This document shows, one piece after another, positions 1 through 64,000 of a stretch of 64,000 nucleotides of DNA. The stretch lies in NCBI RefSeq assembly GCF_030766825.1, contig NZ_JASFDV010000002.1, forward strand, positions 62,001-126,000, written 5' to 3'. The notes under the pieces were generated by a model that was given only the letters and a program-made list of their open reading frames with translations, was not told the DNA's origin and searched no databases. The position numbers and the translations under genes were made by a program. How positions within the stretch are numbered: the first letter of the stretch is position 1; every line of letters begins with the position of its first letter. This DNA is from Nocardiopsis sp. CC223A (GTDB lineage: Bacteria > Actinomycetota > Actinomycetes > Streptosporangiales > Streptosporangiaceae).

Positions 1-2101
1 TGGGCCGCACGCTGTCGGTGTGCACCCGGCTCATGTCGAGCAGGTTGTCGATGAGCCGGTTGAGCCGGTCGGTGGACTCCTCCACGGTCTCCAGCAGCGC
101 CTCCCGGTCCTCCTCGGCCAGTGTGATGTCGGTGGCCCGCAGGCTCGACAGGCTCGCCTTGATCGAGGTCAGCGGGGTGCGCAGGTCGTGCGAGACCGCG
201 GCCAGCAGGGCGGTGCGTATCTTGTGGCCCGCCGCCTGACGCCGGGCCTCGGCCGCGTCCCACTCCAGCCGCTGGTGCTCCAGGGCGATCCCGATGTGCG
301 CCGCGAACGCCCGCAGCACCCCCCGGTCGGCGGCGGGCAGCACCCGCCCGCGCAGCGCCAGGGCCAGGGTGTCGGAGATCGACACCAGCACGTCCGCCTC
401 CTCGGGGGAGTCGGCCGCGGGGGACCCGACGCTGTGCACCGGCCGCCACCGTTCGCCGTCCAGCGGTCCGCCGTCGTCGCCGCCCCCGTCCTCGGCGGTG
501 GCGTCCACCCGTTCCAGCAGGGTCGCCGACCGCTGCCCGAAGGTCTCCCGGATGCGCCGCAGCAGCGCGTGCAGGGGTTCGTTGCCGGACAGGACGCTGC
601 CGGCCAGCAGCGTCACGGCGTCGGCCTCGGCCCGGGCCCGCGCCGCCTGCGCCGACCGGCGGGCCGCCATCTCCACGACGATCGCCACCAGCGTTCCGAC
701 CAGGGTGAACGCCACCAGCGCCAGCATGTTGTCCACCGACACCGAGGGCCGCCCGTGCAGCGGCGACAGCAGGGCGGTGAGCAGGATCGCGCTCCACAGC
801 GCCGACACCAGCGCCGGACGCAGGCCGCCCACCGCCGCCGTGGACACGGTGATGAGGAGCAGCAGCATCGCGTCGGAGGCCGGGCCGCTGTCGGTGAACG
901 GCGGCAGTGCCAGCACCAGGGACATCAGGGTGGGCGCCAGCAGGGCCAGCGACCAGCCCGCCAGCCTGCGGTGCTCGCCCAGCCCCCGCCCCGGCGGCGG
1001 CAGCGGCCAGCGCCCGCTGCCCACCTCCTCGTGCGTGACGATGTGCACGTCGATGTCGCCGGACTCACGGGCGACGATCGCGCCCACGCCGGGCCCGAAC
1101 ATGTACTGCCAGGCGCGCCGCCGCGACGAGCCCAGCACGATCTGGGTGGCGTGCACCCCGCGGGCGAACTCCAGCAGCCCCGTCGGCACGTCGTTGGCGA
1201 CCACCTGGTGGTAGGTGCCGCCCAGCTCGGCGAGCAGCCGCCGCTGCCGCAGCAGATCGTCGCCGGGCGCCCGGGAGATCCCCTGCGGGGGGACCACGTG
1301 CACGGCCAGCAGGTGGCTGGGCTGGGGGTGGCCGCCCCGGGAGCGGGCCGCCACCCGGGCGGCCCGGCGGATCAGGGTCTCGCCCTCGGGGCCGCCGGTC
1401 AGCGCGACCACGACCCGCTCGCGCGCCTCCCAGGTGCGGCGGATCTCGTGCTCGCCCCGGTACCGGGCCAGCCCCGCCTCCACCTGGTCGGCGGTCCACA
1501 GCAGCGCCAGCTCGCGCAGCGCGGCCAGGTTGCCCTCGCGGTAGTAGTCGGCCAGCGCGGCGTCCACCCGTTCGGCCGGGTGGATGTCGCCGTGCGCCAT
1601 CCGGCGGCGCAGCTCCTGGGGGGTGACGTCGACCAGTTCGACCTCGGCGGCCCGGCGCACCACGTGGTCGGGGACGGTGCGGTCGGGGCGGACACCGGTG
1701 ATCTGGTGGACGACGTCGTTGAGCGACTCCAGGTGGTGGATGCCCACGGTGGACAGCACGTCGATGCCCGCCTCCAGCAGCTCCTCGACGTCCTGCCAGC
1801 GGGTCGGGTTGGGGGAGCCGGGCGGATTGGGCCTGGCCAGGTCGTCCACCACCGCCAGCCGGGGTGTGCGGGATATCACGGCCGCGGTGTCGACCGATCC
1901 CGAGGGGTGGAGCGGGACCGACTCCAGCCGGGAGAGCAGCTCTGCCGTACGCTCCCGCCGGTGCGTGTCGACCGCCGTGACCACCACGGAGACGCCGTCG
2001 GCGGCCCGGCGGCAGGCCTCGGCCAGCGCGCCGTGCGTGGTGCCGACCCCGGGTGCCGAGCCCAGATAGATACGGAGTTTTCCTCGTCCCACGGCATCCA
2101 T
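1..2101 (-). CDS. kdpD: Kdp potassium sensor histidine kinase KdpD, N-terminal 700 residues (partial)
   Basis: Membrane sensor kinase that controls the KdpFABC potassium pump through KdpE. The gene runs off the left edge, so the ATP-binding kinase end is not seen. Read from the ATG at 2101-2099, the order is: KdpD cytosolic domain (about 10-215) with the P-loop-like stretch GSAPGVGTTH from residue 14, a Usp-like domain (about 235-360), four hydrophobic segments (about 385-490), a GAF-like part, and the HisKA box SHDLRTPLTSIKAS with the phospho-acceptor His at 638. The usual Walker lysine (GVGKT) reads Thr here. No clear ribosome binding site precedes the ATG. The family assignment is firm from domain order and the H-box; the exact start is less sure. 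Confidence 0.9.
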   Translation of the reverse strand, partial: MDAVGRGKLRIYLGSAPGVGTTHGALAEACRRAADGVSVVVTAVDTHRRERTAELLSRLESVPLHPSGSVDTAAVISRTPRLAVVDDLARPNPPGSPNPTRWQDVEELLEAGIDVLSTVGIHHLESLNDVVHQITGVRPDRTVPDHVVRRAAEVELVDVTPQELRRRMAHGDIHPAERVDAALADYYREGNLAALRELALLWTADQVEAGLARYRGEHEIRRTWEARERVVVALTGGPEGETLIRRAARVAARSRGGHPQPSHLLAVHVVPPQGISRAPGDDLLRQRRLLAELGGTYHQVVANDVPTGLLEFARGVHATQIVLGSSRRRAWQYMFGPGVGAIVARESGDIDVHIVTHEEVGSGRWPLPPPGRGLGEHRRLAGWSLALLAPTLMSLVLALPPFTDSGPASDAMLLLLITVSTAAVGGLRPALVSALWSAILLTALLSPLHGRPSVSVDNMLALVAFTLVGTLVAIVVEMAARRSAQAARARAEADAVTLLAGSVLSGNEPLHALLRRIRETFGQRSATLLERVDATAEDGGGDDGGPLDGERWRPVHSVGSPAADSPEEADVLVSISDTLALALRGRVLPAADRGVLRAFAAHIGIALEHQRLEWDAAEARRQAAGHKIRTALLAAVSHDLRTPLTSIKASLSSLRATDITLAEEDREALLETVEESTDRLNRLIDNLLDMSRVHTDSVRP

Positions 2102-2287
2102 TGTCGGGCCGCGGGAACGCTCTGTGGCCGGTATCGGCCGGAAAAGCGGGTCCCGTGGGTCGGGGTGCGCGCGCAATCCGTGCAAACCTGTGACAGCGCT
2201 TCGTGCGCCGCACGCGGCGTCCTGTTCACCGGGACGCGCCCCCACGCCCGTTCTCCCCCGAGAATCACTGTTCTGGAGTGCCTTCCG

Positions 2288-3232
2288 ATGTCGGTTCAGC
2301 CGCCCTACGGCTTCCCGGACCCGAACCAGGGCCACCGCCACCCGCAGGGAGGGCCGCAGGGCCCTCACGGCCAGGGCCACGGGCCCGTGCCGCCGGGATA
2401 CCCGCAACAGCCGCCGCAGGGCGGGTTCCCGCCCCCCGGCGCCCCGGGAGGCCCCGGGCACCCCGGACCTCCCGGGTACCCCGGCGGCCCCGGCCCCGGT
2501 CATCCCGGTGGCCCGCAGGGGCCCTTCCCGCCCGGTGCCCCCCAGGGCGGGTTCCCGGGTGCTCCGGCGCCCAAGCCCAGGCGGACCGGGCTGATCGTCG
2601 GCGGCGCGATCGCGGGCGCGGTGGTCCTCCTCGCCGGCGCGGGCGCGGCCGTCGCCCTGAACATGCCGCGGGAGTACGTCTCCTTCCCCGACTGCTACGA
2701 GGTCTTCGACCCGGTGATCTTCGAGAACGCGGCACAGGTCACCGGCCTGACGGTCTCCGGCGAGTTCACCGAGGACGACGGTGAGGACCATGGCGACCTC
2801 CAGTGCGAGATCGTCTCGGGCTACGGCGACGAGAGCTTCGGCGCGTTCAGCGTCTCGGCGGAGGCTCTCGACCCCGAGGGGGACCAGTGGGAGGAGGCTT
2901 TCGGCGCGATCGAGGAGATCCGGGAGGAGGTCCCCGAGCAGTTGTCCCAGGGTGAACGGGGCCCGCTGACCATCGACGGCGAGACGTCCGAGGACGCCAT
3001 GTGGCGGACCAGTTCCGCCGGGGACACCGGCATCGTGATCGGGTTCGCCGAAGAGTCGGCGTTCTTCTCCGTCGCCACGGCCACGAACGTCTTCTTCGTC
3101 GACAACCTGGCGGTGGGCATCGTCTACGGGTTCGAGCCCGGGGACCTTGAGCTGGAAGAGGCGATGGACATGGTCCACTCCCTGGGCGGCGGCGTCGAGA
3201 CCGCGCTGCGCCGCACGGGCGAGACCGCCTGA
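2288..3232 (+). CDS. Pro/Gly-rich membrane-anchored hypothetical protein
   Basis: A 314-residue protein of unknown function. Residues 1-100 are a low-complexity tail rich in Pro, Gly and Gln, typical of actinomycete cytoplasmic tails. Residues 101-124 form one hydrophobic helix preceded by KPRR, so the acidic C-terminal domain should lie outside the membrane. That domain has two cysteines (136 and 173) that could form a disulfide. The next gene has the same layout and cysteine spacing style, so the two look like paralogs. The ATG at 2288 is chosen because the Pro/Gly tail begins there; the upstream open frame is antisense to kdpD. Confidence 0.75.
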   Translation: MSVQPPYGFPDPNQGHRHPQGGPQGPHGQGHGPVPPGYPQQPPQGGFPPPGAPGGPGHPGPPGYPGGPGPGHPGGPQGPFPPGAPQGGFPGAPAPKPRRTGLIVGGAIAGAVVLLAGAGAAVALNMPREYVSFPDCYEVFDPVIFENAAQVTGLTVSGEFTEDDGEDHGDLQCEIVSGYGDESFGAFSVSAEALDPEGDQWEEAFGAIEEIREEVPEQLSQGERGPLTIDGETSEDAMWRTSSAGDTGIVIGFAEESAFFSVATATNVFFVDNLAVGIVYGFEPGDLELEEAMDMVHSLGGGVETALRRTGETA

Positions 3233-3369
3233 ACCCGGTGCCCCCGGCGGGATGCGTTCCCGGCGGGGGCGGGTATCCCCCGGGGAGCGGCCCCCGCCGC
3301 TCCCGGCAACGACGACGCCCCCGGCGAGGAGGTGCGGCGCGGTCCACACGGGCCGGCGCCGCGGAACCG

Positions 3370-4224
3370 ATGACGTATCCCCCCGACGACCGCTCCTTCC
3401 CCGGCCCACCCGGCGGCCGGGCCTTTCCCGGCGGGCCCGGGACCCCCGGCGTTCCCGGGCCGCCCGGATACGGCCCGCCGCCCGGTTCCGGTGCCCGCTT
3501 CCCGCCCCCCGGCCCGCCCGGAGGCGGTCCGTATCCACCGTCCGGCGGCCCGTATCCGCCCCCCGGCCCGCCGCCGCGCCGTTCCCGCAAGGGGCTGGCG
3601 ATCGGCGCCGGCGCGGTCGCGGCGGTGCTGGTGGCCGGACTGCTGGGCTTCGTGGTGTGGGAGGCGGCGGGCGGACGCCCCTACGCCGAGTTGGCCTCCT
3701 GCCGCGACCTGCTGCCCGCCCGGGTGGTCGACACCATTCCCGGCGCCGACCGCCCCCGGGCCGAGGGCGGGTACACCCCGGCGGAGGAGGACGAGTGGTA
3801 TTCCGACAACGACGACCTGGTGGACGCCGGCTACCTCGGTCAGCTGTCCTGCCAGGTCCTGGACCGGGACGACGAGTGGAGCCTCGGCGTCGACGTCTCC
3901 CTGTTCGACCACGAGCTCTCCCAGGAGTTCATCGAGGACGACGACGAGAGGTTCGAGGACCGCGTGAGCGACCTGGAACGCGGCCGCGACGACGATGACG
4001 TCCTGGAATGGGCGCGCACCTCGGTGGGCGACGGCGGACTCGTGACCCTCCACGACTTCGAGGGCGAACGGTCCGCCAGCGCCGTCTTCCGCGACGTCAA
4101 CGTGTTCGTGTACGTCCACTACCCGGTCCCCGAGGACGTGGACGACACCGAGGCCGTGGAGTTCCTGGAGGACTTCTCCGGGCAGGTCCGCCGCGGGCTC
4201 GCGCGCGACTCGGAGAGGGTCTGA
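3370..4224 (+). CDS. Pro/Gly-rich membrane-anchored hypothetical protein, paralog of the preceding gene
   Basis: A 284-residue protein of unknown function built like its upstream neighbour: Pro/Gly-rich tail (1-70), a basic stretch RRSRK, one membrane helix (75-97), then a very acidic extracytoplasmic domain with two cysteines (111 and 161). The ATG at 3370 starts the low-complexity tail; no strong ribosome binding site is visible and the frame is open further upstream to 3238. The gap to the preceding gene is 137 bp. Adjacent duplication followed by divergence is the likely origin. Confidence 0.7.
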   Translation: MTYPPDDRSFPGPPGGRAFPGGPGTPGVPGPPGYGPPPGSGARFPPPGPPGGGPYPPSGGPYPPPGPPPRRSRKGLAIGAGAVAAVLVAGLLGFVVWEAAGGRPYAELASCRDLLPARVVDTIPGADRPRAEGGYTPAEEDEWYSDNDDLVDAGYLGQLSCQVLDRDDEWSLGVDVSLFDHELSQEFIEDDDERFEDRVSDLERGRDDDDVLEWARTSVGDGGLVTLHDFEGERSASAVFRDVNVFVYVHYPVPEDVDDTEAVEFLEDFSGQVRRGLARDSERV

Positions 4225-4272
4225 CCCGGCCGGACGGGTGCGCGGGCGGCCCGCCCGCGCACCCGTGGCCGG

Positions 4273-5889
4273 TCAGTCCCGCGCGTCCGGGATGAGCTTG
4301 CCCGGGTTGAGCACGCCCTCCGGGTCCAGCGCCGCCTTGACCGCCCGCAGCACCTCGGCGCCCAGCGGGCCGATCTCCGCGGCCAGCCACGGCCGGTGGT
4401 CGGTGCCCACCGCGTGGTGGTGGGTGATGGTCCCCCCGTTCGCGACGATCGCGTCGGAGGCGGCGCGCTTGGCGCCCTCCCAGCGCGTCAGCGGGTCCTC
4501 GCCCGCCGCCGTCGCCACCGTGAAGTACAGGGACGCCCCGGTCGGATAGGTGTGCGACACGTGGCACATCACCACGACCCCGCCCTCGTCCCCCTCCAGC
4601 GCCCCGGTCAGGGCGCCGGTGACGGCGGAGTACAGCGGGAGCAGGTCGGTCCAGCTCGCCGCGGTCTCCAGGGTCTCGGCGAGCACGCCCGCCGACAGCA
4701 GGGTGTCGCGCAGGTAGGGGGAGGAGAACCGGTTCTCCCGCCAGTGCGCCACCGGCCCCGCGCCCAGCAGGGTCCCGCCCGCCCGGGACAGCACCTCGCG
4801 CACCACCGCGGAGCGGGCGGTGACCTCGGCGTCGGTGCCCTCGAACCCGAGCACGGCCTGGCAGCCCGGCCGCGCCTCGTGCCCGCCCAGGGCGGCGCCC
4901 ACGAACGTCTCGGACTCGTCCAGGACCCGCGCCATGGTGGGCCGGGTGTCCGACTGGGCCAGGGTGCGCAGGGCGTCCACCCCGGTGACGAAGTCGGGGA
5001 ACGACCACGCCTCGTCCAGGACCGCCTCGGGGATCGGCCGCACACGTACACCGACCTCGGTGATCACGCCCAGGGTGCCCTCCGAGCCGAGCAGCAGCCG
5101 GCGCAGGTCGGGGCCCGCCGCCGACGCCGGGGCACCGCCCGCCTCCAGGGTCCCGCGCGGGGTGGCCGCGCGCAGCGACACCACCATGTCCTCGAACCGG
5201 CCGTAACCGGAGGACGCCTGCCCGCTGGAACGGGTGGCGGCGTACCCGCCGATGGTCGCGTACTCGTGGCTCTGCGGCAGGTGGCCGAGCATCAGCCCGT
5301 GCTCGGCCAGCAGTGCCTCGGCCGCCGGGCCGCGCACACCCGCGCCCAGGACGGCGGTCATCGAGGTGGGGTCCAGGGAGACCAGCCGGTCCAGGCGGCG
5401 CAGGTCCAGTGCCACGACGGAGCCGAAACGGCCGCGCAGCGGGGTCAGCCCGCCCACGACGCTGGTGCCGCCGCCGAAGGGCACCACGGCGATCCGCTCG
5501 GCGGAGCAGACCTCCAGCAATGCCTGCACCTCGTCGTGGTCGGCGGGGTACAGGACGGCGTCGGGTGCGGGGTCGGCCGCCCCCGAGCGGCGCAGCAGCA
5601 GGTCGGGGGTGCTCTTGCCGCCCGCGTGGCGCAGCCGGGTCGCGTCGTCGGTGCGGACGTGGTCGTCGCCCACGACCGCGGCCAGCGCGGCGCGGGCCCG
5701 CCCGGTGAGAACGGGGGGCGCCAGCTCCACCGCCTCCTCGGGGACGGGGGGACGTTCGGTGAGCCGGGCGCGCAGCACCTGGGCGATGAGGTCGCGCAGA
5801 CCGGGGTCCAGTTCCCGGGCCCGGTCGGGGTCACCCCAGGCGAACCAGCTCATCTCGGGGGCGGTGCGGGGTGTGGTGTCGTCAGCCAT
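4273..5889 (-). CDS. FAD-binding oxidoreductase, alkylglycerone-phosphate synthase (AGPS)-like
   Basis: A 538-residue flavoprotein of the FAD_binding_4 / FAD-oxidase C family. The FAD loop VPFGGGTSVVGG lies at 136-147, the second FAD motif GSEGTLGVITEVGVRVRP near 270, and an HHHAVG motif near the C terminus resembles the His-rich HHHGVG signature of AGPS-type enzymes. AGPS makes ether lipids from acyl-DHAP; whether this bacterial member does so is not shown. It is divergent from a TetR gene with start codons 17 bp apart, and a glpD-like gene follows the TetR gene. A role in glycerophosphate or ether-lipid metabolism is inferred from that context; a D-lactate or glycolate dehydrogenase-like role is the main alternative. 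Confidence 0.8.
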   Translation of the reverse strand: MADDTTPRTAPEMSWFAWGDPDRARELDPGLRDLIAQVLRARLTERPPVPEEAVELAPPVLTGRARAALAAVVGDDHVRTDDATRLRHAGGKSTPDLLLRRSGAADPAPDAVLYPADHDEVQALLEVCSAERIAVVPFGGGTSVVGGLTPLRGRFGSVVALDLRRLDRLVSLDPTSMTAVLGAGVRGPAAEALLAEHGLMLGHLPQSHEYATIGGYAATRSSGQASSGYGRFEDMVVSLRAATPRGTLEAGGAPASAAGPDLRRLLLGSEGTLGVITEVGVRVRPIPEAVLDEAWSFPDFVTGVDALRTLAQSDTRPTMARVLDESETFVGAALGGHEARPGCQAVLGFEGTDAEVTARSAVVREVLSRAGGTLLGAGPVAHWRENRFSSPYLRDTLLSAGVLAETLETAASWTDLLPLYSAVTGALTGALEGDEGGVVVMCHVSHTYPTGASLYFTVATAAGEDPLTRWEGAKRAASDAIVANGGTITHHHAVGTDHRPWLAAEIGPLGAEVLRAVKAALDPEGVLNPGKLIPDARD

Positions 5890-5897
5890 GCTCTACA

Positions 5898-5919
5898 GTT
5901 TTACACATGTCGTCAAAAC
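5898..5919. promoter_or_regulatory. Imperfect palindrome in the AGPS-like/TetR divergent region
   Basis: The 17-bp gap between the two divergent start codons and the first TetR codons hold an inverted repeat with GTTTT at 5898-5902 and AAAAC at 5915-5919. TetR regulators commonly bind such palindromes next to their own gene, so this is a candidate operator. It overlaps the TetR ATG, so TetR mRNA may be leaderless. Binding is inferred. Confidence 0.45.
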
Positions 5920-6494
5920 GTAACGTTGAAGACAGCATCCTCGACGCGGCGCGCGCCTGTGTCGTGGACTTCGGGGTGCGCCGCACCACGCTGACCGACG
6001 TCGCCCGCCGCGCCGGTGTCAGCCGGCCGACCGTCTACCGGCACTGGCCCGACGTCACGGCCCTGGTCGCGGACCTGCTCACCCGGGAGCTGCGGCGGAT
6101 CCTCCTGGAGGAGGAGATGGCCGCCGAGCACGACCTCGCCGAGGAGAGCGTTCGGGTCCGGCTGGTGCTGCACGTGGCCGGGGTGGCCCGGGCGATGCTG
6201 CACCACCCGCTGTTCACCCGCATCGTCGACACCGAGCCCGAGCTCATGACCACCTACACGTTCCAGCGCCTGGGCACGAGCCACCGGGCCGCCCTGGAGA
6301 TCCTCGAACCCGTGGTCGCCCAGGGACAGGCCGAGGGGTCGATCCGCGCCGGGGACCCGGCGGTCCTGGCCCGCCTGGTCATGGTCACCGCGCAGAACAC
6401 CGTCACCTCGCGCCACCTGTTCGCCGACCTCTTGGACGAGGAGGCGCTCGTCGACGAGCTGGCCACCCTCGTCGACGGCTACCTGACCCCCTGA
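5907..6494 (+). CDS. TetR/AcrR-family transcriptional regulator
   Basis: A 195-residue one-component repressor. The N-terminal helix-turn-helix is clear at about 25-50 (TLTDVARRAGVSRPTVYRHW); the rest is an all-helical ligand domain without recognisable ligand specificity. The ATG at 5907 gives the normal TetR N-terminal length; the upstream in-frame extension reaches into the divergent gene. It sits between the AGPS-like gene (minus) and glpD-like gene (plus), so it probably controls one or both. Confidence 0.88.
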   Translation: MSSKRNVEDSILDAARACVVDFGVRRTTLTDVARRAGVSRPTVYRHWPDVTALVADLLTRELRRILLEEEMAAEHDLAEESVRVRLVLHVAGVARAMLHHPLFTRIVDTEPELMTTYTFQRLGTSHRAALEILEPVVAQGQAEGSIRAGDPAVLARLVMVTAQNTVTSRHLFADLLDEEALVDELATLVDGYLTP

Positions 6495-6539
6495 TCTGGG
6501 CCTCCGCCGACCGCATCCCCCGGAAAGGACCGCTCTCCC

Positions 6540-8066
6540 ATGAGCAGCAGCACCTCCCTGAACGCCGCCCGCCGGGCCGCCGACCTCACCGCCCTGGAGT
6601 CCGACCCGAGAATCGACGTCCTCGTCATCGGCGGCGGGGTGACCGGTGCGGGCGTGGCCCTGGACGCCGCCTCCCGGGGGCTGTCCACCGTGCTCGTCGA
6701 ACGCCGCGACCTGGCCTTCGGCACCAGCCGGTGGAGTTCCAAGCTGGTCCACGGCGGCCTGCGCTACCTCGCCAAGGGCCGGGTCGGCATCGCCTACGAG
6801 AGCGCCCGCGAACGCGACGTCCTCATGCGGACCACCGCCCCCCACCTGGTGCGCCCGCTGCCCATGGTCGTCCCCGTCCACCGCGACCTGGGCGGGCTGC
6901 CCGGCGGGCTGTTCGCCCGTGCCGGGATGGGCATGGGCGACGTGCTGCGCCGACTGGCCGGGACCCCCGCGTCGGTGCTGCCCCGCCCCCGCCTGCTGGA
7001 CGCCGCCCGCACCCGTCGGCTCCTGCCCGCGGTGGAGGCCGAGGGGCTGCTCGGCGGCGTCCTGTCCTTCGACGGCCAGCTCGTCGACGACGCCCGTCTG
7101 GTACTGGGCCTGGCCCGTACCGCCGCCGGGCTGGGCGCCCGGATCATCACGCGCTGCTCGGCCGAGACCGTCACCACCGACGGCGCCGTGCTGCGCGACG
7201 AGGAGACCGGCCTCCCGCTGCCGGTGCGCCCGCGCGCCGTCGTCAACGCCACCGGCGTCCACGCCGACCTGCTCGACCCGGGTGTCCGGCTCAGCCCCAG
7301 CCGGGGCAGCCACCTGGTGCTCGACGGCGCCGTCCTGGGGCACCCCAAGGTGGCGCTCACCGTTCCGGTGGCAGGGGCCCCGGGCCGGTTCGTCTTCGCC
7401 CTGCCGCAGCCGGACGGGCGGGTCTTCCTGGGCCTCACCGACGAACCCGTCGAGGGGCCCGCGCCGCACGTGCCCGAGGTCCCCGAGGAGGACGTCGACT
7501 TCCTGCTGCACCAGGCCAACCGGGCGCTGCGGACGCCGATCCGCCGGTCGGACGTCCTGGGGGCGTTCGCCGGGCTGCGCCCGCTGCTGCACGGTGACGA
7601 GGACAGCACCGACCTGTCCCGCGAGCACTCGGTGACGGTCGCCCCCAACGGCACGGTCACCGTGGTCGGCGGCAAGCTCACCACCTACCGGGCGATGGCC
7701 CAGGAGGCCGTGGACGCCGCGGTGGCCCGGCACAGGCTGCCCGCCGGTCCCTGCCGGACCCGGACCCTGCCGCTGGTGGGCGCCGCCCCCCGGGAGGAGC
7801 TGGACGCCGTGGACGCGCCGCGCCGCCTGGTCGACCGCTACGGGAACGAAGCGCCCGCGGTGCTGGCCGAGGCCGCGGGCGACCCCGCCCTGCTGGAACC
7901 GATCGCCGCCGGGATCACCGGGGCGGAGCTGCGGTTCGGGGTGCGCCACGAGGGCGCGCTGGACGTGGACGACCTGCTGGAACGGCGCACCCGCATCGCG
8001 CTGGTCGACGCCGACCGCGAGCGCGCCCGGGAGGCGGCGCGGGCGGCGCTCGCGGCCCGGGTCTGA
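6540..8066 (+). CDS. glpD: FAD-dependent glycerol-3-phosphate dehydrogenase GlpD-like
   Basis: A 508-residue flavoenzyme that oxidises glycerol 3-phosphate to DHAP and feeds electrons to the quinone pool. The Rossmann FAD motif GGGVTG is at 31-36, followed by the GlpD signature FGTSRWSSKLVHGGLRYL (60-77), a GGKLTTYR motif near 375, and the GlpD C-terminal helical cap. A ribosome binding site (GGAAAGG) lies upstream of the ATG. It is 45 bp after the TetR gene on the same strand. Its product, DHAP, is the precursor of the AGPS substrate, which links it to the divergent oxidase. Confidence 0.9.
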   Translation: MSSSTSLNAARRAADLTALESDPRIDVLVIGGGVTGAGVALDAASRGLSTVLVERRDLAFGTSRWSSKLVHGGLRYLAKGRVGIAYESARERDVLMRTTAPHLVRPLPMVVPVHRDLGGLPGGLFARAGMGMGDVLRRLAGTPASVLPRPRLLDAARTRRLLPAVEAEGLLGGVLSFDGQLVDDARLVLGLARTAAGLGARIITRCSAETVTTDGAVLRDEETGLPLPVRPRAVVNATGVHADLLDPGVRLSPSRGSHLVLDGAVLGHPKVALTVPVAGAPGRFVFALPQPDGRVFLGLTDEPVEGPAPHVPEVPEEDVDFLLHQANRALRTPIRRSDVLGAFAGLRPLLHGDEDSTDLSREHSVTVAPNGTVTVVGGKLTTYRAMAQEAVDAAVARHRLPAGPCRTRTLPLVGAAPREELDAVDAPRRLVDRYGNEAPAVLAEAAGDPALLEPIAAGITGAELRFGVRHEGALDVDDLLERRTRIALVDADRERAREAARAALAARV

Positions 8067-8334
8067 CGCCCGCGGCGCCGGGCGGGGCGGTCCCCGGTGG
8101 TCGGGTACGGCGGTGCGGGGCGGCCGCGGAGCGCGCCCGGCGGTGCGGGGGAGGGGTTTTCGGGGAGTGCCGAGGAACGCGCCACACCGACATCCCCTGT
8201 CCCAGGGGAGCCGGATCGCGTATGGTCATACCGGTCCCGCACCGCCCGTCCCCCGCGGTGCCGTCGGACACTCCCGCAGCCGCCCCCTCCCACGGCTCGC
8301 CTGCCCACTGAGCCGCCCGCCCAAGGAGTCAGCC

Positions 8335-8868
8335 ATGCCCTCACTCGTTTCCGTGCCCGCCCTGGCCGAGGCCGAGGACACCGCCCTGGCGGGGGTCCCG
8401 GACGAGTACCGGCACTACTTCAACGGTCGTCCGCTGCCCTTCGTCAAACGCCACTGGGAGTTCCCGGGCCGGGCCGCGAACATCCCGCTGGCGCGCGCCT
8501 TCCTGGACACCTGCGCGGCCGCCCGTGACAGCGATTTCCGCTACCTCTTCGCGCTCCTGGGCACGGAGCTGGCGACCAACGCGATCAAGCACAGCAGGTC
8601 GGGGGAGGAGGGCCAGACCTTCGTGCTGCGGGTGACACGCACCCCCACCGGGCTGACCCTGGTCTGCCGCGACAACGGCACCCCGCACGACGGGCCGCTG
8701 ACCCCGGTGGTCCCCGCCGCCGACCGGCTCACCGCGGAGAACGGCCGCGGCCTGGCGCTGGTCGACAGCTTCGCCACCACCTGGGGCGACAACGGCCACC
8801 CCAGCATCCGCAAGGTCTGGTTCCACCTCGCCTACGACATGACCGGCAGCTCCTGGCCCGCCGCCTGA
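8335..8868 (+). CDS. RsbW/SpoIIAB-like ATP-binding protein (anti-sigma-type HATPase)
   Basis: A 177-residue single-domain GHKL ATPase of the type that actinomycetes encode in large numbers. The N-box ELATNAIKHS is at 78-87, the G1 box DNG at 113-115 and the G2 box GRGLALVD at 137-144. Such proteins act as serine kinases or anti-sigma factors; no partner anti-anti-sigma or sigma gene is adjacent, so its target is unknown. The start at 8335 has AAGGAG nine bases upstream. Confidence 0.8.
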   Translation: MPSLVSVPALAEAEDTALAGVPDEYRHYFNGRPLPFVKRHWEFPGRAANIPLARAFLDTCAAARDSDFRYLFALLGTELATNAIKHSRSGEEGQTFVLRVTRTPTGLTLVCRDNGTPHDGPLTPVVPAADRLTAENGRGLALVDSFATTWGDNGHPSIRKVWFHLAYDMTGSSWPAA

Positions 8869-9094
8869 CACCGCCCCCCCACCGCACCCCCGACCCCGGC
8901 CCTGACCGGGGTCTTGTCATATCCGGTCGCGGCGTGGGAACATACCGGCCAGTAGGTCGGGTGTGACGCATATCACCGGAAGGCGCGATCCGGGTGTCCC
9001 CCCGGCACTGCACCGCACCGTCACCGAACGCGGTCCGCGACCCCCGTCCCCCGAGCCGCACCCCCGGCGGCCCGACCACGAGGAGCCGGCCCCC

Positions 9095-9991
9095 TTGGAC
9101 TCCACCATCGCCACGATCGCGCTCCCCGCCGCGCTCGCCATCATCATGCTGGGCCTGGGACTGAGCCTGACCGTCCCCGACTTCACCCGGCTGGCCCGCA
9201 TCCCCGGCACCGTCGCCCTCATCCTGGGCTGCCAGATCGTCCTGCTGCCGCTGGTCTGCTTCGGCCTGGTCCTGCTCTTCCGGCCGCCGCCCGCCCTCGC
9301 GGTCGGCATGATGCTGCTGGCCGCCTCGCCCGGCGGCACCACCGCCAGCCTGTTCAGCTATCTGTTCCGCGGCAACGTCGCGCTCAACATCTCGCTGACC
9401 GCGCTCAACTCCCTCACCGCGCTGTTCACGCTGCCCCTCATCACCAACCTGTCGCTGGCCTACTTCATGAGCGACGGCGACACCCTGGGCCTGCAATTCG
9501 ACAAGATCCTCCAGGTCTTCGCGATCATCCTCATCCCCGTCGGCATCGGCATGCTCATCCGGGCCAAGGCGGAGTCGGTCGCGCGCGGCCTGGAGAAGCC
9601 GGTCAAGATCGCCTCGGTGTTCGTGCTGCTGGGCGTCGTGGCCGTGGCCATCTACCAGGAGCGGGAGAACATCGGCGACTACATCGTCGCGGTCGGCCTG
9701 CTGGTGCTGCTGTTCAACATCGCCAGCCTCACCATCGGCTACTGGGCGCCGCGCCTGGTCGGCACCGGCCGCCCCGAGTCCATCGCCTCCTGCATGGAGA
9801 TCGGCCTGCACAACACCACGCTGTCCCTGGCCATCGCCCTCAGCCCGGCGCTGCTCGACAGCAGTGAGATCGCCGTCCCCTCGGCGGTCTACGGGGTGCT
9901 GATGTTCTTCACCGCCGCCGCCACCGGAACCCTGCTCGCCCGGCGCTCGGCCCGCGAGGACGCCGCCGCGGCGGAACAGGCGCCCGCCTGA
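9095..9991 (+). CDS. Bile acid:sodium symporter (BASS)-family transporter
   Basis: A 298-residue integral membrane protein with nine or ten hydrophobic segments. The stretch LAASPGGTTASLFSYLFRGN and the later SIASCMEIGLHNTTLSLAIA are typical of the two crossover motifs of the BASS fold. Substrate is unknown; bacterial members carry bile acids, pantoate or other organic anions. I place the start at TTG 9095 because GAGGAG lies nine bases upstream and the hydrophobic core starts directly after; the open frame extends to 8963 but that part is Pro/Arg-rich and not transporter-like. Confidence 0.82.
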   Translation: MDSTIATIALPAALAIIMLGLGLSLTVPDFTRLARIPGTVALILGCQIVLLPLVCFGLVLLFRPPPALAVGMMLLAASPGGTTASLFSYLFRGNVALNISLTALNSLTALFTLPLITNLSLAYFMSDGDTLGLQFDKILQVFAIILIPVGIGMLIRAKAESVARGLEKPVKIASVFVLLGVVAVAIYQERENIGDYIVAVGLLVLLFNIASLTIGYWAPRLVGTGRPESIASCMEIGLHNTTLSLAIALSPALLDSSEIAVPSAVYGVLMFFTAAATGTLLARRSAREDAAAAEQAPA

Positions 9992-10307
9992 CAGTGAGGA
10001 TGTAGATGGCACCGCTCGCGGGTCTGCCCCGCCGCCTGACCGACGCCCCGGCTGTCCTGATGGGGAATCGTCGACCCACCGGGCGGTGCCGCCACACGCG
10101 CGGCCGACCGGGTGTCCGTGACCTCATAGGAGCCTGGCCAAAGGTCCCATCACTGTCCTGTCCGTCCACCCGGCCGGGGCCTCGGCCACGTCCCGTCGAG
10201 TGGTGTGGGAACAACGGCCGCCCGAACAAGAACGAACCGCCGACCAGCGCGTCGTCGCCTCCGAAGTCGAACGGGGGCACACCACCCGGTGGGACACCGT
10301 CGGAGCC
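9992..10307. other. Intergenic region without a recognisable gene
   Basis: 316 bases between the transporter and the DinB gene (convergent). I see no coding signal, RNA gene or clear terminator; open frames here are antisense shadows. Confidence 0.5.
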
Positions 10308-10847
10308 TCAGTACCCGGTCGCCCCGTCGACGCACTCGCGCAGCAGGTCGGCGTGCCCGTTGTGGCGGGCGTACTCCGCGACCAGCTTGACCAGGCACAC
10401 CCGCAGCTGGGTGGGACCGCCCCGGTCGGCGTCGGCCCCCAGCGCGTCCAGCGGGGAGCCCGCCGTGATCCGCCGGGCGTGCGCGACCTCCTCCCGCCAC
10501 CGGGCCAGCGCCCGCGCCGGATCGCCGGCCAGGTCGTCGAAGTCCTGGTCGGGGTCGTCGTCGGAGTAGTACAGCAGCGGCAGGTCCTCGCCCGCGAACC
10601 GGATCCGGAACCACCACCGCTCCACCCCCGCCAGATGGCGGAGCAGCCCGTGCAGGGACAGCGTGGAGGGCGGGACCGCCCGCAGCGACAGCTGCTCGGC
10701 GGTGAGCCCGGCGCACTTGGCCTCGAAGGTGGCGCGGTGCCAGTCCAGGTGGGCGGTGAGCACCTCCCTCTCGTCGCCGGCCGAGGGCAGGGGAGGGCGG
10801 TCGGCGGACATGGGCCGCGCCAGGTTCTGCGGCGGAACGTGTTCCAT
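10308..10847 (-). CDS. DinB/DUF664-family protein
   Basis: A 179-residue four-helix-bundle protein of the DinB-like metal-dependent hydrolase superfamily. Visible family features are the N-terminal LTAHLDWHRATFEAKCAGL, the HGLLRHLAGVERWWFR segment with a conserved His, and the C-terminal EYARHNGHADLLRE with a His pair (HxxH) that completes the metal site. Members include mycothiol- and bacillithiol-dependent transferases; the substrate here is unknown. The ATG at 10847 is chosen because the family domain follows within about 20 residues. Confidence 0.82.
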   Translation of the reverse strand: MEHVPPQNLARPMSADRPPLPSAGDEREVLTAHLDWHRATFEAKCAGLTAEQLSLRAVPPSTLSLHGLLRHLAGVERWWFRIRFAGEDLPLLYYSDDDPDQDFDDLAGDPARALARWREEVAHARRITAGSPLDALGADADRGGPTQLRVCLVKLVAEYARHNGHADLLRECVDGATGY

Positions 10848-10974
10848 GCCGTCAGCATCCCCCGCGCCGGTGACACTCCGGTCGGCGGGCGGCCGTTTCC
10901 GGGTGCGCGCTGTAGTGTCCGGTGCGCACCGCATGCCCCAAACTGTCGGATGTACGACGGTGCGGGCGAAGGAG

Positions 10975-11343
10975 GACGACGGATGGGCGAGACGTGGGGG
11001 GCCACCTGCTCAAGGACCGGGTGGGCCGGGTCGGGGAGTTCGTGGACGCCCTGCACCGGGTGGCGGCCGGGGGCGCCGTGATGGACCCGGAGGCGGCGGC
11101 CCGGCTGTCGGCCCGCCGTACGGTGATCCGGTGGAGTCGCTCACCCGGCGCGAGCGCGAAGTGCCGGCGCTGATGGCCGAGCGCGCGGACGACCGGGGGA
11201 TCGCCGAACGGCTCGTGATCGGGGACGACGCCGTGCACAAGCACATCGGCGATATCTTCGCCAAGCTGGGGATGGCCCCCGCCGTCCCCGGGCACCGCCG
11301 GGTCCGCGCCGTGCTCGCCTGCCTCGACGGCGAGCGGCGGTGA
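10975..11343 (+). pseudogene. Broken NarL/LuxR-type response regulator, C-terminal fragment with frameshift
   Basis: Two reading frames together spell the C-terminal half of a NarL-type response regulator. One frame carries the linker GHLLKDRVGRVGEFVDALHR and AARLSARRT up to about 11,125; another then carries the LuxR helix-turn-helix SLTRREREVPALMAERADDR and GIAERLV...HKHIGDIFAKLGM to the stop at 11,343. The phosphoacceptor receiver domain is missing and some HTH residues are substituted. The gene is therefore probably dead. A single sequencing slip could explain the frame change but not the lost receiver. Confidence 0.7.
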
Positions 11344-11477
11344 CCGCTTCCGGCCCGCGGCTGACCGGCTCCGGCCCCGGAGGGCGAAGGAAGGGGAACG
11401 GCGGGGTATCTTCGGTCCTTTCAGTGGGAATACAGGACTGCATCCGAGTCGCCCCACACTCCGGAAGGAGAGGTCGA

Positions 11478-11978
11478 GTGCCTTCCCGGAACCGCATACC
11501 CCTGACGCGCCCCATCGCCGGCGTCTACGTGCGCAGTATCCGCCACACCTGCGGGGGCGGTCACTTCGCCGCGGCCTGGGCGGAGGCCGAACCGCTGCCG
11601 GCCGGGACCCCCGACGGCTTCGCGTTCGTCGACGCGGTGCCGCCGCACGGCCCGCGGGGCGAGCGGATGCCCCCGGAGCTGGCCCGTGCCTTCGCCGAGG
11701 GTGTGCGACAGTCCTGGACGCCCCTCACCGCCGAGGAGACCGACGAGTACCGCGCCGAGGACGGGTCGTACCCGCTGGCCGCCCTGGTGCGGTTGGTCGA
11801 CGCCCGCTGGCACGCGGAGGACTCCACCCCGATGTCCTTCAGGGTGGCCGGTTCCATGGCCGCGCGCGAGATCGCCCGCTGCGCGGTGGAGGGCGGCCTG
11901 CCCAGGCCGGTGCTGCGCAGCCGCCGGGAGCCCTACCTCCCCTGGGAACGCGGACTGGTCGTCTCCGTCGGCGACTGA
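11478..11978 (+). CDS. Hypothetical protein
   Basis: A 166-residue protein I do not recognise. It starts at GTG 11478 behind a strong GGAAGGAGAGG ribosome binding site. It is mixed alpha/beta in composition, with no signal peptide, membrane helix or known motif. It stands alone between the broken regulator and the convergent LURP-one gene. Confidence 0.6.
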   Translation: MPSRNRIPLTRPIAGVYVRSIRHTCGGGHFAAAWAEAEPLPAGTPDGFAFVDAVPPHGPRGERMPPELARAFAEGVRQSWTPLTAEETDEYRAEDGSYPLAALVRLVDARWHAEDSTPMSFRVAGSMAAREIARCAVEGGLPRPVLRSRREPYLPWERGLVVSVGD

Positions 11979-12035
11979 CCGCCGGGCACGCCGGGGTCGG
12001 GGGCGTGTACCGGGGGCCGGGGCGTCACTCGGCGG

Positions 12036-12557
12036 TCACCCGTCCGAGTCGTCCTCATCGTCCCCGTCGTCGGCGGTGAGGGCGTCCACCGCCACCGCGA
12101 CGCTGAGCGCCAGCACCGGGTCGCCGCCGAGGTCGGATCGGTGGGTGTTGACGTCCACCGCGTAGGTGTCGCGGATGCTCAGCAGCTTGCGGGAGATGTG
12201 CGCGACGGTGCCGTGCTCGTCGGAGACCACGTACTCCTTGCCGAAGAAGTCGCCGGTCACCTCCCACTCCGGACCGCCCTCGATCTCCACTATGAGCTTC
12301 TCCTTGAGCGGGTCGAAGAGGCGCTCGCGCACGGTGGCCACCGTCTCGCCGTCGCGTTCGATGCGCATCTGGTCGCGTACCTTGAAGAGCTTGCGGCGGA
12401 TGGTGGTGAGGACGTTGCCGTCGGTGTCCTCAAGGTGGAACGTGGTGCGGATGCGCAGGGCCTTACCGTCGATGTGGTAGACCTTCTCGCCGTCCTCGGT
12501 GGTCACCCAGAAGTCGTCGCCGATGTCGAAGAAACGTTCGCGTACCAGGAATTTCAT
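12036..12557 (-). CDS. LURP-one-related (LOR/tubby-like) protein
   Basis: A 173-residue protein with the repeated beta-strand pattern of the LURP-one family: MKFLVRERFFDIGDDFWV, then VYHIDGKALRIRTTFHLED, IRRKLFKVRDQMRIERDGE and ISRKLLSIRDTYAVDV. The fold is a 12-strand beta-barrel related to tubby and phospholipid scramblases. No enzymatic role is known. The C terminus is an Asp/Glu-rich tail (DDGDDEDDSDG). Confidence 0.82.
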   Translation of the reverse strand: MKFLVRERFFDIGDDFWVTTEDGEKVYHIDGKALRIRTTFHLEDTDGNVLTTIRRKLFKVRDQMRIERDGETVATVRERLFDPLKEKLIVEIEGGPEWEVTGDFFGKEYVVSDEHGTVAHISRKLLSIRDTYAVDVNTHRSDLGGDPVLALSVAVAVDALTADDGDDEDDSDG

Positions 12558-12636
12558 GCCCCCAACCTAGAGGGCGCCGTCCCGGCGCACCAGGGGGAGG
12601 GGCCGCCTGTGGACAGCGGGACCCGTGGGCCGCGGG

Positions 12637-13092
12637 TCAGCGGAGCGGGCGGGGTTCCAGCTCGCGCAGGGCGCCCGCCAGCGGAGCCAGCTCCGGGGTG
12701 GCCTCCGCCTCGGCGAGCGCCTCGCGCAGCACCCGGTCGTGGGTGGGGCGGGCCCGCTCCAGCAGTTCCATCCCGGCCGGGGTGAGCTCGGTGTAGATGC
12801 CCCGGCGGTCGTCCGCGCACAGCACCCGCGTGAGCAGCCCGCGGTCCTCCAGCCGGGTGACCAGCCGGGTGGTGGCGCTGTTGGACAGGGCGGCGGCGCG
12901 GGCCAGCTGGCGCATCCGCATGTGCCAGCCGTCCTGCCGGTCGAGGGCGTCCAGGACGGTGTACTCGACGACGGAGAGCCCGTGCTCCCCCTGTAGCGCC
13001 CGCTCCAGTGCGGTCTCGATGAGGGAGTGCACGGCGGCGAGGGTCCGCCAACCGTGGGCCCGGACCTCGACGGCGTCGTCGGCGATCCCCAT
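12637..13092 (-). CDS. MarR-family transcriptional regulator
   Basis: A 151-residue winged-helix regulator. The recognition region MRQLARAAALSNSATTRLVTRLEDRGLLTR is followed by the wing and a C-terminal dimer helix. It is divergent from an MFS exporter, the classic arrangement for a MarR repressor that senses a drug-like ligand and derepresses efflux. ATG 13092 gives the normal family length. Confidence 0.88.
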   Translation of the reverse strand: MGIADDAVEVRAHGWRTLAAVHSLIETALERALQGEHGLSVVEYTVLDALDRQDGWHMRMRQLARAAALSNSATTRLVTRLEDRGLLTRVLCADDRRGIYTELTPAGMELLERARPTHDRVLREALAEAEATPELAPLAGALRELEPRPLR

Positions 13093-13150
13093 GTTCAGCC
13101 TCCCGGTGTCAGGGGCCACAGGATACCAGCTTGCGCAGGTAGAGCGCGTG

Positions 13151-13193
13151 TGCAACTATTTTCGTTGCGTCTGCAACTAGTGCAAGCGCAACG
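13151..13193. promoter_or_regulatory. Candidate MarR operator region between marR-like and MFS genes
   Basis: The 130-bp divergent gap holds TGCAACTA twice, at 13151-13158 and 13172-13179 (21 bp apart, two helical turns). Around the second copy lies the near-palindrome TGCAACTAGTGCA, and CGTTGCG (13163-13169) faces CGCAACG (13187-13193). This is locally AT-richer than its surroundings, as expected for promoters. Binding by the MarR neighbour is inferred. Confidence 0.6.
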
Positions 13194-13222
13194 ATTCGTC
13201 GTCTCTCCGGGGAGCACTCCTC

Positions 13223-14425
13223 ATGCCGCTCGCGCTCTACGCCCTCGCCCTCGGGGGCTTCGGCATCGGCCTCACCGAATTCGTCATCATGGGCCTGCTG
13301 CCCGAGGTCGGCGCCGACTTCGGCGTCACACCCACGGTCGCCGGACACCTCATCTCGGGCTACGCCCTGGCCGTCGCGGTCGGCGGCGTGGGCCTGACCG
13401 CACTGCTCCACCGCGTCGACCGCAAACACGCCCTGCTGCTGCTCATGCTCCTGTTCATCGCGGGCAACGCCGTCTCCGCCCTGGCCACCGACTACGGCAT
13501 CATGATGCTCGGCCGCGTCATCGCCGCCCTGTGCCACGGCGCGTTCTTCGGCATCGGCGCGGTACTCGCCTCCCGCATCGTCCCGCCCGGCCGCGGGGCC
13601 GCCGCGATCTCGATCATGTTCGCCGGGCTGACCACCGCGAACGTCCTGGGCGTCCCCTTCGGCACCTTCCTCGGCCAGGCCGCCGGGTGGCGCTCCACCT
13701 TCTGGGCCATCACCGCCATCGGCGTCGTCGCCTTCGTCGGCATCCTCGCCCTGGTGCCCGCCGTGCGCGAGGAGTCCGGCCCCGGCGGCCTGCGCCCGGA
13801 GTTCTCCGCCTTCCGCAGCGCCCAGGTGTGGCTGTCCCTCGCGGTCACCGTGCTCGGCTTCGGCGGCATGTTCGGCGGCTTCACCTACATCGCGTTCACC
13901 CTCACCGAGGTGAGCGGGTTCGCCGCCGGGACCGTGCCGTGGCTGCTCGTGCTGTTCGGCGTCGGGCTGTTCGCCGGGAACCTGCTGGGCGGCCGGGCCG
14001 CCGACCGCGACCCCGGCCGGACCCTGGTCGGACTGCTCGCCGCCCTCACCGCGGTCCTCGCGGCGTTCTCCCTGGTCGCGCACATTCCCTGGGCGGCCGT
14101 GATCGCGCTGCTGCTCATGGGCGGCCTCGGGTTCGCCACCGTCCCCGGGCTCCAGTCACGTGTCATGGGGTTCGCCTCCGCCGCGCCCACGCTCGCCTCG
14201 GGCGCCAACATCGCCGCGTTCAACGTCGGCAACGCGCTCGGCGCCTGGGCCGGGGGACTGGGCCTGGCAGCCGGCTTCGGGTACACCTCACCGCTGTGGG
14301 CCGGGGCGCTCATCACCCTGGTCGGCCTCGCCGTCATGGTCGCCGCCACCCGGCTGCCCGGCGGAGAACACGCCCGTCCTTCGGCGGAAGCGGGCACCGA
14401 ACGTCACCGCGAGGGGGCACGATAG
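13223..14425 (+). CDS. MFS efflux transporter (DHA1/AraJ-like)
   Basis: A 400-residue transporter with about 12 hydrophobic segments. It opens with YALALGGFGIGLTEFVIMGL, the usual AraJ/chloramphenicol-exporter N terminus, and has a motif-A-like turn HRVDRKHALL between helices 2 and 3. The expected role is proton-driven export of small drug-like compounds, controlled by the divergent MarR protein. Substrate unknown. Confidence 0.87.
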   Translation: MPLALYALALGGFGIGLTEFVIMGLLPEVGADFGVTPTVAGHLISGYALAVAVGGVGLTALLHRVDRKHALLLLMLLFIAGNAVSALATDYGIMMLGRVIAALCHGAFFGIGAVLASRIVPPGRGAAAISIMFAGLTTANVLGVPFGTFLGQAAGWRSTFWAITAIGVVAFVGILALVPAVREESGPGGLRPEFSAFRSAQVWLSLAVTVLGFGGMFGGFTYIAFTLTEVSGFAAGTVPWLLVLFGVGLFAGNLLGGRAADRDPGRTLVGLLAALTAVLAAFSLVAHIPWAAVIALLLMGGLGFATVPGLQSRVMGFASAAPTLASGANIAAFNVGNALGAWAGGLGLAAGFGYTSPLWAGALITLVGLAVMVAATRLPGGEHARPSAEAGTERHREGAR

Positions 14426-14452
14426 GACTGCACCCCGAACGGAAGGGCCCAC

Positions 14453-15154
14453 ATGAGCTGGCACACCCGCCCCATGGCCGCGCTGGACTTCGAGTCCACC
14501 GGACTCGACGTCGCCACCGACCGGATCGTCACCGCCGCGCTGTGGCGCGTCGATCCGGCCGCCGGTACCAAGGAGAAGCTGTCCTGGCTGGCCGACCCGG
14601 GTGTGGAGATCCCCGAGGAGGTGACCGCCATCCACGGCATCACCACGGAGCACGCCCGCCAGAACGGGCGCCCCGCGGTGGAGGTGGTCACCGAGATCGC
14701 CGCCGCGCTGGAGAAGGTCGCCGCCGACGGGCTGCCGGCGGTCGTCTACAACGCGCCCTACGACCTCGGGCTGCTGTCCGCGGAACTGGAGCGCCACGGT
14801 CTGTCCGCCGGGTTCCTCCGGGACCTGCGGGTGATCGACCCCTTGGTGCTCGACAAGCACACCGACCCCTACCGGCGGGGCGGCCGCAAGCTCACCGACG
14901 TGTGCGCCCACCACGGGGTGCCCCTGGACGAGAGCCAGGCGCACGGGGCCGCCGCCGACGCGCTGGCCGCGGCGCGGCTGGCCTGGCGGCTGGGTGCGAC
15001 CCACGAGGAACTCGCGTCCCTGGACCTGGACGCGCTGCACGCCGCCCAGGTGGCCTGGAAGGCCGAGCAGGCCGCGTCCTTCCAGGCCTACCTGAGGCGC
15101 GGCCGCGACCCGCAGGCCGTCATCGACGGGAGCTGGCCCCTGGCCGGGGGCTGA
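14453..15154 (+). CDS. DEDDh 3'-5' exonuclease (DnaQ/RNase T superfamily)
   Basis: A 233-residue stand-alone exonuclease. Exo I is LDFESTG with the catalytic Asp12 and Glu14; Exo II is YNAPYDLGLL; Exo III is AHGAAADALAA with the HxAxxD spacing of the DEDDh group. This form is common in streptomycetes and related genera and acts on single-stranded DNA or RNA ends; it is not fused to a polymerase. It starts 27 bp after the MFS gene behind GGAAGGG. Confidence 0.85.
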   Translation: MSWHTRPMAALDFESTGLDVATDRIVTAALWRVDPAAGTKEKLSWLADPGVEIPEEVTAIHGITTEHARQNGRPAVEVVTEIAAALEKVAADGLPAVVYNAPYDLGLLSAELERHGLSAGFLRDLRVIDPLVLDKHTDPYRRGGRKLTDVCAHHGVPLDESQAHGAAADALAAARLAWRLGATHEELASLDLDALHAAQVAWKAEQAASFQAYLRRGRDPQAVIDGSWPLAGG

Positions 15155-15180
15155 CCGGCCGGGGCCGGGCGGGGCCGCCG

Positions 15181-15948
15181 TCAGTCCCCGCCGGACCGGA
15201 ACCCCGGGAGGTGCGCGAACGCGTAGCGGATGTGCTCCTCCACCAGGTCCGCCGCCGACTCCCCCCGGCGCGCCTCCACGGCCTCCATGATCCCCCGGTG
15301 GTGGCCGCGCAGCACCTCCGACGTGGCCGGCCAGTCCGGTGCACCGCGGAAACCCGCCAGCACCCGGTGCTTCATCGACTCGCGGATGGCGATGGTCATG
15401 TCCGCGACCAGCCGGTTCCCGGCCGCCTCGGCGATCGCCACGTGGAAGCGGGTGTCGAACTCGTTGAACTCCTCGCGGCTGAGCGCCGGGTCGTCCATGG
15501 CGTCCACCAGGGAGCGCATCAGTTCCAGGTCCTCGGCGGAGGCCGCACGCGCGGCCAGCGCGGCGCTGGTGCGTTCGAGCATCACCCGCGCCTCGATCAC
15601 GTCGACCAGCGGGAAGCTCGTCAGCGCCACGTGCAGCCGCAGCATCCGGGTGAGCGCACCGCTGGTCAGCGCGGTGACCACGGTGCCCGCCCCCTTGCCG
15701 GAGCCGACCGAGGAACTGACCACCCCGTGCGCCTCCAGGGTCCGGATCGCCTCGCGCACGGCGGCGCGGCTGACCTCCAGCCAGGAGGCGAGCTCGCGTT
15801 CGGGGGGCAGGTGGTCGCCGACCCGGAGGGCCCCGTTGACGATCTGCTCCTCGATGCGATCGACCACGAGCTCGTAGGCCCGGCTGCGGGACACCGGCCG
15901 CCAGGCCGGTTCCGCCCGGGTCGCATCGCCCGTACTCGCCTCGTTCAC
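15181..15948 (-). CDS. FadR/GntR-family regulator with FCD domain
   Basis: A 255-residue regulator. Residues about 22-95 form the GntR winged helix (YELVVDRIEEQIVNGALRVG, then LPPERELASWLEVSRAAVRE); the rest is an all-helical FCD ligand domain with the expected metal-binding positions (DTRFHVAIAEAAGN and a late HHRGIMEA). Such regulators sense organic acids. No metabolic operon lies next to it, so the target is unknown. Confidence 0.86.
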   Translation of the reverse strand: MNEASTGDATRAEPAWRPVSRSRAYELVVDRIEEQIVNGALRVGDHLPPERELASWLEVSRAAVREAIRTLEAHGVVSSSVGSGKGAGTVVTALTSGALTRMLRLHVALTSFPLVDVIEARVMLERTSAALAARAASAEDLELMRSLVDAMDDPALSREEFNEFDTRFHVAIAEAAGNRLVADMTIAIRESMKHRVLAGFRGAPDWPATSEVLRGHHRGIMEAVEARRGESAADLVEEHIRYAFAHLPGFRSGGD

Positions 15949-16305
15949 GCCGGCGGCCCTCCGCTTTCCCCTCGTAGCGTCGCGGTGCCGTCATCCTATG
16001 GTCCGCGTTCCCGCGGCACCCCATCGGGAGACCCCGCACCTGTGGCGGAGGGCACTCGACACCACGCCGCGCGTCGCACGGCGGTCCCCTCGGTCGGCGG
16101 AGTTCACCGAGGAGGGCGCACCGGCCCCCTCCCGCGGCAGTGCCGACCCGGTCGCGCGCCGCGTCGTGCGGGAGGCCCCGACCGACGCCCCCGCGCGCCC
16201 CCGGCGCGACTGCTGCGGCGGCCACCGGCGCCGCACCCGGGTCTGCGCGGCCGACGGGTCCCCACCCTCGCCGCCGTCATTCCGGCCGCACTGCGCACGG
16301 TCGCG
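15949..16305. other. Intergenic region upstream of the FadR-like gene
   Basis: 357 bases with no recognisable gene or RNA. It presumably holds the promoter of the minus-strand regulator. Confidence 0.5.
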
Positions 16306-16530
16306 GTGACGTTGCTGTGGACCGCCGGGCGGGTCTCCACCTGGCTCGGGGTCACCGTTCAGGGCGACCCCGCACCCCCCGGCTTCCCCACCGGGGCACT
16401 GACCGGCTGGCCGTTGGCCGCCTTCTACGCTGCCCACCTCCTGCTCGGGGGTTCTCTCCTGGGAGCGGTGACCGTCGCCTACCGGCGGCGGCGCTCCGCC
16501 AACGGCCATGTGTCCGGGCCGGGGCACTGA
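16306..16530 (+). CDS. Possible small membrane protein
   Basis: A 74-residue frame from GTG 16306 with two hydrophobic stretches (TLLWTAGRVSTWLGVTV and LAAFYAAHLLLGGSLLGAV) and a basic C terminus RRRRSANGH. The pattern looks like an actinomycete two-helix membrane peptide, but there is no clear ribosome binding site, and composition alone could produce it. Unknown function. Confidence 0.35.
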   Translation: MTLLWTAGRVSTWLGVTVQGDPAPPGFPTGALTGWPLAAFYAAHLLLGGSLLGAVTVAYRRRRSANGHVSGPGH

Positions 16531-16592
16531 CGACGTGCGGATCGACCGGACGGGCGACCACCGCTGAGCGACCCGGACCCCGGGCCGGGGCA

Positions 16593-16778
16593 GCACCAAG
16601 GGCGGGGACTCCGAGCGATCGGAGTCCCCGCCCCTTTTTGTGTCTCGGTGTCCTGACCACGGCTCGACCACAGAGGCTCGGGGAACCTGCTGGAAGATGA
16701 CGCGTCATGAAACACGAAAGGCGCCCCGAAGGACGCCGTCTCGCCTGGTCAGCGGAGTGATTCCGCTGGCCCGTCTTG
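16593..16778. mobile_element. Remnant resembling the int-side flank of an AICE
   Basis: This stretch, just outside attL, matches the sequence between int and the tRNA at 39,703-39,914 in order: the same 15-bp terminator hairpin, then ccacagaggctcggggaacc against ccacagaagctcggtgaacg, then gatgacgcgtc against gatgacgtgtc, and cgcctggtcagc against tgcctggtcagc. Its position and order suggest the right end of an earlier, otherwise deleted element in the same tRNA site. Similarity is read by eye; no integrase coding remains. Confidence 0.6.
16600..16639 (+). terminator. Rho-independent terminator
   Basis: A perfect 15-bp stem, GGGCGGGGACTCCGA at 16600-16614 against its complement at 16619-16633, a 4-base loop and a run of five T. 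It is the counterpart of the hairpin downstream of int at 39,714-39,754. Confidence 0.85.
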
Positions 16779-16826
16779 TGTGCCCCCTGCAGGATTCGAA
16801 CCTGCGCACACGGCTCCGGAGGCCGT
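16779..16826. repeat. attL, left 48-bp attachment repeat
   Basis: Identical over 48 bases to 39,915-39,962. It contains the T-arm, variable region and anticodon stem-loop part of tRNA-Arg; the rest of the tRNA is absent here, so this copy is the displaced chromosomal 3' end. Confidence 0.93.
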
Positions 16827-17081
16827 AGAGCTGAATCGCGCTGACCTGCCCGAACACCGCCGCAGGCGCCCCCTCTGTCCACCACCCGACCAGAGGCCGC
16901 CCACATAGCTCCCTCGAAGGCCCGCTTTCCGGCGGAGCGCTCACCCCTCCATGGCTAGCCAGTGGGGGGTGGGCGCCTGCTGTACTTCACCTTCTTAGAG
17001 AGTAAGAAGAACCAGCCTCCGCAGCCTCCGCAATGCCGCCACCGGTACCGCTCACCTGCCCAAACACTGCGGAGGCTGAGC
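16809..17081. repeat. Attachment-arm copy A
   Basis: This stretch and 17,381-17,617 are diverged copies of each other: both run from the tRNA-like ggaggccgt, through ctgaatcg.gctgacct, accgccgcaggcgc, tccaccacc.gaccagag, ctcgaag..c and a gtaagaag box, to aaacactgcggagg. This is more than chance and indicates tandem duplication of the att arm. Confidence 0.75.
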
Positions 17082-17130
17082 GCGCTCCTCAGCCTCCGCT
17101 AGCCTCCGCAGGCTCCGCTTCAGCCTCCGC
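17014..17130. repeat. AGCCTCCGC iteron cluster in the attL arm
   Basis: Five direct copies of AGCCTCCGC (17014, 17023, 17091, 17101, 17122) and one inverted copy (17069-17077) in 117 bases. Short iterated sites beside an att core are usually arm-type sites for integrase/excisionase or sites for a replication initiator. The same 9-mer recurs at the 3' end of the element's ATPase gene. Confidence 0.7.
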
Positions 17131-17204
17131 TGCCGTTTGCCTGAAGCAGCGGCTACCGGTTCAGTCCCCTCCTGAGTAGCCTTGGGAGGCATCGGTGGAC
17201 AGCA

Positions 17205-17288
17205 GCCGTCCGTATGGGGCGAATGTCCGTTTCTTGAGAAGTCATAAATTTGGCTGGTTTCCGGTGGAATCTTTGCAGGTCGTTGACT
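17205..17288 (+). promoter_or_regulatory. Putative CRISPR leader
   Basis: An AT-richer stretch (for example gtcataaatttggctggttt) directly before the first CRISPR repeat on its 5' side, the side where type I-E leaders lie. It is unique to the gap between the two att-arm copies. Promoter activity is inferred. Confidence 0.45.
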
Positions 17289-17377
17289 GTGCTCCCCGCG
17301 CACGCAGGGATGGCTGCTCGTTTGCACGAGCCATGATCCCCAAGGAAGCGTGCTCCCCGCGCACGCAGGGATGGCTG
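17289..17377 (+). CRISPR. Minimal type I-E-like CRISPR unit: two repeats, one spacer
   Basis: Two identical 28-bp repeats at 17289-17316 and 17350-17377 enclose a 33-bp spacer (17317-17349). The repeat begins GTGCTCCCCGCGCACGCAGG, close to actinobacterial I-E repeats, and folds as an imperfect stem with one mismatch. The 61-bp period is canonical for I-E. No cas gene is in the window, so processing would need a system elsewhere. Two repeats are the bare minimum, hence moderate confidence. Confidence 0.65.
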
Positions 17378-17380
17378 TGT

Positions 17381-17617
17381 CACGGTCTCGGAGGCCGTCA
17401 GGCTGAATCGTGCTGACCTTGCCTGAAAACCGCCGCAGGCGCTCCCCTCGTCCACCACCTGACCAGAGCCCGTCCGCAGAGCCCTCTCGAAGACCTGCTT
17501 CCCGGCGGTGCCCCCGTGGCTGCTGCTGCGCTCACCTTTCTGGAAGGTAAGAAGGATCGACCTCCGCTAACTCGATGCTGATACCGTTCACTTGTTCAAA
17601 CACTGCGGAGGTTGAGC
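17381..17617. repeat. Attachment-arm copy B with a decayed att-like core
   Basis: It starts with cacggtctcggaggccgt (17381-17398), which matches 15 of 18 bases of the anticodon-stem part of the att core at 16809-16826, and continues as the diverged copy of arm A. The upstream tRNA T-arm part is missing. The direct AGCCTCCGC iterons of arm A are reduced here to one degenerate pair. It looks like a dead or relic attachment site. Confidence 0.65.
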
Positions 17618-17748
17618 TCCTCTGTCGGCCTTCTTGTCAACCAGGATCGGATAATGACTACCGACTCACCTTTCCCTGGGGTATTCTTGAGATATATTGG
17701 TTGGGCAGGGAAATTTCTATCAAGATAATGCTTTTGGGGGCTGGATTA

Positions 17749-18768
17749 ATGTATTCGAATGGCAAGTTTTCTGATTTTGGAGATGGCTCCAATCGAGGAG
17801 TTGTGGAGGGGGTTGAGTTTGCTCCAAAGAGGATGAGAATTAAAGTTACCGAAGGGGATCTTGGGAAGATTGTCTACGGAAGCGACTCTCCGGGGCAGAA
17901 AATAACTGGAGTTTGCCGACTCTGCCAAGAGGAGAAGAGGTTGATGCTTAGTCACGTCGCTCCGAAGTGGTGCTACAAGTGGGCAAAATCCGAGGGACAT
18001 ATAGTTCACAAAATGACTTCTGAGAATTATTCGGCAAAGGCGGATGATGGCACCAAGCATTATCTCCTTTGCTATGAGTGCGAACAGCTGATGAGTCCCT
18101 GGGAGAAGTATGCTGCTGATCTTTCGAAGGGGGCTCCAAGGTATCTATCAAAAATAGGAGTGGTTCCGCATCCGGGTCCGACTCTCCATGGTGTGAGTCG
18201 AGAGAAGGTTACAAAATTTCTTCTGGGTGTTCTATTTAAGGGGCATTTTTCCGATTCTACCTGTTGGAGGAAAATAAGGCTAGACGAACTCTGGCTTGAG
18301 GAAATAAGGCTATACTTGCTGGGGAAATCCGAGTCGACTATGTATAAATTTGATATAGTCGCAACTCGGCATTACTCAAGATTGGCGGACGGGGTTAATC
18401 CGAGGGCGATCATGATTCCCAATCTGGGAACTGTTCGAGGTCTCTATTGCTACGAGCTGTTGATGGCGGGATGGGATTGGCAGTGTCTTTTTAGAACTTC
18501 TCCGAGGGTGAAGGCAAGGAAGGGGTGGAGTCCCATTCTCGCTGTCGATTCCGTTGATTCCTCAAGAGGTTTTGTTCTCAGGGATGGGGCTGGTTGGAAT
18601 ATTCGACAGGCTGATATTATGATAAATCATGTCATTAATCCAGAAATTTGGCATACTTTGGAGGATCCAGGGGGTGTGGTTGGAGATCTAGAAAAATGTC
18701 CTTGTGGTCTTGATGGGGCCAGTTTTAGTAAGTGCTGTAAGTATTCTTGGTATCGTCTCTATGTCTAA
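17749..18768 (+). CDS. AT-rich cargo protein with HNH-like and SEC-C-like zinc motifs
   Basis: Base composition is far lower in GC than everything around it, so it was acquired from a different source. From ATG 17749 the protein has 339 residues. A zinc-type module CRLC (C56, C59) ... SHVAPKW (H69) ... LLCYECEQ (C108, C111) resembles HNH-type nuclease-like proteins often found with defence genes. The last 23 residues contain CPCGLDGASFSKCC, matching the SEC-C pattern CxC-x9-CC. The frame is open from 17575, but that part overlaps arm B, which is non-coding in its other copy; ATG 17728 and 17833 are alternatives. Function unknown; a defence role is only a guess. Confidence 0.65.
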   Translation: MYSNGKFSDFGDGSNRGVVEGVEFAPKRMRIKVTEGDLGKIVYGSDSPGQKITGVCRLCQEEKRLMLSHVAPKWCYKWAKSEGHIVHKMTSENYSAKADDGTKHYLLCYECEQLMSPWEKYAADLSKGAPRYLSKIGVVPHPGPTLHGVSREKVTKFLLGVLFKGHFSDSTCWRKIRLDELWLEEIRLYLLGKSESTMYKFDIVATRHYSRLADGVNPRAIMIPNLGTVRGLYCYELLMAGWDWQCLFRTSPRVKARKGWSPILAVDSVDSSRGFVLRDGAGWNIRQADIMINHVINPEIWHTLEDPGGVVGDLEKCPCGLDGASFSKCCKYSWYRLYV

Positions 18769-18787
18769 TGCTTGCTCTGAGAAAAAA

Positions 18788-18825
18788 AGCCTGGGTCGGA
18801 TAGACCCAGGCTCTAATTTCTTTTT
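18788..18825. terminator. Bidirectional terminator
   Basis: Perfect 10-bp stem AGCCTGGGTC (18788-18797) / 18803-18812 with a 5-base loop, a run of seven A on its left and a T-rich tract on its right. It lies between the convergent AT-rich gene and the purC operon and can end both. Confidence 0.88.
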
Positions 18826-18826
18826 C

Positions 18827-19063
18827 TTAGTCTTTGGCTAGGCGATCCGCTTTCGAGTCGTCAAGGTCCTCCCAGGTGCGGTCCATGTTCCGCTTGAGGA
18901 CTTCGACATGGTCGAGGACCGGTTCCACACCGAGGGAGCGCAGCAGGAGCGCCGCCGCGTGTTCCGGAGCCGGGTCGGTCTGGTTGATCGGCCGAATGCC
19001 CTCCTCACGGAGCAGTTCACGGACCTGCCGGAGCAGGCGGTCACGGTCGTAGGTCTGGTACAT
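18827..19063 (-). CDS. Small hypothetical protein, third gene of the GntR-purC operon
   Basis: A 78-residue, strongly charged helical protein of unknown function. I prefer ATG 19063 because GGGAGG lies seven bases upstream; a GTG at 19069 overlapping the purC stop is possible and would add two residues. It ends just before the bidirectional terminator, so it is the last gene of the operon. Confidence 0.6.
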   Translation of the reverse strand: MYQTYDRDRLLRQVRELLREEGIRPINQTDPAPEHAAALLLRSLGVEPVLDHVEVLKRNMDRTWEDLDDSKADRLAKD

Positions 19064-19065
19064 GG

Positions 19066-19902
19066 TCACGCCTCCCAGGTCTTCCCGGTGAGCCTCTCAT
19101 ACACCTCGATATAGCGGGCGCGGGTGGCCTCGACGATCTCGTCCGGGATCTCCGGGCCCGGAGGGGTGCGGTCCCAGCCGGTGATAGTGCTGGACCAGTC
19201 TCGGACGAACTGCTTGTCGAAGGCGTGCTGCGGCCGCCCCGGCTGCCAGTCGTCGGCCGGCCAGAACCGGGACGAGTCCGAGGTGAGCACCTCATCGGCC
19301 AGCATCAGCGTGCCGTCGGTGGCCCGGCCGAACTCCAACTTGGTGTCCGCGATGATGATCCCGCGCTCGGCTGCGATCTCAGCCCCGCGCTTGTACACCT
19401 CCAGCGTGACCTCCCGCAGGTGGTCGGCGGTCTCCTGGCCGATCTCCTGAACGACGTCGTCGAAGGTGATGAACTCGTCGTGCCCCTCGGTCGCCTTGGT
19501 CGTCGGGGTAAAGATCGGCTCCGGGAGCTTGGACGCCTCAACGAGCCCCTCCGGCAGCCGGATGCCGGAGACGGTGCCTTGCTTCTCGTACTCCTTCAGC
19601 CCCAGCCCCGCCAGGTAGCCGCGGGCGATCCACTCCACAGGGAGCATGGTGAGCTTGCGGCAGCGCACCGCACGCCCCGTCCACTCCTCCGGGACGTCGG
19701 TGGCAGAGACGACGTGGTTGGGCACCACGTCCGCGAGCTGGTCGAACCACCACAGCGAGAGCTGGGTGAGGATCTTGCCCTTGTCCGGGACGGGGGTGGG
19801 CAGGACGACGTCGTAGACGCTCACCCGGTCGGAGGCGACCAGGATGAGGTCGTCGCCATCCGCGTAGACGTCGCGCACCTTGCCCGAGTGCACCAGTTCC
19901 AT
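19066..19902 (-). CDS. purC: Phosphoribosylaminoimidazole-succinocarboxamide (SAICAR) synthase
   Basis: Joins CAIR and aspartate with ATP in purine synthesis. All 278 residues are present with the family signatures: HSGKVRDVY near the start, SDRVSVYDVVLPTPVPDKG, LPVEWIARGYLAG, LPEPIFTPTTKATEGHDE, GIIIADTKLEFG and ADEVLTSDSSRFWP. Nothing looks damaged. It starts 8 bases after the stop of the GntR gene behind GGGAG, so the two are co-transcribed. A housekeeping purine gene inside a conjugative element is unusual. It may be a second copy or, less likely, the only one in the cell. Confidence 0.95.
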   Translation of the reverse strand: MELVHSGKVRDVYADGDDLILVASDRVSVYDVVLPTPVPDKGKILTQLSLWWFDQLADVVPNHVVSATDVPEEWTGRAVRCRKLTMLPVEWIARGYLAGLGLKEYEKQGTVSGIRLPEGLVEASKLPEPIFTPTTKATEGHDEFITFDDVVQEIGQETADHLREVTLEVYKRGAEIAAERGIIIADTKLEFGRATDGTLMLADEVLTSDSSRFWPADDWQPGRPQHAFDKQFVRDWSSTITGWDRTPPGPEIPDEIVEATRARYIEVYERLTGKTWEA

Positions 19903-19910
19903 TTCGCTCC

Positions 19911-20651
19911 CTACCTGGAGATCTCGTAGTTGTAGGTGGACCAGCGGCGGGCGATCGACACGGACTGCCCGAACTCGATCACCTCGCCGTCGGCGTCGTA
20001 CACCCAGTTCTGCTTGCGCAGCACGGGGGACCCCAGCGGGATGCGCAGGGCCTCGGAGTCCTCTTCCCCGGCGATGTCGGCGCGGACCTGGTCCTTGCCG
20101 GTCGCCGCGGTGAGGGAGGAGGTCTCCTCGATGTACTTCGGGGTGCCCTGGGGAAGCCGTTCGGCCACCAGGAGCAGGGGGGAGGTATCGGCCAGCTCGC
20201 CCTTGAACCAGGAGGTGCTGGCAGAGGAAGGGATGTCGTCTCGGAAGGTGACCCGGCGGCGTCGGATAGCCCGGGACCCCTTCGACACATTCAGGGCTTC
20301 GGCGATCTCGTCCGGGGCCTCGATCAGTTCGGCTACCTGGATCTCGGCGCGCTCGTTGGCCGGGTAGATCTTGCCGCCGATGCTTCTGGCAACACGGTCC
20401 TTGGGGCTGTCCTCCGAGTTCCCCAGGGACACGACGGTGCCTTTGCCGGGCTCGCCGCGCACCAGGCCTTCGGCTTTGAGAGCCCCCATGGCCTTGGTCG
20501 CCGTGGCCAGGGAGATGCGCCATTCGTTGGCGATCGTGCGAACCGAGTCGATGCGGTCCCCATCCCGGAGGGCTCCGGACTCGATCTTGGCGCGGATGTG
20601 CTTGACGACCTGCATGTACGGCGGGTCGGGGCGGTGAATCTCGGGGGACAC
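19911..20651 (-). CDS. GntR-family repressor (HutC/KorSA-like, UTRA domain)
   Basis: A 246-residue regulator: N-terminal GntR winged helix (VKHIRAKIESGALRDGDRI, then TIANEWRISLATATKAMGAL) and a C-terminal UTRA ligand domain. In pSAM2-like elements KorSA of this family represses pra and thereby replication and transfer. Here two perfect TGTACTAGTACA palindromes lie in the divergent region next to its GTG start, the obvious operators. AAGGAG precedes the GTG at 20651. Confidence 0.88.
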   Translation of the reverse strand: MSPEIHRPDPPYMQVVKHIRAKIESGALRDGDRIDSVRTIANEWRISLATATKAMGALKAEGLVRGEPGKGTVVSLGNSEDSPKDRVARSIGGKIYPANERAEIQVAELIEAPDEIAEALNVSKGSRAIRRRRVTFRDDIPSSASTSWFKGELADTSPLLLVAERLPQGTPKYIEETSSLTAATGKDQVRADIAGEEDSEALRIPLGSPVLRKQNWVYDADGEVIEFGQSVSIARRWSTYNYEISR

Positions 20652-20681
20652 GATGTCTCCTTCGCTGGCGAACGGGGCCAG

Positions 20682-20693
20682 TGTACTAGTACA
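20682..20693. promoter_or_regulatory. GntR operator copy 1, TGTACTAGTACA
   Basis: Perfect 12-bp palindrome 30 bp before the repressor start codon. Its position fits autoregulation of the repressor-purC operon. Confidence 0.8.
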
Positions 20694-20763
20694 TGACGGG
20701 CGTAAGCCTGTGAGCTGACACTCTCCCTGCCTGTGGCTTCCGCGAAAAAGAGACTATGCGATC

Positions 20764-20775
20764 TGTACTAGTACA
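20764..20775. promoter_or_regulatory. GntR operator copy 2, TGTACTAGTACA
   Basis: Second perfect copy, 82 bp from the first. A TATAAC hexamer at 20792-20797 lies where a -10 would sit if the operator covers the -35 region of the rightward promoter, so binding here should silence the transfer genes. Confidence 0.8.
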
Positions 20776-20791
20776 CCGGAGGCTAGCGTGC

Positions 20792-21157
20792 TATAACAGT
20801 TCCACGGCGGTTCGCTGCAACCGCCGACCGGAGACGGAAGACCGGTGTCCAGGGGTGATCCCTGTCCACCGTGAGACCGCCCCGGGGTCGGCTCCCCGCT
20901 TGGTGATCGGGAGTCCTCCTTCCTCAATAGCGCGCACGCCCCGACCCCATCCCGAGCTCCCAAGGGACGGCGAACGGCACCGGCCACGGCACCCAGACCT
21001 CGTGCACCGCCTTCACCAGGGCGGTACGGAATGGCCGCGCTTCACCCTGCACCCCCAGGGGTGCCCGTCCGGTCCTCACCCCGCTGGCACAACACGGCGG
21101 ACCGAGGGCCGGGCGGGGACCACCCGGGTCCACACCCACACCTCTTGGAGGAACACG
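20792..21157 (+). other. Long untranslated leader of the rightward gene set
   Basis: From the TATAAC box to the first start codon there is no gene I can support. It has several GC-rich inverted repeats, including GGGGACCACCCGGGTCCAC at 21115-21133, a motif that recurs upstream of other element genes. Confidence 0.45.
21115..21133. repeat. Intercistronic GGACC/GGTCC element, copy 1
   Basis: GGGGACCACCCGGGTCCAC. Related copies lie at 21397-21415, 22635-22653 and 29956-29973, each a short way upstream of a small gene. Confidence 0.55.
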
Positions 21158-21322
21158 ATGCAGAACACGCTGCCCGTGGGAGCCGACTACGCCCGCCAGA
21201 TGCTCGCCGAGGACCTCGCGGCCGGCCACATCACCGACGCCGAAGCCGCCGCGATCGAGCGTCGGCTCGATGCCGACCAGGCCCGGATGATCTCCGGCCA
21301 GCTCCCCGACCTGAACCGCTGA
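21158..21322 (+). CDS. Small hypothetical protein
   Basis: A 54-residue acidic helical protein from ATG 21158, behind TTGGAGGA. It is the first gene after the repressor-controlled promoter. In pSAM2 the first gene under the repressor is the activator pra, but no similarity can be judged by eye. Function unknown. Confidence 0.6.
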   Translation: MQNTLPVGADYARQMLAEDLAAGHITDAEAAAIERRLDADQARMISGQLPDLNR

Positions 21323-21490
21323 CCCGCCGATGCCTGTCCGCCCCCGACAACCCCGTCGCCGCCCGCCCTGCGGTGGCGGGGTGGCCGGGGCCGGGCGGGG
21401 ACCGACCGGGTCCACCTTCCGGACCGGAGCCCACTCGCGGTCCCGGACACGCCCACCGTGTCCGGGGCCGCCTCATCTTCTGGAGCCCAC

Positions 21491-21811
21491 ATGCCCAACA
21501 CGCCCAACACCGCCGACCTGGTCGACCCCTGGCTGGAGCTACTGGCCGACCTGGGTGCCGAGACCCTGCCCGAGGAGACCGAGGATGAACGCGCCGCCCG
21601 CGAGTCCGCCCGCGACGACATCCTCGCCGACCTGCTGGATACCCGCGCGGTCGACCACCCCACCCTGGCTAGCCCGATGGCCGACCACCCCGACGGGCTG
21701 CGGTCCGGTGTGGAGGAGGCTGCGGCCGCGATCAGCGCCCTGGTCACCGTCTACAGCGACCGCATCACCGCGCTGACCCTTCCCTTCGAGCACGGGAGTG
21801 CTGCCGCATGA
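21491..21811 (+). CDS. Small acidic hypothetical protein
   Basis: A 106-residue acidic protein from ATG 21491; Asp/Glu-rich in its first half (ETLPEETEDERAARESARDD). Its stop overlaps the next start by four bases (ATGA), so the two are translationally coupled. Function unknown. Confidence 0.65.
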   Translation: MPNTPNTADLVDPWLELLADLGAETLPEETEDERAARESARDDILADLLDTRAVDHPTLASPMADHPDGLRSGVEEAAAAISALVTVYSDRITALTLPFEHGSAAA

Positions 21812-22581
21812 TCCGACTCACCCACCGCCGATGCCGCACCGAGGCCGCCGCGCTCGATGCGCAGGCCCACGAGCTGAATGAGGAAGCCGCGAGGCTGACC
21901 ACCGAGGCCGACCGGTTGAACGACCGCTGCGAGGTCCTGGCCGATGACCTGCGGGCCACCGAGCACCAGGTGCAGGAGATCATCGACGCCTGCACGAACC
22001 TGGAGTACGGGCTGACCGAGGCCGCCGTCCCCGACAAGGTCCGCGAGCGGCTGTGCGAGATCGACCGGCTCACCGACCAGGTCCGCACTGAGCATGAGCG
22101 CACCAACGCCTACGTGGACTGGTTCGCGTTGGGCCGGGCCCGGATGCTGGCCGCTGCGCACGAGGCGGGGATGCTGGCCCGCACCTACGCCTTGGTCGAA
22201 GGCGCCGGGATGGGCAACCCGGCCGGGGAAACCGAGCGTCTGCTGGCCAGGGTGCAGTTCAGCGGCTGGGAGGGCGTGCCCGGGTGGGACTGCCAGGACC
22301 CGGACTGCTCGCGGTCCACGCGAGAGCTGGTCTGGCACGCCGCGGCTCCGGAGCGAGCGCATCTGGTGTGCGCCTGCGGCCGGATCTGGGAAGCCGAGTC
22401 CGGAAGGGTGGACCGCTCCGAGCGCGAGACCCTCACCCGCCAGCGAATGGGACGCAGCTACCCGGTGAAGCGTCGCTGGTCGCAGACCCCCGCCCCGGTG
22501 CTGGAGGCCATCGACCGGGCGCTGCCCGCTCCCGCAGATCTGGCGTCGGCGAAGACCTCCCCGGCGGCGCTGACCGCCTGA
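21808..22581 (+). CDS. Coiled-coil protein with zinc-ribbon-like Cys pairs
   Basis: A 257-residue protein. Residues about 10-100 are a long coiled coil (many Ala, Glu, Leu and Arg at heptad spacing); the middle carries Cys pairs (DCQDPDC and later CACGR) that could bind zinc. The C-terminal part is basic. It is conserved-looking AICE baggage, function unknown. Confidence 0.65.
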   Translation: MIRLTHRRCRTEAAALDAQAHELNEEAARLTTEADRLNDRCEVLADDLRATEHQVQEIIDACTNLEYGLTEAAVPDKVRERLCEIDRLTDQVRTEHERTNAYVDWFALGRARMLAAAHEAGMLARTYALVEGAGMGNPAGETERLLARVQFSGWEGVPGWDCQDPDCSRSTRELVWHAAAPERAHLVCACGRIWEAESGRVDRSERETLTRQRMGRSYPVKRRWSQTPAPVLEAIDRALPAPADLASAKTSPAALTA

Positions 22582-22667
22582 GACCGCCCCCTGGGGTGCC
22601 CGTCCCCACCAGCCCGCCGAGCCGGTGGGGTCCGGGGGACCACCAGGGTCCACCTGCTGAACATGAC

Positions 22668-22700
22668 GAGCCCGCCCGGGATTGCGCCCCGGGCGGGCTC
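22668..22700 (+). terminator. Intercistronic hairpin
   Basis: Perfect 13-bp stem GAGCCCGCCCGGG (22668-22680) / 22688-22700 with a 7-base loop, just before a run of micro-proteins. There is no T tract, so it may attenuate or protect mRNA rather than terminate. Confidence 0.55.
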
Positions 22701-22730
22701 TGTCACGCACCCGCCTGCAAGGAGATGAGG

Positions 22731-22802
22731 ATGCGCGACCACCGCAAGTCTACGAACCCCCGCACCACCCCGGCGACCACGAAGGAGGTCGACCCGTGCT
22801 GA
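22731..22802 (+). CDS. Possible 23-residue peptide
   Basis: ATG 22731 follows AAGGAG by six bases; the basic peptide MRDHRKSTNPRTTPATTKEV ends at 22802, overlapping the next start. Coding potential is supported only by the ribosome binding site and the coupled layout. Confidence 0.35.
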   Translation: MRDHRKSTNPRTTPATTKEVDPC

Positions 22803-22915
22803 CCTTCCTGACCTGGTACCCGGCCGTCGTCTACCTGTGCTGCGGCGTCCCGATGGACTTCGAGCCCCTGCCCCGAGCCTGCTACGTCTGCGGCACCTGC
22901 GGGGACACCCGGTGA
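22796..22915 (+). CDS. Cys-rich micro-protein (39 residues)
   Basis: Starts at GTG 22796 behind GAAGGAGG. It is hydrophobic at the start and ends with CCGVP...CYVCGTCGDTR, two CxxC-like pairs that could bind a metal. Its stop overlaps the next start by four bases (GTGA). Function unknown. Confidence 0.55.
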   Translation: MLTFLTWYPAVVYLCCGVPMDFEPLPRACYVCGTCGDTR

Positions 22916-23040
22916 TCGGCACCGTGATCGGCCTCGCCGCGCTGGCCCTGGTCTTCGCCCTCGTAGCGGTGCTGCTGGCCTTGACCGGCGGCCCGCACCT
23001 GATGACCCAGACCCGCACCCGCCAGAAGGAGACGACGTGA
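22912..23040 (+). CDS. Single-pass membrane micro-protein (42 residues)
   Basis: GTG 22912 overlaps the preceding stop. One hydrophobic helix (about residues 4-27, GLAALALVFALVAVLLALTG) and a polar basic tail. Its stop overlaps the following start. Likely part of the Spd-type membrane set of the element; function not known. Confidence 0.55.
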   Translation: MIGTVIGLAALALVFALVAVLLALTGGPHLMTQTRTRQKETT

Positions 23041-23135
23041 CCGACGCCGAGTTCCACGCCGAGAACTGCTCGGCGTGCCAGAAGGGCCTGCCCTGCAAGA
23101 CCGCCGACATCATCGCCGGCCGCACCAGCGGCTGA
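23037..23135 (+). CDS. Cys-containing micro-protein (32 residues)
   Basis: GTG 23037 overlaps the preceding stop (GTGA). The peptide has ENCSACQKGLPCKT, three cysteines in a CxxC-x5-C pattern, a possible zinc knuckle. Too short for confident family assignment. Confidence 0.5.
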   Translation: MTDAEFHAENCSACQKGLPCKTADIIAGRTSG

Positions 23136-23157
23136 TCCGCAGAAAGGAGGACTCCAC

Positions 23158-23253
23158 ATGGACTTCGAGAAGGCGCTCTCCGGCTTCGGCCTGTTCATCC
23201 TGGCCCCGGCCGTGCTCATCGCCATCGTGCTGATCGCCATCCACGGCGGCTGA
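23158..23253 (+). CDS. Single-pass membrane micro-protein (31 residues)
   Basis: ATG 23158 behind AAAGGAGG. Almost the whole peptide is one membrane helix (FGLFILAPAVLIAIVLIAI) flanked by a short charged start and a Gly end. Function unknown. Confidence 0.5.
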   Translation: MDFEKALSGFGLFILAPAVLIAIVLIAIHGG

Positions 23254-23278
23254 CCGCCCACCCTCAACCCCAGGACAC

Positions 23279-23317
23279 GGCCAGACCCCCGCCAATCGAC
23301 GTGGCGGGGGTCTGGCC
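23279..23317 (+). terminator. Strong intercistronic hairpin
   Basis: Perfect 16-bp stem GGCCAGACCCCCGCCA (23279-23294) / 23302-23317 with a 7-base loop, between the micro-proteins and the Spd-like gene. No T run follows. Confidence 0.65.
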
Positions 23318-23361
23318 TGTCCCCACCCAACCACACAACCGGCCTTGAAAGGAGGCGCACG

Positions 23362-24621
23362 ATGCGCCCGTTCCGATTGGGCAAGGAGCACACCTCCGAC
23401 GCCCCCGCACCCGAGACCACCATTCCCTCCCCGGAACCCCCGGCCCCGGTGCCGCTCCGGTCCGCTCCCGACCCGGGCAAGCCCGCCGCTGCCACCCCGC
23501 CCAAGGTCGCAACTGCGTCCCGGTCGCTGCCCTTGCGGATGGCGGCGTTCGCTGCGTGGGCCACCCCCACCCGGATGATCGTCGGCGCGGCAGCGGTTCC
23601 GTCGGTGCTGTCGCTGATCTGGACGGCGACCTCGGTCGCGGACATGATCACGATCGGCGGCCCCGTCGTGGCGCTGGCCGTCGGTGTCGTGCTCGATGTG
23701 GCCCTGGTCGGCGGGGTACTGATCGCCTGGGTCGCCCCGGAGATCCGCCGCACCGCTTCCAACGCCTCCTGGGTCTTGGCCGCCATCGCCGCCGCCGCGA
23801 TCGGCTTCCACCACTGGGGGCAGGAAGCGGTCATCTTCGCGGTGGTGCCGCTGATCAGCAAGCTGCTGTGGCACCTGGCCCTGGCCGCCCGCACCGCCTG
23901 GGAACAGCACCGCGACGCTACCGCCCGCACCGCAGCCGAGCAGGAGGCAGAGAAGCACCGCCAAGCCGAGCAGGCCGTCCGGGACGCCGAACAGGCCGCC
24001 GCAGCCGAGGCCGAACGGGAGCGCGAGCGCACCGAGGCGCTGTCCTTGGAACTGACCGAGGCTGAGGAAGTCGAGCACGCCGAATTGCGGCGCAAGGCCC
24101 GCCGCATCCGGGCCCGTGCCGAGGCCGAACGCGAGGTCATCCAAGCCGAGGCCGAAGCCGACCGCATCCGCCAGGAGGCCACATCCGAGGCCGAACGGAT
24201 CCGGCAGGAGACCGAGCACCGGATGCGCCAGGACGCGATCCGCCGCCGGGTCGAAGAGGAGATGGCCGTGCAGCAGGCCGACGCCGACCTGCTCAAGCAG
24301 CGCTTCGCCCTGGAGCGCGAGCTGCGGCTGATCCGCCCCTACGAGCTGACCGGCAACGAGCCCGCCTCCCGCGTGCCCGACGACGCCTCCGCCCTCACCC
24401 CACCGCCCGGCGGCCCCACCGCCGGGTTCGGCGGCTTCGGCAACCGGGGCGGACACCCGTCGGCGGGTGAGGCCGAACGCAACCGCCGCCTGGTCGCCGA
24501 CGCCCGCGCCGCCCTGCTGGCCGAAGACCGGGAGGTCACCATCGGCGCGCTGGCCCGCCACACCGGGCTGAGCGAGCGCACCGTGGGCCGCCACCTCAAG
24601 GCCCTCACCGACCCGTCCTGA
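23362..24621 (+). CDS. DUF2637/Spd-like membrane protein with coiled coil and C-terminal HTH
   Basis: A 419-residue protein: Pro-rich tail (1-55), four hydrophobic helices (about 70-170), a long Ala/Glu/Arg coiled coil (about 180-325), a Gly/Pro linker, and a final helix-turn-helix (EVTIGALARHTGLSERTVGRHL). This layout is typical of Spd-type proteins of Streptomyces plasmids and AICEs, which help spread DNA between mycelial compartments after TraB-mediated transfer. AAAGGAGG precedes ATG 23362. The coupling of a membrane part to a DNA-binding motif fits DNA handling at the septum, by inference. Confidence 0.75.
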   Translation: MRPFRLGKEHTSDAPAPETTIPSPEPPAPVPLRSAPDPGKPAAATPPKVATASRSLPLRMAAFAAWATPTRMIVGAAAVPSVLSLIWTATSVADMITIGGPVVALAVGVVLDVALVGGVLIAWVAPEIRRTASNASWVLAAIAAAAIGFHHWGQEAVIFAVVPLISKLLWHLALAARTAWEQHRDATARTAAEQEAEKHRQAEQAVRDAEQAAAAEAERERERTEALSLELTEAEEVEHAELRRKARRIRARAEAEREVIQAEAEADRIRQEATSEAERIRQETEHRMRQDAIRRRVEEEMAVQQADADLLKQRFALERELRLIRPYELTGNEPASRVPDDASALTPPPGGPTAGFGGFGNRGGHPSAGEAERNRRLVADARAALLAEDREVTIGALARHTGLSERTVGRHLKALTDPS

Positions 24622-24695
24622 CCCCAACTACCCCGGCACCCCGGCACCTTCCCTGACCTGGAGGTGCCGGGGTGTCGCCCCGCCCTGATCGGCGG

Positions 24696-24740
24696 GTGCC
24701 ACAGCCCACCGGCGCGCTTCGTGCCGGTGGGCTGTGGCAC
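24696..24740. repeat. 18-bp perfect inverted repeat
   Basis: GTGCCACAGCCCACCGGC at 24696-24713 against 24723-24740, loop nine bases. No T tract. It could stop RNA polymerase, stabilise mRNA, or serve as a recombination or protein site. Confidence 0.8.
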
Positions 24741-24915
24741 CGCTCCGACCGGCGCCGCGCGAACCACCGCCACCCCGCCTACGGGGTGAAGTGGCGCCGC
24801 GCGAACCAGTCCCCGGTGCCGTACCTGGCCGCCCCCACCCCGCGAAGGAGGAGCCACTGCCCCTCAACCCCCATGACCGCATCCGCGCCCCGCCCCCGGC
24901 GGGGTGACACCCCAG

Positions 24916-24956
24916 GGCTCGGGGCCGCCGCTCAACGTGACCGGCGGCCCCGAGCC
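24916..24956. terminator. 15-bp hairpin before the RRQRL-type gene
   Basis: GGCTCGGGGCCGCCG (24916-24930) against 24942-24956, loop 11 bases, followed by a ribosome binding site 12 bases on. Likely attenuator or mRNA-stabilising element. Confidence 0.65.
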
Positions 24957-24977
24957 GTACCCCCGTAAGGAGGACTT

Positions 24978-25364
24978 TTGGCCAGCAAGTACCTCGATCG
25001 CGACGGCACCCGTTACGGCATCCCCACCTACCCCCGCAACCTGGCCCCCACTGGCCTGGCCACCAAGAACCAGCTCCGCTCGATGGGTCTGCGGCCCGGC
25101 GGCCAGGAACTCGCGGCTCAGCTGATGTGGCGCTCCCGCTGCGGCGGCTCCCGCCACGGCGTCCGCGTCGCCTACCTGTACCGGCTCGATGCCGCCAAGC
25201 CGGTGCGGCCCATGACCCCCGCCAAGTGGGCCGCCCTGGACAAGGCCATGCAGGCGCGGCGCACCTGCCGCGACTGCGGCCTCGAACACCCCTACTGCCT
25301 GCCCACCTCGCTGGGGCGCACCTGCCCGCCCGGCACCGGATGCGCCGCACTTGCGGCCGCCTGA
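24978..25364 (+). CDS. RRQRL-motif-type zinc-binding AICE protein
   Basis: A 128-residue protein from TTG 24978, with GTAAGGAGG upstream. It looks like the short zinc-binding protein of Streptomyces AICEs known for an RRQRL motif: YGIPTYPRNLAPTGLATKNQLRSMGLRPGGQ, then CRDCG...YCLPTSLGRTCPP with metal-type cysteines. Here the name-giving RRQRL reads KNQLR. Role unknown. Confidence 0.65.
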   Translation: MASKYLDRDGTRYGIPTYPRNLAPTGLATKNQLRSMGLRPGGQELAAQLMWRSRCGGSRHGVRVAYLYRLDAAKPVRPMTPAKWAALDKAMQARRTCRDCGLEHPYCLPTSLGRTCPPGTGCAALAAA

Positions 25365-25383
25365 CCTGCAAAGGAGATTCACC

Positions 25384-25572
25384 ATGTTCCGCGGCTGCTT
25401 GGGCCAGCTCTTCGTCATCTTCGTCATCGGCGCCCTGGTCCTGTGGTTCTTCCGCGCCCCCGAGAGCGTCGCTGCGCTGATCATCGGGTTCGTCGACCTG
25501 ATCATCAGCGGTGCCGACTCGCTGGGGCGCTTCGCTAGCTCGCTGGCGCCGCTGTTCAACAACCTCCTCTGA
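25384..25572 (+). CDS. Small hydrophobic Spd-like protein
   Basis: A 62-residue protein from ATG 25384 behind AAAGGAG. Two hydrophobic stretches (LFVIFVIGALVLWFF and VAALIIGFVDLIISGA). It directly precedes the large Gly/Arg-rich Spd-like gene by 16 bases. Small membrane proteins at this place are usual in Streptomyces transfer operons. Confidence 0.6.
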   Translation: MFRGCLGQLFVIFVIGALVLWFFRAPESVAALIIGFVDLIISGADSLGRFASSLAPLFNNLL

Positions 25573-25588
25573 AAGGGGGCGACACCTC

Positions 25589-27229
25589 ATGACCCACGAC
25601 ACCGACACCGACTCCGATGTGGAGATCCCCGAAGCCGAACCGCTCCCCGACATCGACGACGTCGAACGCGCCGCAGCCGACGCACCCTTCCCCACCCCCG
25701 CACCCGGTGAGGACGTCTCGCCTTCTGCTCACCAGGACGACACCTGGGGCGGGCGCCCGCCGCCGCTGCCGCCGGTGCTGGAACTGGCCGGGTCGAACCT
25801 GGCCACCGCCGGAGGCGCCGCCTACGGGGTGGCTGGCCCGGCCGGGCTGCTGGCGGTGGGTGCGGTGGCCACGGTCGGAGCGGTCGCCTACATGGCGCGT
25901 AACGCCCACCGCAACGCTGCCGAGCGGCGTGCCGGTGCGCCGGGCGTGCGCAACAGCCGTACTGGTCGCCTGCGAGGCCTGTTCGGGCCCGGAGGCGCCG
26001 GCCGGGCCGCTGGTGCCCGAACCGGTGGGTTCGCCGGGAAGGGCCGCCCCGGCTTCGGTACTCCGGGTGGGCGTCGGACCAGGGCCGGGATGGCTTCCGG
26101 AGGGCTGGGGCGCCGCGGCGATGCCGGGCTCGGTACTGGGGCCAGTGCCGGTCGGGGTTCTGCACTGCGGGGCTCCCGGGGTGGTGCGGGGCGCCTTGGG
26201 GCGTTCCGGGGCGGCTCTGGTTCTGTCGGGCTGGGGGCGCGCCCGGGTTCCTGGGGCCGTACCGGGTCCGGATTCTCGACTGGCCGCACGGGTTCCGGGG
26301 CTCTGGGGCGCGGCGTAGGCCGGATCGGTGGGCGCTCGCCCCGTTGGGGTGGCGCAGGCGGCGCTCGCGGCTTCGGGTCCCCGACCCGGGGTCGGTTCCG
26401 CACCACCGCGATCTCCGACCCCGCGATCCCGATGCGGGGTGGCCGCCGTCCTCTGCGGGGGGCGTGGGGCGCGTTCCGCCGCGGCTGGAACCACCCCCGC
26501 ATGCGCGGGGGCCGGGTCCGGGTACGCCGCGCGTCGGTGCGTACCCGCGACTACATGCGCAAACGCATCCGCCGTCTCAAGGTGTCCGCGTTCTGGCAGG
26601 CCCTGGCCGGATGGTGGGGGCGGCTGTGGTCCCGCATCCGCCGCGATGACCGCTACGGGCCGATGTGGTCCGCGTCCGCTGCCGCCTCCGCCTTGGCCGT
26701 GGCCGTACTGGGGCCCTCCCGCAAGGCCTCGCAGCCGCGGCGGGCCCTGACCGGACGGGTCATCGGCGCCTCTGCCCGCACTCCGGGCGAACTCACCGCC
26801 AAGGGGCGTCTGGCCATCGGCGCCGGAGAGGCCTCCGGCGCACCACTGGAAGGGAACGTCATGAAGAAGCCGAACGAGATCATCCGAGCCGAGGCCGCCG
26901 CCGACGAGTTGCGCGCCGCCCTGGCGGCGTTCGGTGGTGCCGACGTGCACATGCTCACCTACGAGGGCGGCCTGCAGGCGCTGCCCGACATGCTCCGCAC
27001 CATCGGCAAGGGCCTGCACGAGATGTCCTCCATCGCTGAGGGGGAGCAGCCGCTGCACCCGTCGGTGCTGCAGTACATGCACCAGATCAGCGCCGCCGTC
27101 CACCAGGTCGCCGCGGTCGCCGACGAACTGCCAGGGCTGTTCCGGGCCGCCCATGAGACCGAGCTGCAGCGTCTGGAGGCGCCGCGGGCCGGGGAACACC
27201 GCTGGGACGCCTCCCAGCGCGACGACTGA
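25589..27229 (+). CDS. Gly/Arg-rich Spd-like membrane protein
   Basis: A 546-residue protein with an acidic start, a hydrophobic pair of helices at about 75-105, a very Gly/Arg/Ser-rich disordered middle (about 110-300), a basic Arg patch and another hydrophobic segment near 370, and a helical C-terminal domain (about 430-530). The very basic middle could bind DNA. Its place directly before traB suggests a partner in intramycelial DNA spread. Start ATG 25589 has GAAAGGGGG upstream. Function is inferred from context. Confidence 0.65.
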   Translation: MTHDTDTDSDVEIPEAEPLPDIDDVERAAADAPFPTPAPGEDVSPSAHQDDTWGGRPPPLPPVLELAGSNLATAGGAAYGVAGPAGLLAVGAVATVGAVAYMARNAHRNAAERRAGAPGVRNSRTGRLRGLFGPGGAGRAAGARTGGFAGKGRPGFGTPGGRRTRAGMASGGLGRRGDAGLGTGASAGRGSALRGSRGGAGRLGAFRGGSGSVGLGARPGSWGRTGSGFSTGRTGSGALGRGVGRIGGRSPRWGGAGGARGFGSPTRGRFRTTAISDPAIPMRGGRRPLRGAWGAFRRGWNHPRMRGGRVRVRRASVRTRDYMRKRIRRLKVSAFWQALAGWWGRLWSRIRRDDRYGPMWSASAAASALAVAVLGPSRKASQPRRALTGRVIGASARTPGELTAKGRLAIGAGEASGAPLEGNVMKKPNEIIRAEAAADELRAALAAFGGADVHMLTYEGGLQALPDMLRTIGKGLHEMSSIAEGEQPLHPSVLQYMHQISAAVHQVAAVADELPGLFRAAHETELQRLEAPRAGEHRWDASQRDD

Positions 27230-27311
27230 CACCCGCCACACCGCGCTGCAGGGCCGCGCACCTCTGACCGGGGTCGCGGCCCCGTTGCTCTCCCAGGAAG
27301 GAGCACATCCC

Positions 27312-29483
27312 GTGTCGATCAGCACACCGTCGTCCCGCAAGTCCAAGAAGAAGACGAAGCGCGACCGAGAAGAACTCGCCCACCGGTGGTCACACCGCCA
27401 AGGCCCGTTCCTGGCCGCCGCCAATGCCGCCTCCCTGTCGCTGGCCGCGGCCACCGTCGGATCGCTGCCGGAAGTCGGCCTGCCCTGGTGGGGCCCGGCC
27501 GCCGTCGGCGCGATCGGCGCCACCGCCTCCTACACCCGCGCCGCCACCGCCCACCTGCCGCTGCTGTCCAAGCTGTACAAGCCGGGCCGGTGGGCCGCCT
27601 TCACCGGGTGGACCTCGCTCGCGCTGGCCACCGGCGGCCCCTGGTCCGCGGACATGCTGGCCGCCCTGGGAATCGGCGCGGTGGGCTCAGCCCTATTGCG
27701 GCCTGCCACCACAGCCTGGGAGATCGCAGCCCAGGACCGCAAGAGCGCCGAAGCCGAACAGAAGGAGCGCCTGTCCAAGGCGGTTGAGTGGGAGCGGCGC
27801 ATCGACCGGGTGTGCCGGATCACCGACACCGTGGTCACCGACATCCGCGACTGGGACTACCCCGACCCGCGCGACCCCTCCCAGACCTGGAAGACCGGCT
27901 ACACCGTCAAGGGCAAGCTGCCCCCGGCCGCCGGGTTGGACGTGCTGGAACGCAACACCCGCCGCCTGGCCGACGACGCCGACCTGCCCTCCGGGTGCGG
28001 TGTCGAAGTCGCCGGCCTTCCGGAGTCCCGGCGCACCTTCGAGCTGTTCATCTCCACTGTGGACGCCTTGGCCGAAACCCTGCCCTACCCGCAGGACTAC
28101 TCCCGCCGATCCATCTACGACGGCATCCCCAACGGCGTCTACCGCGATGGCTCCGAGGTCGCCCTGGACTTGAAGTGGGCGACCGCGCTGCTCATCGGCG
28201 CCACCGGCTCGGGCAAGTCCTCCCAACTGGCCGCGATCATGGCCTCCCTGCTGCGCTGCGACGACGTCATCATCTGGGGCATCGACCCCAACGGCGGCGG
28301 CGTCTTCGAGCCCTACCTGCGGCCCTGGGTCGAAGGCAAGGTCACCCGGCCCGCCATCGACTGGGTGGCGACCGGTCCCAAGGAGATGCACCGCATGCTC
28401 GACTTCGCCCTGGCCGCCATTGAGGCCCGCAAGATCGGCTACGCCGACCTGATGCGGGCCGCGAATGACACCAAGGTCCCGGTGAGCAGCGCGGTACCGC
28501 ACATCGAGATCGTCACCGACGAGACCGCGTCCCTGCCCACCGAGATCAAGGACAAGCTGACCGACCTGTCGGACCGCTCGCGGGCGGCGTCCATCCGGGC
28601 GCTGATCTGCTCCCTGCGGGCGGTCTCCGACGCGGTCCCCAAGTCGCTGATCTCCCAGGCCAAGGTGCGTCTGGGGCTGCGGGTCAACGACGAGACCGAG
28701 CTTAACCACCTGTTCGGGTGGAAGGGCAAGCTCCCGTCCGCCTCGGAGATGCCCGCCGAAGGGTACGGGCTGGTACGCCACGACGCCGCCGAGAACCCCC
28801 GCCTGTTCCGGGGCCTGTACGCCGATCCCGCCAAGGGCTCGGAGGTCGCCGAGGCCACCGCCGAATGGCGACCCGAACTCGATGACGTCACGGTGCGGGT
28901 CAACCCGGGCCTGTACATGGACCGGTGGGATAGGGCCCGCAAGATCGGGTGGCTCCCGGGTCTGGGGGAGGCACCCAAGCGGCGCCCCGCCACCCCATCG
29001 GCCCCGGCCCCGGAGGCCGCCGGTTCTTCGGAGGCAGAGGAGCCGAAGGCCGCCGGGCCGCTGGGGGACATGATCCAAGGTCTGGGGGACGCCATCCGCC
29101 GAACCCGTAAGGAGATGGAGCAGCAGAACCGCCCCGGCAGCGGCGGCCCCGGATCGGTCGATGAGACCTTCCGGGCGCTCACCGACGGCCTGTCCCTGGG
29201 AGACGGCGACCAGCTCCCGCTCCTGCTGCACACCGCGCTGCAGCTCTCGGAAGGAACCAAGGGCGTGGCGGTGGTCGACCTGGCCACCGAGATGAAGTGG
29301 TCCCGGCCCACCGTCCGGGCCCGGATGTCCGCGCTGGAGATCGACGAAGAGCCCAAGCCGGTGCGGTGGCGGTCGGGCGACAAGCCCGAGCGCGGCTACA
29401 CGCGCGAGGCCCTGGAGGTCGCCCGCGACCGCGTCCTCACCGGGGACCTGAGGGTCCCTCCCGGCATCGACACCGACGAGTAA
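27312..29483 (+). CDS. traB: TraB/TraSA-type FtsK/SpoIIIE DNA translocase
   Basis: The conjugation motor of the element: a hexameric ATPase that moves double-stranded DNA between mycelia. The 723-residue protein has N-terminal hydrophobic segments (about 33-75 and 95-128), a Walker A GATGSGKSS at 296-304, a Walker B-like HIEIVTDE at 397-404, and a C-terminal winged helix (VVDLATEMKWSRPTVRARMS) like the FtsK gamma domain that reads DNA repeats. GTG 27312 is chosen for GAAGGAG upstream; the frame is open further left but that part overlaps the previous gene. A dense GTAAC repeat cluster begins at its stop codon. Confidence 0.9.
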   Translation: MSISTPSSRKSKKKTKRDREELAHRWSHRQGPFLAAANAASLSLAAATVGSLPEVGLPWWGPAAVGAIGATASYTRAATAHLPLLSKLYKPGRWAAFTGWTSLALATGGPWSADMLAALGIGAVGSALLRPATTAWEIAAQDRKSAEAEQKERLSKAVEWERRIDRVCRITDTVVTDIRDWDYPDPRDPSQTWKTGYTVKGKLPPAAGLDVLERNTRRLADDADLPSGCGVEVAGLPESRRTFELFISTVDALAETLPYPQDYSRRSIYDGIPNGVYRDGSEVALDLKWATALLIGATGSGKSSQLAAIMASLLRCDDVIIWGIDPNGGGVFEPYLRPWVEGKVTRPAIDWVATGPKEMHRMLDFALAAIEARKIGYADLMRAANDTKVPVSSAVPHIEIVTDETASLPTEIKDKLTDLSDRSRAASIRALICSLRAVSDAVPKSLISQAKVRLGLRVNDETELNHLFGWKGKLPSASEMPAEGYGLVRHDAAENPRLFRGLYADPAKGSEVAEATAEWRPELDDVTVRVNPGLYMDRWDRARKIGWLPGLGEAPKRRPATPSAPAPEAAGSSEAEEPKAAGPLGDMIQGLGDAIRRTRKEMEQQNRPGSGGPGSVDETFRALTDGLSLGDGDQLPLLLHTALQLSEGTKGVAVVDLATEMKWSRPTVRARMSALEIDEEPKPVRWRSGDKPERGYTREALEVARDRVLTGDLRVPPGIDTDE

Positions 29484-29635
29484 CGGCCCGTTACAAGGCC
29501 CGTAACAAGGGGCGTCTCGAGGCCGTTACGAGCCTTGTAACGCATCCCGTTACGAGGCCCTGTAACGCACTTCGAGACGCCCCCGTAACAGCGGCCCGTA
29601 ACGGCACCTGAGCTGCCGTTACGGGCAGTTGTAAC
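29480..29635. repeat. Candidate clt locus: 11 GTWAC repeats downstream of traB
   Basis: Eleven GTAAC or GTTAC pentamers in 156 bases (29480, 29490, 29502, 29525, 29537, 29549, 29562, 29585, 29598, 29618, 29631); read in one orientation nine are GTAACG. They sit inside two inverted repeats: 12-bp arms at 29509-29520/29572-29583 and 13-bp arms at 29594-29606/29614-29626. In Streptomyces plasmids TraB recognises clustered 8-bp repeats in the clt locus, often next to traB. The first repeat overlaps the traB stop codon. Confidence 0.78.
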
Positions 29636-29726
29636 GCCGCCGCCGAAACCCCTCACGGCGCCTTGTGAAGGGCCCTGTGGCGACGCCTACCCGGGGGTGC
29701 CCCGGGAGGCAGGAAGGACTCGTTCG

Positions 29727-29915
29727 ATGCCCGACGGGCTACTCGCCGCCGGGGTGCTCACCCTGGCCTACCTCGCGGCGGTCTACGCCGCCGACGAGAT
29801 CGAAACCCGGCGCTCTCTGGAACCGGGACCAATCGGCCCCGCGCCCGCAGTCGGCGGACTCCTGGGGGTCGCGCTCTTGCTCGCTGTGGGCGCTGCCTGC
29901 TCCCCACCCGGGTGA
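29727..29915 (+). CDS. Small two-helix membrane protein
   Basis: A 62-residue protein from ATG 29727, with CAGGAAGGA upstream. Helices at about 4-22 and 42-58. It lies just after the candidate clt. Function unknown. Confidence 0.55.
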   Translation: MPDGLLAAGVLTLAYLAAVYAADEIETRRSLEPGPIGPAPAVGGLLGVALLLAVGAACSPPG

Positions 29916-30002
29916 TGGCCCGGTGCCCTCGCCTACCCGCTGGGCGGGGCCACCGGGGGACCGCCCGGTTCACCCCGATACGCCACTCGGAAGGCCTCTC
30001 CC

Positions 30003-30254
30003 GTGAGCGACACCGCCAGCTGCCCGATGACCGTTGCCCACCTGCGGATCGTGCTCGACAGCATGCACGACGACACCCAGATCACCAATGTCTTCGGGAT
30101 GCCTCTCATCGCGGCCTTTTCCTGCGACGACGTCTTGGAGCTGGCTTTCGGGCCGCTTCACAGCAAGGCGAGCAACAACGCCATCCACGCCAGCGGCCCC
30201 GTGTCCGGGGTAATGCAGGTCGGCGGCGACTTCTACGGCGACCTGCGCATGTGA
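30003..30254 (+). CDS. Small hypothetical protein
   Basis: An 83-residue soluble protein from GTG 30003 behind GGAAGG. The N-terminal half (MTVAHLRIVLDSMHDDTQI) has the look of a small alpha/beta regulator domain, but I do not recognise it. An intercistronic GGACC/GGTTC element lies 30 bases upstream. Confidence 0.55.
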   Translation: MSDTASCPMTVAHLRIVLDSMHDDTQITNVFGMPLIAAFSCDDVLELAFGPLHSKASNNAIHASGPVSGVMQVGGDFYGDLRM

Positions 30255-30322
30255 CCCCCGCGTCGGGCGACCCGCCCCGCAAGAGCGGGTTACCCGACCG
30301 GTCCTGGAAGGAGACGAACCTG

Positions 30323-30634
30323 ATGGCTCTCACCCGCCTGCGGCCGCGCCCGCGCGGCACCGACCTGCTCCCGGCCCCGCCCCGGTGGGCGGAGCAGGCG
30401 CTGTGCGCCCGTGCCGGCCAGCCCGGCGACTGGTACCCGGACGAGGACGACCAGGCCGCCACCGCCGCCGCCATCGAGGTCTGCGACCGCTGCCCCGTCC
30501 GAGCCGCCTGCTTGGAGGCCGCGATGGGGTCCCGGTGGCTCGAACACGGCATCTGGGGTGGCACCACCCGCGCCGACCGGCGGCGCCTGCGCCGCAACCG
30601 CAAGAACGCCGCCCGCAAGGCCGCTGCCGCCTGA
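30323..30634 (+). CDS. WhiB-family iron-sulfur regulator
   Basis: A 103-residue WhiB-like protein. The four cluster ligands are C28, C54, C57 and C63 (CDRCPVRAAC), followed by the GIWGG turn at 76-80 and a basic C-terminal DNA-binding tail RRRLRRNRKNAARK. Wbl proteins bind a 4Fe-4S cluster and the sigma factor to control development, redox or drug responses. Actinophages and plasmids also carry them and can reprogram the host. GGAAGGAG precedes ATG 30323. Confidence 0.9.
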   Translation: MALTRLRPRPRGTDLLPAPPRWAEQALCARAGQPGDWYPDEDDQAATAAAIEVCDRCPVRAACLEAAMGSRWLEHGIWGGTTRADRRRLRRNRKNAARKAAAA

Positions 30635-30648
30635 CTCCGAACACACGC

Positions 30649-30697
30649 GAGGGGCACCCGCCGACCCATACACGGCAGGTGCCCCTCACCCCTTTTC
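30649..30697 (+). terminator. Terminator after the WhiB gene
   Basis: GAGGGGCACC at 30649-30658 pairs with 30678-30687, followed by CCCCTTTTC. The loop is long (19 bases), so strength is uncertain. Confidence 0.55.
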
Positions 30698-30721
30698 TAC
30701 CTGACAAGAAGGAGGTCCCCG

Positions 30722-31873
30722 ATGCGGATCACCGCTACCGCCGGGGTACTGGCCGAACAGCTCACCTGGGCCGCCAAGATGCTCCCGGCCCGCCCCGCGA
30801 TCCCGATCCTGGCCGGGATTCGGCTGGACATCGCCCCCGACCAGGTGCGCATCACCGCCACCGACTACGAGGTCTGGGGCACCGCCGCACTGGAAGCCGA
30901 CACCACCGACACCGGAACCGTGATCCTGCCCGGGCGGCTGCTGGCCGACCTGGTCTCCCGACTGCCCGCCTCCCGCACCCTCACCCTCACCACGGAGGAA
31001 GCCCGCGTGCGCATCGCCTGCGGGCCGGTGTCGGCGACCGTGCGCACCTTCCCCACCGACGACTACCCCGACCCGCCCGAGCGGCCCGCCACCGAGCTGG
31101 GCACCATGGCCGCCGCCGACCTGGCCGACGCCGTGGACCGCACCAGCGTGGCCGTCTCCAACGACGCCACACTGCCGATGCTGGCCGGGCTGCACCTGGA
31201 GTTCGGGCCTACCGGGCTGGTCGTGGAAGGCACCGACCGGTACCGCATCGGCCACCGCACTGTGCCCTGGTCACCGACCCTGCCCGACCCCTCCGAGCCG
31301 GCCGGGGACAGGCCGGTGACGGCGCTCATCCCCAGCACCGCACTGGCGCTGGCCGCCAAGTCGATGACCGGCATCCTCACCCTGTCCGCGGACCTGGACA
31401 CCGAGGCCACCGCCACCGTTCTGGCCGTGGCCGACCAGGCCCGGTTCCTGGTGATGCGCCCCCTGGATGCCGCGTGGGTCAAGACCGCACCCTTTCACGA
31501 CAAGGCCCTGAACGAGGCCGCCGTGCAAGTGGTGGCCGACACCGGCGAGCTACTCGATGCCATCGACCGCGCCCGCCTGTTCGCCGACACCGCCCCCGTC
31601 CACCTCACCACCGGCCCCGACCAGGTCACCGTGCACGGTGGGGCCGACGGCGAGGACGCCAGCGAAGACCTGTCCGCCGCCGTCACCGCCCTTGATGACG
31701 GCGAGCCCAAGGTGACGGTGGCGTTCAGCCACCGCTACCTCACCGACGCGCTGCGGGCCTGCCGCGCCGACACCGTCCGCCTGCTCCTGCGGCGCACCCC
31801 GGTCCCGGCCCTGCTGGTCCCCGAAACCGACGACGCCACCTACTGGCACGTCGTCATGCCCGTCCGCCAGTGA
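30722..31873 (+). CDS. DNA polymerase III beta (sliding clamp)-like protein
   Basis: A 383-residue DnaN-family protein with three clamp domains: start MRITATAGVLAEQLTWAAKM, then RPAIPILAGIRLDI (domain 1), the middle LPMLAGLHLEFGPTGLVVEGTDRYRI (domain 2), and a C-terminal TYWHVVMPVRQ, close to the canonical clamp ending. As a ring it would tether a polymerase to DNA. Carried with a PrimPol, it suggests the element builds part of its own replication machinery. AAGAAGGAGG precedes the ATG. Its stop overlaps the next open frame. Confidence 0.88.
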   Translation: MRITATAGVLAEQLTWAAKMLPARPAIPILAGIRLDIAPDQVRITATDYEVWGTAALEADTTDTGTVILPGRLLADLVSRLPASRTLTLTTEEARVRIACGPVSATVRTFPTDDYPDPPERPATELGTMAAADLADAVDRTSVAVSNDATLPMLAGLHLEFGPTGLVVEGTDRYRIGHRTVPWSPTLPDPSEPAGDRPVTALIPSTALALAAKSMTGILTLSADLDTEATATVLAVADQARFLVMRPLDAAWVKTAPFHDKALNEAAVQVVADTGELLDAIDRARLFADTAPVHLTTGPDQVTVHGGADGEDASEDLSAAVTALDDGEPKVTVAFSHRYLTDALRACRADTVRLLLRRTPVPALLVPETDDATYWHVVMPVRQ

Positions 31874-31893
31874 CCCCCGGCAAGGAGAAACCG

Positions 31894-34305
31894 TTGACCC
31901 TCACCGTGACCGACTTCTTCTGCGGCGCCGGCGGATCCTCCTCCGGCGCCGTTCAGGTTCCCGGGGTGAGCGTGCGCCTGGCCGCCAACCACTGGCGGCT
32001 GGCCGTGGACACCCACAACACCAACCACCCCAGCGTCGACCACGACTGCTTCGTTGCCGGAACCCTCATCCTGACCGCCGCTGGTATGCGACCCATCGAG
32101 GAGATCCGTCCCGGAGAGCTGGTGCTCACCCACAAGGGTCGATGGCGCCCGGTGGTCCGCAAGTTCGAGAAGCAGGACAGAACAGTGATCGCCAAGGCTG
32201 CACTCCACGCAGCGGGCACCGAGGTGACACCGAACCACGAGTTCTGGACGCGGCGCACCACGCTTCGCAGTGCAGGAAACGACTACGCCCGCGAATACGG
32301 AACCCCCAGGTGGGCCCCAATCGGCGACGCGCACGTCGATCGAGTCCGCCGAGCCGGGCATCACCGCGACATGCTCGCTTTCCCGGTTGCCTTTGGAGAA
32401 CTCCCATGGTTGGAGGCTCCCGAGAAGCTGGGAGCAGACCCAGTAGCAGCGTGGTGGCTCATCGGCCGATGGCTTGGGGACGGGTCGTCGGGTAACCACA
32501 ACGGCGACGTCACGATCTGCTGTGGCCGTCACGAGACTGAAGAGCTTCGGCGGAAGATTCCCCCTCGCTGGCGTGGGCGAGAGACCAACACCGCGTATGT
32601 CTTCTACGACTACAACCGGAAACTGGCGGACTGGTTGCGTGAGCACTTCGGATCGGGAGCTGCGGGCAAAGGCATCCCCGGGTGGGCACTCACCATGCCG
32701 GAAAGTTACCGCCGGGCACTCCTGGCCGGGTACGTGTCAGCTGACGGTTCTCAGCGCGAGGGGGTCACCCGCACCTCCACCATTTCCAAAAGCTTGGCGT
32801 TGAGTGTCCGAATGCTGGCTCACTCCTTGGGCTACAAGGCTTCCCTGCACTACATCGACCGCGGCCCATCCTGCGTCATCCAGGGGCGCACCGTCACCCG
32901 CCAGCCAGTCTGGTCGGTGCACTGGAGAGAACAGCCGACCAGGCAAAACACGATGACCGATGAGCTGCACTGCTGGGCCTACGTCCAAGAGATCAGCCCT
33001 GGCCAAGAAGACGTTCCCGTCTACACCATGGAGGTGGCCGAAGACCACAGCTACGTTGCTGATGGCCTGGTCGTGAAGAACTGCGCGGACCTGTCCCAGG
33101 TCGACCCCCGCCGCTACCCGACCACCGACATCGCGTGGCTGTCACCGTCGTGCACCAACCACTCCATCGCCAAGGGCATCGCCCGCCGACTCCAACAGCC
33201 GGACCTGTTCGACGAGACCGCCGCAACCGAGGCCGCCGAACGCTCCCGGGCCACCATGTGGGACGCGATCCGGTTCGCCGAACACCACCGCTACCGGGCG
33301 CTCATCGTCGAGAACGTCGTCGACGTGTGCTCCTGGGTGCTCTGGCCCGCCTGGTGCACCGCCCTGCTGGCCCTGGGCTACGAGCACCGGGTGGTCTCGC
33401 TCAACTCCATGCACGCCGCAGCGCTGGGGCCCGCGGCCCCGCAGTCCCGCGACCGGGTGTACGTGGTGGCCTGGCGGTCCGGAGACCGCGCCCCGGACCT
33501 GGACAAGTGGATCCGCCCCACCGCCACCTGCCCCACCCACGGCCCGATCCGGGCCGTGCAGTCCTGGAAGGGCAAACGGCAGGTCGGCAAGTACCGCAGC
33601 CAGTACCTGTGGCGGTGCCCGCGCATCGAGTGCCGCCACCGCCCGGTCGAACCCGCGGTGCGGGCCGCGGCCGAGATCGTCGACTGGTCCCTGCCCGCCG
33701 AACGCATCGGCGACCGCGCCCGGCCGCTGGCCGCCAAGACCATGGCTCGCATCCGCGACGGGCTGGCCGCCTACGGGCGGCCGCTGTTGGTCCCGGTGGA
33801 AGGCCGTCAGGGGAAGAAGGCCGCCCCGGCCTGCGGGCCGCTGCGCACCCTCACGACCTGCAACGAGACCGGCCTCGCGGTGCCCCCGTTCGTTGCGGAG
33901 CTGCGGGGCGGCGGGTCCAAGCACCGGCCCCTCACCAGTCCGTTGTCCACGGTGTGTGCCTCCGGCAACCACCACGGATTGACCATCCCGGACCTGATCG
34001 CCCCCTACTACGGCACCGCCTCCCCGCGCCCCGCCGACCAGCCGCTGCCGACGGTCACCACGGTGGAACGCCACGGCCTGCTGCCCGGCGGCACCGTGGC
34101 CTCGGTCGAGGAACTGCGGTTCCGGATGCTCACCCCCGGCGAGTACGCCGCGGCCATGAGCTTCCCCGACGGCTACGTGCTGCTGGGTAACAAGCGCGAG
34201 CGGGTGCGCATGACCGGCAACGCCGTCACCCCGCCTGCGGCCCGTGACCTGGTGGCCGCCGTGGCCGAAGCCCTGGCCGGCGAAGAGATCACCCCCGCCG
34301 CCTGA
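31894..34305 (+). CDS. C5-cytosine DNA methyltransferase interrupted by an intein
   Basis: Methylates cytosine C5. The 803-residue precursor holds motif I DFFCGAGGSS near the start, a catalytic SPSCTNHS (motif IV), LIVENVVDV (motif VI), QSRDRVYVVAW (motif VIII) and GNAVTPPAARDLV (motif X). The host part is about 458 residues after splicing. I prefer TTG 31894, since AAGGAG lies at 31882-31887; GTG 31870, overlapping the clamp stop, would add eight residues. No restriction enzyme gene is adjacent, so it is an orphan and may shield the element from host restriction. Confidence 0.88.
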   Translation: MTLTVTDFFCGAGGSSSGAVQVPGVSVRLAANHWRLAVDTHNTNHPSVDHDCFVAGTLILTAAGMRPIEEIRPGELVLTHKGRWRPVVRKFEKQDRTVIAKAALHAAGTEVTPNHEFWTRRTTLRSAGNDYAREYGTPRWAPIGDAHVDRVRRAGHHRDMLAFPVAFGELPWLEAPEKLGADPVAAWWLIGRWLGDGSSGNHNGDVTICCGRHETEELRRKIPPRWRGRETNTAYVFYDYNRKLADWLREHFGSGAAGKGIPGWALTMPESYRRALLAGYVSADGSQREGVTRTSTISKSLALSVRMLAHSLGYKASLHYIDRGPSCVIQGRTVTRQPVWSVHWREQPTRQNTMTDELHCWAYVQEISPGQEDVPVYTMEVAEDHSYVADGLVVKNCADLSQVDPRRYPTTDIAWLSPSCTNHSIAKGIARRLQQPDLFDETAATEAAERSRATMWDAIRFAEHHRYRALIVENVVDVCSWVLWPAWCTALLALGYEHRVVSLNSMHAAALGPAAPQSRDRVYVVAWRSGDRAPDLDKWIRPTATCPTHGPIRAVQSWKGKRQVGKYRSQYLWRCPRIECRHRPVEPAVRAAAEIVDWSLPAERIGDRARPLAAKTMARIRDGLAAYGRPLLVPVEGRQGKKAAPACGPLRTLTTCNETGLAVPPFVAELRGGGSKHRPLTSPLSTVCASGNHHGLTIPDLIAPYYGTASPRPADQPLPTVTTVERHGLLPGGTVASVEELRFRMLTPGEYAAAMSFPDGYVLLGNKRERVRMTGNAVTPPAARDLVAAVAEALAGEEITPAA
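32047..33081 (+). other. In-frame LAGLIDADG-type intein (345 residues)
   Basis: Starts with C1 in CFVAGTLILTAAGMRPIEEI (splice block A), has the block B TPNH, two endonuclease motifs WLIGRWLGDGSS and LLAGYVSADGSQ (DOD/LAGLIDADG pair), and block F VPVYTMEVAEDHSYVADGL. It ends in KN before the +1 Cys of the extein; the usual penultimate His is Lys. The insertion lies between methyltransferase motifs I and IV. The homing endonuclease seems intact. Confidence 0.9.
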
Positions 34306-34493
34306 CCGGCACGCCCGCCCGGGTGCTCGCTCTGCCCGCCAGCCCGCCCACACCGGGCGGTCTGGCGGGCGGAGGGTCCGCCCGGGCCACCACCGGACCG
34401 TATCGGTCCGGCCCGGACCAGAACGGCCCGCCCCGGCTCTGACCAAGGACCTCGGGGCGGGCCGACCCCTTACAACGAAGGAGTTCCACCAGT
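34306..34493. other. Hairpin-rich spacer
   Basis: No gene seen. It holds several strong inverted repeats, including CCGGACCG...CGGTCCGG around 34,400 and GGCCCGCCCCG facing CGGGGCGGGCC further on. Confidence 0.5.
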
Positions 34494-34919
34494 ATGACCG
34501 CCGAACTGATCGAGGGCCTGCGCAACTGGGCTGAGGGCTACACCGCCCCGCTGGCAGCCGTGAACCTGCTCATCGACCACAACGTGTGGCTGCGGCGCAC
34601 CGACTTCGTAAGCCGGTGCGTCCACCAGGTCCCCGACTCGGAGCTGTTCGAGCCCGACCGCCCCTTGGCGTGCATCGACTGGAACAAGGCCGCCAAGGCC
34701 CTGAACCGGCAGGCCTTCCCCGCCTCCTCCTCCGAGGTCGCCGTCCTGAGCATCGCCGTGTCCCTGGCTGAGGACCACCCGGTGAAGCTGCGGGACGCCC
34801 TGGTCGGCATGGACGCGACCACCACGGCCGCGGTGCTCACCGCGATCATCGCCGCCACCGGTCACCACGACCGCATCACCCTCACCCTGGCCGCCCGCAA
34901 CCGGCCCGACTGGCTCTGA
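34494..34919 (+). CDS. Hypothetical protein
   Basis: A 141-residue soluble, mostly helical protein from ATG 34494, with AACGAAGGAG upstream. I do not recognise it. The C-terminal half is helical and Ala/Thr-rich. It stands alone between two hairpin-rich spacers, in the replication half of the element. Confidence 0.6.
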   Translation: MTAELIEGLRNWAEGYTAPLAAVNLLIDHNVWLRRTDFVSRCVHQVPDSELFEPDRPLACIDWNKAAKALNRQAFPASSSEVAVLSIAVSLAEDHPVKLRDALVGMDATTTAAVLTAIIAATGHHDRITLTLAARNRPDWL

Positions 34920-35101
34920 CCGCACCACCCCAGGGGCGAGCCGTCACAACCGTGGCGGCCCGCCCCTTGCCCTTGATGGGTGGTCCCGAGAACCACCGCC
35001 GAATCCGCCGGGGCCGGTCACAGCCTGGCCGGTCCCGTGCCTTGTCCTTTCTGTAGCACCACCCGACCCGAGGAAGCTCTTGTGAGCACCGGGAGGCCCC
35101 C

Positions 35102-36088
35102 ATGAACGCCTTCAAGCCCATCGACTACGCCCTGGCCGCCGCCCGCCGCGGCTGGCCGGTCTTCCCCCTCACCCCGAACAGCAAGAAACCCCCGCTGGTC
35201 AAGGACTGGGAACGCGCGGCCACCACCGACCCGGCCCGCATCCACGCCTGGTGGCGGCAGTGGCCCGCGGCGAACTACGGCATCGCCACCGGCCCCGCGG
35301 GCCTGGTCGTGATCGACCTCGACACCCCCAAGCCCGGACAGGCCCCGCCCGCGACGTGGGCGCTGCCCGGGGTGGTCGACGGTGCCGATGTGCTGGCGGT
35401 GCGGGCCGAACAGGCCGGGGAACCGCTGCCGCTGGACACCTTCACCGTCCGCACTCGCCGGGGCGGCACCCACCTGTACTTCACCCACCCCCACGACGGG
35501 CCGAAGCTGGGCAACACCAGCGGCGACCAGGGCGCCGGGCTCGGATGGCTGATCGACACCCGCGCCCACGGCGGCTACGTCGTCGGCCCCGGGTGCCCCG
35601 TCACCGCACCCGACGGCAACGGCACCTACGAAGTCACCCACCGCGAAGATCCCGCACCGCTGCCCTGGTGGATTCATAGGCGCCTGCTCCGCAGGCCCGA
35701 CTCCCAGGAGAAGCCGACCACCAGCTCCCGCCCCACCCCGGGGCTCGCAACCGGTGGCCTGTCGGCGATCCTCACCGACGACCGGCGCCGTGCCGCCTAC
35801 GTGCGGGCCGCGGTCAAGGGGGAGCTAGCCAGGGTTCGGGACGCCGCTCCCGGGACGCGCAACGAGAACCTCTACATCGCCGCCGCCTCGCTCGGTCAGC
35901 TGGCCCGCGAAGGCCTGCTCGATGCCGACTGGGTCGCCGACGCGCTGCGCAACGCCGCCCTGGATGCCAACACCGCAGGTGACCCAAATCCGGTGCGGGA
36001 GATCGAGGCCACCATCCGCTCCGGACTCGCCAAAGGCCTCCGGGAGCCCCGCCGCACCACCCCACGCCCAGGAAGGACGGCCGCGTAG
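35102..36088 (+). CDS. Bifunctional primase-polymerase (PrimPol)
   Basis: A 328-residue archaeo-eukaryotic-type PrimPol. The N-terminal domain has the metal-binding VIDLDTP (D72, D74), the later GGTHLYF (H124) and the usual opening YALAAARRGWPVFPLTPNSK with the DWERAATTDPARI stretch. It primes and extends DNA; together with the following ATPase it replaces RepSA in AICEs of this class. The ATG of the next gene follows the stop directly, so they are one unit. Confidence 0.88.
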   Translation: MNAFKPIDYALAAARRGWPVFPLTPNSKKPPLVKDWERAATTDPARIHAWWRQWPAANYGIATGPAGLVVIDLDTPKPGQAPPATWALPGVVDGADVLAVRAEQAGEPLPLDTFTVRTRRGGTHLYFTHPHDGPKLGNTSGDQGAGLGWLIDTRAHGGYVVGPGCPVTAPDGNGTYEVTHREDPAPLPWWIHRRLLRRPDSQEKPTTSSRPTPGLATGGLSAILTDDRRRAAYVRAAVKGELARVRDAAPGTRNENLYIAAASLGQLAREGLLDADWVADALRNAALDANTAGDPNPVREIEATIRSGLAKGLREPRRTTPRPGRTAA

Positions 36089-37837
36089 ATGAGCGGGAAC
36101 AGCGACGAGAAGAAGCCCTCCCAGGCCACCCTGCTGATCGAGATGGCCGACCGGCACGTCAACGTGGTGGCCGGCCCCGGCGGCAAGGCCTACGCCGTTC
36201 GGCGGGGCGGACCCCAGATCGCGTTCCCGCTGCTGCGCAAGGACGGCCTGCGGGTCCAACTCGCCCGCCAGTACTACGACGAGCACCATTCCGTTCCCTC
36301 GCAGTCGGCCCTCACCGACGCCATCGCGGTGTTGGAGGGCCGGGCGGTGGACCAGGAACCGCAGAAGATCAACCTGCGGCTGACCACCCACCGCACCGAA
36401 GCGGGTGCCCAGGTCGTCATCGACCTGGGCACCCCCGACGGGCGGTGCGTGGTCGTCGGCTCCGACGGATGGCAGGTCCGCGAACGGAGCCCGGTGCTGT
36501 TCCGGCGCACCAAGCTGACCAGCCCCATGTCCGACCCCGGCCCGGCCGGGCACACCGACCAGGGCCTGGCCGCCCTGCGAGGGCTACTCAACGTCGACGA
36601 GAGCGCGTTCCGGCTCATAGTCGGATGGCTGGTCTCCGGGCTGCTCCCGGACATCCCGCACCCGATCCTGGCCGGGAAGGGCGAACAGGGCACCGGCAAG
36701 TCCACCGCACTGGAGATGCTGGTCAACCTGGTCGACCCCTCACCAGCCGCGCTACGGTCCCTGCCCAAGGACATCAAGACGTGGGCGACCGTCGCCACGG
36801 CGAGTTGGGCGGTGTGCCTGGACAACGTCTCAGCCATCCCCATGTGGCTGTCGGACACCCTGTGCAAGGCCGTCACCGGCGACAGCCTGGTCGACCGGGC
36901 CCTGTACAGCGACGACGACGTGTCCGTGCTGTCCTTTCAGCGGCTGCTCGCGCTGACCAGTATCGACACCGGAGCCCTGGCCTCGGACCTGTCCGAGCGG
37001 ATGCTCGCCGTGGAGTTCCTGCCCATCAAGCGCAGCGAGCGCCGACCCGTCGCCGAGATCAAGGCGGCCTTCGACCAGTCAGCGCCCGCCATCCGGGCCG
37101 CGCTGTTCGACCTGCTGTGCCAGGTGCTGGCCACCCTGCCCGACATCCGTCTGGCCGAATCGCCGCGCATGGCCGACTTCGCGCACGTCCTCGGAGCCCT
37201 GGACAGAGTCATGGGCTGGGAGACCCTGGCCACCTACCTGGCCGCTTCCCAGGTCACCACCGCCGACCTGCTCGATGCCAAGCCGTTCACGTCCGCGGTG
37301 GCCGACTTCGTCGACCAGCACGGCACCTGGACCGGATCGGTCAGCCAGCTCTTGGACCTGGTGGCCGTCCCCGATCCGCGGCCCCGCTCCTGGCCGGTGG
37401 ACGCCACCCGTGCCTCCGGCCAGCTCAAGCGGGACGCCCCGGTGCTGCGGTCCATCGGCATCACCGTGACCGAGGCCGGGCGCTCCGCCGACCGGCAGCG
37501 CCGTCAGCTCTACGCCTTCACCGCCCACCGCATCGCCGAGGCCGCCCCGGCGGGAGCTGCGGAGGCTGGTGCGGAGTCTGCCGGAGGCTCAGCCTCCGCA
37601 CCAGCATCCGCACATTCGGCCAGTTCAGAACAGGTGATGGAGGCTGCGGACCCTGCGGAGGCTGGGTTCCCCCAACTCTCTGAAAACCCTCAGGAGCCTG
37701 TGGAGACCGGCCCCTGCATCCGCTGCAGCGCCGCCTTCCGCCGGTTCGAGGCCACCACCCACCCCAAGGTGTGCACCTCCTGCGCCCATCACGCGAGGCG
37801 CACCTACGAACCCGCTCACGAAGCGGCCCCGGCCTGA
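36089..37837 (+). CDS. Replication ATPase/helicase of the AICE PrimPol module
   Basis: A 582-residue P-loop ATPase. Walker A is GEQGTGKST at 198-206, Walker B is AVCLDN around D245, and the RALYSDDDVSVLSFQR and DLSERMLAVEFLP stretches fit the viral-type helicases paired with PrimPols. The C terminus has an Ala/Glu/Ser linker and a zinc finger CIRCS...CTSC. The linker codes for several exact GCGGAGGCT/AGCCTCCGC motifs, the same 9-mer as in the attL arm, so an origin-like site may lie inside the gene. Confidence 0.78.
   Translation: MSGNSDEKKPSQATLLIEMADRHVNVVAGPGGKAYAVRRGGPQIAFPLLRKDGLRVQLARQYYDEHHSVPSQSALTDAIAVLEGRAVDQEPQKINLRLTTHRTEAGAQVVIDLGTPDGRCVVVGSDGWQVRERSPVLFRRTKLTSPMSDPGPAGHTDQGLAALRGLLNVDESAFRLIVGWLVSGLLPDIPHPILAGKGEQGTGKSTALEMLVNLVDPSPAALRSLPKDIKTWATVATASWAVCLDNVSAIPMWLSDTLCKAVTGDSLVDRALYSDDDVSVLSFQRLLALTSIDTGALASDLSERMLAVEFLPIKRSERRPVAEIKAAFDQSAPAIRAALFDLLCQVLATLPDIRLAESPRMADFAHVLGALDRVMGWETLATYLAASQVTTADLLDAKPFTSAVADFVDQHGTWTGSVSQLLDLVAVPDPRPRSWPVDATRASGQLKRDAPVLRSIGITVTEAGRSADRQRRQLYAFTAHRIAEAAPAGAAEAGAESAGGSASAPASAHSASSEQVMEAADPAEAGFPQLSENPQEPVETGPCIRCSAAFRRFEATTHPKVCTSCAHHARRTYEPAHEAAPA
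37559..37663. repeat. GCGGAGGCT repeats inside the ATPase gene
   Basis: Exact copies at 37559-37567 and 37655-37663 and an inverted copy AGCCTCCGC at 37591-37599, plus several one-mismatch copies. GGAGGCT-C-AGCCTCC at 37583-37597 is a perfect hairpin. Possible initiator or integrase sites, or a side effect of an Ala/Glu-rich linker. Confidence 0.55.
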
Positions 37838-37896
37838 TGCCTACCAAGCCCTGGCCGGGGCCGCCCAACCCAACCCGAAGGAGAGGCACCACCAGC

Positions 37897-38082
37897 ATGG
37901 CCCATGACCGCAAACCCCGTCCGGAGTTGGCCAAGGTCCGCGTGATCGGACCGCCCGACATCGTCGACCGGGTGGTCGACGCGATCACCACCGCCCTGCC
38001 GGCCATCGACCCCTCCGAGCCCTACCCCAGCCGCAAGAACCCCGGCCACGTCCGCGTCTACCTGGAGGTCACCCCCGAATGA
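37897..38082 (+). CDS. Small hypothetical protein before xis
   Basis: A 61-residue protein from ATG 37897 with GAAGGAGAG upstream. Its stop overlaps the xis start by four bases (ATGA). Coupling to xis suggests a part in excision or its control, but nothing in the sequence shows a function. Confidence 0.6.
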   Translation: MAHDRKPRPELAKVRVIGPPDIVDRVVDAITTALPAIDPSEPYPSRKNPGHVRVYLEVTPE

Positions 38083-38285
38083 GCACCGGAACGCGCACCG
38101 ACCGGCCCAACTCCTTCCTCACCGTGCGGGAGGTCTGCGAGGAACTCCGCATCTCCCGCAGCACCTGGGACCGCATGGTCCGCCTTGGACAGGTCCCCAA
38201 GATGAAGCGGATGGGCGGTCGCCGCGGCGAGATCCGCATCCGCCGGAGCTGGCTCGACGCCTGGCTGGAAGAGGGCGGCGCCTGA
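38079..38285 (+). CDS. xis: Excisionase (MerR-type winged helix)
   Basis: A 68-residue DNA-binding protein. The helix-turn-helix LTVREVCEELRISRSTWDRM and the following wing with basic residues MKRMGGRRGEIRI are typical AICE/phage excisionase. It guides integrase to excision at attL/attR. Its stop base is shared with the int start, so the pair is translated together. Confidence 0.88.
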   Translation: MSTGTRTDRPNSFLTVREVCEELRISRSTWDRMVRLGQVPKMKRMGGRRGEIRIRRSWLDAWLEEGGA

Positions 38286-39685
38286 TGCCCATGACCTATG
38301 ACGTGCAGTTCTACAAGGTCCGGGACCGAGGAAAGGGTGCCCGGCCCTACCAGGCGCGATGGCGCACGGCGGAGAGGGTCCACCCCCGGTCCTTCCTCAC
38401 CGCCGAACTCGCCGCGAACTGGATGTCGGAGCTGCGGGAGGCCGCCCGCAAGGGCGAGATGTTCGATGTCGAGACCGGCCTGCCCCAGACCAAGCTCCGC
38501 CAGCTCCGGGACGTCTCCTGGTTCACCCACGCCCGCGAGTACGTGGCCGAGCGCTGGCCCGGCATGGCGGGGAACACCCGGGTGAGCACCATGGAGGCCC
38601 TGACCGCGGTCACCCCCGTCCTGGTGCACGACACCCCGGGCACGCCGGATGCCGACTCCCTCCGCCGGGCGCTTCGCGACTGGGGCTTCCGGATGGAGCG
38701 CGACGGCTCGGGGGAGTGGGTCTTCCCCGAGCCGCCTCCCCCGGCCCGGGAGGTGTTCGCCTGGCTGGAGAAGGCCTCCATCCCGGTGAGCGAGGTCGCC
38801 GACACCCGACACCTGGGGGCCGCCGTGCGCGCGTGCGGCCGCCTGCTCGATGGGGGAGAGGCCGCGGCCGACTACTTCAGCCGCCGCCGGCGCGGCTTCT
38901 CGGCCGTGCTCGGCCACGCCGTGCTGCTCAAGCGGCTCTCGGAGAACCCGCTGGGGAAGAGGGACCTGCCCACGGACTGGCGGCCGCCGAAGGCGGAGGA
39001 GGAGGTGGACCCCCGCTCGATCGGGAACCCGGTGAGGGTCCGGCAGACGCTCGCGATGGTGAGCTACGTCGGCCGCCGCCAGGGGCCTCGGTTCGCCGCC
39101 TGGTTCGGCTGCATGTACTACGGGATGATGCGCCCCCAAGAGGTCGCCAACCTCCGCCGCTCCGGCTGCGAGCTGCCCGCCCAGGGCTGGGGCAAGCTCA
39201 CCTTCTCCGAGAGCTCGCCGGCCCCGGGGAAGAAGTGGACGGACTCCGGGGCCTCGCACGAGGAGCGGGGCCTGAAGGGCCGCAAGAAGGGGAAGGGCCG
39301 GGGGAAGCGCCCGTCCCGGACCGTGCCCATCCCGCCCGCGCTGGTGGCCCTGCTGCGGGAGCACATCGAGCGCTACGGCGCCGGGCCGGACGGGCGGCTG
39401 TTCCGGAGCGAGCGGGACAACCCCATCCAGCCCTCCACCTACTGGCGGGTGTGGGACCGGACCCGTCGGCTGGCGATGACGCCGGAGGAGTACGAGGGGC
39501 TGCTGCTGAAGCGCCCCTACGACCTGCGGCACGCCGGGATCACCTACCGGCTCAACTCCGGGGTCCCGGCGACCCAGGTGGCCAAGTGGGCCGGGAACAG
39601 CGTTGAGGTGCTGCAACGGGTCTATGCGCAGGTGTGGACGCAGATGGACGAGGTGTGGATCGACCGGATGGGCGATCACAGGTGA
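38285..39685 (+). CDS. int: Tyrosine recombinase (integrase) of the element
   Basis: A 466-residue site-specific recombinase. Catalytic residues visible are Arg283 in GMMRPQEVANLRR, Arg415 in RPYDLRHAG, Trp435 in VAKWAGNS (the H/W position) and nucleophile Tyr447 in RVYAQVW. The first box II residue, often His, is Tyr412 here, as in other AICE integrases. It ends 229 bp from attR and the tRNA-Arg gene, its target. ATG 38285 shares a base with the xis stop. Confidence 0.93.
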   Translation: MPMTYDVQFYKVRDRGKGARPYQARWRTAERVHPRSFLTAELAANWMSELREAARKGEMFDVETGLPQTKLRQLRDVSWFTHAREYVAERWPGMAGNTRVSTMEALTAVTPVLVHDTPGTPDADSLRRALRDWGFRMERDGSGEWVFPEPPPPAREVFAWLEKASIPVSEVADTRHLGAAVRACGRLLDGGEAAADYFSRRRRGFSAVLGHAVLLKRLSENPLGKRDLPTDWRPPKAEEEVDPRSIGNPVRVRQTLAMVSYVGRRQGPRFAAWFGCMYYGMMRPQEVANLRRSGCELPAQGWGKLTFSESSPAPGKKWTDSGASHEERGLKGRKKGKGRGKRPSRTVPIPPALVALLREHIERYGAGPDGRLFRSERDNPIQPSTYWRVWDRTRRLAMTPEEYEGLLLKRPYDLRHAGITYRLNSGVPATQVAKWAGNSVEVLQRVYAQVWTQMDEVWIDRMGDHR

Positions 39686-39713
39686 CCCGGATCACATGCT
39701 GATGAAGCGCCAA

Positions 39714-39754
39714 GGGCGGGGGCTCCGAGTGCTTTCGGAGCCCCCGCCCTTTTT
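39714..39754 (+). terminator. Terminator downstream of int
   Basis: Perfect 15-bp stem GGGCGGGGGCTCCGA (39714-39728) / 39735-39749 and TTTTT. Near-identical in sequence to the hairpin outside attL at 16600-16639. Confidence 0.88.
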
Positions 39755-39914
39755 GTCGTTTATGCCCGGTCCACCGGTGGTCCACAGGCGGTCCACGAGT
39801 GGTCCACAGAAGCTCGGTGAACGTGCTGCACGATGACGTGTCCTGACATACGAAGAGACGCCGCCCACCAGGTGTCTTGCCTGGTCAGCGCGGCGTCTGT
39901 CGTGGTCGGTGTTC
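39755..39914. other. Int-side attachment arm
   Basis: No gene. It has GGTCCAC repeated four times (around 39769, 39779, 39790 and 39801), probably arm sites for integrase, and is the part that resembles 16,640-16,778. Confidence 0.55.
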
Positions 39915-39962
39915 TGTGCCCCCTGCAGGATTCGAACCTGCGCACACGGCTCCGGAGGCCGT
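39915..39962. repeat. attR, right 48-bp attachment repeat
   Basis: Identical to attL. It covers the 3' half of the tRNA-Arg gene, which stays intact because the element brought its own copy of this half. Confidence 0.93.
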
Positions 39963-39988
39963 TGCTCTATCCCCTGAGCTAAGGGGGC
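39917..39988 (-). tRNA. tRNA-Arg (anticodon CCG)
   Basis: Read on the minus strand, GCCCCCT pairs with AGGGGGC as acceptor stem, the D-arm is GCTC..GAGC, the anticodon arm is ACGGC-CTCCGGA-GCCGT with anticodon CCG, and the T-arm has GGTTCGAATCC. The CCA end is not encoded. CGG is a major arginine codon in such high-GC genomes. Confidence 0.95.
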
Positions 39989-40106
39989 TGGCTTGCGTGA
40001 ACAACTGTAGCAGGGGCTCCGCGCGCTTCGTCCACCCGTTTGGCGCGCGCGGCGGATCCCCCGATTCCGGTGGTGCGGCCCGCCCCCGCGGCGGTAATGT
40101 CGCGCC

Positions 40107-40490
40107 GTGAACGCCTTGCCCGCACGGGTTCTCGTCGTCGAGGACGACGACGTGATCCGGGAACTGATCCGCCTCAACCTCGAACTGGAGGGGTTCGAGG
40201 TGTTCACCGCCGTGGACGGGCAGGACTGCCTCGACCGGGTCGGCCACATCGACCCGCACGTGGTCACCCTCGACGTGATGATGCCCCGGCTGGACGGCTG
40301 GACGACCGCGGAGCGGTTGCGCGCCGATGAACGGACACGGACGCTGCCCATCGTGCTGGTCACCGCGCGCACCCAGGAGGAGGACGTGCGGCGGGGCGAC
40401 CGGATCGGGGTGGACGCCTACGTCACCAAGCCGTTCGACCCCGACGCGCTCATCGATGTCATCCGCGGCCTGCTCGGGGGGCGCGGGTGA
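40107..40490 (+). CDS. Single-domain response regulator
   Basis: A 127-residue stand-alone CheY-like receiver: acidic pocket VVEDDD, phosphoacceptor Asp in TLDVMMPRLDGW, Thr in VLVTAR and Lys in YVTKPFDPD. There is no output domain and no kinase nearby. It ends by overlapping the next gene (GTGA), so the two are co-translated; that pairing with an ArgS-like protein is common in actinobacteria but unexplained. Confidence 0.88.
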   Translation: MNALPARVLVVEDDDVIRELIRLNLELEGFEVFTAVDGQDCLDRVGHIDPHVVTLDVMMPRLDGWTTAERLRADERTRTLPIVLVTARTQEEDVRRGDRIGVDAYVTKPFDPDALIDVIRGLLGGRG

Positions 40491-41575
40491 CCCCGGCCGA
40501 CCTGGAGGCGGTCGTGCGGGCCGCCGCCGCCGACGCCTTCGACCTGCCCGCCGACCGGATCCCGTTCGTGTGGCCGCGCGGCGACCAGGCCGCCGACGGA
40601 GCCGACGCGGCGACCGCGCTGGCGCCGCGCCTGGCGGGCGCGCTGGGGGACCGCCTGACCGCCGGGACCGGGCGGCCGCACCTGCGGGTGGCCGGGCGCA
40701 TCGCCGCCCGGATGGCCGAGCTGCGCGACCGGGGCCGCCTCTCCTACGCCCGGCTGCACGCCGACGACCGGGGCTTCCTGAACGTGACCCTGGGCGCGCG
40801 CCAGCGCGACGACCTGCTCCGGGAGGCCGCGGACGGCCCCCGCTTCCTCACCGGCCGACGGTGGGAGGGCACGGGGGAGTGGCCCCGCACCGCCCTGCAC
40901 GAGGCCGGGCCGGTGGCGCAGGCCCGCCGGTGGGCCCGCGCGGACGCGCGCGCCCGCATCGCCCTGGCGACGGGCGGCGCCGCCCCCCCGCTCCCGGCGG
41001 CGGAGGAGGTGTCCTGGCGCGACCCCTATCTGGACGGGGACCGGGCGGAGCTGTTCGGCGCCGCGGCCCGGGTGCTGGGCGCGGTCGGGGAGGACAGCGC
41101 CCGCATCGCCTTCTGCCGGTCGGTCCCGGAGCATCCCCGCAAGGCCGAGACCACCGGCCGCGACCTGCCGGTGCTGCCCTCGGCGGAGTACCCGGGGGCG
41201 TGGGCCCGCCTGACCGACGCCAATCCGGCCTTCCGGCTGCGCTACGCCCACGCGCACGCGGTGTCCCGAATACGGTGGGTGGCCCAGGGGGCGCCCCGGC
41301 TCGCGGCCTGCGAGCGGCACACCGCCCCGGTGCGCCGCGCCCTGGTGGACGGACCCAGCGCACTGGCCGGGGCCGCCCGCCGAGAGGAACCCCATATCCT
41401 GGTCCGATACCTGGAAACGCTGGCCGGTGCCTACGATGAATGGCGGACCTGTCCCTCTGCCGCGACCACGCCGGCGGGGTACACCACCGCCGACCCGGCG
41501 CTGCCGTCCGCCGTCGCCGGGATTCTCCGCACCGGGCTGTTCCTGCTCGGGGTGTCCGCGCCCACAAGGCTGTGA
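40487..41575 (+). CDS. ArgS-like DALR-domain protein without catalytic domain
   Basis: A 362-residue relative of arginyl-tRNA synthetase. It keeps an N-terminal Add-1-like part (about 5-110) and a C-terminal DALR anticodon-binding domain (PAFRLRYAHAHAVSRIRW, later LVRYLETLAGAYDEW). The HIGH and KMSKS motifs are absent, so it cannot charge tRNA. In corynebacteria argS precedes lysA; here the remnant-like protein sits in that place. It may bind tRNA-Arg; this is inference. Confidence 0.75.
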   Translation: MTPADLEAVVRAAAADAFDLPADRIPFVWPRGDQAADGADAATALAPRLAGALGDRLTAGTGRPHLRVAGRIAARMAELRDRGRLSYARLHADDRGFLNVTLGARQRDDLLREAADGPRFLTGRRWEGTGEWPRTALHEAGPVAQARRWARADARARIALATGGAAPPLPAAEEVSWRDPYLDGDRAELFGAAARVLGAVGEDSARIAFCRSVPEHPRKAETTGRDLPVLPSAEYPGAWARLTDANPAFRLRYAHAHAVSRIRWVAQGAPRLAACERHTAPVRRALVDGPSALAGAARREEPHILVRYLETLAGAYDEWRTCPSAATTPAGYTTADPALPSAVAGILRTGLFLLGVSAPTRL

Positions 41576-41686
41576 CCCCGCCGCGCCCGATGGACCGCAC
41601 CCGACCCCTGCGTTCCGATCGGAGAAGTGGACAATGGGGGAGGGGTGCCGTCCCTCCCGTCACACCGATCCAGCCGAAAGCCCGTT

Positions 41687-43072
41687 ATGAGCCGCTACGC
41701 CCACCCCGCCGGATCCCGTCACGCGGAGATCCTTCCCGAGGACAACCCGCCGCTGCCGCCCGAGGACCTCAACGCCCTCGACCCGCGGGTGTGGCCCGCC
41801 ACCGCCCGCCGCGAGGGCGGCGCCCTGGTCGTGGGCGGTGTCGGCGTGCGCGAGCTGGCGGCCACCTATGAGACGCCCCTGTTCGTCATGGACGAGGAGG
41901 ACTTCCGGGCACGCGCCCGCGACTACGCGATGGCGTTCGCCGGGTCCGACGTCTACTACGCGGGCAAGGCCCTGCTGACCAAGGCGGTCGCCCGCTGGGT
42001 GATCGAGGAGGGCCTCAAGCTCGACGTCTGCTCGGGCGGTGAGCTGGCCGTCGCCCTGGCCGCGGGGGTGCCCGCCGACCGCATCGGCATGCACGGCAAC
42101 AACAAGTCGGAGCGCGAGCTGCACCGCGCGGTCGAGGCCGGGGTCGGCCGGATCATCATCGACTCGCTGGACGAGATCGAGCGCCTGGAGCGCATCGCCG
42201 CCGGGCTGGACCGGACCCCGAAGGTCCTGATCCGCGTCACCACCGGTGTGGAGGCCCACACCCACGAGTTCGTGGCCACCGCCCACGACGACCAGAAGTT
42301 CGGCTTCGCGCTGAGCACGGGCGCGGCCGCCGAGGCGGTCCGCCGGGTGCTGGCGGCCCCGCACCTGGACCTGGTGGGCCTGCACTCGCACATCGGCTCG
42401 CAGATCTTCGACACCTCCGGCTTCGAGGTGGCGGCCCGGCGCGTCACCCGGTTCCTCACCGGGATCCACACCGACCTGGGGATCACCCTGGCGGAGCTGG
42501 ACCTGGGCGGCGGCCTGGGCATCGCCTACACCTCCGACGACGACCCGCTGGACCCCAAGACCATCGCGGACGGCCTGACGTCGATCGTGCGCCGCGAGTG
42601 CGAGGAGGCCGGGCTGCCGGTGCCGCGCCTGGCCGTGGAGCCGGGCCGCGCCATCGCGGGTCCGCCCGGGATCACCGTCTACGAGGTCGGCACGGTCAAG
42701 GACGTCGAGGGCATCCGCACCTACGTCAGCGTCGACGGCGGTATGAGCGACAACATCCGCACCGCCCTGTACGGCGCCGAGTACACCGGCCGCCTCGTCT
42801 CCCGCGAGAGCGACGCCGGACCGATGCTGTCCCGCCTGGTGGGCAAGCACTGCGAGAGCGGCGACATCATCGTGCACGACCTGTACCTGCCGGCCGACCT
42901 GCGCCCGGGCGACCTCGTCGCGGTCGCGGCCACCGGCGCCTACTGCCTCTCCATGGCGAGCAACTACAACCACCTGCCGCGGCCGGCGATGGTCGCGGTC
43001 CGGGACGGTGCCGCCCGCGTGATCGTGCGCAGGGAGACCGAGGAGGACCTCCTCCGCCTGGACGTCGGCTGA
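41687..43072 (+). CDS. lysA: Diaminopimelate decarboxylase
   Basis: Last step of lysine synthesis, decarboxylating meso-DAP with PLP. The 461-residue protein has the PLP lysine in [12 protein letters not shown], the barrel motif [15 protein letters not shown], the Gly-rich phosphate loop [23 protein letters not shown] and the second-subunit [10 protein letters not shown] region. ATG 41687 gives the usual N terminus. It heads the lysA-hom-thrC-thrB aspartate-family cluster. Confidence 0.95.
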
Positions 43073-43127
43073 CCGGTCCGCGCGACGGCGGTCAGAGGAT
43101 CACGAGAGAACTGGGAGTCACGCCCAA

Positions 43128-44414
43128 ATGGCGATGAAGGTGGCGCTGCTCGGATGCGGCGTTGTGGGTTCGCAAGTCGTTCGCCTGATCGAGGAGCAGT
43201 CCGAGGAGCTGGCCGCACGGATCGGCACGCCCATCGAGGTCGGCGGGATCGCGGTGCGGCGCATCGACCGCGCCCGCGGCATCGCCCCCGAGCTGTTGAC
43301 CACCGACGCCATGGCCCTGGCCACCCGGCCCGACATCGACGTCGTGGTGGAGGTCATCGGCGGGATCGAGCCGGCGCGCTCGCTGATCCTGGCGGCGATC
43401 GAGTCGGGCAAGTCCGTGGTCACGGCCAACAAGGCACTGCTGGCCGAGGACGGCCAGACGCTGCACGCGGCCGCCCGCAAGGCCGGGGTGGACCTGTACT
43501 ACGAGGCTTCGGTGGCGGGCGCGATCCCGCTGCTGCGCCCGCTGCGCGACTCGCTGGCCGGCGACCGCGTCAACCGGGTGCTGGGGATCGTCAACGGCAC
43601 CACCAACTACATCCTGGACCGGATGGACTCCCTGGGCGCCGGGTTCACCGAGTCCCTGGAGGAGGCCCAGGCCCTGGGCTACGCCGAGGCCGACCCGACG
43701 GCCGACGTGGAGGGCTTCGACGCCGCCGCCAAGGCCGCGATCCTGGCGCGGCTGGCCTTCCACACCCAGCGGGTGACCGCCGCCGACGTGCACCGGGAGG
43801 GCATCACGGGGGTGACGGCCGCCGACATCGCCAGCGCCAGGGCGATGGGCTGCGTGGTCAAACTCCTGGCGATCTGCCAGCGCTCGGAGGACGACAAGTC
43901 GGTGGGCGTGCGCGTCCACCCGGTGATGCTGCCGGTCGACCACCCGCTGGCCGGCGTCAAGGAGGCCTACAACGCGGTGTTCGTGGAGGCCGAGTCGGCG
44001 GGCCGGCTGATGTTCTACGGAGCCGGTGCGGGCGGCACCCCGACCGCCGGAGCGGTGCTGGGCGACGTGGTGGCGGTGGCGCGCAACCGCCGTGCGGGGA
44101 CCTCGGTCCCCGAGGGCGGCCACGACACCGGCCTGGGCGTCCACGACATGGGCGAGACCATCACCAGCTACCACGTGGCGCTGGACGTGGCCGACCGCCC
44201 GGGCGTGCTGTCCAAGGTCGCCGAGATCTTCGCCCGCCACCAGGTGTCGATCAAGAACGTGCGCCAGGAGGGCCGCGGCGACGACGCCCAGCTGGTCCTG
44301 GTCAGCCACCCCGCGCCGGACGCCGCGCTCAGCCGCACGGTCGAGGACCTGCGCGGCCACGACATGGTCCGCGAGGTCGCCAGCGTGATGCGCGTGGAGA
44401 CCTTCGCGGAATGA
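43128..44414 (+). CDS. hom: Homoserine dehydrogenase
   Basis: Reduces aspartate semialdehyde to homoserine, the branch point to threonine and methionine. The 428-residue protein has the NAD(P) motif [12 protein letters not shown] (8-19), the catalytic region [34 protein letters not shown] and a C-terminal ACT domain (about 350-425) for feedback control by threonine. It begins 55 bp after lysA. Confidence 0.95.
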
Positions 44415-44500
44415 CCGGGACCGGGGACCGGGGCGGGGCGCCGTACCCGCACCGGCCCCCGGGCCCGGTCGTCTCGGAATGCGGACAAAGGCGACCGCGA

Positions 44501-44584
44501 TTCGAGATGATCCCGTCCGGGCCGTAGACTCGTTCCAGGTGGGGCCGCACCCCGGGTCCGCTTCGGGGCCGCAACGCCCCACCT
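44501..44584 (+). promoter_or_regulatory. Putative thrC promoter and leader hairpin
   Basis: TTCGAG (44501-44506) and TAGACT (44525-44530), 18 bp apart, could be a -35/-10 pair. The leader then has AGGTGGGGC (44537-44545) pairing with 44576-44584. No leader peptide rich in Thr codons is visible, so classical attenuation is not supported. Confidence 0.4.
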
Positions 44585-44646
44585 CTTCTCCATCTTCTCC
44601 ATCGCGTATCGAGCGGAATCCGCATCCACCCGAAAGGGACACTGTC

Positions 44647-45711
44647 GTGAGCAAGGCACGGGCGTGGCGAGGCATCGTCGAGGAGTACCGCGACCGCCTC
44701 CCCGTCAACGAGAGCACCCCCGTCGTCACCCTCCAGGAGGGCGGCACGCCCCTGCTGCCCGCCACGCGCGTATCCGAGCTCACCGGATGCGAGGTCTTCC
44801 TCAAGGTGGAGGGCCTCAACCCCACCGGCTCCTTCAAGGACCGCGGCATGACGATGGCCATCACCAAGGCCGCCGAGGACGGCGCCAAGGCCGTCATCTG
44901 CGCCTCCACGGGCAACACCAGCGCCAGTGCCGCCGCCTACGCGATCCGCGCCGGGATGACCTGCGCCGTCCTGGTGCCCCAGGGCAAGATCGCCATGGGC
45001 AAGCTCGCCCAGGCCCTCGTGCACGGCGCCCGCCTGCTCCAGGTCGACGGCAACTTCGACGACTGCCTGGAGCTCGCCCGCAAGCTCAGCGTCGACTACC
45101 CGGTCGCCCTGGTGAACTCGGTCAACCCCTACCGCCTCCAGGGCCAGAAGACCGCCGCCTTCGAGATCGTCGACGCCCTGGGCGACGCCCCGGACGTCCA
45201 CTGCATCCCCGTCGGCAACGCCGGGAACATCTCCGCCTACTGGATGGGCTACACCGAGTACGGCCGCGACGGGATCTCCACCCGCAACCCGCGCATGTTC
45301 GGCTTCCAGGCCAGCGGCGCCGCCCCGATCGTCAACGGCGCCCCGGTCACCAGCCCCAGCACCATCGCCACCGCGATCCGCATCGGCAACCCGGCCTCCT
45401 GGAGCCTGGCCGAGCAGGCGCGCGACGAGTCCGGCGGGATCATCGACAAGGTCACCGACCGCCAGATCATGGCCGCCTACCGGCTGCTGGCCGCCGAGGA
45501 GGGCGTGTTCGTCGAACTCGCCTCCGCGGCCTCCGTCGCCGGCCTGCTCCAGGCCGTCGAGGCCGGGCTGGTCGAGCGCGGCAGCCGGATCGTCTGCACC
45601 GTCACCGGCAACGGCCTCAAGGACCCCGACTGGGCCCTGGCCGGAGCCGCCTCCGCCACCACCGTGCCGGTCGACGCCCTGGCCGCGGCCCGGGCCCTGG
45701 ACCTGGCCTGA
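44647..45711 (+). CDS. thrC: Threonine synthase
   Basis: Converts O-phosphohomoserine to threonine with PLP. The 354-residue protein carries the PLP lysine K64 in [12 protein letters not shown], the serine-rich loop [13 protein letters not shown] and the phosphate-binding [13 protein letters not shown] 44647 has GAAAGGGA upstream. It is separated from hom by 232 bp with its own likely promoter, and thrB follows after 78 bp. Confidence 0.95.
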
Positions 45712-45789
45712 GCGTTCTCCCGCGGGGGAGTGCGCACGCCCCCGCGGGAGCGGCCCCGCCGTGAACACGCAAGACTGAGAGACCCCACC

Positions 45790-46752
45790 ATGACCCCACC
45801 GCGTCCCGAGCGGGTGTTCGTCCGCGCTCCGGCCACCAGCGCCAACCTGGGTCCGGGCTTCGACGCTCTGGGCATCGCGCTGTCCCTGTTCAACGACTTC
45901 GAGGTCGTGCCGCGCGACGACGGCGAACTCCGGGTGGAGGTGAGCGGGGAGGGCGCGGGCGAGGTCCCCGCAGACCACCGCCACCTCGTCGTCCGCTCCA
46001 TCGCCGCGGCCTTCGAGCGCGCCGGGGAGAAGCCGCCCGGCCTCACCCTGACCTGTGTCAACCGCATCCCGCACGCGCGCGGCCTGGGATCGTCGTCCTC
46101 CGCGATCGTCGGCGGCGTCGCCGCGGCGGCGGCCCTGCTGGGGCGCACCGGACCCGACGGCGGCCCGGACCGCGACTGGATCTACCAGGTCGCCGCCGAC
46201 CTGGAGGGCCACCCCGACAACGTCGCCCCGTGCGTCTTCGGCGGCTACACCGTCGCCTACCGCGAGGCCGACCGCTGGGGTGCCGTCTCCCTCGCCCCGG
46301 ACCCGCGGCTGCTCCCGGTGCTGTGCGTACCGGGGTGGCGGCTGTCCACCGAACGCGCCCGCGGACTGCTGCCCGAGAGCGTCCCGCACGCCGACGCGGC
46401 CTTCAACGCGGGCCGCGCCGCGCTGATGACGGCGGCCGTTTGTGGCCACCCCGAAACCCTGTACGCGGCCACCCGGGATCGGCTACACGAGGAGTATCGG
46501 ACGCCCGCCATGCCGCGCACCCTCGACCTCATCCGCGACCTGCGTGACCAGTGGGAACTTCCCGCCGTGGTCTCCGGAGCGGGCCCCACGGTCCTGGTGC
46601 TGTGCTCCGTGGCGGAGGGGGAGGCCCGGGTCGATTCGCCGGAAATCACCGAAGTGCTTGATTCAATCCGTCGCAGTGCGGGTAATGATTGGGACATACG
46701 CCCCCTGTCAGTCGAGCAGGCGGGGGTGCGGTCCCCATCTCCCCATCCGTAG
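45790..46752 (+). CDS. thrB: Homoserine kinase
   Basis: Phosphorylates homoserine with ATP, supplying the ThrC substrate. The 320-residue GHMP kinase has PATSANLGPGFDALGIAL at the N terminus, the ATP loop PHARGLGSSSSAIVGG (94-109) and the C-terminal VSGAGPTVLVL motif 3. Standard length and order. Confidence 0.95.
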   Translation: MTPPRPERVFVRAPATSANLGPGFDALGIALSLFNDFEVVPRDDGELRVEVSGEGAGEVPADHRHLVVRSIAAAFERAGEKPPGLTLTCVNRIPHARGLGSSSSAIVGGVAAAAALLGRTGPDGGPDRDWIYQVAADLEGHPDNVAPCVFGGYTVAYREADRWGAVSLAPDPRLLPVLCVPGWRLSTERARGLLPESVPHADAAFNAGRAALMTAAVCGHPETLYAATRDRLHEEYRTPAMPRTLDLIRDLRDQWELPAVVSGAGPTVLVLCSVAEGEARVDSPEITEVLDSIRRSAGNDWDIRPLSVEQAGVRSPSPHP

Positions 46753-47194
46753 CACCATGTGTCGAGGAATAGCCGTGGCCTCTGGTGATGTTAGGCTAGG
46801 TGAAGCACCAGATGCCCCGTTGCGGGGCGAGTGCTCATCCGCCACAGCGGCCTCCGCATCCCATACTCCGGTGGTCCGGTCCCACGACCGTCCGGAAGCG
46901 GTGGCCGATGTGTCGATTCCGCGGATTCTCCGCGAACGTGTCGACGTCTCCGCTGTCCGCTCCTCCTCCCCGGATGAGCGTTCCGCCGCGGTCGATCGGC
47001 AGTACCACCGAGCCACCCGCCCCGACGTCCGGCTGTACCCAGAGCCCGCCGCGATCGGGTAGGGGACCGTCTTCTCGCCGGTTTCCGACATCCACGTGGG
47101 GCACGCCCTACCCGGCCCAGCCGGTTCGCACCACCGGGCCGGCCGCTCCAGCACCCGCTGACGGCCGAAGCCCGCTCCTTGGGAAGGACCCTTA
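46753..47194 (+). promoter_or_regulatory. Long rho leader region
   Basis: 442 bases without a gene I can support. TAGGCTAGGT near 46,791 looks like a -10 region, giving a leader of almost 400 nt. It has small hairpins such as CCCCGTTGCGGGG. Long leaders upstream of rho often serve Rho autoregulation in other bacteria; here that is only inferred. Confidence 0.45.
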
Positions 47195-49156
<1,962 letters not shown>

Positions 49157-49175
49157 GCGCCCGTCCCGTGACGGA

Positions 49176-49211
49176 CACGGCGGCCCTTCCCGACCGGGGA
49201 GGGCCGCCGTG
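49176..49211 (+). terminator. Terminator downstream of rho
   Basis: CACGGCGGCCC (49176-49186) pairs with GGGCCGCCGTG (49201-49211). No long T run follows. Confidence 0.65.
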
Positions 49212-49493
49212 CGTCGTCGGTGCCCGGTGACCGGCACGGACCTTCCGGGCGGAGACGTCCGGGACGCCGGTGTCCGACCACGGAATCGGCAACGGAATAG
49301 ACACCGGTCACGGCACGGTTGTGGTTCTGGCAAACTGGTAGTCGGGGATACGGCCCGTCCTCCTCCACGAGGACCCGCCGCCCTTACCTGGATCGCCGCG
49401 GCACCGGTTCGCGCATGACCTCACGACGCCCCACCGCAGCGGTGGTGCGTCAGGCGTGCGTCCGGCGGCCGCGCATGAACAAGGAGACACACG
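49212..49493 (+). other. rpmE upstream region
   Basis: No gene seen. A TAGTCGGGGATACG stretch near 49,340 may contain the rpmE promoter. The ribosome binding site AAGGAG lies at 49479-49484. Confidence 0.4.
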
Positions 49494-49706
49494 ATGAAGG
49501 CCGACATTCACCCCGAGTACGTCACCACCGAGGTGACCTGCACCTGCGGTGCCCAGTTCGTGACCCGCAGCACGGTGACCGAGGGCAAGATCCGCGCCGA
49601 GGTGTGCTCCGAGTGCCACCCGTTCTACACGGGCAAGCAGAAGATCCTCGACACCGGTGGCCGGGTCGCCCGCTTCGAGAAGCGTTTCGGCAAGCGCACC
49701 AAGTAG
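49494..49706 (+). CDS. rpmE: 50S ribosomal protein L31, zinc-binding form
   Basis: A 70-residue L31. CTC (C16, C18) and CSEC (C37, C40) are the zinc ligands, so this is the C+ form and not the zinc-free paralog controlled by Zur. It ends in the basic [10 protein letters not shown]. It lies between rho and prfA, as in many actinobacteria. Confidence 0.96.
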
Positions 49707-49815
49707 CGGCGCCCGCTCCGCCCGTGGCGCCGGTGCATCCGGCGCCACGGGACCCACGGCCCCCGCGGGGGCGACACGGCAGGCGAGGCACGCGAATCAA
49801 GACGGGGTGGCACAA

Positions 49816-50886
49816 GTGAAGCTGGACGACCTCCTGGGGGAGTACTACGAGCTGGAGCAGCAGCTCGCCGACCCGGAGGTGCACGCCGACCAGGGCCGGG
49901 CGCGCACACTGGGCAAGCGCTACGCGCAGCTCACCCCCATCATCGAGACGTACCGCGCGCTCAAGGAGACCGAGAGCGACATCGAGGCCGCCCGCGAGCT
50001 CGCCGCCGAGGACTCCTCCTTCGCCGAGGAGGCCGACCGCCTGACCGCCGAGGCCGAACGCCTCACCGAGCGGCTGCGCTTCCTGCTCGTCCCGCGCGAC
50101 CCCGCCGACGACAAGAACCTCATCATGGAGGTCAAGGCCGGCGAGGGCGGCGAGGAGTCCGCCCTGTTCGCCGCCGACCTGGTCCGCATGTACCTGCGCT
50201 ACGCCGAACGCCAGGGCTGGAAGACCGAGGTCATCGACACCACGCACTCCGACCTGGGCGGCTACAAGGACATCACCATCGCCTTCAAGAACAAGGGCAC
50301 CCCCGAGCCGGGGGCCGGCGTCTGGCCGATGCTCAAGTTCGAGGGCGGCGTCCACCGCGTCCAGCGCGTCCCCGTCACCGAGTCGCAGGGCCGCATCCAC
50401 ACCTCCGCGGCCGGCGTCCTGGTGGTCCCCGAGGCCGAGGACATCGAGGTCGAGATCCACGACAAGGATCTGCGCATCGACGTGTACCGCTCCTCCGGCC
50501 CCGGCGGCCAGAGCGTCAACACCACCGACTCCGCGGTGCGCATCACCCACCTGCCCACCGGCATCGTGGCCTCCTGCCAGAACGAGAAGAGCCAGCTCCA
50601 GAACAAGGAGCAGGCCATGCGCATCCTGCGCGCCCGCATCTACGCCGAGGCCCAGGCCAGCGCGGACGCCGAGGCCGCCGCCGAGCGCAAGAGCCAGGTC
50701 CGCACGGTGGACCGCTCCGAGCGCGTGCGCACCTACAATTTCCCGGAGAACCGCATCTCCGACCACCGGGTCGGCTACAAGGCCTACAACCTCGACCAGG
50801 TCCTCGACGGGGAGCTGGACGGCGTCGTCAAGGCCCTCGTGGACGCGGACACCAAGGAAAGGCTCGAAGCGGCCCAGGGATCATGA
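49816..50886 (+). CDS. prfA: Peptide chain release factor 1
   Basis: Releases the peptide at UAA and UAG. The 356-residue protein has the GGQ motif at 230-232 in [20 protein letters not shown] and a PVTESQG-like stretch before it; length and GGQ position match the family for a start at GTG 49816. GTG 49807 is also possible. The stop overlaps prmC, which methylates this GGQ glutamine. Confidence 0.95.
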
Positions 50887-51746
50887 ACCTTCTTCTCGAC
50901 GAGGTCGCCCGCGCGACACTGAGACTCGCGGACGCGGGCATCGCATCGCCTCGCACGGACGCCGAGGAACTCGCGGCGTTCGTGCACGGTGTCCGTCGAG
51001 GGGAACTGCACACGGTCGCCGACACCGACTTCGACGCCCGGTACTGGGAGTGCGTCGCCCGCCGCGAGGCCCGTGAACCGCTCCAGCACATCACCGGACG
51101 CGCCTACTTCCGCTACCTCGAACTCCGGGTCGGCCCGGGCGTGTTCGTCCCCCGGCCGGAGACCGAGATCATGGTCGACTGGGCCATCGAGACGCTGCGC
51201 GCCATGGACGTCGCCGACCCGCTGGTCGTCGACCTGGGCACCGGCTCGGCCGCCATCGCCATCTCCATCGCCCAGGAGGTGCCCCGCTCCCGGGTGCACA
51301 CCGTGGAGATCGACCCGACGGCCCTGGAGTGGGCCCGGCGCAACATCGACGCCAGCGGCCACGCCGACCGGGTCACCCTGCACCACGGCGACATGCGCAC
51401 CGCGCTGCCCGAACTCAACGGCGGCGTCGACCTGCTCATCAGCAACCCGCCGTACGTGCCCACCCGGGAGGCCGACGCCATCCCCCCCGAGGTGCGCAAC
51501 TTCGACCCCGCCCCCGCCCTGTGGTCGGGCGAGGACGGCCTGGACATGATCCGCGACCTGGAGGCGGTCGGCCGCAGGCTGCTGCGCCCCGGCGGGGCCA
51601 TGTCCGTGGAGCACCACGACGGCCAGGGCATCGACATCCCCTGGCTCTTCCCCGAGGACAAGGGCTGGCGCGATGTCCTCAACCGCAAGGACCTGGCCAG
51701 GCGCGACCGCTTCGTGGTCATGCGCCGGGCCGACCACGAGGACTGA
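50883..51746 (+). CDS. prmC: Release factor glutamine methyltransferase
   Basis: Methylates the GGQ glutamine of release factors using SAM. The 287-residue protein has [16 protein letters not shown] (SAM loop) and the catalytic NPPY at 188-191. ATGA overlap with prfA couples substrate and modifier. Confidence 0.95.
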
Positions 51747-51821
51747 CCGCCCCGGTCGTCACGATCCCGCCCCCGGGCCGGCGCCGACCGGCCCACCCGC
51801 TTGAGAACGAGGTGAACGCAG

Positions 51822-52631
51822 GTGAGCCGCATCTACGACTGCGCGGACGAGACCGCCCGCAAGGACGGCATCGCCGACGCCGCGTCCGCGGTCCGCCGAG
51901 GCGAGCTGGTGGTGCTGCCCACGGACACCGTGTACGGCATCGGCGCCGACGCCTTCAGCCCCAAGGCGGTCGCGGACCTGCTGGCCGCCAAGGGCCGCGG
52001 CCGCGAGATGCCCCCGCCGGTGCTGGTCGGCTCGACCCGCGCGGCGATGGCCCTCGTCGACGACCTGGGCCGGTTCGGCCGCGACCTCATGGACGAGTTC
52101 TGGCCGGGCCCGCTCACCCTGGTGTGCGCCGCCACCCCCAGCCTGTCCTGGGACCTGGGCGACACCAAGGGCACCGTCGCGGTGCGCATGCCGATGGACC
52201 CGGTCGCCCTGGACCTGCTCAAGGAGACCGGCCCGATGGCGGTCAGCAGCGCCAACAGGTCCGGCAGCCCGGCCGCCACCACGGCCGTGGAGGCCATCGA
52301 GCAGCTGGGCGAGGAGGCCGTCGCGGTCTACCTCGACGGCGGGGCGACGGAGTCGTCGGTGCCCTCCACCATCGTCGACCTCACCTACGCGGTCCCGCGG
52401 GTGCTGCGCAGCGGCGCCATCCCCATCGAGAAGCTGCGCGAGGTGTGCGGCACGGTCATCGGCGAACTGCGCAAGGGCCCCGACCGCCCCAAGGCCCGGA
52501 GCGCCGAGGAGACCGCGCCGGCCGAGGCGGCCCCCGCCGCCGAGGCCCCTGCCGCCGACACCCCCGCGACGGGCGCGGAGCCCGCCACCGGGGAGACCGG
52601 GTCCGAGGCCGCCGACCGCGATCGCGACTGA
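51822..52631 (+). CDS. L-threonylcarbamoyladenylate synthase (Sua5/YwlC/TsaC family)
   Basis: Makes threonylcarbamoyl-AMP for the t6A base of ANN-decoding tRNAs. The 269-residue protein has the nucleotide-binding start AVRRGELVVLPTDTVYGIGADA, the KxR...S/T-N patch AAKGRGREMPPPVLVG and SSANRSGSPAATTA. The usual Sua5 C-terminal domain is replaced by an Ala/Pro/Glu-rich tail after about residue 225, so it is of the short TsaC type with a disordered end. Confidence 0.92.
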   Translation: MSRIYDCADETARKDGIADAASAVRRGELVVLPTDTVYGIGADAFSPKAVADLLAAKGRGREMPPPVLVGSTRAAMALVDDLGRFGRDLMDEFWPGPLTLVCAATPSLSWDLGDTKGTVAVRMPMDPVALDLLKETGPMAVSSANRSGSPAATTAVEAIEQLGEEAVAVYLDGGATESSVPSTIVDLTYAVPRVLRSGAIPIEKLREVCGTVIGELRKGPDRPKARSAEETAPAEAAPAAEAPAADTPATGAEPATGETGSEAADRDRD

Positions 52632-52672
52632 CCGCCCCCCGTCCCAGGACGCAGAGACAGAAGGGCCAGGCC

Positions 52673-53824
52673 GTGCGGGAGTACGCGCTCACCTTCGTCA
52701 TCGCCGCCGCGGTGACCTACCTGCTGGTTCCGCTGGTGCGCAGGTTCGCGATCGCCTTCGGCGCCACCCCGCCGGTGCGCGACCGCGACGTGCACACCGA
52801 GCCCATCCCCCGGCTGGGCGGGCTGGCCATCTACGGCGGTTTCGCCGTGGCCCTGCTGCTCTCCGCGCAACTGCCGCACCTACAGAACGTGTTCGTCGCC
52901 GACACCTGGATCGGCCTGCTGCTGGCGGGCGGGCTCATCACGGTCATCGGCGTCATCGACGACCGGTGGGGGATGGGCCCGGTCAGCAAGCTCGCCGGGC
53001 AGGTCGCGGCCGCGGGCATCCTCGTCGCCGCGGGCGTCCAGCTGCTCTGGCTGCCGCTGCCCGGCACCCAGCTCTCACTCGGCCCCTGGCTGGGCGCGCT
53101 GGTGTCGGTGCTGCTCATCGTGGTGACCATCAACGCGGTCAACTTCGCCGACGGCCTGGACGGCCTGGCCGCGGGCATCGTCGGCATCTCGGCCCTGGCC
53201 TTCTTCGCCTACTACTACGTGGTCGCGGTGGAGCAGGGGTTCGTCCGCCAGTCGTACCCGGCGATGATCGCGATCATCCTCGCGGGCACCTGTGTCGGAT
53301 TCCTCTGCCACAACTTCCACCCGGCCCGGGTGTTCATGGGCGACACCGGCTCGATGCTGCTGGGCCTGCTGCTCACCTCCATCACCATCACGGTGACCGG
53401 GCAGTTCGACGCCAACACCGCCCGCGAGGAGTTCAACTCCGGCCTCGTGGTGTTCCTGCCGATCGCGCTGCCGCTGCTGGTCATCGCGCTGCCGCTGGCC
53501 GACCTGGTGCTCGCGGTGCTGCGCCGCACCCTGGCGGGCAAGTCGCCGTTCGCCCCGGACCGCGGGCACCTGCACCACCGCCTGCTCGACATGGGGCACA
53601 GCCACGTGCGCGCGGTGCTGCTCATGTACCTGTGGGCGGGGATCGTGGCGTTCGCCGCGGTCGCGCTGTCGGTGTTCGACTCCGCGGTGGTGGTGCTGAC
53701 GGTGACCGCCCTGGTCGCGGTCTGCGCGGTCGGCCTCATCGCGCTGCCGCGGCTGCGCCGCCGCGGCCTGCTGCCCTGGGGCCGTTCGCACGGCCGCCGT
53801 TCCGGGGCCGGTGTGAAACGGTGA
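52673..53824 (+). CDS. wecA: Undecaprenyl-phosphate GlcNAc-1-phosphate transferase-like (WecA/Rfe)
   Basis: Membrane enzyme of the MraY/WecA superfamily that starts a cell-wall glycan on undecaprenyl or decaprenyl phosphate. The 383-residue protein has 10-11 membrane helices, the Mg-binding DD at 96-97 (VIDDRWG), NFADGLDG at 157-164, FMGDTGS and HLHHRLLDMGH near 290. GTG 52673 has AGAAGGG upstream. Its place between sua5 and the atp operon is the usual actinobacterial one. Mycobacterial relatives make the galactan linker. Confidence 0.92.
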   Translation: MREYALTFVIAAAVTYLLVPLVRRFAIAFGATPPVRDRDVHTEPIPRLGGLAIYGGFAVALLLSAQLPHLQNVFVADTWIGLLLAGGLITVIGVIDDRWGMGPVSKLAGQVAAAGILVAAGVQLLWLPLPGTQLSLGPWLGALVSVLLIVVTINAVNFADGLDGLAAGIVGISALAFFAYYYVVAVEQGFVRQSYPAMIAIILAGTCVGFLCHNFHPARVFMGDTGSMLLGLLLTSITITVTGQFDANTAREEFNSGLVVFLPIALPLLVIALPLADLVLAVLRRTLAGKSPFAPDRGHLHHRLLDMGHSHVRAVLLMYLWAGIVAFAAVALSVFDSAVVVLTVTALVAVCAVGLIALPRLRRRGLLPWGRSHGRRSGAGVKR

Positions 53825-54055
53825 GAGGACTGTGATCCGGGCAGGGGGCCCCAGGTCCCTTTCGGCTCGCGGGGCGGGGTGCCTCCGGGGCGGTCGTGAC
53901 GGGTGTGGCCAAGGTGACACAGGGCCTGAAACGCGGGCGGAGCGGGTGTTTCCCGAGGCGTTAAGGTCGCGTTAAGGAACCCCCGGATTCAGCACCGAAA
54001 ACCTTGTGATAGCTTTCACGAGCAGGCAACCACTGAACCTCACGGAGCTTTTCTG
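53825..54055 (+). promoter_or_regulatory. atp operon promoter region with 11-bp tandem repeats and Crp-like box
   Basis: GCGTTAAGG occurs at 53958-53966 and 53969-53977, an 11-bp period as for OmpR/PhoP-type sites. TGTGATAGCTTTCACG at 54005-54020 matches nine of ten fixed bases of the Crp/GlxR box TGTGA-N6-TCACA. Both lie upstream of the first atp-linked gene. Regulators are inferred. Confidence 0.55.
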
Positions 54056-54487
54056 ATGCAGGAACACGACGCCCGGACTCTCCGCGGCGCCGCGATTCCG
54101 ACGGCACTGGTCGGCGTGGTCGCGATGATCGCGGGCTTCGCCCTCGGCAACGTTCAGGGACTCCTCGGCGCGCTCTTCGCTGTCGCCCTGGTGATCGGCG
54201 CGTTCGCCAGTTCGGCGTTCGTCATCTCCTGGACCGGCGGCCGGCGTCCGGAGCTCCTCCTCCCGGTGGCCCTCCTCGTCTACACGACCAAGTTCGGCAT
54301 CCTCCTGGCCGTCCTGCTGACCTTCCGGGGGACGCAGGCCCTGGACACCACGGTGTTCGGCTGGTCGGCGCTGGCGTGTGTCATCGCGTGGCTGTCGGCC
54401 CAGGCCGTGGCGGTCAAGCGCAGCAAGCAGCCGACCATCGTCCCCGCGGGAGAAGACGAGTCCGAGGACAGTGAGGCGCGCCGGTGA
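54056..54487 (+). CDS. AtpI-like membrane protein of the atp operon
   Basis: A 143-residue protein with four hydrophobic helices and an acidic tail (EDESEDSEARR). It holds the place of the ATP synthase I protein, which helps assemble the c-ring or supply Mg in other bacteria. Similarity is in layout more than in motif, so the gene symbol is left open. Confidence 0.65.
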   Translation: MQEHDARTLRGAAIPTALVGVVAMIAGFALGNVQGLLGALFAVALVIGAFASSAFVISWTGGRRPELLLPVALLVYTTKFGILLAVLLTFRGTQALDTTVFGWSALACVIAWLSAQAVAVKRSKQPTIVPAGEDESEDSEARR

Positions 54488-54550
54488 CCCCGTTCGGGCG
54501 GGGTGGTGCGCCGAGCCTGATCACCTACTGCTATCTTCCGGAGCGAGAGC

Positions 54551-54766
54551 ATGAGTCGGTCGAGTGCGAAGAAGGACGAGACATCGTCCAACGCCAACGC
54601 CACCACTCTCATCTCGTACCTGCTGGGAGGGCTCGCCTTCTGGGGCGGCGTGGGCTGGGTCGTGGACTGGGCCCTGGGCTTCTCCGGTCTCTTCCTGCCC
54701 ATCGGGCTGGGAGTGGGCCTGGTCGGCTCGATCTACCTCATCTATGCCCAGTACGTCCGGTCCTGA
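54551..54766 (+). CDS. AtpZ/AtpI-type small membrane protein
   Basis: A 71-residue protein with two helices: LISYLLGGLAFWGGVGWVVDW and LFLPIGLGVGLVGSIYLIY. The GG..GW...D pattern is that of the AtpZ family (F0F1 assembly or Mg/Ca transport). ATG 54551 follows GGAGCGAGAGC. Confidence 0.78.
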   Translation: MSRSSAKKDETSSNANATTLISYLLGGLAFWGGVGWVVDWALGFSGLFLPIGLGVGLVGSIYLIYAQYVRS

Positions 54767-54859
54767 CCGAACACCCGGGTGCGTCCGCCCCCGCTGTGGG
54801 CGGGACCGTCCCGACGAGAACACCAAGGATTGAGTTGCGTCACGACGAAAGGGATCGCC

Positions 54860-56042
<1,183 letters not shown>

Positions 56043-56045
56043 TAA

Positions 56046-56620
<575 letters not shown>

Positions 56621-56621
<1 letters not shown>

Positions 56622-57442
56622 TGCGTGGTATCAGCCGTACGTCGCTGACCGAGGTGACCCGGCGCCTGGACGAGAACGTCCTGGCGTCGGCCGGCGCCAC
56701 CGGCGGCGTCGCCCTGGGCGGCGAACTGTTCCAGATCGTCGCCCTGCTCACCGAGGAGCACTCGCTGCGCCGCTGGCTCGCCGACCAGGCGAACCCGGCG
56801 GAGGCCAAGACGGCCCTCATCGGGCAGCTGCTGGAGTCCAAGGTCTCGCCGTCGGCGGTCCTCGTGGCCGGCGACGTCGTCTCGGTCAAGTGGTCGAGCA
56901 CGCGCGACCTCGTGGACGCCATGGAGCGGATGGCGGTCTACGCGACCGTCGCCTCGCTCCGCAGCGCCGCGGCCCTGGACGGCCTGGAGGACGAGCTGTT
57001 CCGCTTCGAGCGGATCGTCGCCTCCCAGCCGCAGCTGCGCGATGCCCTGACCCGTGACGGTGTCGGCCCCGAGCACAAGCGCTCCCTGCTGGAGGGCCTG
57101 CTCTCGGGCAAGGTGGACCCCGCGACGCTGACCCTCGTCGGCGAAGCGGTCACCCGGCCCCGGGGCCGTACCCTGGAACAGGCGCTGGAGAACTACGGGC
57201 ACATCGTCGCCGAGCGCGCCAAGCGCTACGTCGCGGTCGTCCGCAGCGCCGTCGCCCTGAGCGAGGACCAGCAGTCCCGGCTGGGGGCGGCGCTCACGCG
57301 CGCCTACGGCCGCGACATCCACCTGAACATCGAGGTCGCCCCCGAAATCGTGGGTGGGCTTTCCATCCAGGTGGGTGACGAGGTCATCGACGGGACCATC
57401 GCCGGGCGTATCGCCGAGGCCCAGCGCCGTCTGGCCGGCTGA
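56621..57442 (+). CDS. atpH: ATP synthase subunit delta
   Basis: Links F1 to the b stalk. At 273 residues it is of the long actinobacterial kind; the family C-terminal motif [23 protein letters not shown] (in part [14 protein letters not shown]) is present. Confidence 0.95.
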
Positions 57443-57507
57443 AAAAACGCAAGGCAAGTACGCACGGCGCCGGTCAGGCGCCACTTGAGAGCAAGGACAA
57501 CGTAGAG

Positions 57508-59148
57508 ATGGCGGAGCTGACGATCCGGCCGGACGAGATCCGGGACGCGCTGCAGCGCTTCGTCCAGTCGTACGAGCCTGAGGCCACCCGCGCGGAAGAG
57601 GTCGGTACCGTCACCTACTCCGGTGACGGCATCGCCCGCGTCAGTGGCCTCCCCTCGGCGATGGCGAACGAGCTGCTGGAATTCGAGGACGGAACCCTGG
57701 GCCTGGCCCAGAACCTCGAAATCGGCGAGATCGGTGCCGTTGTGCTGGGCGACTTCACCGGCATCGAGGAGGGGCAGAAGGTGCGCCGCACCGGTCGCCT
57801 CCTCTCCGTGCCGGTGGGTGACGACTTCCTCGGCCGTGTGGTGGACCCCCTGGGCACCCCCATCGACGGCAAGGGCGAGATCGAGTCCACCGAGCGCCGC
57901 GAGCTGGAGTTGCAGGCCGCGACCGTGATGGAGCGCAAGCCCGTCCACGAGCCGCTCCAGACCGGTATCAAGGCGATCGACTCGATGACCCCGATCGGCC
58001 GCGGCCAGCGCCAGCTGGTCATCGGCGACCGGCAGACCGGCAAGACCGCGGTCTGCGTCGACGCGATCATCAACCAGAAGGCGAACTGGGAGTCCGGCGA
58101 CCCCGACAAGCAGGTGCGCTGCATCTACGTCGCGGTCGGCCAGAAGGGCTCGACCATCGCCAGCGTGCGCGGCGCCCTGGAGGAGGCCGGCGCGATGGAG
58201 TACACCACCATCGTCGCCGCCCCCGCCTCCGACGCCGCGGGCTTCAAGTACCTCGCCCCCTACACCGGTTCGGCCCTGGGCCAGCACTGGATGTACCAGG
58301 GCAAGCACGTCCTCATCGTCTTCGACGACCTCACCAAGCAGGCCGAGGCCTACCGCGCCGTCTCCCTGCTGCTGCGCCGCCCGCCGGGCCGCGAGGCCTA
58401 CCCGGGTGACGTCTTCTACCTGCACTCCCGGCTCCTGGAGCGCTGCGCCAAGCTCTCCGACGAGCTGGGCAAGGGCTCGCTGACGGCGCTGCCGATCATC
58501 GAGACCAAGGCGGGCGACGTCTCGGCGTACATCCCCACCAACGTCATCTCCATCACCGACGGCCAGGTCTTCCTGGACTCCGAGCTGTTCAACCAGGGTC
58601 AGCGCCCGGCCATCGACGTCGGTATCTCGGTCTCCCGTGTCGGTGGCGCGGCCCAGACCAAGGCGATGAAGAACGTCTCCGGTACCCTCCGGCTGGGCCT
58701 GGCCCAGTACCGCGAGCTGGAGGCCTTCTCCGCGTTCAGCTCCGACCTGGACGCCGTCTCCAAGCAGCAGCTCGCGCGCGGCGCCCGCCTGATGGAGCTG
58801 CTCAAGCAGGGCCAGTACTCCCCGTTCGCGATGGAGAAGCAGGTCGTCTCCATCTGGATGGGCACCACCGGCCGCATCGACGACGTCCCGGTCGAGGACG
58901 TGCGCCGCTTCGAGGACGACTTCCTGGACTTCCTCGACCGCGAGCACTCCAGCATCCTGGACGTCATCCGCGAGAGCGGGAAGTTCGGCGAGGAGACCGA
59001 GCAGGCCCTGGAGGGCGCGCTCGACAAGTTCAAGCAGGGCTTCCAGACGTCCGGGGGCACCCTCCTGGGCACCGAGGCCGAGGCCGAGGCGCTCGAAGAG
59101 GAGAACGTCGGCCAGGAGACCATCAAGGTCGCCAAGGGCGGGAAGTAA
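57508..59148 (+). CDS. atpA: ATP synthase subunit alpha
   Basis: Regulatory nucleotide-binding subunit of F1, 546 residues. P-loop GDRQTGKT at 173-180; signature [18 protein letters not shown] Glu-rich C-terminal tail ([14 protein letters not shown]) is usual in actinobacteria. Confidence 0.97.
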
Positions 59149-59151
59149 CCC

Positions 59152-61520
<2,369 letters not shown>

Positions 61521-61535
61521 ACCCCTGTAGCCGGT

Positions 61536-61563
61536 GGGGCCGCCCGTCACGGCGGGCGGCCCC
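61536..61563 (+). terminator. Intercistronic hairpin between atpD and atpC
   Basis: GGGGCCGCCCG (61536-61546) pairs with CGGGCGGCCCC (61553-61563). No T run; it may lower expression of the epsilon subunit. Confidence 0.6.
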
Positions 61564-61597
61564 CGCCCAATCCAACCCTGGCCGAGGAGTTCAGGCA

Positions 61598-61987
61598 GTG
61601 TCGAAGAAGCTTTTCGTCGAGATCGTCTCGCCCGAGCACGAGGTGTGGGCGGGCGAGGGCGACATGGTCATCGCGAAGACCGTCGAGGGTGAGATCGGTA
61701 TCCAGCCGAACCACATCCCCGTCCTCTCGCTGCTCGCCGAGGACGCGGTCGTCCGCGTGCTGGGCGCGCGGGAGAACGGCGAGGTCCGCGCCGCCGCCCA
61801 CGGCGGGTTCATCTCGGTGTCGGGTGAGGGTCGCGTCTCGATCCTCGCCGAGACCGCCGAGCTCGCCGAGGACATCGACGTGGAACGCGCCCGCACGGCG
61901 CTGAAGAACGCGACCGGGGGCGACGACACCGCCGCCCTGGGCCGCGCCCGCAGCCGCCTGCGGGCCGCCGGCGAGGACGTCTCCTAG
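61598..61987 (+). CDS. atpC: ATP synthase subunit epsilon
   Basis: Inhibitory rotor subunit, 129 residues: LFVEIVSPEHEVWAGEGDMV beta-sandwich start and GEIGIQPNHIPVLSLL; C-terminal helices are short-linked. GTG 61598 has GAGGAG upstream. Confidence 0.94.
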   Translation: MSKKLFVEIVSPEHEVWAGEGDMVIAKTVEGEIGIQPNHIPVLSLLAEDAVVRVLGARENGEVRAAAHGGFISVSGEGRVSILAETAELAEDIDVERARTALKNATGGDDTAALGRARSRLRAAGEDVS

Positions 61988-62005
61988 CCTTTCGGAACGG
62001 GGCCC

Positions 62006-62458
62006 ATGGAACAGCCGCTGGACCTGCTTCGGTGGGTGTTCCCCGCCCTCGCCCTGTGTGCGGCGGCGGTGGTGTGCGCCGCGATCCTGCGCCGCCGGGT
62101 CCTCCTGCGGCGCGGCGGAGCGGTGGAGTGCCACCTGCGCTTCCCGGGCGCGGGGGGACGCCGGGGCGCCTGGCGGATCGGCCTGTGCCGGTACGGTTCG
62201 TCGTACCTGGGCTGGTTCCCCGCATTCTCGATCAGACCGCGGCCGACGGCAGAGCTGTCGCGCCGCGGTCTCGTCGTGTCCGGACGCCGCCCTCCGGAAC
62301 CCGGTGAGCACCTGCCCGCCGACACCACCGTCGTGCATCTGACCTGGGACGGCGGCGGGGACCGGCCCGCGGTGGAGATCGCCATGAACGACGCCACCCT
62401 CACCGGGTTCCTGTCCTGGGTGGAGTCGATGCCCCCGGGGACCGACTGGGACTCGTGA
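62006..62458 (+). CDS. DUF2550-family membrane protein
   Basis: A 150-residue protein with one N-terminal helix (FPALALCAAAVVCAAILRRR) and a basic then beta-rich domain (WRIGLCRYGSSYLGWFPAFSI) of the DUF2550 kind, which lies after atpC in many actinobacteria. Role unknown. Confidence 0.78.
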   Translation: MEQPLDLLRWVFPALALCAAAVVCAAILRRRVLLRRGGAVECHLRFPGAGGRRGAWRIGLCRYGSSYLGWFPAFSIRPRPTAELSRRGLVVSGRRPPEPGEHLPADTTVVHLTWDGGGDRPAVEIAMNDATLTGFLSWVESMPPGTDWDS

Positions 62459-62678
62459 CCGTGCCGCTCCGGGCCTCCGCTCCGGTCCGGCGCTCGGGCG
62501 CCCCCATGGGCGGGGATCTCCGGCCCTGCGCCCACGTCCTCCCCCCGTCCCCCACCACCGCCCCCGACGGACGGCCTGCGGCCGCGGGCCCCTCCTCGAA
62601 GATGTTCGCTCCGGGCCGCCGGAACCCCGCCGCGCGCCGCCGCCGCTCGGGCGGTCCGGGATGGCAGGATGCGTTCCC

Positions 62679-63194
62679 ATGGTGGTATCGCGGTTGCGGG
62701 GCCTGATCGCCCTCGCCCTTCTCAGCCCGTTCCTCGTCTCCTGCCAGCCGACCGGCGGCCACGTCGCCGCGGTCGCCACCGGCCATTTCACGGCCGGGCA
62801 CAAGTTCCCCGTCGTCATGGTCACCTGGTGCGGCCAGGATCCGCCCCGGCAGATCGACCTGCTCGGGGACACCCAGCGAAGACACCTGGTGGCCACCCGC
62901 GAGTTCGAGGGCCGGTCCCTGGAGGTGGACCTGTCCGACCCCGGCGAGGACTGGAGCATCGTCGACGACGACGGCGGTCCCATCTACCGGATGGGCCCGG
63001 AGTCCCCGGAGGAGGAGTACCTGTTGGGGGTGGGCACCGCGGAGGCCGAGCCCGGCGAGGCGACCGAGCACGACATCGCGGTGCTGCGCTTCACCACCGA
63101 GGCCCTGGCCGCCGAACAGGGCCTGTACGCGAGCGTGTCCGGCGAGGGGGAGGCGGAGTACGCCGACCCCGCCGAGTTCCCGCCCGCCTGCTAG
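62679..63194 (+). CDS. Putative lipoprotein
   Basis: A 171-residue protein with a signal peptide (MVVSRLRGLIALALLSPFLV) and lipobox LVSC (Cys23). The secreted part is acidic and unknown. ATG 62679 is chosen as it puts the two Arg right before the hydrophobic core; it has only a weak ribosome binding site. Confidence 0.65.
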   Translation: MVVSRLRGLIALALLSPFLVSCQPTGGHVAAVATGHFTAGHKFPVVMVTWCGQDPPRQIDLLGDTQRRHLVATREFEGRSLEVDLSDPGEDWSIVDDDGGPIYRMGPESPEEEYLLGVGTAEAEPGEATEHDIAVLRFTTEALAAEQGLYASVSGEGEAEYADPAEFPPAC

Positions 63195-63617
63195 TCGTCG
63201 CCCTCGATGATCCGCACGGCCTTCTTCCAGTCCTCGGAGCGCGTCAGCCACCGGTGCACGGGGAGTCTGCGGCGCCCGCCGTCCGCGGACTCGAAGACGA
63301 TCCGGCCGCCCTCGACCAGGAAGCGCTCACCCGGGCGGGTGGGGCCGACCTCCCTGCTGCCGAACCAGCCGGGTCCGCTGAACGCGATGCGGCCGTCCGA
63401 GTAGCGGACCGGTTCGAAGGTGTGGCGGCGCAGGTGAAGAGGCCCGGCGATCAGCATGACGATCGCGATGAGGACGGCCGGGTTGAACGCGCCGAGCGCG
63501 ATCAGCCAGAGGTTGAGGACGAGCAGGATCGCTCCCAGGGCGATGAACGACCAGCCGATGACCGGGGTTGTTGCGGGCCTGGATCGTCTGCCGGGAGACG
63601 CGCTCCTTCTCCGTCAC
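63191..63617 (-). pseudogene. Small membrane protein gene with an apparent frameshift
   Basis: A good GAAGGAA site and GTG at 63617 open the frame TEKERVSRQTIQARNNP. The natural continuation VIGWSFIALGAILLVLNLWL, another helix, and the soluble end EPVRYSDGRIAFSGPG lie in the neighbouring frame, which has no start of its own after its last upstream stop. The shift falls in the GGGG run at 63564-63567 (CCCC on the coding strand). One base less there would restore a full protein, so this is a recent mutation or a sequencing slip. From ATG 63457 only the last 88 residues could be made. Confidence 0.65.
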
Positions 63618-63702
63618 GAGGGGTTCCTTCGGGGGGCGGGGGGAGGACGGCTTCACTCTCCCCCGCTTCCCCTGCGGTGTCCAGAGGCGGACGGGAACCG
63701 GG

Positions 63703-64000
63703 TCAGCGTTCGCCGCCGGGCTTCCACAGGACCTCGTCGCCCTCCCGCGCCACGTACCGGCCCAGGATGAACAGCAGGTCCGAGAGGCGGTTGAGGTACT
63801 GCGCGGTGAGCGGGTTGACGGAGTCGCCGTGCTCCTCGATGGCCGCCCACACACTGCGCTCGGCCCGCCGGGTCACTACCCGGGCGGTGTGCGTCAGCGC
63901 GACCGTGGGGGAGCCGCCGGGGAGGATGAAGCTGCGCAGGGTCGGCAGGTCGGCGTTGTAGGTGTCGCAGGCCTCCTCCAGCCGGGTGACGTACTCCGGC
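63703..64000 (-). CDS. PduO-type cob(I)alamin adenosyltransferase (partial, C-terminal part)
   Basis: Runs off the right edge; the last about 98 residues are seen. It has EEACDTYNADLPTLRSFILP, the ATP/cobalamin signature FILPGGSPTVALTHTARVVT, RRAERSVW, and NPLTAQYLNRLSDLLFILGR, all diagnostic for PduO-type enzymes that make adenosylcobalamin. This gene follows the atp operon in many actinobacteria. Confidence 0.92.
   Translation of the reverse strand, partial: PEYVTRLEEACDTYNADLPTLRSFILPGGSPTVALTHTARVVTRRAERSVWAAIEEHGDSVNPLTAQYLNRLSDLLFILGRYVAREGDEVLWKPGGER

Follow-up and report, generated by a model that had tools for sequence, protein, structure and literature searches.

What a one-spacer CRISPR unit without cas genes is doing at the end of a mobile element is the question raised by a short stretch of the genome of Nocardiopsis sp. 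CC223A. An earlier note, written from the sequence alone, had described this stretch as a type I-E-like unit in the att region of a conjugative element. It supposed that the unit might borrow the host Cascade to exclude rival elements or phages from the same tRNA site, or that it was a fragment captured at recombination. We analysed the unit within a window of 64,000 nucleotides (positions 62001-126000 of contig C2 in a 6.89-Mb draft genome of 194 contigs) and compared it with the rest of the genome and with related genomes. Published systems are cited from extracts of the papers given by accession. The reading that we favor, with a probability of roughly 0.57, is that the unit is a cas-less type I-E mini-array carried as cargo by an AICE in a Nocardiopsis tRNA-Arg, where it lies behind a block of sequence at the att end of the element, and that it is used via the machinery of the host.

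A leader-bearing type I-E unit

The earlier note had read two identical 28-bp repeats around a 33-bp spacer with a 61-bp period, and this arrangement was confirmed (Table 1). Both features are those of type I-E arrays, in which repeats measure 28-29 nt and recur about every 61 nt. When the 28-mer was searched for at up to three mismatches, neither the window nor the whole draft genome held a place beyond the two repeats. As 100 shuffles yielded no match at all, a tandem repeat arisen by chance was ruled out. A dispersed repeat unrelated to CRISPR, an objection that the note had raised against itself, was ruled out as well, because the 28-mer is confined to two places in the genome and stands in a type I-E context. 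Cognate type I-E repeats, whose absence the note had named as its other possible objection, are abundant in both the genome and the genus.

Table 1. Features of the CRISPR unit and of the element that carries it, in window coordinates
Feature	Positions	Strand	Remarks
Remnant: integrase tail and terminator of an earlier element	16529-16778	+	16529-16826 is 73% identical to 39647-39962
att copy, left end	16779-16826		direct repeat, identical over 48 bp to 39915-39962
Conserved element-end block with repeated GCCTCCGC motifs	16942-17138	+	profile matches at 10 loci; presumed cis-acting role
Type I-E leader, family A of the genus	17227-17288	+	scores 50/62 against a consensus drawn from 38 other leaders
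CRISPR repeat 1, 28 nt	17289-17316	+	24/28 to the common genus repeat
Spacer, 33 nt, first base C	17317-17349	+	lies between two perfect repeats
CRISPR repeat 2	17350-17377	+	identical to repeat 1
Truncated second copy of the att-proximal element end, without the tRNA 3′ end	17381-17511	+	82.6% identical to 16809-16938
GntR-UTRA regulator fused to SAICAR synthetase, beyond the cargo slot	19066-20523	-	PF01259; anchor for related loci
FtsK/SpoIIIE-type transfer protein (TraB-like)	26934-29483	+	PF01580, 29.2 bits, cut-off 24
Prim-Pol replication protein of the AICE	35102-36088	+	PF09250, 148.1 bits
Tyrosine integrase of the AICE	38285-39685	+	PF00589, 27.2 bits, cut-off 27.1
att copy, right end	39915-39962		48-bp direct repeat, within tRNA-Arg
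tRNA-Arg (CCG), integration target	39916-39988	-	same tRNA and conserved flanks in the near-empty site L198

The repeat agrees with the common repeat of the genus at 24 of 28 bases and shares the core common to the type I-E repeats of the host. Both copies carry the same four departures, A18 and a CTG at positions 26-28. A18 by itself is not unique, being present in one repeat of a host array (L041), and the final CTG differs from the consensus of every other array compared. Across 40 genomes of the genus (own included), the 25-base core of the repeat has no other place at up to one mismatch and a single one at two mismatches. Because the four departures were not found together elsewhere, one repeat of the window appears to have been copied from the other after the departures had arisen. 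To judge from the sequence, this copying was probably a spacer acquisition in place, with a local duplication as the alternative; the basis for insertion in place is that both repeats share a combination of departures absent from the other arrays searched. A short gapped alignment also pairs the tail of the repeat, CTGTGTCACGG, with CTGCGCACACGG in the att region. This alignment is suggestive of an att origin of the deviating CTG tail, in which case fusion of the last repeat to an att copy may have preceded the uptake of the spacer. Such an order of events would mean that adaptation continued at a time when the array already belonged to the element.

The variant repeat is predicted to fold at -10.2 kcal/mol with an interrupted stem (z -0.40), compared with -14.3 kcal/mol for the common repeat. 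The deviating tail falls on what we take to be the 5′ handle of the crRNA; in the window, this handle would have CUG(C) at its end in place of UCC(C). Together, the weakened hairpin of the folding model and the altered handle suggest that the unit would work with reduced activity, in so far as its transcript is processed as predicted.

The AT-richer flank that the earlier note had taken for leader-like sequence proved to be a true leader. Among 38 other family-A leaders, 25 columns are conserved at ≥90%, and the window leader agrees with them in 24 (mean of the others, 24.3), a similarity that is biased upward, since most of the arrays in the comparison were chosen for their resemblance to this leader. 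The consensus was drawn up after removal of family-B arrays, of leaders that were short or contained N residues and then of 10 of 49 leaders, which were duplicates or scored below 38/62 to the consensus. No second place in the window reached 34/62 against this consensus. The best matches to single leaders (51/62) were to a host array (L035) and to two arrays of one relative (L176 and L178 of G033). A promoter scan of 16500-17700 found no sigma-70-like sequence, and a scan of 16500-18000 against Rfam returned five matches up to E 1, all of which were below their gathering scores. By Pfam, no Cas family was present in any of the 17 element frames retained by the filter, in agreement with the earlier note. 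The unit is a genuine type I-E CRISPR unit, made up of leader, repeat, one spacer and repeat, without cas genes.

The AICE in tRNA-Arg and its cargo slot

The perfect 48-bp att repeats bracket the unit together with the genes for the tyrosine integrase, Prim-Pol and the FtsK-type protein, so that the CRISPR unit falls inside the att-bounded element. In combination, these three proteins are hallmarks of AICEs. As described for this class, transfer involves a single FtsK-type protein (PMC3218068). By its gene content the element is an AICE integrated in tRNA-Arg, and it is predicted to be mobile. The earlier note had placed the unit in the att region of a conjugative element, and these features bear this out. 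Its description of the unit as abutting a relic att core holds for the truncated copy, which begins 3 bp past the second repeat, but not for the intact core, which stops some 460 bp short of the first repeat.

A near-empty version of the integration site was found in a related genome (L198 in G020), in which the chromosomal flanks are about 3 kb apart, as opposed to about 24 kb in the window. When six proteins of the L198 flanks were compared with those of the window, five were 94-97% identical and one was 90% identical. The remnant of an integrase tail to the left of the left att copy indicates that the site received more than one insertion.

Several other features of the window were recorded. 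Right behind the unit, an open frame at 17575-18768 with a low GC3 (0.46) and no Pfam match looks recently acquired. The element also has a DNA polymerase III beta clamp (30722-31873, three Pfam domains), with a distant counterpart in L210 (36%), and a C5 DNA methylase (31870-34305) whose Hint and LAGLIDADG domains probably mark an intein. The element-end block occurs once more, inverted, at 37554-37686, inside the frame 36089-37837 near the integrase. At 2306-2380, ARAGORN reported an odd tRNA with a four-base anticodon that is probably spurious.

The closest element found occupies the same tRNA-Arg in another genome (G030), where it is split over two contigs (C18 and C45). Its SAICAR/GntR protein is 91% identical to that of the window over 485 aa, its Prim-Pol is 87% identical and its integrase (L210) is 92% and 97% identical in two segments. 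Between the block and its own truncated att copy, this element carries a pentapeptide-repeat gene and not a CRISPR unit. That a different gene occupies this position marks the slot as a cargo site. The end of this element is represented by L080, in which the truncated att copy, similar to that of the window, lies at 466-366. Given the contig break in the G030 element, an array further in is possible. Since closely related elements have this slot either holding an array or lacking one, the question of whether such arrays work is testable.

Arrays behind the element-end block in related loci

The region 16770-17660 was searched in 60 genomes (own included) and, among the matches listed, nine other loci matched about 16941-17130. 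A block profile built from ten sequences (the window and these nine loci) found 14 separate copies in the compared loci, in a count that omits opposite-strand matches inside a copy and loci duplicating a place. In 6 of the 14 copies, representing 5 of the 10 loci, a leader follows 57-111 bp past the block end and is itself followed by a type I-E array. The window leader starts 88 bp past the block end, inside the range of the other five block-linked arrays. With ten to twenty arrays per genome, a figure counted for the host only, we roughly estimate that such an association at five of ten loci would be extremely unlikely by chance. The window array has 2 repeats, and the others have 15 and 6 (both in L079), 16 (L081), 27 (L082) and 6 (L087). 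Near the other eight block copies (L080, L083-L086 and three that are partial or weak), neither repeat nor leader scored above shuffled sequence within 700 bp.

Gene order around these arrays is partly conserved. The order block, array, SAICAR/GntR gene and g20756 is common to the window, L079 and L082, and L081 has the order block, array, GntR-UTRA and g20756. The N-terminal part of the fused SAICAR/GntR product of the window (485 aa, single frame) matches a separate GntR-UTRA gene of L079. Loci with the block only carry AICE-type genes in three of the five cases examined, namely Replic_Relax in L083 and L086, and FtsK, NUDIX and GntR-UTRA in L085; L080 is the end of the G030 element, and the two proteins scanned in L084 included no AICE-type gene. 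L079, from N. quinghaiensis, contains a duplication of the entire unit of block, leader and array (81.6% identity over 614 bp). This locus has att-like sequence. Only fragments of an integrase, in two parts, were matched there, and the sole Prim-Pol of the genome lies on another contig, so that L079 may be the remnant of an element. Among the five array-bearing block loci, att boundaries are established for the window element only; L082 has an integrase fragment. In L087, which ends soon after its array, the AICE proteins of the window were unmatched.

A contig search with the SAICAR protein gave a second view of these loci. Among its best 80 loci, seven were from Nocardiopsis, and type I-E arrays were present within flanks of up to 10 kb in three of these (L088, L090 and L093) and absent from four, two of the three being places already described (L088 is the same place as L079, and L090 the same as L082). 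The type I-E pattern detected an array in none of the 73 loci from outside Nocardiopsis. The block profile had no match in L093.

The longer arrays at the same kind of place in related genomes indicate that elements may borrow host immune machinery. A broader proposal would be that this slot of Nocardiopsis AICEs holds a leader-bearing cas-less array, which gains spacers in hosts that have Cas1-Cas2 and allows the host Cascade to fight rival elements; the array would then amount to a portable immune memory passed on by conjugation. We put this proposal forward tentatively and consider it, as stated, rather unlikely.

Host machinery, targets and competing explanations

A degenerate type I-E repeat pattern found 104 places in the genome (60 forward and 44 reverse), compared with 1 and 3 for the backward control. 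Around the places listed, the host holds at least 13 further type I-E arrays with 2-21 repeats each. Arrays fall into family A, with repeats of the form CTGCTCCCC...GGTCC or GGACC, and family B, with GTGAGCCCC or GTCAGCCCC...GGACC, and the leaders differ between the families. In the compared loci, 475 of 529 family-A spacers start with C, as does the spacer of the window, and 55 of 58 family-B spacers start with G. This split indicates that base 29 follows the array family.

The only cas7e match in the genome lies on contig C12 within an operon with the order cas3-cas8e-cse2-cas7-cas5-cas6e. Cas8e, Cse2, Cas7, Cas5 and Cas6e scored above their NCBIfam cut-offs, and Cas3 was above two domain cut-offs and below the full-length one. 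Searches of the draft genome with TIGR03638 and PF01867 did not find cas1, a gene that is above the TIGR03638 cut-off in 23 of the 40 genomes of the genus. With its complete effector operon, the host is probably capable of interference and, on the evidence of a draft genome, not of spacer acquisition; given that no cas1 was found, new spacers probably cannot be added in the present host. The operon occupies 4654-12501 of L047; it is a complete effector operon without cas1, in a genome whose two array families differ at the 29th base (C or G). The host Cascade that the earlier note imagined being borrowed is therefore present in the form of a cognate operon, and its use in trans is predicted.

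The order of the effector genes is the same as in Streptomycetaceae type I-E operons that are without cas1 and cas2 (PMC12231136). In those operons tnsB and tnsC replace the adaptation genes, whereas the operon of this host adjoins a gene with an isochorismatase-type hydrolase match that is below the cut-off.

The spacer gave no support to the proposed exclusion of rival elements or phages from the tRNA site. It had no match in phages, its matches in plasmids were at most 24 nt long and at chance level, and IMG/VR contained no exact match to the spacer 29-mer or to any of three spacer 20-mers. At up to three mismatches the spacer found only itself in the 40 genomes of the genus and in 297 genomes of the order (own included), and the compared related loci contained no target. 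Self-targeting is ruled out, as a search of the genome with up to three mismatches located the spacer only at its own position. A review puts the fraction of 2104 Streptomyces spacers without a phage or plasmid match at 99.5% (PMC12231136), which means that missing targets are usual in this group. Of the interpretation in the earlier note, the type I-E assignment, the element and the host operon were upheld and the exclusion of competitors at the tRNA was not.

We also considered whether elements of this kind are themselves targeted. The window element was rejected as a target of 587 unique array spacers, which by BLAST had no match with up to seven mismatches inside 16779-39962; two weak matches, with 6 and 7 mismatches, fell in the window outside the element. 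With 172 spacers, the compared loci yielded 6 partial matches that lay outside arrays and spanned at least 22 bases; with the 587 spacers, they yielded 6 matches with up to five mismatches, three of which had an AA flank. One family-B spacer of the host matches a Prim-Pol gene of N. ganjiahuensis with 4 mismatches and an AA flank, and a spacer of G020 matches a SAICAR-type locus of the same species (L091) with 3 mismatches and an AA flank. AAN is described as the effective motif in S. avermitilis (PMC12231136). These two weak matches, to loci placed in AICEs by gene type, suggest that AICEs may be type I-E targets in the genus. In G030, the first spacer of an array whose boundaries are uncertain (L183 14125) matches the same genome with 1 mismatch (L177 7698).

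According to our favored reading of the unit as AICE cargo, Cas1-Cas2 of an earlier host would have inserted the spacer in place and copied the repeat in doing so. Transcription from the leader would then provide a precursor that Cas6e and Cascade of the host would process in trans, and the one resulting crRNA would guide the Cas3 of the host against an element. The strongest competitor is a dead remnant, in which a longer working array would have collapsed to one degenerate unit that yields no usable crRNA and persists by chance. The single spacer would fit such a history, as would the last repeat running into a truncated att copy, the 6-27 repeats of the block-linked arrays elsewhere, a host without detected cas1, the weakened stem and the four positions at which both repeats deviate from the common one, three of them in the 5′ handle. 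However, the leader is intact at its conserved columns, and the identical repeats, which point to copying after the departures arose, would require either adaptation or a local duplication subsequent to the collapse. We regard a dead remnant as a real possibility with the odds against it.

The deviant repeat could also be thought of as an RNA decoy that resembles the Racr anti-CRISPRs, which like the window unit involve repeat-like RNA encoded by a mobile element (PMC10651486). Such an RNA would tie up Cas6e or Cas7 and shield the AICE from the type I-E immunity of the host. In favor of a decoy are the inhibition of a type I-E system by two type I-E Racr candidates (PMC10651486), the imperfect repeat and the matches of type I-E spacers of the genus to AICE-type genes; however, Racrs are solitary repeat units, unlike the combination of leader, two repeats and spacer found here, and in relatives the block-linked arrays contain as many as 27 repeats of the common type, which leaves a decoy very improbable. 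Least probable of all is a short fragment that recombination carried out of a chromosomal array to the att region without relation to the other block-linked arrays, because, although the leader is nearest to chromosomal arrays and reaches only 29-40/62 with the block-linked ones, so that exchange with host arrays instead of descent with the element is possible, its distance from the block end lies within the range of the other block-linked arrays, no donor array with this repeat variant was found in the host or in the 40 genomes of the genus, and the fact that block, leader and array are found together again at related loci makes a fragment captured at recombination, as offered by the earlier note, less likely.

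Cas-less arrays are known from viruses and plasmids, and what distinguishes the present one is that it is AICE cargo. Like the mini-CRISPR arrays of the archaeal viruses SPV1 and SPV2, the unit sits on a mobile carrier, has a leader and no more than two spacers, lacks cas genes and has repeats of the host type (PMC6858448). It differs from them in that its carrier is an AICE and not a virus, its repeat agrees with that of the host at 24/28 bases instead of being identical and its relatives include long block-linked arrays of up to 27 repeats. Virus-borne mini-arrays of this type, with a leader and without cas genes, are described as taking part in virus-virus conflicts (PMC6858448; reviewed in PMC11656645). 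Like the orphan arrays of plasmids, including SCP1 of Streptomyces coelicolor, the unit is on a mobile element without cas genes (PMC9071438, PMC12231136), and the use of host Cas proteins in trans has been proposed for plasmid orphan arrays (PMC9071438). Unlike these, it is in an integrative element, behind an element-end block, and has one spacer. CRISPR is likewise carried by an integrative conjugative element of Campylobacter (PMC8743540), but that element has its own Cas9 system, which targets plasmids, whereas no Cas family was found in the window element by Pfam. If it is functional, the unit would by analogy work like the cas-less arrays of viruses, plasmids and phages.

In the part of the literature examined, no report of arrays as recurrent AICE cargo was found. 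CRISPRs of Salinispora are described as concentrated in genomic islands (PMC4223832), and in the extract of a 2011 survey of AICEs, CRISPR is mentioned only for a T4SS-type ICE (PMC3218068). Should the arrays prove functional, AICEs would pass ready-made immune memory from one actinomycete to another, and they could use this memory to exclude rivals competing for the same host.

Similar sequences also occur on other mobile carriers. When 17160-17420 served as a permissive query (E up to 10), 95 plasmid records were matched, Streptomyces accounting for 79 of them, and the best listed plasmid matches cover the end of the leader, the repeats and the spacer, as expected for plasmid arrays. Among phages, Streptomyces phage ZL12 has a three-repeat type I-E-like array (L213 2936-3073), and Saccharomonospora phage PIS 136 has two four-repeat type I-E-like arrays with flanks that are alike (L214 2996-3206 and 5836-6046).
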